Positions 1-64,000 of a stretch of DNA of 64,000 bases are shown in pieces. This DNA comes from Siphonodentalium dalli. Its lineage: Eukaryota; Mollusca; Scaphopoda; Gadilida; Siphonodentaliidae. The notes beneath the pieces were generated by a model. The model did not search any database, was not told where the DNA came from, and saw only the letters and a program-made list of their open reading frames with translations. The stretch covers positions 265,725,426 through 265,789,425 of the forward strand of contig CP136063.1 in assembly GCA_032622095.1 (NCBI GenBank), given 5' to 3'. The position numbers and the translations under genes were made by a program. How positions within the stretch are numbered: the first letter of the stretch is position 1; every line of letters starts with the position of its first letter.

Positions 1-158
1 ATCAGTGAGTGAGAGAGAGAGAGGGGAAAAATTAGAAGATCAAGGAATGATTTTGAAGATCTCACCAAATACACTCACACATACATTGTACATGTATCAG
101 CTCTTGATTAGATTAGATTTATTTATTGGTAATGATACAAGTATCTATATCTACATGT
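1..158. other. AT-rich flank with short (GA)n tract
   Basis: There is a GAGAGA run at about 7-24 and otherwise AT-rich sequence. I see no gene. Confidence 0.5.
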
Positions 159-708
159 ATATGGGAGGCCAAATTCACATTTAATAACCAATTATGCTTA
201 AGCGTTATGCATTACGTTTAAGCGTAATTCCATTACGCTGAAGTGTAATGCTATTACGCTTAAGCGCAATTCCATTATGCTTAAGCGTAATGCTATTACA
301 CTTAAGCATAATTCCATTATGCTTAAGTGTAATGCCATTACGCGTAATTCCATTATGCTTAAGCGTAATGCCAATACGCTTAAGCGTAATGGAATTTGTA
401 TTACACTTAAGCGTAATGGCATTACTCTTAAGTGTAATTCAAATTCCATATCTCAAAACTCCCCTGGAGCGGAAATGGATGCAGCCAATTACTGATGCTA
501 GTAACTTTTGACATATATCTACCTTAGATGATACCATTATATGTAAGGTAGTAAGGCTATGAAAACCTATTACGCTTAAGCGTAATGGAGTTGTGAGTGA
601 GGATTACACTTAAGCGTAATGGCATTACACTTAAGCGTAATGCATTACGCTTATTAAGCATAATGCTATTACGCTTAAGCTATTAAATGTGAATTTGGCC
701 TCCCATAT
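159..708. mobile_element. MITE with 28-bp perfect inverted ends filled with a 12-bp palindromic repeat
   Basis: Bases 159-186 are the exact reverse complement of 681-708 (core GGGAGGCCAAATTC). The interior is dominated by variants of TTAAGCGTAATG in both orientations, so it is made of many small palindromes. The outer bases suggest a TA or TATA target. The long methionine/leucine-rich open frames here are products of the repeat, not genes. Confidence 0.8.
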
Positions 709-1137
709 ATATAATTATATATATACAGACAACTGTGATCAACATTAAATTTAGCTGTAAGTGAGTGGTAAGATCTCAATATTTAGATGTATAATCAAAA
801 ATGGATTAACCAATAAAATTTAAAAAGATTGTTCTTTGCAGATATTTAATATTAATAATTGTATTATTAATATTGGTCAGGTTTTATAATTTTAACACTA
901 AAAATTTGAAGAAGGAAAAATAATCCCTCTTATTTCCATAGTGGTCCTTAGATCAATGAAACAACTGCTATATTTTATTTAAAAACACATAAATATCTTC
1001 AAAACTTAACTTTACTAAATTTCTTTTAAAATGTTTATATCGTTTATTGCTTGTCATGGATATCACGAGATGTCAGTGTCACTTTCAAATGCCTGTTTAG
1101 GTACGATTTTGCGAAGGTACATAAATTTAGTTTAAAG
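709..1137 (+). promoter_or_regulatory. Presumed PPWD1 promoter and 5' UTR
   Basis: This AT-rich sequence lies between the MITE and the start codon. An in-frame ATG at 1051 would add 29 residues with no likeness to PPWD1, so I treat it as 5' UTR. No core promoter element is clear. Confidence 0.4.
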
Positions 1138-1147
1138 ATGGCGGCGT
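1136..1147 (+). promoter_or_regulatory. YY1-type motif over the start codon
   Basis: AAGATGGCGGCG spans the ATG of exon 1 and matches the known YY1 consensus AAGATGGCGGC. In animals such sites often sit just downstream of the start site of housekeeping genes and overlap the first codon. That it is bound here is inferred. No TATA box stands out upstream. Confidence 0.5.
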
Positions 1148-1246
1148 CCATGAAACGAACAAATGATGAAGTGGAAAAAGAAGGCGAAGATGAAGATTGG
1201 ATTGGCCCGATGCCAACAGAGGCTATTCAAAAAAAGAAACGAAAAG
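1138..1246 (+). CDS. PPWD1: PPWD1 exon 1 (residues 1-36)
   Basis: This exon encodes the initiator Met and a charged N-terminus ending in [16 protein letters not shown], which matches the WVGPLPVEA...KKRK segment of vertebrate PPWD1 and looks like a basic nuclear signal. The donor is AAAAG|GTGG, leaving phase 1. Translation past 1246 loses all similarity, which fixes the exon end. Confidence 0.93.
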
Positions 1247-4200
1247 GTGGTCTACTCTTTGACAAATCGATCAATATTTATTTTATTTATTTCCTTCCAA
1301 ATTGGCTGATATTCTGTGCCAGTTTCCGAAATTCGCTAACACATTCCCGGATTCCGGTGAGCGTATGTCTCGCAGCCTTTGGCATATTCACAACCATTTT
1401 GCAATATAACTTCAGTAATTATGTATATAATTCATCAAATACACATTGTTCTAACTTAGTCCTCATGTGACTGGTAGGCAAAGAACAATTGGAGAGAATA
1501 CAGAAGAGAGCAGCTAGGTTCATACTAGTACTAGTAACTGGGGACTACATGTAGTTAGTTGGTGGACCCAACTATTCAAACAGAGCTAGACGCTCTCGAA
1601 TATGGAGCTATGCTCTGATAATAAAAGTCAGATTTGCGGACTAGGGACTAGTATACATCACAAGAGCCTGTGAAGAGGAAGGAACAAATACCAGCATGCT
1701 GCGACAACTACAAACACAAGATTTATTACAGAGAAATACTAAACCAAATGCGGTTGACACTGTACCGCACAACAAACTACTACAGAAAGTTCAAAACTAT
1801 GGAATTAAAGGAAATATATACACCTGGCTCTCATCATTCCTAACCAAAAGACGAATGCGAGTAGTTGTTGAAGGAAGCTACTAATCATATGTCCCAGTTG
1901 ATTCAGGAGTCCCCCAAGGCACAGTATTAGGACCACTCCTGTTCCTGATACATATAAACGACCTACCGACATGTGTAGAATCCCAAGTGAGACTGTTCGC
2001 AGATGACTGCCTGCTATACAGAAACATCACCTCACAGAAAGACCACCACATACTCCAAAAAGATCTAAAGAAGCTTGAAGACTGGGCTGAAAACTGGGGT
2101 ATGAGTTTCAACTCCAAAAAATGTAACATCATGAGCACCAAAAACAAATCATCATACATGTACCAACTGGGAGAACACATACTGGAGAGTGGAGACAACA
2201 GCTGAGACCCCATACCTGGGACTGACCTTTACCAACGACCTGACATGGTCAGCCCATATTAGGAAGACAACAAAGAAAGCAAACTGTGCTTTAGGCCTCC
2301 TAAGACGAAACATCAGACATGCTCCAGAGAAATGTAAAAAGACAGCTTACATCGCTACAGTGAGATCGGCGCTCGAATATGGAGCAGTGGTATGGGACCC
2401 CCACTTAAAGAAAGACATTGACCACCTTGAAAAAGTACAGCGAAGGAGTGCGAGATTCATAAAGAATAATTATAGTCGCCAAGGAACATCAGTCACCACC
2501 ATGCTTGAGGAACTAGATCTAAAACCTCTAGACGAGCGGCGTAGAGAACAGCGTCTCATCCAGTTCCATAAGATAGTTGAGGGGATGGTGCCAGTATTAA
2601 GTGCAAACAACTACCTAACGCCTAAGAAATCAGGCAGGAAGATCACAGCCAAAAAAATTGTTGACTGTGTGACAACAAACATCGTCGAAAAAGAAGAATG
2701 TAAAAATGTAAGAGCCTTCGAGCCACGGCGTACCAGCTGTAACCAATTAAAACATTCTTTCTTTAACAAGACGATCCTGGATTGGAACCAACTGGAAGAC
2801 CGGATCGTGTGCAACAGTGATCCAGAGTTATTCTTACAGGCACTCCGCAACGATGGAATCACTGAACCTGAGGACACAGCACCATCAGAGTCCTCGACGG
2901 AACCAACATCATCCTCCACCCAGTGCGCCTAAAACCAGAATTGGTTACTGCACTGAACCCACTACAGATACCATCGACTCCAGTTGTTTGGCAAGGTAGT
3001 AGTAGACATGCTGGTCCTGGCTATCGACACCAAAGTCCTGTTGAGACTGAAACACAAAAACAAAGCTCGGAAGTTATCTAAACCTTACAAACTAATCGAC
3101 ATGAAGACTCCAGAATGTAAGAGGTGTCGATAGCCGGGACCAGTATGTCTACTACCTTGCCAAATAACTGGAGTCGATGGTCATGCCTTTGACCTTCTAG
3201 TGTTTGTAGTTGTCGCAGCATGTTGGTATTTGTTCCTTCCTCTTGTGATGTATAGTCCCCAGTTATGAACCTAGCTGCTCTCTTCTGTATCCTCTCCAAT
3301 TTGTTCTTTGCCTAAGTGTAAACATATATGGAAAAGGTATGTTCATTGACTAAAAAATTTATTCATTCACAGACCAGACAATTTAAGGAGCAATACAGTA
3401 TGAATATGGATAGAACTGTGGCACGAAAAATGATTTAGTGATTCATAAAGTTCATAATATTATAGCTACATTTGTACTTTAACCCTTTGAACCCCAGCGG
3501 CCGGAATACCGGCCGCTGCGTGAACCTCCATATACCCTAGCGGCCGGTATACCGGCCGCTGATCCGGCCATTATAACGACCGCCACGTGTTTATAGTTTA
3601 TAGCTATGCGATTCAATAACAAATCGACGTCTAAACTCTAGTTATATATATAATATAAAAAGCCTGTTCAAATTATATTTATATGGTGAAGGGCCTCGAT
3701 CGCATATCAAGTTGATTTCTTCGCGCATGCGCAGAGCAGCGATATGCGAAATAAATGGTTTATAGCGTACTTATACACGACATACCCACTAATATATGTT
3801 TAAATGGCCCCATATACATCGGCGGTGGTCAGGGTGTGTATATGGAATGTCTACCCGCTATAGTATCGGGTAGGAATTTATGCGCATGCGCAGAACATAT
3901 ATAGGTTGTAAATGACAAAAACATGCGTTTTAAGCGAAATGTGGTGTTATATATAGGACATATAGCTGCATCATAATTGCAGTTTCTTGCTAATGTCGGG
4001 TAGTTGTCTGGTAACCGTTACTAAGGAGAGATTGGGTGGCAAAGTGTCCTTATATTTTAATGATCATAGAATGGTCCATGCATAACATACATATGTTTGC
4101 ACAGTTTCAAACAGGTGCCACCATTGAACATATACAGCATTATGCGACTAGATATTGTATAAATTAAGGGAACACTACCACGTAATGGTTAGTGCAGTGG

Positions 4201-7200
4201 TGTCATCCGTTCATTTGTGGTACTTGATTAGCAACCGTTGCTACCTTAAATAATTAATTTCATTCGATCTCTCTTAAATTCTTGTCGGATATATCTCAAA
4301 TTTCACATTAGGGTATTATCGTCATCAAAAACGCAATCACTGGCATTGAGTTATGACATACCATGCTATAATTGCCTTTTCCAGTCAATTCGGGGTGGTT
4401 GCCTAGCAACCGTTACCACGATGCTGCCGCGTGGCAAAGTCTTCCGATTTTATAATGATCAGTGATCAATGGGGGGGGACCTGTAAAGTTTCATACCTGT
4501 GTCACAAATTAAACATAACCAACATCATCCAACAAGACACTATAAAATTTAAAGGAAAATCCCACGAGGAGCCCAGGGTCAGGGTGTCGGTCGTGGTAGG
4601 GCGTCAGGGTTCAAAGGGTTAACTGTCAAAAAATTATCTCAATCAGTTTTGGCACAACAGAGTTTCAGCCGATTGAAAACCGAATACAGTCTCTATTTTA
4701 TCAAATTTCTGCCATATTGCTTCTCACAACCTTTCGCCCTAATTTACATAATTTGTGCTAGCAAGCGCCCGATGTAAACACATGTTATACAAGTTTTGTT
4801 GTGAAAATTTTCAGTTCAATTACATGTAATAACTAAATAAATTCACAATGAAAACTGATTTTTTCACACAAATAAAGCCCAGAATCTACTCTTTTTAAAA
4901 GTGTTTGCCGATAAGTTGCTCCAATGCACACTTTTTTGTTACTGGGAGTGTATTTAGTGAACACCTAGTCACTATTTTAATCATTTCCTATATAACGCCA
5001 TGTATTTACGTTGACTTTGTGACATTACGTGATACTTTCTGTGTGGTATTTATTCAGATTTATTTTATTCAGCTCTGAGTTTGACTGAGTTCACGTTCCT
5101 ATCCAGTACTTTAACAACAAAAAATAAGAAGAAACCAAAGCATTCATTTTATCCTGCACCAACTGCTAAATGTAACTAGTCTAGTGTATTTTAGTGACAT
5201 AAATATGTTATTGTTATGCAATTTGTGAACTTACTAGTACATGTACATGTATATACTATTATACTTACATTTTGTCCATCTGTTTACTTTTGTTTTTTTC
5301 TATCTATAGTTCTGGAGTATGAGAGCCACTACCTGGATAACATGCCATCATCAGAGACCTATGAGCAGAGTTATATGCACAGAGATGTTATAACTCATGT
5401 GGCTGTAACAAAGTATAATAATTTTTTACACTCATTATTTCCGGTGGGCACGGCAGTCCGGAAAACGGATATTGTGTTATCTATAACTTGAACTATTTTA
5501 ACTTCACACACTGCTTTCTCTTTATGTTAGTCATCAAAATTTAATTATGAAGAGCATAAAAGTTTCAGAGTAACGAGAGCTCTAGATAGAGTTTCTTCCC
5601 ACATAACTGCGGATTAACAAATTTGAACAGTCACAAATTAAAAATATCTCAAATTTACAGAAAAATGTAACAATTAAAACATATATTTTCAGTGCTATAT
5701 TGATGAGTTTGTTTGGAAATCTGTTTTGAGATAGTTCTTATCAAGTTAGTTATACATAATTTTATGGTTCGAACGAGCTATGTCCATTTAAAACAATCTA
5801 GCAACTTGTACCTTGTAACTAAGTATGAAAATTCTTTGTAATGTGTAGTACCAGTACATTATGCAATCAAAATGTTCTTTAATGCAAATATGGGCATTTA
5901 AATTTGAAGTGACTGAACAACATAATGTATAATTTCACTTCACAAAATTGTACCAAGTATGCTGTTCGGCCACTTTCAATTTGATATGCTCATAAACAGT
6001 GTTCGCGCTGCCACTTGCCAAATTTGCCAATGGCAAAAATAATTCACATTTGGCAAAAAATATTTTCATTTGGCAAATATTTTGGCAAGTAGCTTTTTAA
6101 TTCTTCAATAAAGTTGAAACATATCGATCAATCAATACAGTTAATCTGGTAACATTATTATCGATGGTTCGGGGATTGACTGTATTTAGTGATGTTCCCT
6201 TCTGATGAAGCAACTCTGCTACCATTTTATTGTTCGGTGATTGGTTTATTGCTGTATGCTAAACCACAATAGAGATGCGAGTATAATTGTTAACTAACTG
6301 CATTCCTATCGATATCAAACATCGTTCAAACAGCCAGTGTCGAAACATAAAACTCAATCAAGGTTGAGGAAATGATATTATCAGGGAATTTTCGTTTGGC
6401 AAAAGTAAATTTCGGTCCAGCGCGGACCCTGCTCATAAATGCAACAAAAGGATGATTGCTTATAATTATACTCCAGAAGATTAATTTTGTCATATTAGAA
6501 AGAATTACATGTATCTCAAATCTATTTGCTTTGTAAAAACTCTCACAATTTTCTTTCTAAAGACGAGTAGCCCATTAATATTTCTAATTATTTTATACTT
6601 TACTCTTCAGGACAGATTTTGTAATCACAGGCAGTAGTGATGCAAGGGTGAAATTCTGGAAGAAAAACGAAGAAGGCATAGAGTTTGTGAAACATTTCAG
6701 AAGTCATCTTGGTAAGAAATTACATTTAGGCATAGATACAAGTTTGGCTTAGATTTCCATCATTATTGAATTACTCACACCTTCTTTAGAGAAAGCGCTT
6801 CGATATACTGTACCGGTATATGATAAATGTGCAATAAATTTTAAGAACTCACCAATAAGTTTGAGGTCTGAAATACATTTTCTTTGCTTATATGACATAA
6901 ACATTTAACAAATTACCTACATATTTATATTACTGTACAGAGAAATATTAAACCAAATATGTTACTTACTCAGTGTCCAAATTAGTAAAACATATTTATT
7001 CATAATTTATTGATACTTGATATTCTACTGACGACAATATCAGTACAGTTTTGGATTAGTTACCCTAATTATCCCCAGGGCCCAGCCCAAAACATTTTAG
7101 ATGGGGGAGATATGAATGGATTCCGTCCCTCTGTCAGTCTGTCTTTCTGTTTCTCCGTCTGTCTGTCCAGCCTTTCCGAATGTTGACCAGGGGTTATTTC

Positions 7201-10200
7201 AAATAATTATCAATGGATTTCAATGTTTTTCGTTGATGAGTTCACAAGCGGAAAATCTGAAATGAGTTTGCAAAAGGCCCAGCCAGATATTTTCAACACT
7301 TTGATTGTAATTTAGCACTCACGAAAAGTTGTCCGGGGTTTTATTTCAAAAAATTATCAACAGATTTGAAAGAATTTGGTATATGAGTTCACAAGAGGAG
7401 TATCTGAAATGAGTTCACAAACTAGGCCCTGCCAGACATATCACCATAGTTACGGCCCTTTGACTGTAATTTTTTGGCTTTAAGCACCCACAAAAAGTTG
7501 TCCCAAATTTAGTATTAAATTTTAACATTTGTGCACAGTTCAGACATGGTGTTTTCTGAAAAGGCACAATCAGTGTGTCTGGAATTTACGGTAATATTAA
7601 TTGAATGCTACGTTCTTTCAGTGGAACAGGTGCCTGGGTACTCAAGTATCAGTTTGGTTCACAGAAATAAGCACATGATATGTTTTTAACATGTAATCAT
7701 CTTTTTCTGCCATTATCATTTATAGTATTTCTCCATCTCTGTAGGGAATATTCAAGATCTGGCTGTAAGTTCTAATGGAGAGTATTGTGCAAGTATTTCT
7801 GATGACAAGTCCTTGAAAGTATATGATGTCATCAACTTTGGTGAGTCTTTTTATTAATATTTGTGAATATAAAATATCATGTTTAGCACAATAAGTGCCA
7901 CCTGAATCACTGTCTTGTTTGATGTAAACTTTTATATCCATTTATTTCAATGATTTTACAGGGATAGAAATAATTATTGCGTTAACTTTTCAACTACAGA
8001 ATTACATTGTTTGGTGTCAAGTCTTTATGTCACCTTTAATTTCCAACATTATTTCTAACGAAACAAAGCCAATGCTAATGTTATATTAGATTTTGTATGT
8101 TGTAGATGTAAGTGGAGGTCTAGAAACCTGCATCCATCTTTAAGAAAACTTTATAATATATATCTTGTGTAGTTTTATGGGGATCTGCGGCTGTCACTTT
8201 AGGTGCAGATATCCCAGAATTTCGAAGTTGGAGATATTATCATCACCGAATGAAAATATTTGCATAACTCTTTCTATACTGAATGGACTCTTCCACCCAG
8301 TTATAATTTAAGTTATATTGGAATTGTCTATTATTCATTTGGAGGGATGTTCATTTTCCATCTGTTATCTGTATATCAACAACCATTTCAGGCAACTGTT
8401 AGTTGAGATATTAATGAAGAACCGTAGAACGAACCATTATGAATGCCTACATGTACCGGTACATCATTTATGTTGGGATATTCAACTGTATTCGAACCAA
8501 TATATTTAAACCGAATACAAATTGAATATCGAGACCAAATCGAATAATGAATTAACCATCGAATATTCGCAAGACCCTAGCTGCTGTTCAAAGGTACCCA
8601 CAGGGACTTCAAAACCTTGAAGTTGACAAATGACCATTCGAGATTTGGAAATCGCTTGAAATTCCATGGATGGTCATGCCTCAATATTTCTAATACTCGC
8701 TAAGCTTTAGTTGATTCTTAGTTGCAATTTCCCCTATTTAATTTGTACTCTTTTAAAAAAAACTTTTTAATTATTGATGATTGGCTGTGAAATTTGGTGA
8801 TTATGGTCTTGATAAACCTTGAAAAGTCTTAACAAATGGCCTTGAATTTTATTAGTTATGACCTCATTCATATTGTCCCTATTTGAGACATTATAAAGAT
8901 GGTGACACTGAGACATGTGTTTTCACATTTAACATGCTGCTAGATACTGAGACATTAAAGATATAGTTACTCTTCGCAGAATATTTTATATAGATTCCAT
9001 TGTATAAAATAATAGATCTGAATTGAGATACCTGTCCAGAAAATCTTCTATAAATTTTTTACCTTCTATCGGGAGAGTAAAAGGGGCTATTTATTGAACA
9101 GAAATCTCCTGGAAATGTTTGGAGCATACTCAGAGATAAGAGAGAGATAACTCTATCCTGTTTGCACCATCAATCAAGGCAAATGTCTTTTCAATTAAGA
9201 TAATTACACTTGGCTGCATCAAAAAAGTTATCTGTAGTCTTGAAATTTGGTTTTTATAAAACTTATGTTGTTGTAATTATGTTCTGGAAGAGATACAATA
9301 TCTTTAATTGCTTTTATACCAGTATTTTTTATCTTACTATTCAACTAACAAATTTAATAACCCTGTTCAAAATTTATCCTATTTCAGACATTATAAACAT
9401 GATGAGTCTGGGATACGTGCCACTCTGTTGTGGTTGGATATTCTCCTCTGGTGATGCTATTGTTGCTCTCGCCATGTGAGTATTCATATTTATAGGAACG
9501 AAGGATTAGATTTAAAGGCACACAAGGCCTTCTAAATGGGTACATGCACAATAATATATAATTCTGTAAAATCATTATTATCAAAAAGAACATGAAAAAA
9601 TACTTACTTTGTTCTTATTTCTATTATCAATAATCCTCCAATAACGAGATATCCAATTGGAAACCGATGTTATGTAGACATAAAATGTTACAGTTAATTG
9701 TTGATTTTAATGATCACTGCATTGAAAATATGAGTCGTTTTGGAACATTTTGCGCCAACTTATTTTATTTAATGTTCGCACATATATACTTTCTAAATGG
9801 CATTAACATGGGGTCATTCACATGTAACTAGACATATTATTAACATGGGGTCATTCCTATGGAACTAGACATATTATTAACATGGGGTCATTCACATGGA
9901 ACTAGACATATTATTAACATGGGGTCATTCACATGTAACTAGACATATTATTAACATGGGGTCATTCCTATGGAACTAGACATATTATTAACATGGGGTC
10001 ATTCCTATGGAACTAGACATATTATTAACATGGGGTCATTCCTATGAAACTAGACATATTATTAACATGGGGTCATTCACATGGAACTAGACATATTATT
10101 AACATGGGGTCATTCCTATGGAACTAGACATATTATTAACATGGGGTCATTTCCATGGAACTAGACATTTTAACATGGGGTCATTCCCATGGAACTAGAC

Positions 10201-13200
10201 ATATTATTAACATGGGGTCATTCCTATGAAACTAGACATTTTAACATGGGGTCATTCCCATGCAACTAGACATATTATTAACATGGGGTCATTCCTATGC
10301 AACTAGACATTTTAACATGGGGTCATTCCCATGCAACTAGACATATTATTAACATGGGGTCATTCCTATGAAACTAGACATTTTAACATGGGGTCATTCC
10401 CATGCAACTAGACATATTATTAACATGGGGTCATTCCTATGGAACTAGACATTTTAACATGGGGTCATTCCCATGCAACTAGACATATTATTAACATGGG
10501 GTCATTCCTATGGAACTAGACATATTATTAACATGGGGTCATTCCCATGAAACTAGACATATTAACATGGGGTCATTCCCATGCAACTAGACATATTATT
10601 AACATGGGGTCATTCCTATGGAACTAGACATATTATTAACATGGGGTCATTCCTATGAAACTAGACATTTTAACATGGGGTCATTCCCATGCAACTGGAC
10701 ATATTATTAACATGGCGTCATTCCTATGGAACTAGACATATTATTAACATGGGGTCATTCCTATGAAACTAGACATTTTAACATGGGGTCATTCCCATGG
10801 AACTAGACATATTATTAACATGGGGTCATTCCTATGGAACTAGACATATTATTAACATGGGGTCATTCCCATGCAACTAGACATATTATTAACATGGGGT
10901 CATTCCTATGGAACTAGACATATTATTAACATGGGGTCATTCCTATGGAACTAGACATATTATTAACATGGGGTCATTCCTATGGAACTAGACATATTAT
11001 TAACATGGGGTCATTCCTATGGAACTAGACATATTATTAACATGGGGTAATTCCTATGAAACTAGACATATTATTAACATGGGGTAATTCCTATGAAACT
11101 AGACATATTATTAACATGGGGTCATTCCCATGTAACTAGACATATTATTAACATGGGGTCATTCCCATGGAACTAGACATATTATTAACATGGGGTCATT
11201 CCCATGGAACTAGACATATTATTAACATGGGGTCATTCCCATGGAACTAGACATATTATTAACATGGGGTCATTCACATGGAACTAGACATATTATTAAC
11301 ATGGGGTCATTCCTATGGAACTAGACATATTATTAACATGGGGTCATTCCTATGGAACTAGACATATTATTAACATGGGGTCATTCCTATGAAACTAGAC
11401 ATATTATTAACATGGGGTCATTCACATGGAACTAGACATATTATTAACATGGGGTCATTCCTATGGAACTAGACATATTATTAACATGGGGTCATTTCCA
11501 TGGAACTAGACATTTTAACATGGGGTCATTCCCATGGAACTAGACATATTATTAACATGGGGTCATTCCTATGAAACTAGAAATTTTAACATGGGGTCAT
11601 TCCCATGCAACTAGACATATTATTAACATGGGGTCATTCCTATGCAACTAGACATTTTAACATGGGGTCATTCCCATGCAACTAGACATATTATTAACAT
11701 GGGGTCATTCCTATGAAACTAGACATTTTAACATGGGGTCATTCCCATGCAACTAGACATATTATTAACATGGGGTCATTCCTATGGAACTAGACATTTT
11801 AACATGGGGTCATTCCCATGCAACTAGACATATTATTAACATGGGGTCATTCCTATGGAACTAGACATATTATTAACATGGGGTCATTCCCATGAAACTA
11901 GACATATTAACATGGGGTCATTCCCATGCAACTAGACATATTATTAACATGGGGTCATTCCTATGGAACTAGACATATTATTAACATGGGGTCATTCCTA
12001 TGAAACTAGACATTTTAACATGGGGTCATTCCCATGCAACTGGACATATTATTAACATGGCGTCATTCCTATGGAACTAGACATATTATTAACATGGGGT
12101 CATTCCTATGAAACTAGACATTTTAACATGGGGTCATTCCCATGGAACTAGACATATTATTAACATGGGGTCATTCCTATGGAACTAGACATATTATTAA
12201 CATGGGGTCATTCCCATGCAACTAGACATATTATTAACATGGGGTCATTCCTATGGAACTAGACATATTATTAACATGGGGTCATTCCTATGGAACTAGA
12301 CATATTATTAACATGGGGTCATTCCTATGGAACTAGACATATTATTAACATGGGGTCATTCCTATGGAACTAGACATATTATTAACATGGGGTAATTCCT
12401 ATGAAACTAGACATATTATTAACATGGGGTAATTCCTATGAAACTAGACATATTATTAACATGGGGTCATTCCCATGCAACTAGACATATTATTAACATG
12501 GGGTCATTCCCATGCAACTAGACATATTATTAACATGGGGTCATTCCCATGGAACTAGACATATTATTAACATGGGGTCATTCCCATGGAACTAGACATA
12601 TTATTAACATGGGGTCATTCCCATGCAACTAGACATATTATTAACATGGGGTCATTCCCATGGAACTAGACATATTATTAACATGGGGTCATTCCCATGG
12701 AACTAGACATATTATTAACATGGGGTCATTCCCATGGAACTAGACATATTATTAACATGGGGTAATTCCTATGAAACTAGACATATTATTAACTAGTCCA
12801 AGTCTTCTTGTACTAAAACCAGCTAAGATATTGGGATGGCGATGCTGGCGTTTAGTCCAAGACCGCCCTATATGCTCGCTTATGACACGGCTTAAGCGTT
12901 AGTGACCCGCTCAAATAAAACCACAATTATATGAAATAAAATATCACAATTGCGACAATAAACGGATATTTTCCGCAGAAGACATGCTATTTTATCTGAA
13001 ACCCACATCAGTTGTGAATTTAAAACGGTAATTTAATGTGAATAGAGACATTTACCTCAATGTTTACAATTTTTTAAAAGTATGCGAACTCGGTTGACCT
13101 CGCGAACTGTGTTCGGCATTTTCCGTTGAAAATATTCCGTAGATTTTGGACAACAACGCAAATTACGAAGAATTCTCCATTGTAATCGTAATTATGTGTG

Positions 13201-16200
13201 TCAATAAATAAAATAATAAATAGATTAATTAAACATTGAAGATATAAATGTAATACATTAAATAAATTACGGGGAATTACAACCCTCTCAAAGTTTAAAA
13301 CAGTGTAAACACAACGAGTATTAGAATAAATAATATGGTGCTACATTTCCCACATTTGGTGGACTTCGGCGAAATTAAGATATATACTAAGCGAACAGAG
13401 CAATATACTGCTCTTGTTAAGCACACAAAAAATCAAACAAAATTTGTATAAATTTTTAACCTTAAGTTTGAAAAGTCCAACTAAAACGGAAGAACTATAT
13501 TTCGAAACTGTGTGATTCGGTTCTCCGATTATTTTATCAACACAAAAGTCAAAATGCATGGATGAAAATCACACGGATGGAAAGTCAGACACAAGAGTTC
13601 TAACTTGCTCCAATTTTGACAAGTTGCTTGCGAAAATTGTCAACAAAACTACCGTTCTGATCCTCCATTATGTCATTAAGTTTTTAGTGCGGGAATTGTT
13701 CTGAAAGCACATAGAAAACTGGACTTTCGGGCGATCGGTTTTCACCATTTTTGTTCGGAAAACCCGCGCTATATATAGAAACGGAAAGTAGAATTCTCAG
13801 AACAAACAGCGGATTATGCCGAACTTATTCGGACCACTTCGGCTTTCGGTTAAAACGTAAACAAACAGAGAAACAAATCGATGTTTATGGCAATCAACCG
13901 GAATATTCTATGTGTAATTTAACATTAAAGTTAGATTATTATACACCATTGTGACCATAAGATGTAAGCCTTTCCGATGTATATAGCATCATGTATTGAT
14001 TTGCTAGGTAAATCGAGTAAAATACACCACAGATTCCCGCCACAGATCGTGGGCGTAAGTCGTGTGGTAGGATTGGTATGCAAGCGGGCTTGGACTAAAC
14101 GCCAGCATCGCCATCCCAATATCTTAGCTGGTTTTAGTACAAGAAGACTTGGACTAATTATTAACATGGGGTAATTCCTATGAAACTAGACATATTATTA
14201 ACATGGGGTCATTCCCATGCAACTAGACATATTATTAACATGGGGTCATTCCCATGGAACTAGACATATTATTAACATGGGGTCATTCCCATGGAACTAG
14301 ACATATTATTAACATGGGGTCATTCCCATGGAACTAGACATATTATTAACATGGGGTCATTCCCATGGAACTAGACATATTATTAACATGGGGTCATTCC
14401 CATGGAACTAGACATATTATTAACATGGGGTCATTCCCATGGAACTAGACATATTATTAACATGGGGTCATTCCCATGGAACTAGACATATTATTAACAT
14501 GGGGTCATTCCCATGGAACTAGACATATTATTAACATGGGGTAATTCCTATGAAACTAGACATATTATTAACATGGGGTAATTCCTATGAAACTAGACAT
14601 ATTATTAACATGGGGTCATTCCCATGCAACTAGACATATTATTAACATGGGGTCATTCCCATGCAACTAGACATATTATTAACATGGGGTCATTCCCATG
14701 GAACTAGACATATTATTAACATGGGGTCATTCCCATGGAACTACACATATTATTAACATGGGGTCATTCCCATGGAACTAGACATATTATTAACATGGGG
14801 TCATTCCCATGCAACTAGACATATTATTAACATGGGGTCATTCCTATGGAACTAGACATATTATTAACATGGGGTCATTCCCATGCAACTAGACATATTT
14901 TTAACATGGGGTCATTCCCATGGAACTAGACATATTATTAACATGGGGTCATTCCCATGGAACTAGACATATTATTAACATGGGGTCATTCCCATGGAAC
15001 TAGACATATTATTAACATGGGGTCATTCCCATGCAACTAGACATATTATTAACATGGGGTCATTCCTATGGAACTAGACATATTATTAACATGGGGTCAT
15101 TCCCATGCAACTAGACATATTTTTAACATGGGGTCATTCCCATGGAACTAGACATATTATTAACATGGGGTCATTCCTATGGAACTAGACATATTATTAA
15201 CATGGGGTCATTCCCATGCAACTAGACATATTTTTAACATGGGGTCATTCCCATGGAACTAGACATATTATTAACATGGGGTCATTCCCATGGAACTAGA
15301 CATATTATTAACATGGGGTCATTCCCATGGAACTAGACATATTATTAACATGGGGTCATTCCCATGCAACTAGACATATTATTAACATGGGGTCATTCCC
15401 ATGGAACTAGACATATTATTAACATGGGGTCATTCCCATGCAACTAGACATATTATTAACATGGGGTCATTCCCATGCAACTAGACATATTATTAACATG
15501 GGGTCATTCCTATGGAACTAGACATATTATTTCATCACAAAACAAACATGGTACTAATTTAGGACGACACTGTTTTTTAAAATCATTTTTGTGAAATGTG
15601 ACATTTTAACAAATACATAGAATAGTGACATCCACATTCAAGTATTATAGCTGAATATAGGTATAATAGTTAAATTTTGGATGTACATGATCTGATAACA
15701 GAATACTAGTTGGACTCTGAAGTTTATTACACGCTTGTTCCTAGAAGTACAGTGTTATTGCTGTTCCATATTTACAAATCCATATGGAACGTACGTTCCG
15801 TACGCATCTCGTTGACGTAAAATGACGTACATGACGTTCGCCTCAACCATGAAACTGGAACTATTTAAATAAAAGAATCATCACACATGACAATCACGCC
15901 CTGTATGAGCCTAAATAAACCTTCTAATCCTGTATTTTTAATGCACAGATTCTAGGATGCGAAGCGTGTAATAAACACAGAACGACACGATGTGTAAATG
16001 GGTTTGTCGATACGGCACTCATGCTGTCGCAGAAGTATAGAACTCGAGGCGCTTCGTTCTATCCTTCCGCGACAGCATGAGTGCCGTATCGACAAACCCA
16101 TTTACACATTGTGTCGTTCTTTGTATTTATAAAATTAGTTTTTATGTGTACCCATACCATGTATGGTACACATAATGCTGACGTCCGGATCAACCATCCG

Positions 16201-19200
16201 TCGTTCGTCCGTCCGTCTGTCCGTCTGTCCGTCTGTCCGTCCGTCCGTCTGTCCGTAGACATTTGCTATCCGATTCGATTACTGGAGTATCTTTTATCGG
16301 ATCATGTTCAAATTTTATGTGCATGTTTACAATGACACACCCCTCACCTGTATAGTTTTTGGTATCGATCGGTTGATCGGTTTAGAAATTATTAACACTT
16401 TGCATCCACACATGGGCATGTGCTATCCGATGCAATAACCCAAGTGTTTTTTGTCCGATTGTGTTCATATTTAAAATGTAGGTTTATGATGACACACCCC
16501 TCACCTGTATAGTTTTTGGTATCGATCAGTTGATCGATTTAGAAAATAATTAACCCCACTCACAAATTCTATCTGATGCATCTAAGTCAAACAATTTGCT
16601 TATGATCTGCCTCATATTTCTTACCTAGGTCTTTGTTAGCACGTTCTTTATCTGTATCGATTTTGGTATCGTTTTGTTAACCCTTTTCACTCTTATGTTT
16701 ACTTAGTACTCATGCAAGCTGCTATGACTCAAAACATTTTTCATCTGATCTACACCAAAATTGGTACATGTGGTCCTCACCCCGAAATACAGATCAGGTT
16801 CGAATTTGAGTTTGATCCGGTATATTTTAACAGAGTTATGGCCCTTTATAATTCAAGTAATTTACTACCTATTGTATATGCCCTGTGAGAATTTAAGACA
16901 AACAACTTTACACAGTAATCTTCTGCATTATTGGAATCAGAAAATGACACTGGATACTCTTTGCCAAACCACTGCTGCTCCCAGAGGCTGACAGTGATTG
17001 ATGATAATTTACTCCAGTTTGTGTGCAATAGTAATTTAACCCAACCTGTTGAAACATGTTCGTGGCATTAATACAAATAGTCCATTGTCCATCTGAAGGA
17101 TGTTCTGGAGCATGGCTGTTTAGAGAATTGTTGTTTACAGAGACACTGTTGTCTTATCTTGAGAAAAAAATTAATCCACACATTAGTTCCATCATATGAT
17201 GTCATTGGAAATGATTAACCCTCTCCACACATTATATGTTCATTCTCCTATTCTATGTCCAGGTTGATTGTGATCCACTTTTCACTTGCATGTATTTCAT
17301 GATTAAAATTAACCTATTCCATAGACACATGATATCTGATAGGCAGATTTTAAATTATCTCTTTCGCCTTGGGCCAGGTTCACTAAGAATTTCTATAAGC
17401 CACCAATTGAATATTCATCATTTGAGGAAATATCTTGGTTTGAAATTCCCTCTATTGCATTTGGGCTGCAGGATAATAATAATGGTTCTGGTATTCTTGA
17501 ATATTTCTGCTGTTACAGACATTGTATCTTTCCAATGATCAGCTTAGAATAAAATTAACCATAGGTACATGTATACTGTACGCAATCCAATGTTATGACT
17601 CTAATATTTTCAATTTGACCCTTCTCATATCTCTCCTTTAGTTATCTGATAATTCTGTGTTAAAATATTTTATATCCAACCATTATCAATCATATTTAAT
17701 ATCAAGGTCTATACCAGACCTGTTAAGTTTTGAAAATGTCAATCCGTGAGATTTTTGCGGGAGGTATGCCCAAATATGTTCATGTTCCAAAAAAAAATTT
17801 ATGATGAAGATTGCATAATTTTTATGAGTTTCTATTTTATAAATATATAGACCAATATAAAATGGCAATGAATGTCCTGTTGGTAATTGTAATAGAGCTG
17901 CTATGTTTCAACTTAGAATTTATGCATGCTGCCATAACTCAAAAAGAAATTATCTGACCATAACCAAATTTGGTATGTGGGTTTGATTCGATATTTTTTA
18001 ATGGAGTTATGGCCCTTTGACATAGAATTCATGAATGCTTCGATAATTCAACAAGTTTTCAACTGATAGGAACCAAATTTTGTATGTGAGTTTCTCAACT
18101 CAAAATACAGATCGAGTTCGAATATGGGTTTGATCCGGTACTATTTACTGGAGTTATGGCCCTTTGATTATTTTATTCATCGCTAAAATATATCAAAGAT
18201 ACACAGGTGGCACTGTCTAGATAATATCTAATAAATCAGTTTCACAATGCTATGGAGACAAGAGATACTATCCAGTTACAATGCCATGAAGTTCTCTCTC
18301 TCTTGTACTGGTATTGAGTTAATTAACTGCTAGGAGTTGTGTTGGCTATATCAGATATACTTTATACTCTATAAGTATCTCTGGCCATATCATAGGTGGA
18401 ATGTTTATATTTTATATTCATGGTTATTTAAATTTCACCTTAAAGGCATAATCTGGTTTCATTGTTTAAAAGCATTACCATTGGAATTTTGTTGGTTGCA
18501 TGGGAAGACAACTTTGGTTTTCAAACTTTAAAAAACGAGAGCTCTGTATCAGTCTATGGGAACAAAATAATTGTTCATAACACTCTTAGAACTGTAGGTC
18601 TAGTTTGTTTTATCTATATATTAATCAAAAGCTTTTTCGACATTGATTTCAATTGTTTACAAATGTGAATTGAAATATTAAAGGGGCACACCAGTTTGAT
18701 GTATTTTTCCTGTACTCTGCATGAGATAAAACTGTTTATGTGTACCTATACCATAGTATGGTACACATAGTGTCAATGTCCAGATTGACCACTCGTCTGT
18801 CCGTCCGTCTCTATCTGTCTGTCTGTCAGTTCTTAGACACTTTAGGCATAATGTGATATCTCTAACATTTTCTATTTGATCGGAACCAAATTTTGTGTAT
18901 AGGTTTCTCATCCCAAAATACAGTTCGAGTGAATATGAGTTCGATCCGATTTATCTTAAAGCAGTTATGACCCTTCTTTCTTTTTTTTAAATTTAAAATT
19001 TTGATTTTTCATATTTGTTTAGATTGAATTTCCTCGCTCGATTTAACATAAAAAATATTTAAAAACTTTTATAATAATAAAAAAAATTATTGAGTTAAAA
19101 AAAAAAAATAGTTGCATGTAATATAATGATATCAATAAATTGCCATGTGAACATCCAATATCCAGAGCACATGCGAATACCTTTAATAGATGTCATTCCA

Positions 19201-22200
19201 AGTGAAATCTGTTATTAATTGAGTGGTGACATATGTTACATAGCTCTAGGGGGTGGTTGTATGAAGGTAAAGATGAACCTGCTGGCTGGATAATTGTTTG
19301 TCCTATCTGTCAAATTGATTAATGGCTAAACAATTGGATCTCACAATGAGAGGTCATTGGTTGAATAGGGACAGAGTTATGAGATTTAAAACGACTCCTC
19401 CCCACCCCAATTACCTTAACCTCTTCTTAAGACAAATAATTTGAGCTTTTGATTTTAAGTTAGGTACTGATATGTGTATCACTGTGATCATATCTTTGAC
19501 CAATTATCAGTTATAGCTAATCGGTATCGCCAAGGTATGGGTTAAACATCTGCCGATCGTGATCGGCCTCTCGTTGTAACATTCTAGGAATGCAGTAGAA
19601 TTTCAGCCTGACAGTGCTACTCAAAAATATCATGACTGGCTTTCATCTTTCTTCTAATATGTTAATTCATCGTATGACTATTTGATTCTCAGCTCTGAAA
19701 AAGAAACAAGCAAAATATATATATATGACAGCATGGGCTCGACAGAACCACTGAAGATAATAGATAAACTCCACTATAAGCCAGTGATGATTATCACTGT
19801 AAGTATACTAATCTCTTTGAATATCTCAGCTTTTATCAGTTTGCATTGGTGTTCATTTTGAAACACTGGAATATCGCATGTACCGGTAAGAATCGTCAAT
19901 TTTGATGTTATATTTCAATCATACACTAATTGTAAATTAAGCTCAGGTAGGCAATGCTGACCATAAACAGTTAGTTGATACCAGTCACAATCCATATCAA
20001 GTTTAACAAATGTTTGAACATACAGTAATGCCCTAAGTAATCGACCCCATAACCACAGCAGAATTATGGGTAACTTTTCAGGATTTAGTCGGAAATATGT
20101 CTTGTTGCCATTCATCGGAAAGCTCTTGGGGATAACTTTCCGATGAATGGCAACAAGACATATTTCCGACTAAATCCTGAAAGTTACCCATAATTCTTCT
20201 GTGGTTATGGAGTCGATTACTTAGAGCATTACTGTAGTTACCAATTACAACAGTCTGTTCAATCTCAATTCCGCACTTGTTTTTATAAAAAAATATACCA
20301 CAATTATTTTGTACCAATTAAAAATATCGCTGACAAATTGAAAGCGGATAAAAAGGCTGCACACACAGGGTTTCGGGACCATGTACGCGGGCCTGAGAAA
20401 CAGGAAAATAATAACGGCCTAAATACATGTTCTTATTTCCAGTATTGTATTGAATAAATTCTGAATATATGCATGTGTGTAGTGTTTGAAATGGGGGTTT
20501 CTGGCAAGAAAATAGTTTTATTCTTGAACATTACTACATTTTAAATAATGATTAAATATGAAATAAAATTAAATTGAGGTAAATTAATATAGATTAGGCT
20601 CTTTACTCTTGGGTGCCAAATAAACGTACATGTTAAATTTGAGTTAAAATTCCCGCCTGTACGATCGTTATTTGGCCCTGTACGTTTATTAAATTTGGCG
20701 GTCGAAATATGTCAACCAATCTTTTTTTTATACAGGGATGATTGGTGATTATTAAGGCTGAAAAAAAATCGGTTATGGGTCTCCCTTCCTACTAGTAGTA
20801 TTAGTGGGTGATTTTTGTATATGTTTTAAAGTATCTCGCAAAACATACTACTAGTAGTATATATATCCTTGGATCCCAAATTGTATTTAGTATTAGTACT
20901 AGTACTTACTAGTAAGGATAATATTGCTGAATATACAATCCATTTCTCAAAATGGATTACAATGTAGTAATAACATATAAATTAGTACTAGTACAATAAT
21001 AGGATGAGCTATGGTGGATTTTAAATGAGTATTTCAATAGATTTGGGGATATTTCCACCCTGTATGTTTATTCCGCCCTGTATGTTTATTAAAAAATTGG
21101 GAATATTCCGCCCTGTATGTTTATTCCGCCCTGTATGTTTATTAGGCATATATATTTTAACTCTTCCATGACTGGAGCTTCCTGAAATAACTTGATAACC
21201 CTGTGTCAATGTATTCTCTTATATATGCGAGACTCGCATATTTAAGAGAATACATTCACCTGACAATATTTACCTTGACCTAGTAAGCCAGTGCTTTATC
21301 TTATATAGGTGAGGCTCCCTATGGGAGACTCGCATATGTAAGAGAATGCACTGGCACAGGATCTTTAATGCTGCACCAGCACAGCTCCTGTCATGAACAC
21401 AGTTAAACAAACAAAACTGCTGGTTAATATTGAAACAAACAAGTAGACTCATATTTATAGACCAATGCTGTAATGGAACAAGGGCAAGGTATTATGCGAT
21501 TTCAGGTATATGAATATTTGGTTAATTGCATAAGAAAAGCCATGCACCAACGCTAAGCGAAATTGTCTATACAGTAATGCTCTAATTAATCGACTCCTTA
21601 AACACAGCAGAATTATGGGTAACTTTTCAGGATTTAGTCGGAAATATGGCTTGTTGCCATTCATCGGAAAGCTCTCCCCGAGAGCTTTCCGATGAATGCA
21701 ACAAGCCATATTTCCGACTAAATCCTGAAAAGTTATCCATAAATCTGCTGTGTTTAAGGAGTCGATTAATTAGAGCATTGCGATACCTCTTTCCAGTACA
21801 ACCCAGTGTATGATGTGTGTTTATCTGCTGATCAAAGTGGGATGATTGAGTACTGGACCGGTCCTAAAACCGACTACAAGTTCCCGAAGTATGTTGACTG
21901 GGAGTACAAAACAGACACAGATCTCTATGAGTTTGTGAAGGTTTGTTTTATATTAGTACCATCTGGCCACGTGATCATGAACAATTATGAAATAACTATT
22001 TTAAGATAGAATTTGTCTTTTATCCAAGACTGGATATAGTGTGTCTGATATTTGCAGAGGGTGATTTTTTAGTGATGCTACCCCAGGCTAGCATCACCAA
22101 ATTCACCCTCTGGGACCTCATTCTGCTTAGGCCTCATATTCTTAATTTGCAGAAGATAAAATGCATAACCGAGGTGACTAGTGGGTGAACATCACCAATT

Positions 22201-25200
22201 TCAACTGGGGAACTTCAATCTGATCCAAGGTCTCCCATTGTAGTTGAGGTCCAAGCAGAATGAGGTTCCCAGAGGGTGAATTTGGTGATACTAGCCCACA
22301 GTACATGATTTCATCACTAAATTCACCCTCTGGGAACCTCTGGTCAGATACATTATATCCAGGCTTGCCTTGTATCAAGTAACTTTTCTACGTATGACAG
22401 AATATATGGCTGAATCTAAAATATAAATATACAATGTCATTACTAAAACATCTCAATAACGGCAGGAGGCTGTTATTATTATGTTTTTCCCTGATATTGT
22501 GAATGTATCTCATAATTGATATCTTGAGTGTTTTCAATTGGTTAATTCCACCAAACATTCTATATTCCAGAACTTACTCAAATTCTGACATAGGCTAAAC
22601 ATTACTTCAATTACCCTTTGCACATTGACTACAGAGCACACATGAGCTAATGACTAGATGATCTGAACATCGCGATGGTCTCAATCCATAATTTGCATTT
22701 GGCATACCACATTATAGCTATCACTTGAATGTGCGTTTTTTGCCCAAAACTATGTTTTACATCCACTTCCACATCTTGTACCTCAGGGTTAAACTGTAGG
22801 GTCCGTAGAACCTAGGATAGGATGGTGGTATGCAGATTTTGAAATTCCGTGTCAAAAAAACACACTATTTCCTTGCACACCAGAGAATAATGCTGGGCGG
22901 TTGTATTGGGCTATAAAATTACCGCCGTAATTTATCATCTACTAGTATGAACAGAAGATAACCCTGGACACGATATATGTCATGGTAATATCAGTTCAAT
23001 CTAATCCTGAATGCGGAATTACTTTTTATGAAATTATCAACAGGACTATTTTATCAAAGTTAATATTCGCAGCACACGATTATGCATTCCCAATTAAATT
23101 CATAATTTCTGACAGAAATATATGGATGGATTAACAGATGATTGATTTATTGTACAGTAGTATATACCAGGCGATAGCCCGAAATATCTCAAATTCATAA
23201 TCAACCTTGCCTGCGTACATGTACATGCCACAGGTTTTTATGCAACCTGTCGGCCACATGAACTTTCCTGCCAAAACCATACTTTCAATAAAAAAAATTG
23301 TATTTGCCATTGTACCCTAACCCCTGATATTTTTTTATTTGTCGTTTCCCTAATTTTAAGGAATAACTCTTTGAAACTGTTTGAGACGAAATTAAAAAAT
23401 GTTTGTGGCATTGGTGACCAATGATCTGAAACAAATACACAATCGTATCTGTACAAAACAACTCTTTTATTTTGATTTACATTCCCTCTATTGTTTTTGG
23501 CATAAAAAACCGGGTCTGTTTTACTGACCCCTGCCATGGCCTAAACCACCTTTGTCTAGGGGATGATGTTCATAAGCGTCAAAAGACATCACAGACTCTT
23601 GAGGCACCATCCTCCAGGCGAATCCTGTAACTTTTGTCTGTATCATTTCCGGTATACACTTACACTCATTAACAGCTGTTTTCTTCAGGGAAGATGGGTT
23701 CCCATAAGTTTCATTTCCCGATCCCCTGTGCATCCAAGCCTTGAAATAGGGTGTCTGTCATTTGCAGAATGAGGTCCCCAGAGGGTGAATTTAGTGATGC
23801 TACCCCGCATAGCAGGCTAGCATCACCAAATTCACCCTCTGGGGACCTCATTCTGCTGAGGTGTAAGCAAACGACAGACACCCTATTTCAAGGCTTGTGT
23901 GCATCCACACTGTTGTATGTTCCATGTCTTGCGTAATGTTGTTTTATTTTGGTCACAATAATTATGTTCAATCAGGCTAAACATTGACATTTGTTCTCTT
24001 TTTTTTAGCTTTTTTTTTATTTGGTGATATAATTTAAGCATGTCGGCATAAGAAAGATGTATAACAACAAGTTTGTATATTAGCTGCACATTGAAGGAAT
24101 ATGTTTATAAATGAGCTGCACATTGAAGGAATATGTTTATAAATGAGCTGCACATTGAAGGAATATGTTTATACATGAGCTGCACATTGAAGGAATATGT
24201 TTATAAATGAGCTGCACATTGAAGGAATATGTTTCTCATTTCAGTGTAAATCTCTACCATTATGTTTGCGAATCTCACCAAATGGAAAACAGATTGCCAC
24301 TCTGGGAAGTGATAGGAAGGTGAGATTAGTTATAAAACAGATTGCCACTCTGGGAAGTGATAGGAAGGTGAGATTAGTTATAAAACAGATTGCCACTCTG
24401 GGAAGTGATAGGAAGGTGAGATTAGTTATAAAACAGATTGCCACTCTGGGAAGTGATAGGAAGGTGAGATTAGTTATAAAACAGATTGCCACTCTGGGAA
24501 GTGATAGGAAGGTGAGATTAGTTATAAAACAGATTGCCACTCTGGGAAGTGATAGGAAGGTGAGATTAGTTATAAAACAGATTGCCACTCTGGGAAGTGA
24601 TAGGAAGGTGAGATTAGTTATAAAACAGATTGCCACTCTGGGAAGTGATAGGAAGGTGAGATTAGTTATAAAACAGATTGCCACTTTGGGAAGTGATAGG
24701 AAGGTGAGATTAGTTATAAAACAGATTGCCACTCTGGGAAGTGATAGGAAGGTGAGATTAGTTATAAAACAGATTGCCACTCTGGGAAGTGATAGGAAGG
24801 TGAGATTAGTTATAAAACAGATTGCCACTCTGGGAAGTGATAGGAAGGTGAGATTAGTTATAAAACAGATTGCCACTCTGGGAAGTGATAGGAAGGTGAG
24901 ATTAGTTATAAAACAGATTGCCACTCTGGGAAGTGATAGGAAGGTGAGATTAGTTATAAAACAGATTGCCACTTTGGGAAGTGATAGGAAGGTGAGATTA
25001 GTTATAAAACAGATTGCCACTCTGGGAAGTGATAGGAAGGTGAGATTAGTTATAAAACAGATTGCCACTTTGGGAAGTGATAGGAAGGTGAGATTAGTTA
25101 TAAAACAGATTGCCACTCTGGGAAGTGATAGGAAGGTGAGATTAGTTATAAAACAGATTGCCACTCTGGGAAGTGATAGGAAGGTGAGATTAGTTATATA

Positions 25201-28200
25201 ACAGATTGCCACTCTGGGAAGTGATAGGAAGGTGAGATTAGTTATATAACAGATTGCCACTCTGGGAAGTGATAGGAAGGTGAGATTAGTTATAAAACAG
25301 ATTGCCACTCTGGGAAGTGATAGGAAGGTGAGATTAGTTATATAACAGATTGCCACTCTGGGAAGTGATAGGAAGGTGAGATTAGTTATAAAACAGATTG
25401 CCACTCTGGGAAGTGATAGGAAGGTGAGATTAGTTATAAAACAGATTGCCACTCTGGGAAGTGATAGGAAGGTGAGATTAGTTATAAAACAGATTGCCAC
25501 TCTGGGAAGTGATAGGAAGGTGAGATTAGTTATAAAACAGATTGCCACTTTGGGAAGTGATAGGAAGGTGAGATTAGTTATAAAACAGATTGCCACTCTG
25601 GGAAGTGATAGGAAGGTGAGATTAGTTATAAAACAGATTGCCACTCTGGGAAGTGATAGGAAGGTGAGATTAGTTATAAAACAGATTGCCACTTTGGGAA
25701 GTGATAGGAAGGTGAGATTAGTTATAAAACAGATTGCCACTCTGGGAAGTGATAGGAAGGTGAGATTAGTTATAAAACAGATTGCCACTCTGGGAAGTGA
25801 TAGGAAGGTGAGATTAGTTATAAAACAGATTGCCACTCTGGGAAGTGATAGGAAGGTTAGAATAGTTATAAAACAGATTGCCACTCTGGGAAGTGATAGG
25901 AAGGTGAGATTAGTTATATAACAGATTGCCACTCTGGGAAGTGATAGGAAGGTGAGATTAGTTATAAAACAGATTGCCACTCTGGGAAGTGATAGGAAGG
26001 TGAGATTAGTTATATAACAGATTGCCACTCTGGGAAGTGATAGGAAGGTGAGATTAGTTATATAACAGATTGCCACTCTGGGAAGTGATAGGAAGGTGAG
26101 ATTAGTTATAAAACAGATTGCCACTCTGGGAAGTGATAGGAAGGTGAGATTAGTTATAAAACAGATTGCCACTCTGGGAAGTGATAGGAAGGTGAGATTA
26201 GTTATAAAACAGATTGCCACTCTGGGAAGTGATAGGAAGGTGAGATTAGTTATATAACAGATTGCCACTCTGGGAAGTGATAGGAAGGTGAGATTAGTTA
26301 TAAAACAGATTGCCACTCTGGGAAGTGATAGGAAGGTGAGATTAGTTATATAACAGATTGCCACTCTGGGAAGTGATAGGAAGGTGAGATTAGTTATATA
26401 ACAGATTGCCACTCTGGGAAGTGATAGGAAGGTGAGATTAGTTATATAACAGATTGCCACTCTGGGAAGTGATAGGAAGGTGAGATTAGTTATAAAACAG
26501 ATTGCCACTTTGGGAAGTGATAGGAAGGTGAGATTAGTTATAAAACAGATTGCCACTTTGGGAAGTGATAGGAAGGTGAGATTAGTTATAAAACAGATTG
26601 CCACTCTGGGAAGTGATAGGAAGGTGAGATTAGTTATAAAACAGATTGCCACTCTGGGAAGTGATAGGAAGGTGAGATTAGTTATAAAACAGATTGCCAC
26701 TCTGGGAAGTGATAGGAAGGTGAGATTAGTTATTGAGTTTGTTATAATATTTCATACCATTCACCCCTTTTTTTCCACTTTCACTGCAATGACATTCGGT
26801 TGGTCATGCCACAATATCCAGCTGCATTTGAAAAAATTGTTGTATGATTTAGAGATCCTGGGGGGGGGGGGGGGCGGGGGCTGGGAACATCATAGAATAA
26901 AGGGGTAAACCTTGGGGGGGGGGCTGGGAACATCATAGAATACAGGGGTAAACCTGGGGGGGGGATGGGAACATCATAGAATACAGGGGTAAACCTGGGG
27001 GGGGCTGGGAACATATAATAAAGGGGTAAACCTTTCTTCGGTGACATGGACGAAGGTGTGGAATAAATCTAGGCATACATTCCGAAGTGCCACATGGACA
27101 ATTTAGAAGTCAAATAAATCAAACTGAAACAGAAGGTGAGTATGGCTGGTGTCTTTAGAAATTTTGGATGCAAAAGTATACTATACCTCATGTGTATGCA
27201 GACCAGTACCAATAAATCATGCACCCTATGTGTTAAATGTAAAATATTGTTAAGTATTTCAGTGCGGTAGTTTAATGGCTGAAATAAACTGGCAGTTTAA
27301 AATGGGATCACTGTATACGTATGCAGAAGATTTTCGCAAATTTTGAAATTCAGAATGTGCGTAGGCTGCAAAGACTCGAAAGGGTTAATTTTGAAATTTA
27401 GAATTATGTATATAGGATAAGATAATTTTATTTACAATATACACACATGGAAAGTTCAATTACAAATAGATATAATATTAATAGACTATAAATGTATATT
27501 GTTAGGGGTGATATAGTCATGACTGACTCTTCCTATCACCCCTGAATGTGGTGACAGATTATATGATGTTTTTAATAGTCTATGTTAGGGCAATGGTACG
27601 AAAAGTGGTTTCATATGTATAGGAACCTACTTAGTCGATGAGTGGAGCCGAGTAGGAATAATGTGAGTGAGGTTTTGGGATTTTTTAAAATTAACATGTA
27701 TACATAAGTGAAATATAAATACAAGAGGTGTCTGGTGGGTGATTTTTTTTTTAGTTGTATATGAGTAAGTCGGTATAGATTGTAAGTTAAGATGTACAAG
27801 TCTGGAGTAAATAGAGTAAATTTCACTGGTATCATCATTAGTTCTGTTACTCAGTGAGGCGCATTTAAGCAACAAACCATCGCTTTTCGGCACTAATTTT
27901 TCCCTGCAGTTCCACAGGACTGGGAACCTACACCATAATTTGATAAAAAAAAAAAAAATGGCAGCAAGATATCATGCCTGACAATTTCAACATTTGTGTT
28001 TTTTCTATATTTTCCAAAGATATCAGCAAGCTATTAGAATAATGGGCTAACCAAACAACTCATCTCGGGTACTGCCCAAACTGGATATCAAATAGATTTG
28101 TTTTTAACCCTTTGGAGAGTATCTGTAATGTCATATACATGACGTTATGAGTAAATTTAACGTCAACGTCATAGCAATAATTATTAACAAGTTCGGTCAA

Positions 28201-31200
28201 AAGGGTCCAATAATTTGTTTTAATTTAGGTGCATTTTTTGTTAATGTGTGTTATCATAATCGATTGCACTTATCCATTTGGGACATTATATTAATCAAAA
28301 TAACAAATCATTTATAAATCAGAAGATTTTATTGAAGTTTTGTCTACATAAAATAACACTTCCTGAATCAACATATATGTTGTTCTACTCCTCAGCCGAT
28401 AGACGACATATATGTCGTTCTACTCGCCAAAGGGTTAAGGAGATTTTGGCATTCAATTTTCACAACTTTGAATAATGGTGAATGAAGTCACTTGAACACT
28501 TATATCTTCTAACAAACATTTATAGATAGCTCACTCACAATATTTTTTGGATGAGTTAGTTATATAGTTGAAGAAACTGATGAATCCTCCTTTGGATGTG
28601 AGACATCTTATCACCATTTTTGAGCCAATTTTTTTATGACGTAGGTACCCGGCCCTGATTCCAGTGAACTGCTATTGTATCTTTAATACTTGGTTACATG
28701 CCTACTACATTTATACTTGACTATTCCATTCTGTCAGTGGTGCACTGTCCCAGTAGCAATTAATGTAGTAATAGCTGCTAAAAATTTTGACTCCACCACT
28801 TATACAGAAATGCATCGACTCCATTGTGGAACTGCTGCTGTAGGTGATAAAATATAACATTATCAGTGTAATAATGGTTCTAGCAATAAATTCTGAGTGG
28901 TACTTCAAAATGATTTCACTAAATAATGACTGCTTATATTTGATTTGCCATAGGATTACATTGACTCCTCGCCATTTTATTCAATTTATTTTTCAGATAA
29001 GAATTTTCAAGTTTGCGACTGGTAAGCTGACGAAGGTGCTAGATGAGTCTCTCAAACAGTTTACAGAACTACAACAAGTATGCCAGTTTTTTGGGTTAAA
29101 ATAAGGCTTAAAGAGCCAGTTTCTTAAAAGTGGCTGAGTGTTCTTGTCGTATTTGGTGAAACAACCATCCTTTCGAGCGATTGCAGTGGACCTGATATGG
29201 GTGTAGGTAAAAATGATGTTCATAAATTCCCACAGTTCGACAACTGGTCAAGTTCAATAAAATTCCCCGCAGTAATAAGGCTGGTGAGACTTAACAACCA
29301 CTGATCACGCAGTTAACCCATCAACATGCAATTATGTTTAGCATCAAATTTGAAAATGTGATTTTTGAAAAGGGAAAATTTTCCAATTAAGCAACATTCA
29401 GAAGAAGGTTAGAAAATCAACGGGATAATTGACTCCCACAATTTACTGCATTTACCATGTTCTCAATTTGTTAAAAATTTCAATGCAATCAGGCGAATAT
29501 TTAAACATAGGAAATGCAGGGTATTATATGAGGTGGGGGCATACTTTTTTTTTAGGTGTCAGTGGTTAAACTCACAAAAATACTGTCGAAACAGACAAAG
29601 ACAAACATTCTGACAGCTGTTTCTGCTTCCGGCAATGTTATGTCTGCCCATTAAATATAGGTATGCATAGCTCTAATCAATGTTATGTCTGCCCATTAAA
29701 TATAGGTATGCATAGCTCTAATCAATGTTATGTCTGCCCATTAAATATAGGTATGCATAGCTCTGATCAATGTTATGTCTGCCCATTAAATATAGGTATG
29801 CATAGATCTAATCAATGTTATGTCTGCCCGTTAAATATAGGTATGCATAGCTCTAATCAATGTTATGTCTGCCCATTAAATATAGGTATGCATAGCTCTA
29901 ATCAATGTTATGTCTGCCCATTAAATATAGGTATGCATAGCTCTGATCAATGTTATGTCTGCCCATTAAATATAGGTATGCATAGATCTAATCAATGTTA
30001 TGTCTGCCCATTAAATATAGGTATGCATAGCTCTAATCAATGTTATGTCTGCCCATTAAATATAGGTATGCATAGCTCTGATCAATGTTATGTCTGCCCA
30101 TTAAATATAGGTATGCATAGCTCTGATCAATGTTATGTCTGCCCATTAAATATAGGTATGCATAGCTCTGATCAATGTTATGTCTGCCCATTAAATATAG
30201 GTATGCATAGCTCTAATCAATGTTATGTCTGCCCATTAAATATAGGTATGCATAGCTCTAATTAATGTTATGTCTGCCCATTAAATATAGGTATGCATAG
30301 CTATAATCAATGTTATGTCTGCCCATTAAATATAGGTATGCATAGCTCTAATCAATGTTATGTCTGCCCATTAAATATAGGTATACATTGCTCTAATCAA
30401 TGTTATGTCTGCCCATTAAATATAGGTATGCATAGCTCTAATCAATGTTATGTCTGCCCATTAAATATAGGTATGCATAGCTCTAATCAATGTTATGTCT
30501 GCCCATTAAATATAGATATGCATAGCTCTAATCAATGTTATGTCTGCCCATTAAATATAGGTATGCATAGCTCTAATCAATGTTATGTCTGCCCATTAAA
30601 TATAGGTATGCATAGCTCTAATCAATGTTATGTCTGCCCATTAAATATAGGTATGCATAGCTCTAATCAATGTTATGTCTGCCCATTAAATATAGGTATG
30701 CATAGCTCTAATCAATGTTATGTCTGCCCATTAAATATACGTATGCATAGCTCTAATCAATTTTATGTCTGCCCATTAAATATAGGTATGCATAGCCAAG
30801 CCTTGAAATAGGGTGTCTGTCATTTGCAGAATGAGGTCCCCAGAGGGTGAATTTAGTGATGCTACCCCGCATAGTGGGCTAGAATCACCAAATTCACCCT
30901 CTGGGGACCTCATTCTGCTTACACCTCAGCAGAATGAGGTTCCCAGAGGGTGAATTTGGTGATGCTAGCCCGCTATGCGGGGTAGCATCACTAAATTCAC
31001 CCTCTGGGGACCTCATTCTGCAAATGACAGACACCCTATTTCAAGGCTTGTGCATAGCTCTAATCATCTTTCATTTCTTTCACAGATGAAGCAACAAGTT
31101 CCAAATATGGAGTTTGGTAGAAGGTTGGCTATGGAGAGAGAGCTGGAGAAATCAGACTCATATAGCCTATGTAACCTAGGTATAACAAATAGACTTATAG

Positions 31201-34200
31201 ATTAAAGGGACCTATGTAACCTAGGTATATAAAATACACTTATAGATTAAAGGGACTCGAGGTCTTTGAAGTGGGTTAATGCAAAATAACATAAAAGTGT
31301 GTAAAGAAATATCATCAACATGTATATGTAAAAATAGACTGACTTTGTTCTTATTTTCATTGTTAATAACTCTTCAATAATGATACTGTTATGTAAACAT
31401 TACTGTTACAGTGGCATTATCAATCAAAGTCTAATTAATCCAATAAGATACTAAAGTTGGAAAAGGTCAAAGCATCAAGAAATATTATGAATATCATATT
31501 CAGGACAAAATATTTTAACTTACTATGGGATTAGCTGTGAATGTTGAAAAATAACTTTTATCAGTTTTGTTTACATAACATAACAATGGTGTCAACACAC
31601 AACATTTCATTATTGGAGAACTATCAATAAGAATATAAGAACACAGTTGATTTATTTCTCCATATTCTTCTGCATAGTGGACTAGCTAAATTCACCTTCT
31701 GGGGACCTCATTCTGATTAGGCCTCATCTTCTCTGGAAATTTTCTTTATTACAAATGTCTATAGAATTACTTCACGTGGATTCTATTTGTTTTTTAGTTT
31801 AGTTTCTCTATATCCCCAAATTGGCAGACGGCACATTGCATATATAATCGATGTTCCCAATGGGGGTAGATCAAAATATTCACCATTTGGGAACTTCAAT
31901 CTGAGTCTATGTCTCTCATAGCAGATGAGGCCATGCAGAATGAGGTTCCCAGGGATAGTGGGATAGCATCACTCAATTCACCCTCTGGGGACAAAAAGCC
32001 ACTGTTGTAGATATGGTACATGGCAGTCTGACTCCCCAGGATCAGCGGGAACATTTTTAGATATTTTAACCCTTTCATAACTGGAGCATATACAAGAGAA
32101 TGCACTGGTTTACAAGGTCAAGGTAAATATTGTTAGGCCAATGTATTCCCTTATATATGCGAGACTCCCTATGGGAAACTCGCATATATAAGAAAATGCA
32201 TTGGCACAGATTTTTCGCAAAATTTCAGGAAGCTGCGGTCATGGGAGGGTTAATATGAGTTCTTTATACTCAGATGGTTTGGTTTATTGGTGTTTATCAT
32301 CATTTTATCTGCTAGGTCCAAACCTTGACATAGTTTGTCTGTAATTTGCAGAAGAGGTCTCCAGGGGATGAATTAGTGATGCTACCCTGCACAGTGGGCT
32401 AGCATCAATAAACTTACCCTCTGGAAACCTCATTCTGCTAAGGCCTCAACTGCTATGGGAGATATAGAATCAGATTGAAATTCACCAGTTGGAGTTAGTC
32501 ACCTTGATTAGAGTTAGTCACCTTGATTATGCATTTTATCTTCTGCATATTAGGGGATATTAAACTGAATAGAAGGGGAAAAGTAACTAAAAACAATGTT
32601 AATTTGAGACTATAGATACTTCCCAGAAGATGAGGTCTAAACAGAATGAGGTCCCCAGAGGATGAATTTATTGATGCTAGCCCACTGTGCATGGTATGAT
32701 ATCATCACTAAATTCACCCTCTGGGGACCTCATTTTGCAAATATCAAACACACTATTTCAAGGTTTGGCTAACATAGGCTGAGCCACTAGACCCCCCCCC
32801 CCCCTTATTATATGATACTCACTCATACTCTCATGGCAGTTATTTATCATATACAAGTAAACATTGTTTGTGCAGATGATGACAAAAACTTCATTTCCTT
32901 CCAGTATTTGATGAAAGTGGATACTTTATTCTGTACTCAACGTTACTCGGTATCAAAGGTAAGTATACATGAGACATTAGTTATATCCCTGGCAACATCA
33001 TGGGTCGATTCTGAACCGCAAGGTGGAGCCAAGGTGGTCAATAAACCCCATTATTGCAAATATTCCTGAAAGTAAGCAGGATGATGATGATACTTCCAAG
33101 ACTAGACAAGAAAATCAACATCAGATTGTAAAAATTGTTCAAGAGAAGACAGTTAATAATTCCAAGAGTATGTTGTCATTTGAAAGATTATGAAACAAAC
33201 AGGATAATAAAAACCGACCAATACAAATTCTAGTAAATTCCATACGAGTAAGAAACAACGTCATCCAGAACGCCATTAGCTACAATCGTACAAACAAAAA
33301 TACACTCATGAATGAGAATATTTACTTCAGCAGACACTTTTCATGAAGGAATTGTCAAAACAGTATAATCTCCAACAAGAAATGAAAACAAAGATGAAAA
33401 AATTTCCAACTACTATGTTCCGAGTGGAAGGGGAGAGTGTTGTCAAAATGTAATAACAATACATTTGATTGTAACAGGGGACCAAGAGTCAAATGACTGG
33501 TTTCTGAAATAAAGATGATGAAGTAATCAGTTATCAAATTACCATGTCCCCACAACTCTTAGCCTACAACCTCATCTTTGGTGTGGTTTTCATCAGAACC
33601 ATTAATTCGGAAGCTTGAATGAAGCATGTCCGTATAAACCAATTACCTTTATAAATAAATGTTTACTTTAGCAATGAAGCGAGTTCTTCCATCGCCGCCC
33701 CCTGCATCCACTGTTGATAACGGAATCGGAGACTGCCTATAGTCTATGCATGTATTTGAGAAAAAAGTATCTAATTGTAAGATAATTCATATTCTTATCT
33801 TCAGTGATCAACCTACATACCAACAGATGCGTTAAGTTTATAGGGAAGCCTGAGAATCTCCGGTTTGTACAATTAGCTATGTTCCAAGGTGCTGGCAAAA
33901 AGGTGGTCACGAGGGTGGACATGGAGATGGCAGCGAGTGAGAATCCATTGCTTCAAACCACTCCTCCAGACCCTACTCTGGTCTGTTCCGCTTATAAAAA
34001 GAACAGATTCTACTTATTTACCAGAAGAGAAGCAGAAGACACGAAAGGGTATGCTACAATATAATCACGTGTATAAAGGGTATGCTACAATATAATCACG
34101 TGTATAAAGGGTATGCTACAATATAATCACGTGTATAAAGGGTATGCTACAATATAATCACGTGAATGTTTTCTTTAACCCTTTGGTTAGTAGAACGACA

Positions 34201-37200
34201 TATGTCGCTGTATGGTTCGCGAGTGGAGCATCATATATGTGGTTTCAGGAAGTGTCATTTTTATGTAGACATAACTTCCATTAATCATCCGATTTATAAA
34301 TGAATTGTATAGGAGATATTTTTGATTAATATAATGTCCCAATGTATAAGTGCAATAGATTATGTAAACAGACAATACACATCAATTAAAACGAATTATG
34401 GACCCTTTTGATCCGAATTTGTTAATAATTATTTCTATGACATTGACGTCATACTCATGTATGACGTCATTTATATGACATTATAAATAATCTCCAAAGA
34501 GTTAAAGATGTCTCATCAGATTTGAGTTCGTTCCCTTGATCATCCAGTTAAAGCAACACGATATGTGACCCGCCATATCAAATCCAGTCGTAAGTCGGGA
34601 TTTTTTTACCCTGTGCCAATGCATTCTCTTATATATGCGAGTCGACCATAGGTCGCCTCGCATATATAAGAGAATGCATTGGCCTAACAATTTTTTATCA
34701 TTTTTTTTAAATAAATGTTTCTTACAATTTTTAGGACATAAAATAAAAACACCCATTACCCTGCAGGGAGCCCCACACATATATAGAAGCATATAGAAGA
34801 GTGTCGTCTGCTCATGTTTGTCTGGGGCTCTGTATGGGTGAAATTATAAAATTGTTAAAGAATACAAGAAAAAATTATTAAAATTGTAAAAAATTGTTAG
34901 GCCAATGCATTCTCTTATATATGCGAGGTGACCTATGGTCGACTCGCATATATAAGAGAATGCATTGGCACAGGTTAAAATAATCCCGACTTACGACTGA
35001 ATTTGATATGGTGGGTCACATATCACCAAAAGCTGCTTTAGTGATTAACCCTTCCATGACTGGAGCTTGCTGAAATTTTGCGAAAACCCTGTGCTGATGC
35101 ATTCTCTTATATATGTGAGTTTCCTATTTGGAGCCTCACATATATAAGATATTTCATTGGCCTAACAATATTTATCTTGACCTTGTTAACCAGTGCATTA
35201 TTTTATATATGCGAGGCTCCCTTGTCACAGGATCTTTAATGCTGCACCACCACAGCTCCCATCATGAAAGAGATAATATTAGCTTATTACAATAAATACT
35301 TGATACCCTTCATATTACGTCACTATAAAGTGGTTTCCCACAGTATGAAATCAGCACCCATGTTTGGCATTAAGAATTCCATGCGACTATCTTCTGATTG
35401 GCTGACTTATGGTTGGCTGACACTGACATATTACTTTTTGAAAGTAATGGGATTCCCTGCTATTTGTTTCAGATTATCTAAGATGCATAATCCGAATTGA
35501 CGCTCGCAAATTACTATTTCCTTGGCTTTGGGGGTAAAAAATATTTTATTCGAGTGGAGGAACCCACCCATCAAAGCTCAGAGTTATCAGATATCGATGT
35601 TTGAGATCTATTATTTTTCACCGCCGATAATATTAAGTGGCCCAGTAAACAGTCAACGAGAAGATAGTCTCGGACCAAATTGCGGATGAAGATGGATAAC
35701 TCTAAAATCAAGTAGCTTTTTTGTATCAGATATTTGACAAACCAGCAAAATTTCATTGAACAAAATTTTGGGTAATTTAATACTATAGTTTACTGTGGTT
35801 AGCATTATTTTGGGGCAATCACTGATAACTTAAGCGGCATTTCAAAAAATATTGTTGTTGTTGGAATCTGATGATATGGGGCCCATCGAATCGTATTGAG
35901 TACCTTTAATCCTGTCTTTACTAAATACTCATAGATGAGTAGTTCCCTTAGGAAATGTCCAGATAATAAGATAAATGCATTTACTATTATCTGGTTTTTT
36001 TTGGTCTGCTGTCTGCTTTCATTACTTGAACACCCTTCCAAATTAATAATAGACCATTCCTATGTATACTTTTATAACTGAATGGGAGAATCCATTCAAT
36101 ATTGAAAGGTTTAAATAGTCTGTGTTCACTCTGAATACGTTTATATGTGACCAATTGATTCTGATGCAAAAAACTTGTAGCCTACATCGAAGAAAGTTTC
36201 AAGAAACTATCGAGATTTTACTTTAAAATTACATTTGTCACAAAGTTCCTATTTTTATATTGTATTATTTTTGTTCACTACAGAGGTGATACAGATCGAG
36301 ATGTCTTCAACGAAAAACCGTCTAAAGAAGAAGTAATAGCAGCAACACAGGTATTCATCATTAAATTTATTTTATTATACCCACACTCCATGATCAGGAG
36401 TGTATTTGATTACTTGCATCTAAATGTTTGTGAGTCCATCCATCTGAGCAGATATCTTAGCCACTTTTGTCCGATCTCTATTAAATTTGGCACAAATGTT
36501 CGCTAGTTAAAAAACAGCTCCATTATAGTCAATAACATCCACTGGAGTTAACTCCATTATAGTCACTAACATCCACTGGAGTTAACTCCATTATAGTCAC
36601 TAACATCCACTGGAGTTAACTCCTTTATAGTCACTAACATCTACTGGAGTTAACTCCTTTATAGTCACTAACATCTACTGGAGTTAACTCCTTTATAGTC
36701 ACTAACATCTACTGGAGTTAACTCCTTTATAGTCACTAACATCTACTGGAGTTAACTCCTTTATAGTCACTAACATCTACTGGAGTTAACTCCTTTATAG
36801 TCACTAACATCTACTGGAGTTAACTCCTTTATAGTCACTAACATCTACTGGAGTTAACTCCTTTATAGTCACTAACATCTACTGGAGTTAACTCCTTTAT
36901 AGTCACTAACATCTACTGGAGTTAACTCCTTTATAGTCACTAACATCTACTGGAGTTAACTCCTTTATAGTCACTAACATCTACTGGAGTTAACTCCTTT
37001 ATAGTCACTAACATCTACTGGAGTTAACTCCTTTATAGTCACTAACATCTACTGGAGTTAACTCCTTTATAGTCACTAACATCTACTGGAGTTAACTCCT
37101 TTATAGTCACTAACATCTACTGGAGTTAACTCCTTTATAGTCACTAACATCTACTGGAGTTAACTCCTTTATAGTCACTAACATCTACTGGGGTTAACTC

Positions 37201-40200
37201 CTTTATAGTCACTAACATCTACTGGGGTTAACTCCTTTATAGTCACTAACATCTACTGGAGTTAACTCCGTTATAGTCACTAACATCTACTGGAGTTAAC
37301 TCCTTTATAGTCACCAACATCTACTGGAGTTAACTCCTTTATAGTCACTAACATCTACTGGAGTTAACTCCATTATAGTCACTAACATCTACTGGAGTTA
37401 ACTCCATTATAGTCACTAACATCTACTGGAGTTAACTCCATTATAGTCACTAACATCTACTGGAGTTAACTCCTTTATAGTCACTAACATCTACTGGAGT
37501 TAACTCCATTATAGTCACTAACATCTACTGGAGTTAAACTGAGCCCTTCTATAATTCTCAACAATTTTTTTTCACCAAACTCAGAATATAAAGTCTCTAT
37601 GATCACCAAACTCAGAATTTAAAGTCTCTATGATCACCAAACTCAGAATTTAAAGTCTCTATGATCACCAAACTCAGAATTTAAAGTCTCTATGATCACC
37701 AAACTCAGAATATAAAGTATCTATGATCACCAAACTCCGAATATAAAGTCTCTATGATCACCAAACTCCGAATATAAAGTCTCTATGATCACCAAACCAG
37801 TCCTTTGATTTTGAGGCGCGCAATTGCCTTGGCGCGCGCGGATTTAAAAACCTGCGAGTTATTAAATGCGCACGCCGAAAATTTCAAATGCGCACCTCAG
37901 AATTTGCAACCAGTGAACAAGATTTTAACAAACAACACACCACTGGTCAAACGCCGATAAGACTATCCACCATGTATCTTTCTCAGCAGTGATGACGCTG
38001 ATTACGAACCTGGTAACTACTAGTAGTAACATACATTGTGATCGCATTATTACTCGATGAATGAAAACAAACAGCCACCTTCTTGACAATGCGTCATTCA
38101 ATCTGGGCACCTAATGATATTGACCAATGGGACAGTCGGAACACTGAAGAGGAATCAAGCGTCATCATTAAAAATAGGCAGCTAATAATATCGACCAATG
38201 AGGACTCGTGTTGCGTCACGTAATCGCCACAGTTAATAATATCGGCCAACGAATGAGCAGTATCACGAAATCGGAAACTTATTTATAATAACACGTGATC
38301 AGCAGATTCTCCCAGATTAAAAATAGAATTGGAAAATCCTCAGAATTCTGCATGCAAACAACTCATTCAGGCGACTTTGTTTCAAATTATTATCTGCGCA
38401 TTTTTAAATCTAGTTTTTGCAAGGGACATGCATTTTTTTTTGTGTGGAAAATTAATAAACGAAGCGGTCCCTAATAATCTCGTACAGGGGGGATTTTTAG
38501 CTGAAAATAAATAATCGTACCCGTACGCTTATTTGGATCCGAGACTGGTGACGAAACCACGATACTATCAAAGCGAAAGAGGGTTGACTCGTCGGATTCC
38601 GGTGAAACTGATTGCGGTAACGATTAGGATTCCACTTCCGAGTTTGAAACTTTAAGCGAGTCTGATGGGCATGCGCTCTCAGACGCGGAAGTCGACTAAT
38701 TACCGTGATCAGATTCATCGGGATTGCCGGATTGTTGATGCTATTATCATGTGGACTATTGTACAATATAAACATATGTTTTTTATTTCTGTTTCTGTTG
38801 CCACACTTAGAATAATACGTGTGTATCATTATACTTGTGTTTGTCTTTATTCAGTAATCATTTCATCGATGTTAATTTGAATTGTGCTCCCTCAAAAAGG
38901 CGCGCGCAAATCCCAAAAGCTCCGAGCGATATACCGCGCACCTACGTTTTCCAAATTCGAAGGACTGCCAAACTCAGAATATAAAGTCTCTATGATCACC
39001 AAACTCAGAATTTAAAGTCTCTATGATCACCAAACTCAGAATATAAAGTCTCTATGATCACCAAACTCAGAATTTAAAGTCTCTATGATCACCAAACTCA
39101 GAATTTAAAGTCTCTATGATCACCAAACTCAGAATATAAAGTCTCTATGATCACCAAACTCAGAATATAAAGTCTCTATGATCACCAAACTCAGAATATA
39201 AAGTCTCTATGATCACCAAACTCAGAATATAAAGTCTCTATGATCACCAAACTCAGAATATAAAGTCTCTATGATCACCAAACTCAGAATATAAAGTCTC
39301 TATGATCACCAAACTCAGAATTTAAAGTCTCTATGATCACCAAACTCAGAATTTTAAGTCTCTATGAGACCCAAACTCATGAGACGTCGATTATAGATTT
39401 GGAAAATTTCTTAAATTGAGTGACAAATACCAGATTATGTGACCTTAAACATTGAAATTTGAGCTAGACTGTCTTGAAGTCTCATCTCCTTCAAAACGAA
39501 TAAATGTATGTTGGTGTTTCATATGCTGTTTTGTTAAGAATACTGAGGAGACCATATGGAGCAAGTGTGGTTGATGTAACTTCAGGGACGTGGTCAGGGG
39601 TGGGGTGTCAAAAGGTGCTATTTTTATAAAATCTCTAAGAGATGGCGGTTATAGATTCGGACAAATTTCTTGAATCCGATGATAAACACCAGAGTTATTT
39701 GACTTTTAACATTGAAATTTTGGGCTAGCTATCTTGGAGCCGCATCTTCTTAAAAACGAATAAATGTATATTGGTGTTTCATGTTTTATGCTGTTTTGTT
39801 AAGAATACTCAGGAGACCATATGGGGCAAGTTTGGTCAATGTAACTTCAGGGACGTCGTCAGGGGAGCACACAATTATATTTTGTTTGCATCTTCACATA
39901 TAACTCAACCATAGGTTATCAGATCTCAATGAAATTTGGTCGGCAATTTCACCATCATTAACTAAGGCTTTCATATGAGCATAAAATGGTGTTGTTCACA
40001 TTTTCTGATTTAGAGTTATTCTTCTTGTTTATTTGGATATATTCATTTTTTTGGGGGGGGGGGGGGGGGGGGAGGGTTTAGCCTTGCAGCTCAAGTTCCA
40101 ACTTGGTATCAGGGTGTTATCAAATCAAATTCCGCCATAAATGAGGAAATTACAAATCAGCATGTATACCCCTTGGAGTCTCTTCACTCATCACAAGAAT

Positions 40201-43200
40201 TAATATATGGTTATAGAATCTACATCAGTAAATTTTATTTTTTATGTAGAAGTATTTCACGTGAACCTTGGGTCATGAATATGCATATAGAGAGTCAAAA
40301 CCGAATCATCCAAGGGCAATAACTCTGACAATATATCTAGGACGAAACCTGCTGTGTGTCAATATATATTCTTCCACAATACCTGTCTATTGGGGACCTA
40401 AGAATCGGTACTTTTCCACAGATTTGAAATCTGATATCGAATCAAGAGGCAGATGTCAATATCGAAATTTAATCTTGAATAGATTAGCCGTCAGTGCATA
40501 GTGTGGGTTTTCAAAGTCTTTTGAAAGAATATAACATCCCATGTGTGATTAACATCGCATGTGGGATTATATTATTTATGATTAGACACCTGCCCTCTCA
40601 TCAAAATATGGCCTTTGATATTTGAATTATTTCAATCAGGGTTCAGTTCGATTTTGACTGACAATATCGACATTGAATTGAATCTTAAATATTTGCAGGG
40701 CCCTATTGTCTGTTGATTGTTGGTTTCATATAATTTCAGGACGCATCCTATACACGAGTATCTGAGAACGTCATCATCCACACAACATTCGGTGACATTC
40801 ACTGCAAGCTGTTTCCAAAGGAGTATGTATGCCGAGTCTTCTCCCGTTTAATTTTTCCGTATTAATCATGTTCAAAGATAATATATACATGTATAAAAGA
40901 GTAGGATTTGTCCATCCATTTGTCTGTCAGTCCCCATTTTTCTCCCAGACTGCTGGTCCGATTTCAACCAAATTTGGTGTGTGGCGACTAGGGAGGTCAT
41001 AACGTGGAAATTCATATTGATCAGGAATCACAAATAGGGTATAAAAGTTAGTTTATATCATGTATTTGGACAGTAATGTGACGGTTGGATGCTGGGGATG
41101 ACACAGAACGTCAGATGAGTTGTTTACGCTGTTTATATTGGCTCAACATATAGACAAAAATGATTACCGTACTGACCCGGTTCAAAGCCCATGCCCGTGT
41201 TTAAGCCCACCCATATCTTTTGGCCAAATTCCATGCACAGGGGTATATTCGTGTTTAAGCCCACCCCAAATTTTGGTCAATTTCAGCAGTGGTAAGTAAG
41301 TATTTGCTAATGATACTCCCCAAATAAATAATCCCAATATAACGGGAAGTATATTCGCAAACGATCGGTGACGGCGAGAATGCCACGAAAAATGCAAAGT
41401 TATACTTTGTAGGTAAGTGATAATATTAAATGAAATAAAATAAAGTGAATCTTAAATTCTCATTTGTTTATTCAATTATACTTCCCGGGGGAAACCAAAG
41501 GTTAACAAACAAACAAGCTTTAAAAACCATGTGCGGCTATGCGCGTGCAATACTTTAATCAAAGCGCACCTGTTCAACTACAGTACTGTAAAAACATATC
41601 TTTCGTGTTCAGTGACAACGTACCGTAGGTATGTTCCTGCATGTGACCAAACACAAAGAACTGGCTTCTTGGTGATGTAAACACACAGTGGGTAAAATAA
41701 TGGAACAGAAGGGGGAACTTCCAAACTACGTCAACGTTATTCACTCGAAACCAAAATAAAGGTTATCAACATCAAACTGCATTTTGTTCACGTTTTATAG
41801 TATAAACAATTCAGGAGCAATGACACTAAATATTCAAACACGTGCTTTTTTCATTCGGCAAACCTCGTCAGATTCCGTCACACCCAGAGGTCACAGGTCG
41901 AGGAGTTCAGAATGGTTCTTTTTTTATACGTTTTAGCAGAAATACAAGCCTTTTGTCAGTACTGTTAAATAATTACACTCACTGGCTTTTGTTAAACATG
42001 CAATTAGTCGCTATTGTAACATCCTCTATGTGGACAATGGATCACGAGTAAAGCGCCGGGTTTATTGTTTTCCTAATCTGATTAAGTCTGAACATTGATA
42101 TAAACTATAGACGTCTTATAGACTATAAGATAAGGGATTTACCCATAACCCACACTGCCGCTTACATAATAGTGTCATTTTAACATGGGAATTTTGGGCA
42201 ATAAAACTACAAGACTTAAAGTGTTATTATAATATTTTAATATTCACATTTAATTGAAAAATTACTTTCTCAAAGTAACTTATAAATACTTACCTTTACT
42301 TAATCTGGAAGCCGGGTAATTTCAAATTGAAACTGATCTAATCTAAAAAATGTTATCATTTGGACTGTTTTAGAATTTGCTGTAGCCTCAGGTGAAGACC
42401 AAGTTAATAATCACCACTCTATTTGATAATCACTACTCTATTTGATAATCACCACTATTTGATAATCACCACTCTATTTGATAATCACCACTCTATTTGT
42501 CGTTAACAGATGTCCAGATGTTGATAATCACCGCTCTATTTGATAATCACCACTCTATTTCTCATTAACAGATGTCCCAAAACAGTGGAGAATTTCTGTG
42601 TACACAGCAGGAATGGTTACTTCAATAGTCACATATTCCATCGAGTCATCAAAAGCTTCATGCTCCAGACGGGAGATCCTCTTGGTAAGTGTCGCTCAGG
42701 GATGTAGTTACAAGACCGGAAAATATGGTGCCAGATATTGGTAGAATGACACTACCGCACAGAGCGGGCTAGCATCACTAAATTCACATTCTGTGGACCT
42801 CATTCTGCTTAGGCCTCATCTTCCCTGGAATGTATCTTTATTATCAGATAGGGCTGGACGATATTAACGAAAATAAAAACCGCGATTTTTGGAAATTAAA
42901 ACCGTGGTTAACGATATAATCGCGTTTTTTTTTAAACAGATACAAGAAACTGAAAACAACTTCTCACTGTTCGCTAGAATCACATCATTGTCATTAGTTT
43001 TGACAAGTTGGCATCGGGAATAACATACCCGTTATGCAACCACTCAACCAGTGACAACCTCATGCTCGATCGATATTCGGAATGAAAAGTAAATTCACTG
43101 GTTAAATTCCGCTATTCGGACAATTTCGTTCCGGTGACTTGACAAATTCTGGTATAATTATACCGGTATTTAATAAAACCATTATCTCGTCTATGCCAAA

Positions 43201-45338
43201 ACTAAAAGTGTTCTTTACTATAGTATCCTTTTCTAACTCGATATGTTCAACTATGTTGAGTAAATATATATGCTATTCCAGATGACACTTGCGTCGCTTG
43301 ACAACTGGAAATGTGGTTTACCGTCAAGACAAATTTGACAATGATGTTCAGTCTTTTAGCGAAGTCCAAACACACGTAGTACATAACTTTTGGAATTCAG
43401 CCAAGCAAGGACATCATGTATTGTTGGGCGGGTTTGAAGCCCTAATTCTATACAATTGGTTTTAACCAATCGCAGTGAGTGGTTTCTTCTAGACGAGAAG
43501 AGGGCGGTATCTTCGCCCATTTATTATTTTGATTGACGGTGCATGTGCATCATTGTACTGAAGGAAGAGGCGTGGCATAACTGACATTCATATCGATCTA
43601 TCACCTGATCAGTCGTCGATTCATTTGGTGAATTCTCTTGTAATAAATATTTCGCCGGAAAGTCGGAGAGCGAAAGAGGGACGTATTCTGGGTTTTCATA
43701 TTCCCCCAATTTCGTTAGTCGTTCTAAACGTTGTTTACTATGATGATTGAATATTGAAAAAATAGGACACGGGATTTAGTTGGAATTTAAAACTTAAATA
43801 ACTTGATTTAGGCTTGAGTTAAACTATTTATTTGTATATATGCTTATGATTGGATGGCACCCACTGATTGCCGACGATATTACGATTATTTTAGATTAGA
43901 CGATATTACTGACGATATTGAAATTTTAACCGGGTATTGTCGATTAATCGGGAAACCGCCCAGCACTATTATCAGATCAACAATTTTTTTAGATTCTTTA
44001 GAAAGTTTCTTTTTCCATCAAATATATGTGACCCGCCATATCAAATCCAGTCGGAAGTCGGGATTTTTTTTACCCTGTGCCAATGCATTCTCTTATATAT
44101 GCGAGACGACCATAGGTCGCCTCGCATATATAAGAGAATGCATTGGCCTAACAATTTTTTACAATTTTAATAATTTGTTCTTGTATTCTTTAACAATTTT
44201 ATAATTTCACCCATACAGAGCCCCAGACAAACATGAGCAGACGACACTCTTCTATGTGCTTCTATATATGTGTGGGGCTCCCTGCAGGGTAATGGATGTT
44301 TTTTTATTTTATGTCCTAAAAATTGTAAGAAACATTTGATAAAAAAATGCTAAAAAATTGTTAGGCCAATGCATTCTATACTTGAGATAGAAGTAAAATT
44401 ACCGTATGATGCCTCTACAATCTGATTTTGTTGTTACGATCCATACAATACACAGTGTATCAATACATTTCCTTGATAGGATAAATGAGATTAAAACATG
44501 CTTTAAAACTCTCAGGAAAGCTCTATGGTCAACTCGCATATATAAGAGAATGCATTGGCACATGGTAAAAAAATCCCGACTTACGACTGAATTTGATATG
44601 GCGGGTCACATATGTGTAACTGAATATACTGGGGCATATGCCGTCCCACAATTTAACCATCATATGTAAGTTGTAATGGTGTCCACCTTACTAGGACAAT
44701 ATATCCTATTCGTAATCCTAATAGTGATTTTGTGAAAGGACTCTGATGGTTTCTAATATGTTCTTGTCTAGAATGTAGCATCGGTATGTTTCCCTATTTC
44801 CAGGTAATGGCACTGGTGGTGAATCCATCTGGGGCGGAGAATTTGAAGATGAGTTTCATTCCAGTTTACGCCATGATCGTCCATACACGTTAAGTATGGC
44901 CAATGCTGGCCCAGATACAAATGGATCACAGTTTTTCATCACACTCGTTCCCTGTGTGAGTATGAATACTTTAAGAACATAGACATGTGAACAGTATGAG
45001 GGTCAACATAAAATGATGAGCTTTTAGAAGTTGTATCCATCAATAATTCAATTTCACAAAACAATGTCTCTAAAAACAACATTGTATCTATTTATATCAA
45101 AGTCCGATCATATTTTAAATTATTTAAGTTTAATATATATGAGAATCACTTTTATTTGAATTCTTTTCAAAATTCAGTGTCTTCTATATTTTAGCCTTGG
45201 TTGGATAACAAACATACTGTGTTTGGTCGAGTGACGAAAGGATTGGAGGTGGTGCAAAAAATTGGAACTGTCAAAGTGAACTCAAAGACGGACAAACCTC
45301 ACGATGAAATACAAATCACCAATGTGACTGTCAAGTGA
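1138..45338 (+). CDS. PPWD1: PPWD1 orthologue: WD-repeat and cyclophilin-domain peptidyl-prolyl isomerase, 17 exons
   Basis: Seen: joining 1138-1246, 5310-5412, 6611-6711, 7745-7840, 9388-9475, 19693-19798, 21797-21940, 24245-24319, 28997-29077, 31086-31179, 32905-32958, 33805-34048, 36284-36350, 40740-40822, 42572-42684, 44804-44955 and 45195-45338 gives 1854 nt, 617 codons plus TGA, with GT-AG introns and consistent phase throughout. The order of the protein matches PPWD1: acidic/basic N-terminus, [10 protein letters not shown] entry to the WD propeller (about residues 58-400), a linker with [13 protein letters not shown], then the cyclophilin domain (about 465-617). Catalytic and pocket residues are present: R506, F511, M512, Q514, Q562, F564, W572, L573, H577. 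Known: PPWD1 is a nuclear protein found in active spliceosomes and isomerises Xaa-Pro bonds. Odd: introns fill about 96% of the gene, and several splice sites lie in or beside tandem repeats. I place the start at 1138 rather than the in-frame ATG at 1051 because the conserved protein begins there and AAGATGG is a good context. Confidence 0.96.
1475..1719 (+). repeat. Left part of an interrupted non-LTR element fragment
   Basis: It reads GGCAAAGAACAATTGGAGAG and onward, and matches the reverse complement of about 3205-3313, with extra bases inserted. It encodes the [10 protein letters not shown]-like tail typical of jockey-type reverse transcriptases. Confidence 0.7.
1720..2932 (+). pseudogene. 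Non-LTR (jockey-like) reverse transcriptase, 5'-truncated and broken
   Basis: The translation gives [20 protein letters not shown] and the palm motif LFADDCLLY (FADD at about 1998-2009), then a C-terminal part with [33 protein letters not shown] and [12 protein letters not shown]. Known: these belong to the reverse transcriptase and C-terminal tail of non-LTR retrotransposons. Breaks: the endonuclease and RT fingers are missing, a TAA stop lies just before the palm segment near 1880, and a TGA plus frame change occur near 2189-2205. It lies in intron 1 in the same direction as PPWD1. Confidence 0.9.
2960..3120 (+). repeat. Right part of the interrupted non-LTR fragment
   Basis: It resumes the sequence broken at about 1719 (CGACTCCAGTTGTTTGGCAA and onward), as judged against the inverted intact copy at 3121-3313. 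The reverse transcriptase block was therefore placed inside an older copy, or the two were joined by rearrangement. Confidence 0.65.
3078..3313 (-). pseudogene. Antisense fragment of a jockey-like RT C-terminus
   Basis: On the minus strand it reads [18 protein letters not shown] and [12 protein letters not shown]...[10 protein letters not shown]. It is the intact, inverted counterpart of 1475-1719 plus 2960-3120, so intron 1 carries an inverted duplication that could fold in the transcript. Confidence 0.8.
3483..4618. mobile_element. piggyBac-like non-autonomous element, TTAA-flanked
   Basis: TTAA is present at 3479-3482 and 4619-4622. The ends read CCCTTTGAACCC inward on both sides. Just inside the left end are a 22-bp near-palindrome at 3496-3517 and a perfect 22-bp palindrome at 3539-3560 (half-site AGCGGCCGGTA). 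No transposase is visible. TTAA targets with CCCTTTG ends are known for piggyBac-type families. Confidence 0.85.
4623..5309. other. Intron 1, 3' part
   Basis: AT-rich sequence with no repeat or coding signal that I can recognise, ending in a T-rich tract before exon 2. Confidence 0.5.
5310..5412 (+). CDS. PPWD1: PPWD1 exon 2 (residues 37-70)
   Basis: The acceptor is TCTATAG|TT and the donor is AA|GTATAA. The exon encodes [19 protein letters not shown] and then the [10 protein letters not shown] motif that opens the WD propeller of PPWD1. Confidence 0.95.
5413..5988. other. Intron 2, 5' part
   Basis: AT-rich sequence. I see no recognisable feature. Confidence 0.5.
5997..6431. mobile_element. 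hAT-like non-autonomous element with 8-bp target duplication
   Basis: The perfect duplication CTCATAAA lies at 5989-5996 and 6432-6439. The ends are CAGTGTTCGCGCTG and CAGCGCGGACCCTG, imperfect inverted repeats starting CAG, as hAT ends do. The interior has repeated TTTGGCAAA motifs and no transposase. Confidence 0.9.
6611..6711 (+). CDS. PPWD1: PPWD1 exon 3 (residues 71-104)
   Basis: The acceptor is CTCTTCAG|GACAG and the donor is TTG|GTAAGA. It encodes a WD-type blade with [11 protein letters not shown] at about residues 79-89, followed by [12 protein letters not shown], very close to the vertebrate protein. Confidence 0.95.
7085..7560. repeat. Dispersed mollusc-type repeat with CTGT/CCGT tract
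   Basis: A GTCTGTC/CCGTCTG block at about 7130-7170 is followed by two diverged copies of a roughly 170-base segment containing ATGAGTTCACAAG...TCTGAAATGAG. Similar arrangements recur at 16.2, 18.8, 40.9, 49.6, 56.4 and 58.2 kb. Confidence 0.6.
7745..7840 (+). CDS. PPWD1: PPWD1 exon 4 (residues 105-136)
   Basis: The acceptor is CTCTGTAG|GG and the donor is TTTG|GTGAGT. It encodes [14 protein letters not shown] and then [14 protein letters not shown], a complete WD blade strand set. Confidence 0.95.
7841..9387. other. Intron 4
   Basis: AT-rich. It contains one copy of a dispersed repeat (8262-8356) and an ATTCGAA/TTCGAAT-rich stretch at about 8490-8570. I see nothing else. Confidence 0.5.
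8262..8356 (+). repeat. Dispersed ~95-bp repeat, copy 1 of 4
   Basis: It shares a core around TTCTATACTGAATGGACTC and GTCTATTATTCATTTGGAGG with copies at 36026-36114 (minus), 45890-45985 and 55201-55293. The 45.9-kb copy begins TTAACCCTTTC, so the family may be the end of a TTAA-targeting element. Confidence 0.6.
9388..9475 (+). CDS. PPWD1: PPWD1 exon 5 (residues 137-165)
   Basis: The acceptor is ATTTCAG|ACA and the donor is CCAT|GTGAGT. It encodes [12 protein letters not shown], then [15 protein letters not shown], matching the DMINMLKLGYFP...GDAIS segment of PPWD1. Confidence 0.94.
9801..12793. repeat. 37/34-bp minisatellite, left block, with a 1345-bp internal duplication
   Basis: The unit is ATTATTAACATGGGG, then TCATTCCTATGGAACTAGAC, then AT (37 bp). 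A 34-bp variant lacks one ATT (CATTTTAACATGG). Rare variants recur exactly 1345 bases apart: CATTTCCATGG at 10141 and 11486, ATGGCGTC at 10712 and 12057, and paired GGGGTAATT at about 11046 and 12391. A block of more than 1 kb was therefore duplicated in tandem. Confidence 0.95.
12794..14156. mobile_element. Mutator-like non-autonomous element inserted in the minisatellite
   Basis: The perfect 9-bp target duplication ATTATTAAC lies at 12785-12793 and 14157-14165; it is also a stretch of the host minisatellite unit. The terminal inverted repeats are about 73 bp (12794-12866 and 14084-14156, one mismatch), beginning TAGTCCAAGTCTTCTTGTAC, with TAGTCCAAG repeated at their inner edge. No transposase is visible. 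A 9-bp duplication with long ends fits Mutator-like elements, but other superfamilies are possible. Confidence 0.85.
14157..15530. repeat. 37-bp minisatellite, right block
   Basis: This continues the array across the inserted element. Units here are mostly 37 bp with the CCCATGGAAC variant, plus a recurrent ATATTTTTAAC variant. With the left block it makes about 120 units in intron 5. Confidence 0.95.
15531..15969. other. Intron 5 sequence after the minisatellite
   Basis: AT-rich with a CpG-containing patch around 15785-15840 (GGAACGTACGTTCC palindrome). No gene is seen. Confidence 0.45.
15970..16129. repeat. Near-perfect ~70-bp-arm inverted repeat
   Basis: The arm beginning AGAACGACACGATGTG (15979 on) is the reverse complement of the arm ending at 16120, around a short centre near 16043-16060. 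The transcript could form a long hairpin. It is probably a foldback MITE. Confidence 0.8.
16135..18170. repeat. Cluster of mollusc-type dispersed repeats
   Basis: It starts with a small palindrome (CCATACCATGTATGGTAC), then a GTCCGTCCGTCTGTCC tract (about 16198-16257). It is followed by repeated modules such as GTTTTTGGTATCGATC (two copies near 16350 and 16510) and GAGTTATGGCCCTTT (near 16840, 18005 and 18160). No coding sequence is supported. Confidence 0.65.
18171..18736. other. Intron 5, unassigned
   Basis: AT-rich sequence. No feature is recognised. Confidence 0.4.
18737..18985. repeat. Second copy of the CCATAC.../CCGT dispersed repeat
   Basis: TTTATGTGTACCTATACCAT, a GTCTGTCCGTCCGTC tract and then the AACCAAATTTTGTG and CAGTTATGACCCTT modules follow in the same order as at 16.1-16.9 kb. 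A truncated copy lies at 54.87-55.04 kb. Confidence 0.7.
18986..19692. other. Intron 5, 3' end
   Basis: A/T homopolymer-rich sequence, then unremarkable intron up to exon 6. Nothing else is recognised. Confidence 0.4.
19693..19798 (+). CDS. PPWD1: PPWD1 exon 6 (residues 166-201)
   Basis: The acceptor is GATTCTCAG|CTC and the donor is CACT|GTAAGT. It encodes [15 protein letters not shown] and [13 protein letters not shown]. The 10.2-kb intron before it is the longest in the gene and holds the 37-bp minisatellite. Confidence 0.95.
20021..20236. mobile_element. Foldback MITE, copy 1
   Basis: This 216-bp element is almost entirely an inverted repeat with ~100-bp arms, from TACAGTAATGCCCTAAGTAA to its complement ending at 20236, with the turn near GCTCTTGGGGATAAC. 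A second copy of the same family lies at 21570-21780. Confidence 0.9.
20237..21156. other. Intron 6, middle
   Basis: AT-rich sequence with ACTAGTAGTA/AGTACTAGTA stretches at 20790-20990 and a roughly 20-bp tandem motif (CCGCCCTGTATGTTTATT, four copies) at 21052-21145. A related GCCCTGTACGTTTATT occurs at about 20676. Confidence 0.5.
21161..21401. mobile_element. TTAA-flanked hairpin MITE of the ATGACTGGAGC family
   Basis: TTAA lies at 21157-21160 and about 21402-21405. The ends read TCCATGACTGGAGC inward and CAGCTCCTGTCATG outward. Inside are palindromes built on TTCTCTTATATATGCGAG. Relatives lie at 32070-32249, 35049-35270 and about 57125-57210. Confidence 0.75.
21570..21780. mobile_element. 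Foldback MITE, copy 2, next to the exon 7 acceptor
   Basis: This is the same family as 20021-20236, with arms of about 100 bp turning at GCTCTCCCCGAGAGC. It ends at 21780, leaving only 16 bases to the exon 7 splice acceptor (21796), so the branch point probably lies inside the element. Confidence 0.9.
21797..21940 (+). CDS. PPWD1: PPWD1 exon 7 (residues 202-249)
   Basis: The acceptor is CTTTCCAG|TAC and the donor is AAG|GTTTGT. It encodes [14 protein letters not shown] (W221) and [14 protein letters not shown], among the most conserved parts of PPWD1. A foldback element ends only about 16 bases upstream of this exon. Confidence 0.96.
22025..22367. mobile_element. hAT-like MITE of the CAAGCCTTG family
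   Basis: It begins CAAGACTGGATATAGTG and ends with the complement of CAAGCCTGGATATAATG. Inside are GAGGGTGAATTTGGTGAT palindromes. The flanks CTTTTATC and CCTTGTAT are only loosely alike, so the target duplication has decayed. It lies in intron 7. Confidence 0.75.
22368..23734. other. Intron 7, middle
   Basis: AT-rich sequence with no repeat or coding signal that I can support. Confidence 0.45.
23735..23897. mobile_element. hAT-like MITE, CAAGCCTTG family, intact
   Basis: The perfect 8-bp duplication TGTGCATC lies at 23727-23734 and 23898-23905. The ends are CAAGCCTTGAAATAGGGTGT and its complement. The 163-bp element is nearly a full palindrome. Confidence 0.92.
24082..24241 (+). repeat. 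32-bp tandem repeat, 5 copies, running into the exon 8 acceptor
   Basis: Units of AGCTGCACATTGAAGGAATA plus TGTTTATAAATG start at 24082, 24114, 24146, 24178 and 24210. The last copy changes to TGTTTCTCATTTCAG, which is the exon 8 acceptor. Confidence 0.95.
24245..24319 (+). CDS. PPWD1: PPWD1 exon 8 (residues 250-274), first donor copy
   Basis: The acceptor is TCATTTCAG|TGT. It encodes [16 protein letters not shown] and then [10 protein letters not shown] end the exon at the first of 51 identical donors (GGAAG|GTGAGA) because exon 9 then continues directly with IRIFKF, as in the conserved protein. Any later donor up to the 19th would add multiples of 16 in-frame residues. Confidence 0.9.
24286..26733 (+). 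repeat. 48-bp tandem array, exactly 51 units, duplicating the exon 8 end and its 5' splice site
   Basis: Each unit holds AAAACAGATTGCC, then ACTCTGGGAAGTGATAGGAA, then G|GTGAGATTAGTTAT: 34 exon bases and 14 intron bases. Donor GT sites recur every 48 bases from 24320 to 26720. The array is 2448 bases, 51 x 48 with no length variation. Only a few positions vary, mainly CTCTGGG/CTTTGGG and TATAAAAC/TATATAAC; the latter makes a TAA in the exon frame, first at 25199-25201. The sense frame reads IATLGSDRK then VRLVIKQ per unit. The antisense 819-residue frame is a by-product. Confidence 0.97.
26734..26857. other. Intron 8 just after the array
   Basis: The intron resumes with TGAGTTTGTTATAATATTTC. 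No feature is recognised. Confidence 0.5.
26858..27040. repeat. G-rich ~45-bp tandem repeat, 4 copies
   Basis: Units contain a run of 6-15 G, then CTGGGAACATCATAGAAT and AAAGGGGTAAACCT or ACAGGGGTAAACCT. The several long G runs could form G-quadruplexes on the sense strand of intron 8. Confidence 0.85.
27041..28103. other. Intron 8, middle
   Basis: AT-rich sequence. Short imperfect inversions such as ATAGACTATAAA and TTTTAATAGTCTAT flank 27480-27585. No gene is seen. Confidence 0.4.
28108..28434 (+). mobile_element. TTAA-flanked piggyBac-like MITE, family B copy 1
   Basis: TTAA lies at 28104-28107 and 28435-28438. The ends are CCCTTTGGAGAGTA and CCCTTTGGCGAGTA (13 of 14 alike). The 327-bp element shares its interior (AACAAGTTCGGTCAAAAGGG, ATGACGT motifs) with the inverted copy at 34179-34501. 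Confidence 0.88.
28435..28996. other. Intron 8, 3' end
   Basis: AT-rich sequence up to the exon 9 acceptor. No feature is recognised. Confidence 0.45.
28997..29077 (+). CDS. PPWD1: PPWD1 exon 9 (residues 275-301)
   Basis: The acceptor is TATTTTTCAG|ATA and the donor is CAACAA|GTATGC. It encodes [18 protein letters not shown] and LKQFTELQQ, matching vertebrate VRIFRFVTGKL...FTELQQ. Confidence 0.95.
29078..29633. other. Intron 9, 5' part
   Basis: Ordinary intron sequence. No feature is recognised. Confidence 0.45.
29634..30796. repeat. 45-bp minisatellite, about 26 copies, in intron 9
   Basis: Units are ATGCATAGCTCTAATCAATG, then TTATGTCTGCCCATTAAATA, then TAGGT. Because 45 is a multiple of three, long sense frames ([15 protein letters not shown] per unit) stay open, but the array lies inside an intron. 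Variants GATCAATG and ATAGATCT recur in the same order, which suggests duplication of multi-unit blocks. Confidence 0.95.
30797..31050. mobile_element. hAT-like MITE inserted in the 45-bp minisatellite beside exon 10
   Basis: The perfect 8-bp duplication TGCATAGC lies at 30789-30796 and 31051-31058 and is part of the minisatellite unit. The ends are CAAGCCTTGAAATAGGGTGT and its complement. The interior holds two successive palindromes of GAGGGTGAATTTAGTGATGC, as if two copies of the 163-bp form were fused. Confidence 0.93.
31086..31179 (+). CDS. PPWD1: PPWD1 exon 10 (residues 302-332)
   Basis: The acceptor is TCTTTCACAG|ATG and the donor is CCTAG|GTATAA. It encodes [20 protein letters not shown]. 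The upstream acceptor region follows a hAT-like element by about 35 bases. Confidence 0.94.
31672..31995. mobile_element. Degraded CAAGCCTTG-family hAT MITE
   Basis: It keeps internal motifs (TTCTGGGGACCTCATTCTG, AGCATCACTCAATTCACC) in the family order, but neither terminal inverted repeat is intact. It lies in intron 10. Confidence 0.6.
32070..32249. mobile_element. TTAA-flanked hairpin MITE of the ATGACTGGAGC family
   Basis: TTAA lies at 32066-32069 and 32250-32253. The ends are CCCTTTCATAACTGGAGC and CCCTCCCATGACCGCAGC read inward. The internal palindrome is TATATATGCGAGACTCCC against its complement. Confidence 0.82.
32319..32767. mobile_element. hAT-like MITE, CAAGCCTTG family, diverged 449-bp copy
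   Basis: The ends are CAAACCTTGACATAGTTTGT and the complement of CAAACCTTGAAATAGTGTGT. Flanks GCTAGGTC and GCTAACAT agree partly, as in a decayed 8-bp duplication. It ends about 137 bases before exon 11. Confidence 0.8.
32905..32958 (+). CDS. PPWD1: PPWD1 exon 11 (residues 333-350)
   Basis: This 54-base exon has acceptor CCTTCCAG|TAT and donor AAAG|GTAAGT. It encodes [18 protein letters not shown], matching VFDETGHFVLYGTMLGIK. Confidence 0.94.
32959..33804. other. Intron 11
   Basis: AT-rich sequence. I recognise nothing in it. Confidence 0.45.
33805..34048 (+). CDS. PPWD1: PPWD1 exon 12 (residues 351-431)
   Basis: The acceptor is TATCTTCAG|TGATC and the donor is AAAGG|GTATGC. It encodes [18 protein letters not shown], then [17 protein letters not shown] and [20 protein letters not shown], closing the WD region. 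The donor is the first of four copies in a 31-bp repeat. Confidence 0.94.
34047..34165 (+). repeat. 31-bp tandem repeat, 4 copies, duplicating the exon 12 donor
   Basis: The unit GGTATGCTACAATATAATCA plus CGTGTATAAAG starts at the last exon base. The donor AAAGG|GTATGC therefore recurs at 31-base steps. Using a later donor would change frame and read a TAA at 34062-34064. Confidence 0.92.
34179..34501 (-). mobile_element. TTAA-flanked piggyBac-like MITE, family B copy 2, inverted
   Basis: TTAA lies at 34175-34178 and 34502-34505. The ends are CCCTTTGGTTAGTAG and CTCTTTGGAGATTAT inward. The interior is the reverse complement of 28108-28434, with about the same length (323 bp). Confidence 0.86.
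34561..35023. mobile_element. MITE with ~48-bp inverted ends (GTGACCCGCCATATC family), copy 1
   Basis: The ends are ATATGTGACCCGCCATATCA and its complement. Inside each end is a palindrome around CCAATGCATTCTCTTATATA and GGTCGACTCGC. No transposase is present. The target duplication is unclear. Confidence 0.85.
35049..35270. mobile_element. Hairpin MITE of the ATGACTGGAGC family, right end decayed
   Basis: TTAA at 35045-35048 is followed by CCCTTCCATGACTGGAGCTT. The interior matches 21161-21401, including GTTAACCAGTGCATTA and AGGATCTTTAATGCTGCACC. The right TTAA is lost. Confidence 0.7.
35271..36283. other. Intron 12, 3' part
   Basis: AT-rich. It contains the inverted dispersed repeat at 36026-36114 and a stretch (35930-35970, GATGAGTAGTTCCCTTAGGA) repeated in reverse at about 46065-46090. 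Confidence 0.5.
36026..36114 (-). repeat. Dispersed ~95-bp repeat, copy 2 of 4 (inverted)
   Basis: The minus strand reads TTGAATGGATTCTCCCATTC then GGTCTATTATTAATTTGGAA, matching 8262-8356, 45890-45985 and 55201-55293. Confidence 0.6.
36284..36350 (+). CDS. PPWD1: PPWD1 exon 13 (residues 432-454), linker
   Basis: The acceptor is CACTACAG|AGG and the donor is ACACAG|GTATTC. It encodes [20 protein letters not shown], the linker before the isomerase domain. The alternative AG two bases downstream would give an immediate in-frame stop. Confidence 0.93.
36516..37538. repeat. 34-bp minisatellite, about 30 copies, in intron 13
   Basis: The unit is AACTCCTTTATAGTCACTAA plus CATCTACTGGAGTT. Unit junctions make the palindrome GGAGTTAACTCC every 34 bases, so the array can form many small hairpins. 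Confidence 0.95.
37571..37797. repeat. 31-bp minisatellite, left block (about 7 copies)
   Basis: The unit is ATCACCAAACTCAGAATTTA plus AAGTCTCTATG, with ATATAAAG variants. It directly follows the 34-bp array and continues after an inserted element at 38968. Confidence 0.93.
37798..38967. mobile_element. hAT-like element inserted in the 31-bp minisatellite
   Basis: It starts CAGTCCTTTGATTTTG and ends with the complement of CAGTCCTTCGAATTTG. The flanks share CCAAAC from the host repeat (6 bases, perhaps a shortened 8-bp duplication). GCGCGC-rich subterminal blocks (37816-37840, 38898-38940) face each other. A degenerate acidic, serine-rich frame near 38535-38695 ([14 protein letters not shown]) may be a transposase N-terminal remnant, but this is weak. 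Confidence 0.75.
38968..39378. repeat. 31-bp minisatellite, right block (about 13 copies)
   Basis: Same unit as 37571-37797, resuming at CCAAACTCAGAATATAAAGT after the inserted element. Confidence 0.93.
39383..39866. repeat. Two diverged ~225-bp tandem copies
   Basis: 39383-39602 and 39641-39866 share GTTTTGTTAAGAATACT, AGGAGACCATATGG and TAACTTCAGGGACGT in the same order. Confidence 0.8.
39867..40739. other. Intron 13, 3' part
   Basis: Contains a run of about 20 G at 40052-40071 and otherwise AT-rich sequence. Nothing else is recognised. Confidence 0.5.
40740..40822 (+). CDS. PPWD1: PPWD1 exon 14 (residues 455-481), start of cyclophilin domain
   Basis: The acceptor is AATTTCAG|GAC and the donor is AAGGA|GTATGT. 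It encodes [18 protein letters not shown], the first strands of the cyclophilin fold. Confidence 0.95.
40880..41060. repeat. Mollusc-type dispersed repeat (TTTGTCCATCCATTTGTCTG)
   Basis: CATCCATTTGTCTGTCAGTC is followed by GGTCCGATTTCAACCAAATT and TGGTGTGTGGCGACTAGGG, resembling the modules at 16-18 kb and 54.9 kb. Confidence 0.5.
41061..42415. other. Intron 14, middle
   Basis: CGTGTTTAAGCCCACCC occurs twice (41195-41210 and 41250-41266). The rest is AT-rich with no gene that I can support. Confidence 0.4.
42416..42571 (+). repeat. 19-bp tandem repeat with a decoy acceptor, abutting exon 15
   Basis: Units of TCTATTTGATAATCACCAC run up to the exon 15 acceptor. GTTAACAGATGTCCAGATG at about 42492-42511 copies the real acceptor and first exon bases (ATTAACAGATGTCCC). 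Use of the upstream AG would give an in-frame TGA within a few codons. Confidence 0.88.
42572..42684 (+). CDS. PPWD1: PPWD1 exon 15 (residues 482-519), cyclophilin catalytic part
   Basis: The acceptor is CATTAACAG|ATG and the donor is CTTG|GTAAGT. It encodes [18 protein letters not shown] and [15 protein letters not shown], with catalytic R506 and pocket residues F511, M512 and Q514. A near copy of this acceptor plus the first exon bases lies about 71 bases upstream. Confidence 0.95.
42745..42838. mobile_element. Fragment of a CAAGCCTTG-family hAT MITE
   Basis: GCTAGCATCACTAAATTCAC and GGACCTCATTCTGCTTAGGC are kept in family order. Both ends are missing. It starts about 60 bases after exon 15. 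Confidence 0.6.
42849..43968. mobile_element. hAT-like non-autonomous element with 8-bp target duplication
   Basis: The perfect duplication TTATCAGA lies at 42841-42848 and 43969-43976. The ends are TAGGGCTGGACGATATT and TAGTGCTGGGCGGTTTC inward, the TAGNGCTGGGCG style known from hAT families. At 1120 bp with no intact transposase it is non-autonomous. Confidence 0.9.
44024..44613. mobile_element. MITE of the GTGACCCGCCATATC family, copy 2, inverted interior and interrupted
   Basis: The ends match 34561-35023. The interior (CCCAGACAAACATGAGCAG...GGGGCTCCCTGCAGGG) runs in the opposite sense to copy 1. The right inner palindrome is broken by about 150 bases of other sequence at 44380-44525. 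Confidence 0.83.
44804..44955 (+). CDS. PPWD1: PPWD1 exon 16 (residues 520-570), cyclophilin core
   Basis: The acceptor is TATTTCCAG|GTAATG and the donor is CCCTGT|GTGAGT. It encodes [14 protein letters not shown], then [18 protein letters not shown], with pocket residues Q562 and F564. Confidence 0.96.
45195..45338 (+). CDS. PPWD1: PPWD1 exon 17 (residues 571-617 and stop)
   Basis: The acceptor is ATATTTTAG|CCT. It encodes [20 protein letters not shown] (W572, L573, H577) and ends TNVTVK then TGA, matching the ITVK end of vertebrate PPWD1. Confidence 0.96.
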
Positions 45339-45900
45339 GATCATTTTGTTTGAAATGACGTGTGATCACACCTCCGATTTCATTCCGATTCGTGTTGTTT
45401 GCAGGGAGACATAGTCTGGACTGAGTCAGCCATTACTGCTAACACATGGATATTATCGTCACTGAATTCCTGTAGAGAATTGAATTGTTGTGACTGATTG
45501 TGAATGACTTAAAACATATCGGGAATCCCTCACATGGAGTAATGCCAGGATGAATTGGATTCAGAGAAGATATTTAAGATCTTTCCAGATGACAGGCTAC
45601 ATGGATTCTCTCGATTAGTGCGATTCACGTGTCAACTGTGAATTATGTGTCTTCTGCGAAATTTGTATTTTCATGGCACATACAGTTTTATCAACTGTAA
45701 TGGATGATGTTTAACGCAGCTTATATGATTGGCTAGTTCAGCAAATTACATTATTACATTGAATTGCATGGAAATATTTCAGAGCATTGGTCGATCTATA
45801 GGCGGTCATGTTCTGGCAACAAATTCCAAGCATTTAGGATGTCGTTTTCATGCATTATGTCCAATCAATGTGAAATAAATGGATCAATTTTAACCCTTTC
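45339..45900 (+). terminator. Presumed PPWD1 3' UTR and polyadenylation site
   Basis: The sequence after the TGA has no further frame. AATAAA at 45874-45879 is a candidate polyadenylation signal about 540 bases after the stop. Its use is inferred. Confidence 0.45.
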
Positions 45901-45985
45901 TATACTAAATGGATGCTTCCAATCAGCGATAAATCATAAAAGTTTACATTGGAATAGTCTATTATTCATCTGGAGGGGTTTTCAG
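45890..45985 (+). repeat. Dispersed ~95-bp repeat, copy 3 of 4
   Basis: Starts TTAACCCTTTCTATACTAAA and continues GTCTATTATTCATCTGGAGG. The TTAACCCTTT start suggests the end of a TTAA-targeting element. Confidence 0.6.
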
Positions 45986-46492
45986 AAAAAATAAGCTGAC
46001 TATACAGACAATACAAGTGCGGGAAATGCTCAGATAATAGGTTCAACAAATGAAAGTTGAACATTTCCTAAGGGAACTACTCATCAATTCTTTAAATGGC
46101 ATATTATGTCTAAGGACATTGTATATGCCTCTAATGAATCTTGATGAGCCGATAGTCATAATTGCCCATCAGTTAATATTCGTGAGTATTCGCTTTTACC
46201 GATTGTTAAAATAAAATCTGTTTGAATTTCGATGCCATGTGATATCATTACCATGCGCGATGCTTACTTTAGCATAATGAACTAGTAGAATCACGATCAA
46301 AACTATCTTCGATAAGTAGTCAATCATAACTCAAATTTATAGGCATGAGTATAACATTACTTGGAGGTCACCAATCCCACATCAGCGTCCGTTGTCTTTT
46401 TGTCAAAGCAAATTATCACAGGCGTCAGAAGCTGATGCCAACAGATGCAATTTCGCAAGAGAGTGTACGTTTCTTTGTTTTGATGTTGTTGA
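45986..46492. other. Downstream flank
   Basis: AT-rich sequence. No feature is recognised apart from a short stretch inverted relative to 35930-35970. Confidence 0.4.
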
Positions 46493-46623
46493 CAAGCCTT
46501 GAAATAGTGTGTTTGTCATTTGCAGAATGAGGTCCCCAGAGGGTGAATTTAGTGATGCTACCCCGCATAGCAGGCTAGCATCACCAAATTCACCCTCTGG
46601 GGACCTCATTCTGCTTACACCTC
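46493..46623. mobile_element. hAT-like MITE, CAAGCCTTG family, right end missing
   Basis: Starts CAAGCCTTGAAATAGTGTGT, keeps the full central palindrome and breaks off after CTTACACCTCA, before the right terminal repeat. Confidence 0.8.
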
Positions 46624-46689
46624 AAACCACTGTCATAATATGGTGTTCCATGAAATTATACATGAAGATTCAAACTACCATGATATATA

Positions 46690-46820
46690 GAGATTATCAC
46701 TACAGTGAAGTGATCGGAGTCTCCATATCATGCCGAGTCTGATTCGGGATCTCACCTTCTCAACGAGACGTGATGTGGAGACTCAGATCACTTTGTGGAG
46801 ACTCAGATCACTACATTGTA
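46690..46820. repeat. Imperfect hairpin
   Basis: CTACAGTGAAGTGATCGGAG at the left is complementary to TGGAGACTCAGATCACTACA at the right. The segment GTGGAGACTCAGATCACT is present twice in tandem. Confidence 0.6.
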
Positions 46821-46830
46821 GTAATAATTA

Positions 46831-46998
46831 GGGGATAACAGTGTGGTGTTTTGTGATTTTGGAAAGGTACATGGCGAATAAACTGTGGCAAATTTAGTTA
46901 ATGGGCTACGGCGGAGCCGGAGCCCATTAACGGGTATTTGCCACAGTATATTCGCCATGTACCTTTCCGAAATCACAAAACACCACACTGTTATCCCC
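46831..46998. repeat. Long near-perfect hairpin, ~75-bp arms
   Basis: GGGGATAACAGTGTGGTGTT at 46831 pairs with its complement ending at 46998 through nearly the whole length. The turn is at GGGCTACGGCGGAGCCGGAG. A related GGTGTGGTCTTTTG occurs near 47430. Confidence 0.85.
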
Positions 46999-49217
46999 AT
47001 TCTAATGCTCTTCGAACTTAAAAACGTTATTTAGACAAACAAATGCCTCGTAATTATCAACGAAATGTGCGGTCATAGAAAACATTCAGCCAATTCAGAA
47101 CTTTTTATTTTAAATTTAATGCGCTAGATAAAATATAGTCCCTCAATTACCATCACTCTTATCGTTAAAAATGCTGATAAACATGAAAAATGTCCACCTC
47201 AAATAGAAATAAATATGCACAACAATCAGTTCTTGCATGTACTTGATGTCTGTTTCAGATGTTTACCACTTACAAATTGCGGTTTCGATTTTACCGCGAA
47301 CTTGAAGTTTAATTGAAACAATGGGAAGTTGTTTACTCAATGCGATGTATTTCATGCCGTGTCTGTCGCGGTTCATGTCAAGAAATTTGGTCAAATGATA
47401 TCGAGACACGGGACATTTGTGGGATATAACGGTGTGGTCTTTTGTAGATGTATACAGGGCGAATGTACTAACTGTCAATTTTTGAAAAAGCGACGTAGCT
47501 GGTTTGTTATATAGCAACGAGCTAGTAACGGAAGTCAGTAGACCGGGCGCCAACTCTATAATCTACTCCGTAATGTCGCCGGCATGTACTACGTAAGGGT
47601 GACGTCATGGAGTGAAACGGAACATTGAGCGGGGCTGGATTGGGCATGGCTGAGATTAGGAATTCAGCTAACGGCAATATTGGCGCGTAGGAATATTTAA
47701 CATTGAAGCGGTGAACCGGACTATACATTGCGACAGGTTATTGAATGAATAACCCCCCGTAAATATGTGGTGTTTCCGGGGGTATGTTGGCCTAAGTGCA
47801 TTAGAATATGTTTATTATATGACCAATTGAACTTAATTATTACAAACAACCTCTGAAAGTTATTTTTTAAAATGGGATCAGGTGAATTCAAATTTAATGA
47901 ACGTATCGCAACAATTTAATCAACAACAACAATTTTAAGATTAAATTTCTCAATTGAAAATAGTTCAGGAGCCTCGTTCTGATTAAGACACCCATGATCT
48001 GGACTCGGATCACGATACTATCATGATCCGATTTATCAGAAAACCATCACCAAACAATATTGGTATTTAGTGAAAATAATGGGTCATATAATAAAATGTA
48101 TATCGGAATATCTATATTCGAAAACCAAATTTGTATGATTATTTTACGTGATTTATGGCCCTCAGTTTGTCTTTTCTTTTTTTTTTAAATTTAGGACATA
48201 GCACAATAACTTGAACAAATGCATAATAATTCCATTCATATTTAACGTATTGATCTCTTACAACAATATCTCAACCGAGTTCGAAAACCAAATTTGTCCG
48301 ATTATTTTTACATGAGTTATGGCCCTTAGTTTGTTTTCTTCTTTTTTTTAGAAATTTTAAGGACGTAGCACCATAATCGAACAAATGTCAACCGATTCCA
48401 TTCAAATTTTGTAAATGGGTAATTTACAACAATATTTCGATCAATAGGCAAACAAAAAAATTCTCGACGATCGCCATCTTTGATGTAAACCCTTGTTTTA
48501 AGTTAAGGCCATAAGAAAAATAAATTCAGTAGTTTGGAGAACTAACTCTGTAGCTGGGCCAGTGGCTCACTTCAAAGAAAACCACATAAACTCGCTTAAG
48601 CCACCCCTAAGGGCAACTTAATCATATGGTAGTGAAATTGGCCTATGAGTGAATTTCACGATAGACCATGAATTTGATCAAACTAGTTGCATGGCTGGAT
48701 GTCTCATGCTGAAAACCACTAGAAACACCCTTACATAGGTACTTGTAACAAGTATATATATAATATGTATTCTTGTCCTAATGGGATGAAACTGGCTTAT
48801 ATGAGATATTAGTGGTTTTCGACATCAGTTAGGATTTCGGGGGAAATTAACCCGTGGCACAGGCTGCATGATGGCTCACCCAATACTTTTAAGTAGGATT
48901 CACCGCACTCGACAACAGCTCCTAGAATTCATTCTAACATATCTTCATAATACATGATGATACATGTACATACAAATACACGCATTACATAACATTAGTT
49001 ACACAAATCACATAGAAGACACATGAGATCATAGCACAAGTTGTTAAACTTACCAGCCTCCCATCTCCCTGTAGAAAATACCCTGACCCAGTCTGAGTAA
49101 ACCCACACTATTGCAGTGATTTTGGAGGGTGAACCTAGAAAATATTGTTATAAAACCAGTTCTGGTGTAAATTTGACCGGGAAAGTTTCGACAACAATAT
49201 ATCCAAAATCCAAAAAC
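46999..49217. other. Intergenic, mostly unassigned
   Basis: No gene is supported. Two similar blocks (48120-48230 and 48280-48400) repeat GTTATGGCCCTTAGTTTGT and ACCAAATTTGT-type modules found in the dispersed repeats elsewhere. Confidence 0.4.
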
Positions 49218-49302
49218 TCGTTCCCATCTACATGTCAATGTCAACATCCATGACAAATTTCATAATAATCGGATCAAAGGTACGAACTGTAGCCCGTGCT
49301 AA
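49218..49302 (-). repeat. Lone inverted unit of the 50-54 kb satellite
   Basis: CTCGTTCCCATCTACATGTC through GTACGAACTGTAGCCCGTGC is the reverse complement of the satellite monomer, placed 1.2 kb before the array. Confidence 0.85.
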
Positions 49303-50200
49303 AGGAAATTGTTGATGAATCACACACACACGCACACACACACGCACGACGGATACCAAGCCATGGCAATAGCTCAAACTTTACAAAGTAAAGTTGAGCT
49401 AAAAAACAAGATAAACAAAGATGGTAGTCAATATGGCCGAATTTATCAAGTGTCTTTACAGTATCATAAGCATGGTTTATTATTGTGGTTTATTATCATG
49501 GATAGAGTTGAACAAAATCGGAAATGTAACTAGTATTTATACCGCAAGGGGTATGCATTTCAGTTTCTGCATTACATTCAGTAATTATTATACCCCCCGC
49601 AACGAAGTTAGGGGGGGTATACTGGAGTCAGCTTGTCCGTCCGTCCGTCGGCGTCGTCCGTCGGCGTCGTCCGTCGTCCGTCCGTGGACACAAATTTGTC
49701 CGGAGTTTTTCTCAGTCGTTTTTTGATCAATTTCCGTGAAACTTGGCACAGACATCAACCACCATGGGAACCTGTGCACCTTAGATTATGACGTCTGTTG
49801 GACTTTTTTTAGTGGAGTTATCCCCCCTTTTTCGACTTGTCCGAGCTTTTATTCCTACATTTTTCGGTCAATGTTTTTTAATCTTGGCACTGATATTTAG
49901 TACCATGGGAACCTGTGCACCTGCGATTATGACGTCTGTCTGACATTTTTTGGCGGAGTTATTCCCCTTTTACAACTTAGAAATTTTTTCGCAACATACA
50001 TAATTTTGTCCAAGCTTTTATTCCTACATTTTTCGGTCAATAGGTTTAAGATTAGGGTTATGGTTGTACACCTGCAATGGGAACTGTTATTTTATTATTT
50101 TAACTAAATGTTTACTGACATGTGAAACATCTTAGTATTTTAAAAACAGGGGGGTATCCGTAGTCCCATTGGGACAGTCACACCTCTAGTTATTTTTGGC
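49303..50200. repeat. (CA)n tract and mollusc-type dispersed repeat
   Basis: A CACACACA tract lies at 49321-49347. From about 49572 comes ATACCCCCCGCAACGAAGTT, a GTCCGTCCGTCGGCGTC block and two copies of the ACCATGGGAACCTGTGCACC / GATTATGACGTCTGT module. It ends near ATCCGTAGTCCCATTGGGAC. Confidence 0.65.
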
Positions 50201-50499
50201 CCGACTGTTGGATGTATTCTAATCAGAAAATTCTAACTTTAATGAGGTAAATCAATGGGTTCGACATGTGTTGCAGTGACTGATCGTAATCGGCCTCTCG
50301 TTCATATGTGATAATGATGTATCTTAATTTATTATGATGATGGTTTCAAGGAACAATTATCAGAGGTGCCATGTTGATAACCCTTCCCTAAATTGCATAA
50401 TTTATTTTAAGGAAAATTAACTCACTTCAACTTCTATAATATAACCATAGATTGGGATTTACATTTAGTTCAATGGGCAGAGATAGGAGAGTTAACACT

Positions 50500-53400
50500 C
50501 CCGCACCCACCGGCAGCCATCTTAGATTTTACTCTTTGCATGACTAAATCCTTTGACACGGGCTACAGGTTGTACATTTGGTCTGATCATCATAAAATTT
50601 GTATTGGATGTTAACAATGACATGCAGATGGGAACGAGTCATTTTTGGGTCATTCGGGTAAAAAACATGGCCGCCAGCAGCCATCTTGGATTTTACTCTT
50701 TGTATGACTAAATCCTTTAGCACGGGCTACAGGTCGTACCTTTAGTCTGATCATCATGAAATTTGTCATCGCTGTTGAAATTGGAATGTAGATGGGAACG
50801 AGTCATTTTGGGGTCATACGGACAAAAAACATGGCGTCAGTGGCCATCTTTGATTTCAAAATTTAATCCATTAGCACGGGCCACAGGTCGTACTGTTTGT
50901 CTGATCATCATGAAATTTGTCATGGATGTTAACATTGACATGTAGATGGGAACAGGTAATTTTGGGGTCATTCGGCCCAAAAATATGGCCGCCAGCAGCC
51001 ATCTTGGATTTTACTCTTTGTATGACTAAATTCTTTAGCACGGGCTACAGGTCGTACTTTTAGTCTGATCATCATAAAATTTGTCAAGAATGTTAGTAAT
51101 GACATGTAGATGGGAACGAGTCATTTTGGGGTCATTCGGCCAAAAAACATGGCCGCCAGCAGCCATCTTGGATTTTACTCTTTGTATGACTAAATCCTTT
51201 AGCACGGGCTACAGGTCGTACCTTTAGTCTGATCATCATAAAATTTGTCATGGCTGTTGAAATTGGAATGTAGATGGGAACGAGTCATTTTGGGGTCATT
51301 CGGACAAAAAACATGGCCGCCAGTGGCCATCTTGGATTTCAAAATTTAATCCATTAGCACGGGCCTCAGGTCGTACTGTTCGTCTGATCATCATGAAATT
51401 TGTCATGGATGTTAATATTGACATGTAGATTGGAACGAGTAATTTTGGGGTAATTTGGCCAAAAAACATGGCCACCAGCAGCCATCTTGGATTTTACTCT
51501 TTGCATGACTAAATCCTTTAACACGGGCTACAGGTCGTACCTTTAGTCTGATCATCATGAAATTTGTCATGGCTGTTGAAATTGGAATGTAGATGGGAAC
51601 GAGTCATTTTGGGGTCATTCGGACAGAAAACATGGCCACCAGCAGCCATCTTTGATTTCAAAATTTAATCCATTAGCACTGGCCACAGGTCGTACTGTTC
51701 GTCTGATCATCATGAAATTTGTCATGGATGTTAATATTGACATGTAGATGGGAACGAGTAATTTTGGGGTCATTCGGCCAAAAAACATGGCTGCCAGCAG
51801 CCATCTTGGATTTTACTCTTTGTATGACTAAATTCTTTAGCACAGGCTACAGGTCGTACCTTTAGTCTGATCATCATAAAATTTGTCATGGATGTTAACA
51901 ATGACATGTAGATGGGAACGAGTCATTTTAGGGTCATTCGGCTAAAAAATATGGCCGCCAGCAGCCATCTTGGATTTTACTCTTTGTATGACTAAATCCT
52001 TTAGCACGAGCTACAGGTCGTACCTTTTGTCTGATCATCATAAAATTTGTCGTGAATGTTAATAATGACATGTAGATGGGTACGAGTCATTGTGGGGTCA
52101 TTCGGCCAAAAAACATGGCAGCCAGCAGCCATCTTGGATTTTACTCTTTGTATGACTAAATGCTTTAGCATGGACTACAGGTCGTACGTTGTGTCTGATC
52201 ATCATGAAATTTTGGATGGCTGTTGAAATTGGAATGAAGATGGGAACTAGTCATTTTGGGGTCATTCGGACGAAAAACATGGCCGCCAGCGGCCATCTTT
52301 GATTTCAAAATTCAATCCTTTAGCACGGGCTACAGGTCGTACTGTTTGTCTGATCATCATGAAATTTGTCAAGGATGTTAATATTAACATGTAGATGGGA
52401 ACGATTAATTTTGGGGTCATTCGGCCAAAAAACATGACCGCAGCAGCCATCTTGGATTTTACTCTTTGTATGACTAAATCCGTTAGCAAGGGCTACAGGT
52501 CGTACCTTTAGTCTGATCATCGTAAAATTTGTCATCGATGTTAACAATGACATGTAGATGGGAACGAGTCATTTTGGGGTCATTCGGAAAAAAAAACATG
52601 GCCGCCAGCGGCCATCTTGGATTTCAAAATTCAACCCATTAGCACGGGCTACAGGCCGTACTGTTCGTCTTATTGTCATGAAATTTGTCATGGATGTTAA
52701 TATTGACATGTAGATGGGAACGAGTAATTTTGGGGTCATTTGGCCAAAAAACAGGGCCGCCGGCAGCCATCTTAGATTTACTCTTTGCATGACTAAATCC
52801 TTTGACACAGGCTACAGGTCGTACCTTTGGTCAGATCATCATAAAATTTGTCAAGGATGTTAACAATGACATTTAGATGGGAACGAGTCTTTTTTGGGTC
52901 ATTCGGGCAAAAAACATGGCCGCCAGCAGCCATCTTGGATTTTACTCTTTGTATGACTAAATCCTTTAGCACGGGCTACAGGTCGTACCTTTAGTCTGAT
53001 CATCATGAAATTTGTCATGGCTGTTGAAATTGGAATGTAGATGGGAACGAGTCATTTTGGGGTCATTCGGCCGAAAAACATCGCCGCCAGCAGCCATCTT
53101 TGATTTAAAAATTTAATCCATTAGCACGGGCTACAGGTCGTACTGTTCGTCTGATCATCATGAAATTTGTCATGGATGTTAATATTGACATGTAGATGGG
53201 AACGATTAATTTTGGGGTCATTCGGCTAAAAAACATGGCCGCCAGCAGCCATCTTGGATTTTACTCTTTGTATGACTAAATCATTTAGCACGGGTTACAG
53301 GTCGTACTTTTAGTCTGATCATCATGAAATTTGTCATGGATGTTAACAATGACATGTAGATGGTAACTAGTAATTTTGAGGTCATTCGGCCAAAAAACAT

Positions 53401-54745
53401 GGCAGCCAGCAGCCATCTTGGATTTTACTCTTTGTATGACTAAATCCTTTAGCACGGGCTACAGGTCGTACCTTTAGTGTGATCATCATAAAATTTGTCA
53501 GGGATGTTAATATTGGCATGTACATGTAGATGGGAACGAGTCATTTTGGGGTCATTCGGCCATAAAACATGGCCACCAGCAGCCATCTTTGATTTCAAAA
53601 TTCAATCCATTTAGCACGGGCTACAGGTCGTACTGTTCGTCTGATCATCATGAAATATGTCATGGATGTTAATATTGACATGTTGTTGGGAACGATTTAT
53701 TTTGGGGTAATTCGGCCAAAAAACATGGCTGCCAGCAGCCATCTTGGATTTTACTCTTTGTTTGACTAAATAAATTAGCACGGGCTACAGGTCATAATTT
53801 TAGTCTGATCATCATATAATTTGTCATGGATGTTAACAATGACATGTAGATGGGAACGAGTAATTTTGGGGTCATGCGGCCAAAAAAAACATGGCAGCCA
53901 GCAGCCATCTTGGATTTTACTCTTTGTATGACTAAATCCTTTAGCACAGGCTACAGGTCGTACCTTTAGTGTGATCATCATAAAATTAGTCAGGGATGTT
54001 AATATTGCCATTTAGATGGGAACGAGTCATTTTGGGGTCATTCGGCCATAAAACATGGCCACCAGCAGCCATCTTGGATTTTACTTTTTGTATGACTAAA
54101 TCCTTTAGCACGGGCTACATGTCGTACCTTTAGTCTGATCATCATCAAATTTTTCATGGCTGTTGAAATTGGAATGTATATGGGAACGAGTCATTTTGGG
54201 GTCATTCGGACGAAAAACATGGCCGCCAGTGGCCATCTTTGATTTCAAAATTTAATCCATTAGCACGGGCCACAGGTCGTACTGTCGTCTGATCATCATG
54301 AAATTTGTCATGGATGTTAATATTGACATGTAGATGGGAACGAGTAATTTTGGGGGTCATTCGGCCAAAAAACATGGCCGTCAGCAGCCATCTTGGATTT
54401 TACTCTTTGTATCACTAAATTCTTTAGCACAGGCTACAGGTCGTACCTTTAGTCTGATCATCATGAATTTGTCATGGCTGTTGAAATTGGAATGTAGATG
54501 GGAAAGAGTCATTTTGGGGTCATTCAGACAAAAAACATGGCCGCCAGCAGCCATCTTGGATTTTACTATTTGTATGACTAAACCCTTTAAGCTACAGGTT
54601 GTACCTTTAGTTTGATAATCATAAAATTTGTCATGGATGTTAATAATGACATGTAGATGGGAACGAGTCATTTTGGGGTCATTCGGCCAAAAAAACATGG
54701 CCACCAGCAGCCATCTTGGATTTTACTCTTTGCATGACTAAATCC
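50500..54745 (+). repeat. Satellite array of ~155- and ~164-bp monomers, about 27 copies
   Basis: The core is GCACGGGCTACAGGTCGTAC, CTGATCATCATGAAATTTGT, GACATGTAGATGGGAACGAG, TCATTTTGGGGTCATTCGG and ACATGGCCGCCAGCAGCCAT. Type A monomers have ATTTTACTCTTTGTATGACT, and type B have ATTTCAAAATTTAATCCATT. They follow in a rough A-A-B order (about 19 A, 8 B), which suggests a higher-order unit. Minus-strand frames with RPVARAKG are by-products. Confidence 0.93.
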
Positions 54746-55200
54746 TTTGGCACAGGTTAGACATTTCAATTACATGTAGCACCTTTCCTATTCCTCCATT
54801 TACTGTCAACCATTAAATTATTCCCCTACCTAAGTTGAGCTACAGTGTCATTGACACTTTCATTACCTTTTTAATGTGTACCCATACCATAGAATTCACA
54901 CATGCTTCGATAAATCAACCATTTGTCATCTGATAGAAACCAAATTTGGTATGTGAGTTTCTCAAAAAACTCAAAATACAGATCGACTTTGAATATGGGT
55001 TAGATCTGATTTGTTATACCAGAGTTATGGCCCTATTTCAACTAAGAATTGAACAGATTTGAGGTTTTGATAACACAAGTAGCTTACAATTAATTACCAG
55101 TAATACAAGCTTAACTGCAATAGAGAGACCAGTGAAAATGTTGTCTTATTGAATTAGACTTATTTTTAGCCACCATATATACCACATAGCAGTGAAGCTG
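54746..55200. repeat. Partial dispersed repeat of the ACCAAATTTGGTATG type
   Basis: AATGTGTACCCATACCATAG then AACCAAATTTGGTATGTGAG and AGAGTTATGGCCCTAT follow the order seen at 16.1-18.9 kb, without the CCGT tract. Confidence 0.6.
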
Positions 55201-55293
55201 TAACCCATTCATGATTCAATGGACTCTCCCATTCAGTTCTAAAAGTTTTAATTGGAATAGTCTATTGTTCATTTGTAGGGATGTTCTCATTAT
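55201..55293 (+). repeat. Dispersed ~95-bp repeat, copy 4 of 4
   Basis: TTCAATGGACTCTCCCATTC and AATAGTCTATTGTTCATTTG match the other three copies. Confidence 0.6.
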
Positions 55294-56344
55294 AATTTTC
55301 AATAATCATTCTTCTGTTATATCTCCAGGTTTCTCCTCATTCACTTGCATGGATTTCTGTAGTTAAAAATTAACACTTCTCAACATTCCTGATACTTTCA
55401 TCTGATACCATATGTCTCATTTTATATTGGTTTATTTTGACAAAACAGAAACGCATAACTAAAGATCCAAATATAAAGAGCGTTTATATTCAACTCGCTT
55501 GGAATCCAATAGTTGTTAGTGCTTGATATATCATGCATAAGTACATGTATGCACATCTTATTCGCACAAAATTAACTTAATTTTTACTGTTATGGACCAA
55601 TACTATTTGGGAAATGTATAACTTATCTATATAAATGCGTGTGCCTTTAATTTAGACATATATGGGAAACTCGGTACCTAATATACCGGAGGAGGTGGGG
55701 CTTTCTTGCTTATTTTATTTCAGCTTTCTGACTGATTATGAAACTGCCTATACATCAGGGTGCTCTGCCTATCATTAGCTTAAGTCAGCTTCCGGTGGAC
55801 AAGACACGGTACCTCTTATCGTGGACTCAAGTGTCATTGGGCATCTCCCCTTTACTCACATAATGTGGGTTGTACAAAACTTGTCTGAATGTGTTTAATC
55901 ATCTGACATGTCCGCGATTAATCTGTCTTCAAAATAATATATCATTTACCGTGGTAGAATAAGGTATTGTGATGAAACGATCGTTTACTTTAATGTATAC
56001 CGTATGTTTACATGCATTTTCTGATAGCGCGACAAATCAAAATTCTCTGGAAAACAAGGCTTTGTTCACTTATAAATCTCGTTGCTTTGACATGTAACGG
56101 GCCTCTGATATACACATGTTTGATATCATCATGCTTGGGAAAGGTTGCCCTCTATGTTGATATACGCAGAGCTTCCATTTGACCTAATCCGAAGACATAG
56201 TTTTACAAGCAAGATAACTCCTGCCCACGATTATGGGTGTAAAGTCCATTATAGAAGCTTAACGGGATGGGACTCAGCACCAACACAACCGATATCCCAA
56301 GCTGTTGTGGACTGAGAAGACTTGGTCTAAGTAAATGGTGCTTT
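55294..56344. other. Intergenic, unassigned
   Basis: AT-rich sequence. No gene, repeat or RNA is recognised. Confidence 0.4.
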
Positions 56345-57700
56345 TTAGCTCACCTGAGACGAAGTCTCCGGTGTAGCTATAGTCATCACTCCTCGTCCAT
56401 CCATCTGTCCATCATCCGTCCGTCCATCCATCCGTCAACAATTCTTTAAACATCTTCTCTGAAACCATATGACCGAATGGGTTCATATTTGGTGTGGATG
56501 TTCCCTAGGCGACTCTCATTCAGATTTGTTCAAATGAGGTCACTGGGTCAAATAGTTGCGAAGCCAGGGCCATAACTCTATCCCTCTATAGTAATTCTTA
56601 AAACGTCTTCTCAAGAACTATTGAGCCTATTTAGATTATATTTGATATGGAGGGTCATTGGGTGACTCGGGTTCAGATTTGTTCAAATGGGGTCACTGGG
56701 TCATATATAGGCAGAGCCAGGGGCATAACTCTTAATTTTTTGTTTAAACTTATTAGAACAAAACAACTAACACCATTATAACAGCCATCAGGTTGACCAC
56801 ACCAAATTTGATTTAAATCAGTCTAAAATCCAGAACATGCAAACAGCAGACACTTTGATGATATCAAACTTTGATCTAAATGAGATATGAGCAGGGTTCC
56901 TGAGAAGACAGAATGTTTACTTAACAGCATATAGAAGTCACACTGTGTTGGCTAAGGTGATTAATGAGATGGCAGCATTAAAAAAATCTGCTGGGAATGA
57001 AAGCTTTGTTGATTGATGTCTTAGATATATCTGCCTGGTAGAGAGTTGTATATAAATGACCTGTTGCTTATGATAACAAACTAATTCCAAAGCCAAGTGT
57101 GGATCTGACAGTTAGGTCATTATTTATATACCCTTTCATGAGGGGAGCTCCCCTGGTACAGCATTAAAGATCATGTAACAGTGCATTCTCTTATATATGC
57201 GAGCCTCCCATAGGGAGCCAGGGACATAACTTATCCATTCATTGTAATTCTTAAAACGTCTTCGTATCAAGAACCATGGGGTCTATTCAGCTTATTTTTG
57301 GTATGGATGACTGGGATTCAGATTTGATTCAGAATTGGATCACTGGGTCAAATAGGGGCAGAGCCATGGACATAATTCTTTCCCTTAATAGTCATTATTA
57401 AAACATCGTCTCAAGAACCATTTGGCATATTCAGCATATATTTCGTATGGATAGTCCTTGGGTCACTGGTATTCATATTTGTTCAAATGGTGTCACCAGG
57501 TCAAACAGGGGTGCGACCCTATTTTAATTATTAAAATGGCTCCTCCTCGAGACCCACCAGGCATATTTAGCTTATATGTAGTATGGAGGGTATTTGTGTT
57601 ACTTGGGACTGGGTTACTGATTTGATAAAATGGGTTCAACCAGTCAAGAAATGACATTTGGTGTATATGGCCTATGGAGAGTTGGGATCAAAATTTGTTT
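56345..57700. repeat. Mollusc-type dispersed repeat starting TTTAGCTCACCTGAGACG
   Basis: TTTTAGCTCACCTGAGACGA is followed by a CCATCCGTCCGTCCATCC tract and several copies of modules like TTCAGATTTGTTCAAATG, GGTCACTGGGTCAAATAG and CAGAGCCAGGGGCATAACTC. A fragment of the ATGACTGGAGC hairpin MITE lies within it at about 57125-57210 (TTCTCTTATATATGCGAGCC). Confidence 0.65.
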
Positions 57701-58110
57701 GATTGCGGTCCACCGTCCACCATTAAAGGGGGGGGCATGTCAGGTTGGAACTTTGCAACAGTTAGGATAGCTTGAGGTATCAGTTGTAAAATTCCAACAT
57801 GTGCAAAGGAATTTTACGAACTTGGGAGTGTGTTTGCTTCATTTGGAGTGTGTTCACTTCAGTTAGGAGGGAGCAGACTATGTAGGGTGTGTGTGATCAG
57901 GGCCATGTAGTTGAAAATTTCAAAGTGGACACCCTACTGCTTAATGGAGACCCACTAGCTACGTCCCTCTTTATGGCTACTTGTTTTAAAGTGATTTTGA
58001 CAAGTACTATTTCATGTGGTCTTCCTAGTCCCAGTCTTCTCAGTATTTACAGTCTGGTGAGCGTCTCCACGGTCATTGACAGTCTTGTTTATTATGGGAC
58101 GTATCGTACT
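57701..58110. other. Intergenic, unassigned
   Basis: No feature is recognised beyond a GGGGGGG run near 57729. Confidence 0.35.
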
Positions 58111-58720
58111 ACGCTACCATAATTATACACCCGCGCTCGAAGAGAATGGAGGTATATACTGGATTGACCTCGTCCGTCCGCCCGTCCGTCGACGCGTCCA
58201 GCCGTCCGTCCGTCATTCCGTCCGGACACCGCGGCATCCTTCCGGGCAGATATATCAAACACCAGTTTTCGGATCCTGAATGAAATTTGGTATGGATGTT
58301 CACTACTATGAGGGCATTAAATGGAGTGTTCAATCATGTTTTCTGAATTTTCAGTTTTAGTTCTTCATTTTTGTTTATCTGGAAATGTTGGGGTTTTTTT
58401 TCCGTCCGAGTAGATATCTCTACCACCCTTTGACGAATATCAATGAAACAAATTTGGTATGGATGTTCATTACTATGAGTGCCTTCAACGGAGTGTTCAA
58501 TCGTTTTTTTTTCAAGATTTTTCGTTCTAGAGTTATTCATCTTTGTTTATCTGGAAATGTTGTTTTTTTGGTCCGTCCGAGCAGATTTCTCCACAACCAG
58601 TTGACGAATCTCAATACAATTTGGTATGGATGTTCACTACTATGAGTGCAATCAAGTGAGTGTTCAATCGTTTTATTGAGTGTTCAATGTTTTTTTCCGG
58701 CTTTCCGTTCTAGTTTAATA
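58111..58720. repeat. Mollusc-type dispersed repeat with three internal copies
   Basis: ATACACCCGCGCTCGAAGAG and a CCGTCCGTC block lead into three diverged ~150-bp units sharing TTTGGTATGGATGTTCA, CTACTATGAG and GAGTGTTCAATC. Confidence 0.7.
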
Positions 58721-59965
58721 TGGATTTAGTTCAAGAGTCTTTGTTGTCTGGAAGTCATTCTTAGAAACGGGAGTTTTTCGACAACATGCCAGTTGAGAAT
58801 TATCTGCGATAGTATGGAATGATCTATCAATGCGATATGAATATAGTACTGAATACCGATTTTAAACTTGAAAGGACTGAACCGATCGACTTTGACCAGC
58901 TACAACGCTTTACATCGGTCGCAGATATAGACGACCAAGAACAGAATTCTGAACTTCCGGTTATGAGACATCTAATTTTAAAGAACATTTACACAAGCAA
59001 ATTGATATGAAATGAACGATATTGCCACTATTATCATATTCGGGATTCTATTTTCCATCGATTTCTGTATTACAAAGTCTACTTCTTCAAACGGTAACGG
59101 CGAAATAATTGCTAGATTTAAACTAACATCCTAACTTCGTTGCAATCATCCACAGAAATTGGAATCACTGACCTTTATGCAATTTTTTGATATTTTTTTG
59201 GAGTTATAGGCATTAGGGTTCAGAAGAATGGCAGGTAATTTTCTGGAGATTCCTCCACCACCATTCACTTCGACCCGTGAATTGTAACAACAAAAGCATA
59301 AATCTCAGGGTTTTCGGCATATATAGTTAGAAAAAGCATTGATCTACAATCTTACCGCGAGCATAGCATCTATTCGTTGATTTATTCCAGGTTTTATCGC
59401 ACGTTAACAAATTGTTTTCACCTGTTAGCTAGGTGGTGCCGCCGAAGATAGCCGGAACTCCTCGATTTGTCTTCGGCAAATCGAAAAATCTGGTAGTACG
59501 AAAACTGGTATTCGGAGCCGGAACATTGTTATCGGTCAAAACAATCAGCCCACGACAAAGGTCTATTAAAAGTATCAGGTTCTGCCTTCCCAGCTGGTCC
59601 ATTAAGCGTTGTTTCATTGTGTAATATGGTCATTTGAGTGTTAAACAGAATAAAATGTCAAGAAAGGGATTTTGGTGTCATTAGACGCAGAATAACACAT
59701 CCAAACTATCCAGAAATTCAAGTTGGCGTTCAACATAGCCACCGAAACTAATAAATAGCTAGGGCAAATTACTCACAAAGTCAAATTGACCAAACACGAA
59801 TACAGTCTCGATATGGACATCTGATTGTTAACAATATGATTTGGGTGTGCATGGCTGAGAATGTGTCGACATTTCAAGATGGCTACCAAAATGGTCGTCG
59901 AAAATTGTCAAAATTTGAGTGATATCAATATCAGTATGATTAAATAATTAGCCAGTACAATTTTC
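58721..59965. other. Intergenic with two short unassigned frames
   Basis: A 62-codon minus-strand frame at 59429-59617 (start MKQRLMDQLGRQNLILLID, containing FRTTRFFDLPKTN) and a 63-codon plus-strand frame at 58819-59010 (ERTEPIDFDQLQRF) have protein-like composition. I do not recognise either, and neither has clear splice context. They may be remnants of a mobile element. Confidence 0.3.
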
Positions 59966-61020
59966 CAACATATTGATTCCCATTTATCGGGACAACAATT
60001 TTTCAAACAAAGCAGTATCTTCGTTAGATTCAAACCTGCTAGTCACACACTACTCTAGTGATCCGAATAATAGTAGGGGTCGGAATAATAGTAGGGGGTG
60101 GAAAATTTGCCAAATTTTAATAATAGTAGGGGTCGGAATAATAGTAGGGGGTGGAAATGTCAATGAAAAAGGAGATCATTGAAGAACACTGATTTAATTA
60201 TCAAACAAAAACTTATAATAAACACTCCTCGACCCAGCACGGACAACGTCTGGTTCTTGCAGAACCTTTTCAATGTCATTGATTTGAACGGATAACACTG
60301 CGTCAACACTTTTATACGAATTTTCAGTTCCAGCACAAGGCTCGAAAAATCTAATTTTCTTTGGTCGGAATCGGTCCACCAACTACTCAATTGTGTTCTA
60401 ATTAAAGAAACTTTCAAACGTGAGCCCCAGACGTTGATTAACTTCTTAGTTAATAACGCGTCAATTGTAAAAAAAAACACAGACATAACGCGTTGTCACC
60501 TTTGTTCGCCTCACTGAACGATAAACAATACCCGCAGAGGGGGGTCTGTCTATTGCAATAGGGTCGCACGAATTGCAAAATAGCGACACGTGCGAGGATG
60601 GAGTTACTTCCCATCGATCAAATCATTGATTATATTGCGATGCCAGACGGTTGCGCGAATTCTTTGAACGTATTCCGTTTTATGCATGCCATTTGATTAA
60701 AAACTACGAATAATGCGATCATTCATGGAGTATGGGTGATCAAAATTAAATAATCGTAGGGGCTTGAATAAGAATCGTAGGGGGTGGATTTTTTCTCCAA
60801 AATTAACAATCGTACGGGTACGGTTATTCGGATCACTAGAGTAAGAGGGCATTTTGCAATTATGGCGAGCGATGAGCTTAATTGTTTTCAAACATGTACG
60901 AAAAAAACAGATGTCAATAGCTACGTGCAGACATGATTATCGATGAACGATTGCCAGTAAACATATGGTCCCGGTGGTTCATTCAGCAAATTGTGTAGCG
61001 CAAAAAATGCGTGATATGAC
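59966..61020 (+). repeat. Left arm of a large inverted repeat, interrupted
   Basis: CAACATATTGATTCCCATTT (59966 on) up to 60052, and 60842-61020 (AGAGGGCATTTTGCAATTAT to GCGTGATATGAC), together are the reverse complement of 63738-64000. The arm is split by the element at 60053-60841, so the insertion came after the inverted repeat formed. Confidence 0.9.
60053..60841. mobile_element. TA-flanked non-autonomous DNA element nested in the left arm
   Basis: The uninterrupted arm at the right edge of the window shows the empty site, with a single TA. Here the element CTCTAGTGATCCGAATAA...(complement) is flanked by TA on both sides (60051-60052, 60842-60843). Near the ends are repeats of AATAATAGTAGGGGTCGG and AATCGTAGGGG. 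A similar AATCGTACCCGTACG...TTGGATCCGA occurs at 38512-38541. Confidence 0.88.
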
Positions 61021-61026
61021 GGAAAC

Positions 61027-61957
61027 GGGCCCACTCGCCCCAGGGCCAGCTCGCCCCAGTCGACATGGGCCAGCTCGCCCCGAGCCAGCTCGCCCCGGGC
61101 CAGCTCGCCCCAAGGGATAATGTCTTATTTAAGTTGTCGTTTTGGGGTCGTTTTGCTTGCTTTCTATGGCTTACAGTCAAGTGATACCCGAGTCAAGTGA
61201 TACCATACAAAGTGATACCCAATTCGGTCAACTGATACCCAAGATGTGTATCATTGAATTTGGAATGTTGAATTAAATATACACACATTCGAGATCATTA
61301 TTTGTCCGAACGTCATGTCGGAATATACTCCATTCCTCGATCGAAAATGTGCTTGAGTCTAGCCACTGCCGTTGTATATATTCGCAGATACAACGGAACA
61401 TATTTGTGGTTATGATGTCAGATAAATATTGCACTGCTTATATACGGTATGTGGTCGGCATATGAAAGTGATTATCTATCACACTGAAGCCATCTCATCC
61501 ACTGAAGTGTGAGGTGTGATTAGTCGATTGGTTACTGTGTAAACAACCTGCTTCTATTGTTTTGATAGGATATGAATGGGGATATAATAACGGCTTCAAA
61601 GGGGTTCCCAAACTCCAGAGATAGTGAGATGAACTCAGAGAATAAGAGAAACTTTAATATCCAGAATGTGAAAACAGTTCATTATTGTTATTTATGAATT
61701 CGCCGGTTCGTCGTTCAAACCAACTAGTGTGATAAACTGCATGGCTATTATCTTTGCTAACAAACGTGCCTAAAGTAATCTAAATGTCAAAATTGATGGA
61801 CATAACTCTGAAATATATCATAATCTGAACTTAAGAAATTAATATAATAATATATATTAACTTATTTACAACTTTAATACAAATGTAATACCCGGGCCAG
61901 CTCGCCCCTGAAAGGTGGGCCAGCTCGCCCCAAAAACGGCCTGGGGCGAGCTGGCCC
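61027..61957. mobile_element. Element with terminal clusters of GGGCCAGCTCGCCCC
   Basis: Five related copies of GGCCAGCTCGCCCC lie at 61027-61112 and three (two orientations) at 61894-61957. The outer ends are inverted repeats of GGGCC..CTCGCCCCAGG. The interior has short repeats of AAGTGATACC near 61180-61230. No coding sequence or clear target duplication is seen. Confidence 0.65.
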
Positions 61958-63737
61958 TTATATGCTATCTGCATTCGTGCACGAAGCATATGTTATTCTG
62001 TGTGAACCAGCACATGTTTGTATTACTCTGTATTATATTTTTAAGTACTAACAATTTCAGCAACGTTTTAAAGGTGAAAACTCCACCACGGCTATATCTG
62101 AAACGTTTATTTCGTATTTACACTGTGGGGTAATTCGATTGTTCGCTGGTGATTTTCAGACAACCACTGTTTAGTTTATGTGTATCCGATGACCCTTTCA
62201 ATAATAGTTAATCGTCTCAATATGTTCCGAAAACATCAAGGCTACTTAATTTCTCATTCGATTGCTGAAATGATGAAAACGTTGACGGTCAGCTAGCCCA
62301 TTTAAAACAATAAATGTCTCCAAATAAATGGTATTTGGTGTAGTTCCGCAAAGTTCATCTTTTCGAAGTATTTTCCATATGTAGTCAACATTAGTTGTTG
62401 TGTTGCATACAGACCGGGCTATAATTTGGACCAGATCACGCTTTTCCAGATTTTGATCCACACTGTCATGCCATGTGTGCTCCTGAATAGAAATAACTAT
62501 CTGCTATGCTTTTATTTCTATAGTGCAATGGGCGGATAAAACAATTTGAATCATGTGCATGCAACAATAAGGTATATCCGCATGCACCATCCGAACTGCA
62601 AACTTGAGGAAATACTTTGTAAACATGTTTATAAATATCTCCAGTGATGTTACACAATTACCATTCATCTACCACTAACTGAGGGAGTAATCAACGCTGT
62701 AGTTTTATGATTGATTGATCGTTGGGTAGGAATTCCTCCCGATTATGGTGATCATCATAACATAACGGTCATTATTGGATACTCTGTCTTTAGTTATTTG
62801 TTGAATATGCCTGGTATAGGCAAATTTCTTCGGCACACGTTTTAAGTATCTGGTTCGGTATATATGAGATCAGGACACATGGCCTTATAGGGTTTGATGT
62901 TTCATAGCAATGCAGTTACATCGACGATACTGATCTCAGATTTGACCATTGCGTCGACTGGTTTTGTTTGGTCTAGTTCGGTGTTATTTTCCGTGAAGGC
63001 TGATTGGAATTGGTCCAACAAGCGAGACCACTGAGTCGCGGCCGTATTGGATTCACCCAGTCCCGTTCCATGGTTTCAGAGATTCATCCAGCGCAGGTTC
63101 CGTGGTTTTAGTGATTTTGAATATTCATGACTTCCATATATGGAAATGCTACTCCCGAACTTTGACCTGTAGCACTAAAACCGCATAACCGGGTCTGGTG
63201 GATCCAATAGGGCCGTGAGTTAGGCTGAATAGACACTCTCGTCGGTTTTCTGTGACAAAGACAAAGTTACCCAGGTTCCTGAAATTGTTATAAAGTTACC
63301 CAGGTTATAAGTTGCGGTGAGCTGAGGGGAATATTCGTATTTATAGGCGATTTATATAGATCAATCATCAAATAAGAGTGAATACTCCCTCATTGGGACC
63401 ATGTGAGTAGTAATTATCATACATCGTCAGGAAAGACGGACATAATCCCCGCTCGAATAAACAGTGTTCTCTTGTTGTGAGGGTACACTTGAATGGCCGG
63501 GAACACGATAGGTATATAGTCAGATCGATTTTATATCCACAGCTACGTTTACAATACACTTATGGATGAAGTGACGCGTATGATGCAAATAAACCAGCTA
63601 GAATTCAAAGTATATAAGCGCACGTGGGTGTTGTGTGACTTTTGTGTGAATTGTAATGGGAAATATTCGCTCTTATGCGTGATTATATATCAGAATATGT
63701 TACCTGGTTTCAGCGTAGCATCATGCCAGCTGGTATG
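61958..63737. other. Centre of the large inverted repeat
   Basis: Unassigned sequence. A 71-codon minus-strand frame at 62246-62461 (start MDQNLEKRDLVQIIARS) has ordinary composition, but I recognise nothing in it. No transposase motif is seen. Confidence 0.35.
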
Positions 63738-64000
63738 TCATATCACGCATTTTTTGCGCTACACAATTTGCTGAATGAACCACCGGGACCATATGTTTAC
63801 TGGCAATCGTTCATCGATAATCATGTCTGCACGTAGCTATTGACATCTGTTTTTTTCGTACATGTTTGAAAACAATTAAGCTCATCGCTCGCCATAATTG
63901 CAAAATGCCCTCTTAGTGTGTGACTAGCAGGTTTGAATCTAACGAAGATACTGCTTTGTTTGAAAAATTGTTGTCCCGATAAATGGGAATCAATATGTTG
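63738..64000 (-). repeat. Right arm of the large inverted repeat, runs off the window
   Basis: TGTCATATCACGCATTTTTT through to the window end is the reverse complement of the left arm without its insertion. The outer limit of the whole element lies beyond 64000. Confidence 0.9.

Follow-up and report, generated by a model that had tools for sequence, protein, structure and literature searches.

The PPWD1 gene of Siphonodentalium dalli carries, at the donor of exon 8, 51 tandem copies of a 48-bp segment that spans the exon/intron border. With a probability of roughly 0.8, we interpret this array as a minisatellite of the mirage type, in which donor 1 would be used, copies 2-51 would be intronic and the open 16-codon frame would have arisen by chance. 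The array is most likely harmless, a satellite with ignored extra splice sites, and not a device that generates protein variants. The array at exon 8 is not unique: repeats of the same kind, known from lancelets, are present at other borders of PPWD1 and of other genes. New here are the few percent of sampled junctions that are affected and the 51 donors at a single exon.

The array at the exon 8 donor of PPWD1

The window, the whole 64,000-nucleotide stretch that was analysed, contains a gene whose identity as PPWD1 was confirmed by homology to PDB chain 5yzg_2; all features below are on the + strand. The same homology places exon 8 (75 nt) at 24245-24319, ending at donor 1 (24319|24320). Exon 9 is located at 28997-29077, and both exons are in phase 0. 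TRF revealed the array at 24286-26733, with 98% matches and 0% indels. The unit takes 34 bases from the 3' end of exon 8 and 14 from the 5' end of intron 8, and all 51 units are 48 bp long, exactly as the first-pass annotation had described. The unit thus straddles a native border of the gene, taking in exon as well as intron sequence, as mirage minisatellites do. Thirty-three of the 51 units are identical to the consensus. A>T at position 2, which creates TAA, is found in ten units and C>T at position 17 (CTG>TTG, synonymous) in seven, and one unit has a double change. Apart from the stop variant, the exon residues of the copies are identical. The array is real and far beyond chance. Its zero indels are nothing special, because the figure of 0% is shared by three further arrays of the window (45 x 26, 34 x 30 and 31 x 13); since these intronic arrays are equally free of indels, frame selection as a reason for the constant length was ruled out.

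It had been claimed that every unit carries the strong donor GGAAG|GTGAGA. We found this donor in 50 of 51 units, the exception being unit 33 (GGAAG|GTTAGA), and its strength is moderate: among 85 survey donors, themselves pre-selected by a consensus filter, it ranks at the 65th percentile. Of the 50 inner donors, 49 are intact, with the sequence of donor 1. They lie in the part from 24320 to 26733 (the intron part of unit 1 and copies 2-51), which would be intronic if donor 1 is used. No stop interrupts the exon frame between 24191 and the first TAA (25199-25201) at the start of unit 20, the position given before, where the open ladder closes. The coding potential was also described correctly, in that use of donors 1-19 would add 0-18 in-frame blocks of 16 residues.

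Assembly errors are common in tandem arrays, and the true genome might have no array here or a much shorter one. This is very improbable, as the order of variants through the array is scattered and non-periodic and arrays of the same class with different units occur at many independent loci. A search of the 2.23-Gb assembly with a three-unit query, which can skip repeats, gave one candidate region, and all 24 among the matches listed were inside the PPWD1 array. Within that scope the unit is specific to this locus and is not a dispersed element; a mobile-element origin was ruled out by the same search, again with the proviso that repeats can be skipped.

We propose that a 48-bp segment that by chance lay over the border of exon 8 and intron 8 was tandemly duplicated and that the duplicated segment was then amplified to the 51 copies observed. 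The two outer borders of the array have no bases in common. Therefore, the first duplication would not have needed microhomology, and it would fit staggered breaks that were filled in and joined end to end. PPWD1 would have retained its original donor because the copy adjoining exon 8 stays intact. To judge from the class as a whole, the spliceosome would pair the exon 8 acceptor with donor 1, so that the exon is as short as possible, and would remove the remaining 50 copies as part of intron 8. The unit of 16 codons and the open frame in units 1-19 would be chance. Counting against the use of donor 1, the intron-proximal one of two equal donors was often preferred in classical work.

Repeats at other exon borders

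The same process would also have struck donors and acceptors elsewhere in this genome. Besides the exon 8 donor, PPWD1 has three further splice sites, two donors and one acceptor, that unrelated tandem repeats run across. A 45 bp x 2 repeat (31166-31256) spans the donor (31179|31180) of the exon ending ...NL, where read-through leads to an in-frame stop, and a 31 bp x 3.9 repeat (34044-34164), not a multiple of three, spans the donor (34048|34049) of the exon ending ...EDTK. The acceptor of a PPIase-domain exon (exon start 42572; upstream acceptor copy 42509|42510) is covered by a 62 bp x 1.9 repeat at 42459-42577. In intron 7, a 32 bp x 5.1 array (24071-24234; TRF) stops 10 bases short of exon 8.

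Outside PPWD1, we surveyed 148 exons of ten conserved genes in this genome and found repeats over 6/148 donors and 5/148 acceptors, that is, 11/296 junctions. Both 5' and 3' gene borders are affected, as in the mirage class, and a donor-specific process is ruled out. PRPF8 and POLR2B have four arrays each, COPA has two and CLTC has one; none was found at the surveyed borders of POLR2A, SF3B1, EEF2, an EEF2-like gene, VCP and ATP1A. The myosin family, dominated by one expanded cluster, was left out of the survey. Including PPWD1, the unit lengths are 48, 45, 31, 93, 118, 39, 59, 53 and 41 bp (some COPA copies 38) in the nine donor arrays and 62, 67, 70, 104, 102 and 58 bp in the six acceptor arrays. 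Near-identical gene pairs of this genome differ in the presence or copy number of arrays. In the POLR2B pair, within one assembly, an acceptor array has 1.8 versus 4.9 copies and a 59-bp donor duplication is present versus absent.

Two tests of whether junctions are favoured disagree. With 40-bp windows, which took in PPWD1 and the second POLR2A/POLR2B copies, nearby tandem copies were found at 9/136 donors, 8/136 acceptors, 72/812 intron positions and 0/136 exon centres, so that coverage shows no junction excess. One of the eight acceptor positives, at 9387, is probably chance. When births of arrays were counted, nine were seen at junctions against 1.40 expected (p 1.6e-5), and with a replicate, in which exon length was approximated and two intronic arrays were counted by hand, 11 were seen against 1.88 expected from intronic births (p 4.6e-6), about six-fold over a rough null; these Poisson p values are too small because arrays clump by gene. 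The tests disagree because multi-copy arrays inflate intron coverage. A purely sequence-blind process does not account for the junction excess over intronic births. It would be explained if border repeats were retained because spare sites make splicing robust, and the 11 crossed junctions against about 1.9 expected, together with mostly intact inner donors (12/13 in PRPF8, 11/11 in COPA), speak for this selection. Nevertheless, some inner sites are lost (GT>GC in POLR2B, one PRPF8 copy), a few genes account for the clumped excess, and such arrays may stay detectable for longer because exons are conserved. We consider selected redundancy a quite improbable explanation.

Comparison with known border repeats

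The closest known system is the lancelet mirage minisatellites, described for Adh3, the globins BflGb6 and BflGb9, TnC and PGBD5 in the cited portions of two reports (PMC3087553, PMC3902484), in which splicing is said to be undisturbed, with no aberrant mRNAs. As these portions describe them, they are tandem repeats of tens to about 160 bp over an exon/intron border, at a donor or an acceptor, that duplicate the splice signals and differ in copy number between haplotypes. PPWD1 has 51 units at one donor, whereas the BflGb6 haplotypes described there have 6 and 3. Here a few percent of sampled junctions are affected in a 2.23-Gb genome assembled in 9 contigs; splicing is reported for those lancelet genes, whereas our arrays are known from DNA alone.

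Recent human segmental duplications also contain variable border minisatellites that alter gene structure, with about four copies of a unit of about 30 bp, and in the cited part of that study 66% of intron modifications had an alternative transcript keeping the repeat in the exon (PMC2812944). Those repeats were found by comparing transcripts of paralogues, many of them with alternative transcripts, whereas ours were read from genomic sequence in conserved genes. Intron gain by tandem genomic duplication of an AGGT-bearing exon segment, as outlined in the cited part of PMC3443670, is alike in that splice signals are copied. The PPWD1 segment, however, already lay over an existing border, so that an existing intron is lengthened and a new one is unnecessary. 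Alternative 5' splice sites in tandem likewise place several donors after one exon, but they are defined by transcripts, whereas the PPWD1 donors are near-identical satellite copies seen in genomic DNA.

Possible use of the inner donors

The first-pass annotation expected a ladder of isoforms, PPWD1 proteins that differ by 0-18 insertions of 16 residues in a WD blade according to which of donors 1-19 is used; such alternative use might also be regulated. The ladder has in its favour that units 1-19 are open in frame and that 50/51 donors are intact and of ordinary strength, and the CLTC array (39 bp x 8.1) is a second case that is open in frame. AlphaFold2 predicted a confident beta-solenoid for exon 8 plus 19 units (pLDDT 84.8, pTM 0.85). 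Structure predictions of perfect repeats are known to be over-confident, and we set this one, made from one perfectly repeated sequence, aside as a repeat artefact and not as evidence. Across the class, in-frame units are no more frequent than by chance: 5 of the 15 independent arrays have units that are multiples of three, which upholds the earlier caveat that the 48-bp unit may be so by chance, and only 2 of the 9 donor arrays can be read in frame as far as the next donor without a stop, the other seven shifting the frame or stopping. TAA variants are missing from units 1-19, which counts against the mirage reading, as does the junction excess. The hypergeometric value for stop-free units 1-19 is 0.005, but when the observed pattern is rotated, 6 of the 51 rotations do equally well, so that the restriction of stops to units 20 and above is not significant once clustering is kept, and frame selection on this ground was ruled out. 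The lancelet precedents, as far as the cited reports go, splice normally. The human border repeats with alternative transcripts, within the part of the study cited, count against the mirage reading; they lower its odds a little and slightly raise those of the ladder and of leaky splicing. With 11/296 junctions outside PPWD1 crossed and most inner sites expected to break the frame or stop, a ladder in PPWD1 is possible and unsupported. It is improbable that PPWD1 and CLTC are spliced at several identical donors into graded proteins whose 16-residue (CLTC, 13-residue) blocks vary with array length between individuals; if this were true, satellite copy number would set protein length through splicing.

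Leaky splicing is a less remote, though still unlikely, reading: donor 1 would mostly be used and a few percent of splicing would fall on donors 2-6 or later, giving a little extended or nonsense-decayed mRNA, and array length would slightly tune PPWD1 output. It draws on the 49/50 inner donors that equal donor 1. With donors 2-5 the exon would measure 123-267 nt, a normal size range, and exon definition tolerates exons up to about 300 nt. The human alternative transcripts agree with such a leak, whereas the cited lancelet globin and Adh data suggest no interference.

Decay of inner copies is in line with the mirage-type reading. Outside PPWD1, 8 of the 11 independent arrays have inner copies with changes at residues where the exon copy still agrees with the typed human sequence; the comparison was made by eye. 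In PRPF8, I>V is found in 13/13 inner copies, with A>T and NS>DL in addition. POLR2B shows P>S, G>stop, R>C and L>F with A>D, and among the 11 full inner copies of COPA, C>H is found in three and C>R in one. The splice-site state of the POLR2B acceptor arrays was left out, as the assigned borders are one to three bases off. No residue change was found in the inner copies of the other 3 of 11 arrays (PRPF8 67 bp, with four base changes, all silent; CLTC; COPA 58 bp), which counts against the mirage reading. In the PRPF8 93 bp x 14 array, read-through gives CAT AGG TAA, and the 41-bp COPA array shifts the frame; each was found at one locus among the matches listed. Since use of their inner donors would ruin the protein, a good part of splicing, at least, must go through the outer donor.

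In most arrays, splicing at inner sites would disrupt a conserved protein, which argues that sites defining the shortest exon win in this genome. The junction excess raises the question of whether proximity to an exon border promotes tandem duplication, by which introns could lengthen or arise anew. A 51-fold donor with one differing copy, and duplicated borders at a few percent of those sampled, constitute a natural experiment on how the spliceosome chooses among equal sites.

The exon 8 array of PPWD1

Seventeen exons of PPWD1 were mapped by tblastn over 1.1-45.3 kb of the window on the + strand, with a human PPWD1 sequence as the query, and PDB chain 5yzg_2 matches the gene with E 3.3e-100 and 2.7e-59. 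The eighth exon found, exon 8 (24245-24319, +, 75 nt), has a phase 0 donor, and exon 9 starts at 28997 (+), also in phase 0. In intron 1, fragments at 1645-3311 were named by eye from translation as like a non-LTR reverse transcriptase.

The first-pass annotation described 51 units of 48 bp at the exon 8 donor with no change in length. This is borne out at 24286-26733 (+), where the units run head-to-tail with no indels, each made of the 34 terminal bases of the exon and the 14 initial bases of the intron. It also placed the donor GGAAG|GTGAGA in every unit, which holds for 50 of 51 (unit 33 has GGAAG|GTTAGA), and called it strong; the donor is ordinary, not exceptional, at the 65th percentile among 85 donors pre-filtered by consensus. 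Read-through in the exon frame, from a phase 0 donor, does add 16 residues per unit and stays open until a TAA at 25199. TAA occurs in ten units, all of them unit 20 or later, and a synonymous CTG>TTG in seven, scattered from unit 9 to unit 48. A three-unit query matched no second place in the assembly, in a search that may skip repeats.

Unrelated tandem repeats contain 3 of the 16 donors and 1 of the 16 acceptors of PPWD1. Over the donor at 31179|31180 (+) lies a 45 bp x 2 repeat holding an in-frame stop; the one at 34048|34049 (+) falls within a 31 bp x 3.9 repeat, whose unit length is not divisible by three; and the acceptor of the exon starting at 42572 (+) is spanned by a 62 bp x 1.9 repeat. 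Arrays with units of at least 25 bp cover about 27% of the window (17,163/64,000 bases).

Tandem repeats of exon/intron borders are of a known kind. PMC3087553 calls them 'mirages' and describes them from lancelet globin genes and, before that, from Adh3, at both 5' and 3' borders and with haplotypes that differ (6 vs 3 units); the Adh3 data and globin RT-PCR suggest that splicing is left undisturbed. PMC3902484 adds TnC and PGBD5 and states that Adh and TnC mirages yield no aberrant mRNAs. On the other side, human segmental duplications have variable border minisatellites that may form novel introns, and in most such cases an alternative transcript retains the repeat in an exon (PMC2812944). 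Intron gain through tandem duplication is reviewed in PMC3443670, and minisatellites within worm introns are the subject of PMC4039745. Among the titles listed by a search that covers subscription literature thinly, none names border-spanning satellites in another invertebrate, and we claim no absence from print. The PPWD1 exon 8 array is a real, extreme example of this known kind.

Several other repeats were observed in the window. A 31-bp minisatellite unit at 37572-37797 recurs at 38968-39379, with roughly 1.2 kb of unique PPWD1 intron sequence in between, as though the array belonged to a mobile segment or had captured one. In intron 9, a 45 bp x 26 array (29633-30796) carries the donor-like TATAG|GTATGC in most units, beginning about 560 bases beyond the real donor. 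Downstream of PPWD1 lies a satellite of 164 bp in about 26 copies (50513-54753). A palindromic element (GCAGAATGAGGTCCCCAGAGGGTGAATTT...) occurs at 23763-23880, at 30826-31021 and, by translation only, at about 46.5 kb; a query containing part of it had at least 107 matches across contigs. It is often a near 103-bp double copy and is also present in fetched pieces L005, L013, L044, L052 and L102.

Splice junctions in other conserved genes

The survey took conserved-gene exons of this genome together with their flanking sequence, and repeats in them were called by TRF. The first set of 106 exons comprised PRPF8 (20 regions, all scored), CLTC (27 of 28 matches, one weak match elsewhere excluded), SF3B1 (9), POLR2B (9, with 5 exons of a near-identical second copy fetched and uncounted), POLR2A (20 of 32 matches, 9 from a second copy fetched and uncounted, and three weak ones on C3 and C5 excluded), EEF2 (10), VCP (7) and, with 4 of its 8 matches, an EEF2-like gene on C1; three weak matches elsewhere were excluded here. 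Repeats lay over 5/106 donors (PRPF8, 118 and 93 bp; CLTC, 39 bp; POLR2B, 59 and 53 bp) and 4/106 acceptors (PRPF8, 67 and 70 bp; POLR2B, 104 and 102 bp). A replicate of 42 exons, 25 from COPA (14 of 39 matches, elsewhere at 26-36% identity, excluded) and 17 from ATP1A (10 of 27, on other contigs, excluded), gave 1/42 donors (COPA, 41 bp, at least 12 copies) and 1/42 acceptors (COPA, 58 bp x 2). In both sets the denominators are upper values, as one or two exons are terminal and lack a true donor. Eleven crossings were seen at 296 junctions against about 1.9 expected from intronic array density; clumping of arrays within genes overstates the significance of this excess, and a coverage-based test found no excess of repeats at junctions. 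None of 136 exon centres had a nearby tandem copy, as expected if selection removes duplications within exons.

A PRPF8 array of 36 bp x 5.8 units (L015:526-736) starts exactly at the second intron base, and its inner copies have no GT there because the donor G was left uncopied; it is a near miss of the border-duplicating process. The CLTC donor is present eight times in 39-bp in-frame units (LIDQ VLNRTQNTM) at L024 470-784 in gene orientation.

Which copy of the junction is used

The units of the nine donor arrays (48, 45, 31, 93, 118, 39, 59, 53 and 41 bp) and six acceptor arrays (62, 67, 70, 104, 102 and 58 bp) are multiples of three in 5 of 15 independent cases, equal to the chance expectation. 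Only two of the arrays compared, at PPWD1 exon 8 and in CLTC, can be read as far as the next donor both in frame and without a stop; the COPA donor array is frame shifted, though stop-free up to that point. Read-through of the 14-unit PRPF8 array meets CAT AGG TAA at once, and PRPF8 is a single locus among the matches listed, so that, judging from the sequence, a good share of its transcripts at least must use the first donor. POLR2B gives weaker evidence for use of the outer site because two near-identical copies exist.

A comparison by eye shows, for 8 of the 11 independent arrays that lie outside PPWD1, residue changes in some inner copies at positions where the exon-contiguous copy equals the human protein. 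These include, in PRPF8, I>V in 13/13 inner copies, A>T, and NS>DL in 4/5 inner acceptor copies within the fetched piece; in POLR2B, P>S, G>stop, R>C, and L>F with A>D; and in COPA, C>H in 3/11 and C>R in 1/11 full inner copies. The other three arrays have no such change: CLTC, COPA 58 bp and PRPF8 67 bp, in which four base changes are all silent. Inner donors are damaged in POLR2B (GT>GC) and in 1/13 copies in PRPF8; intact ones are the majority (12/13 in PRPF8, 11/11 in COPA). The copies at PPWD1 exon 8 differ too little to show residue decay, and thus we infer donor use there from the class of array. A functional isoform ladder at exon 8, proposed in the first-pass annotation from donors 1 to 19, is possible though unsupported.

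Turnover and proposed origin

The near-identical gene pairs, which are either recent duplications or unmerged haplotypes, share 96.7-99.7% identity in their main aligned flanks, and 87% where an array gaps one pair. The POLR2A and POLR2B copies lie each pair on one contig (C4:90.465-90.51 Mb vs C4:90.77-90.79 Mb; C2:31.36-31.43 Mb vs C2:30.87-30.91 Mb), the POLR2A copy being inverted. The 59-bp POLR2B donor duplication is present in one copy and absent from the other, and the POLR2B acceptor array has 1.8 vs 4.9 copies. An intronic 33-bp repeat of POLR2A forms a three-unit array in one member and no array in the other.

Beyond the sequence itself, we infer every step of the mechanism. The borders of the exon 8 array have no common bases (upstream ...ATGG vs unit end ...TTAT; unit start AAAA... 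vs downstream TGAG...), which suggests a first duplication independent of microhomology, the outcome to be expected from filled-in staggered breaks. Later growth through slippage or unequal exchange would have retained the unit length. The exon-contiguous copy of the border would preserve gene function, with splicing probably picking the junctions that give the shortest exon. Splice junctions are tandemly duplicated at a few percent of those sampled here, and this is the wider finding worth following.
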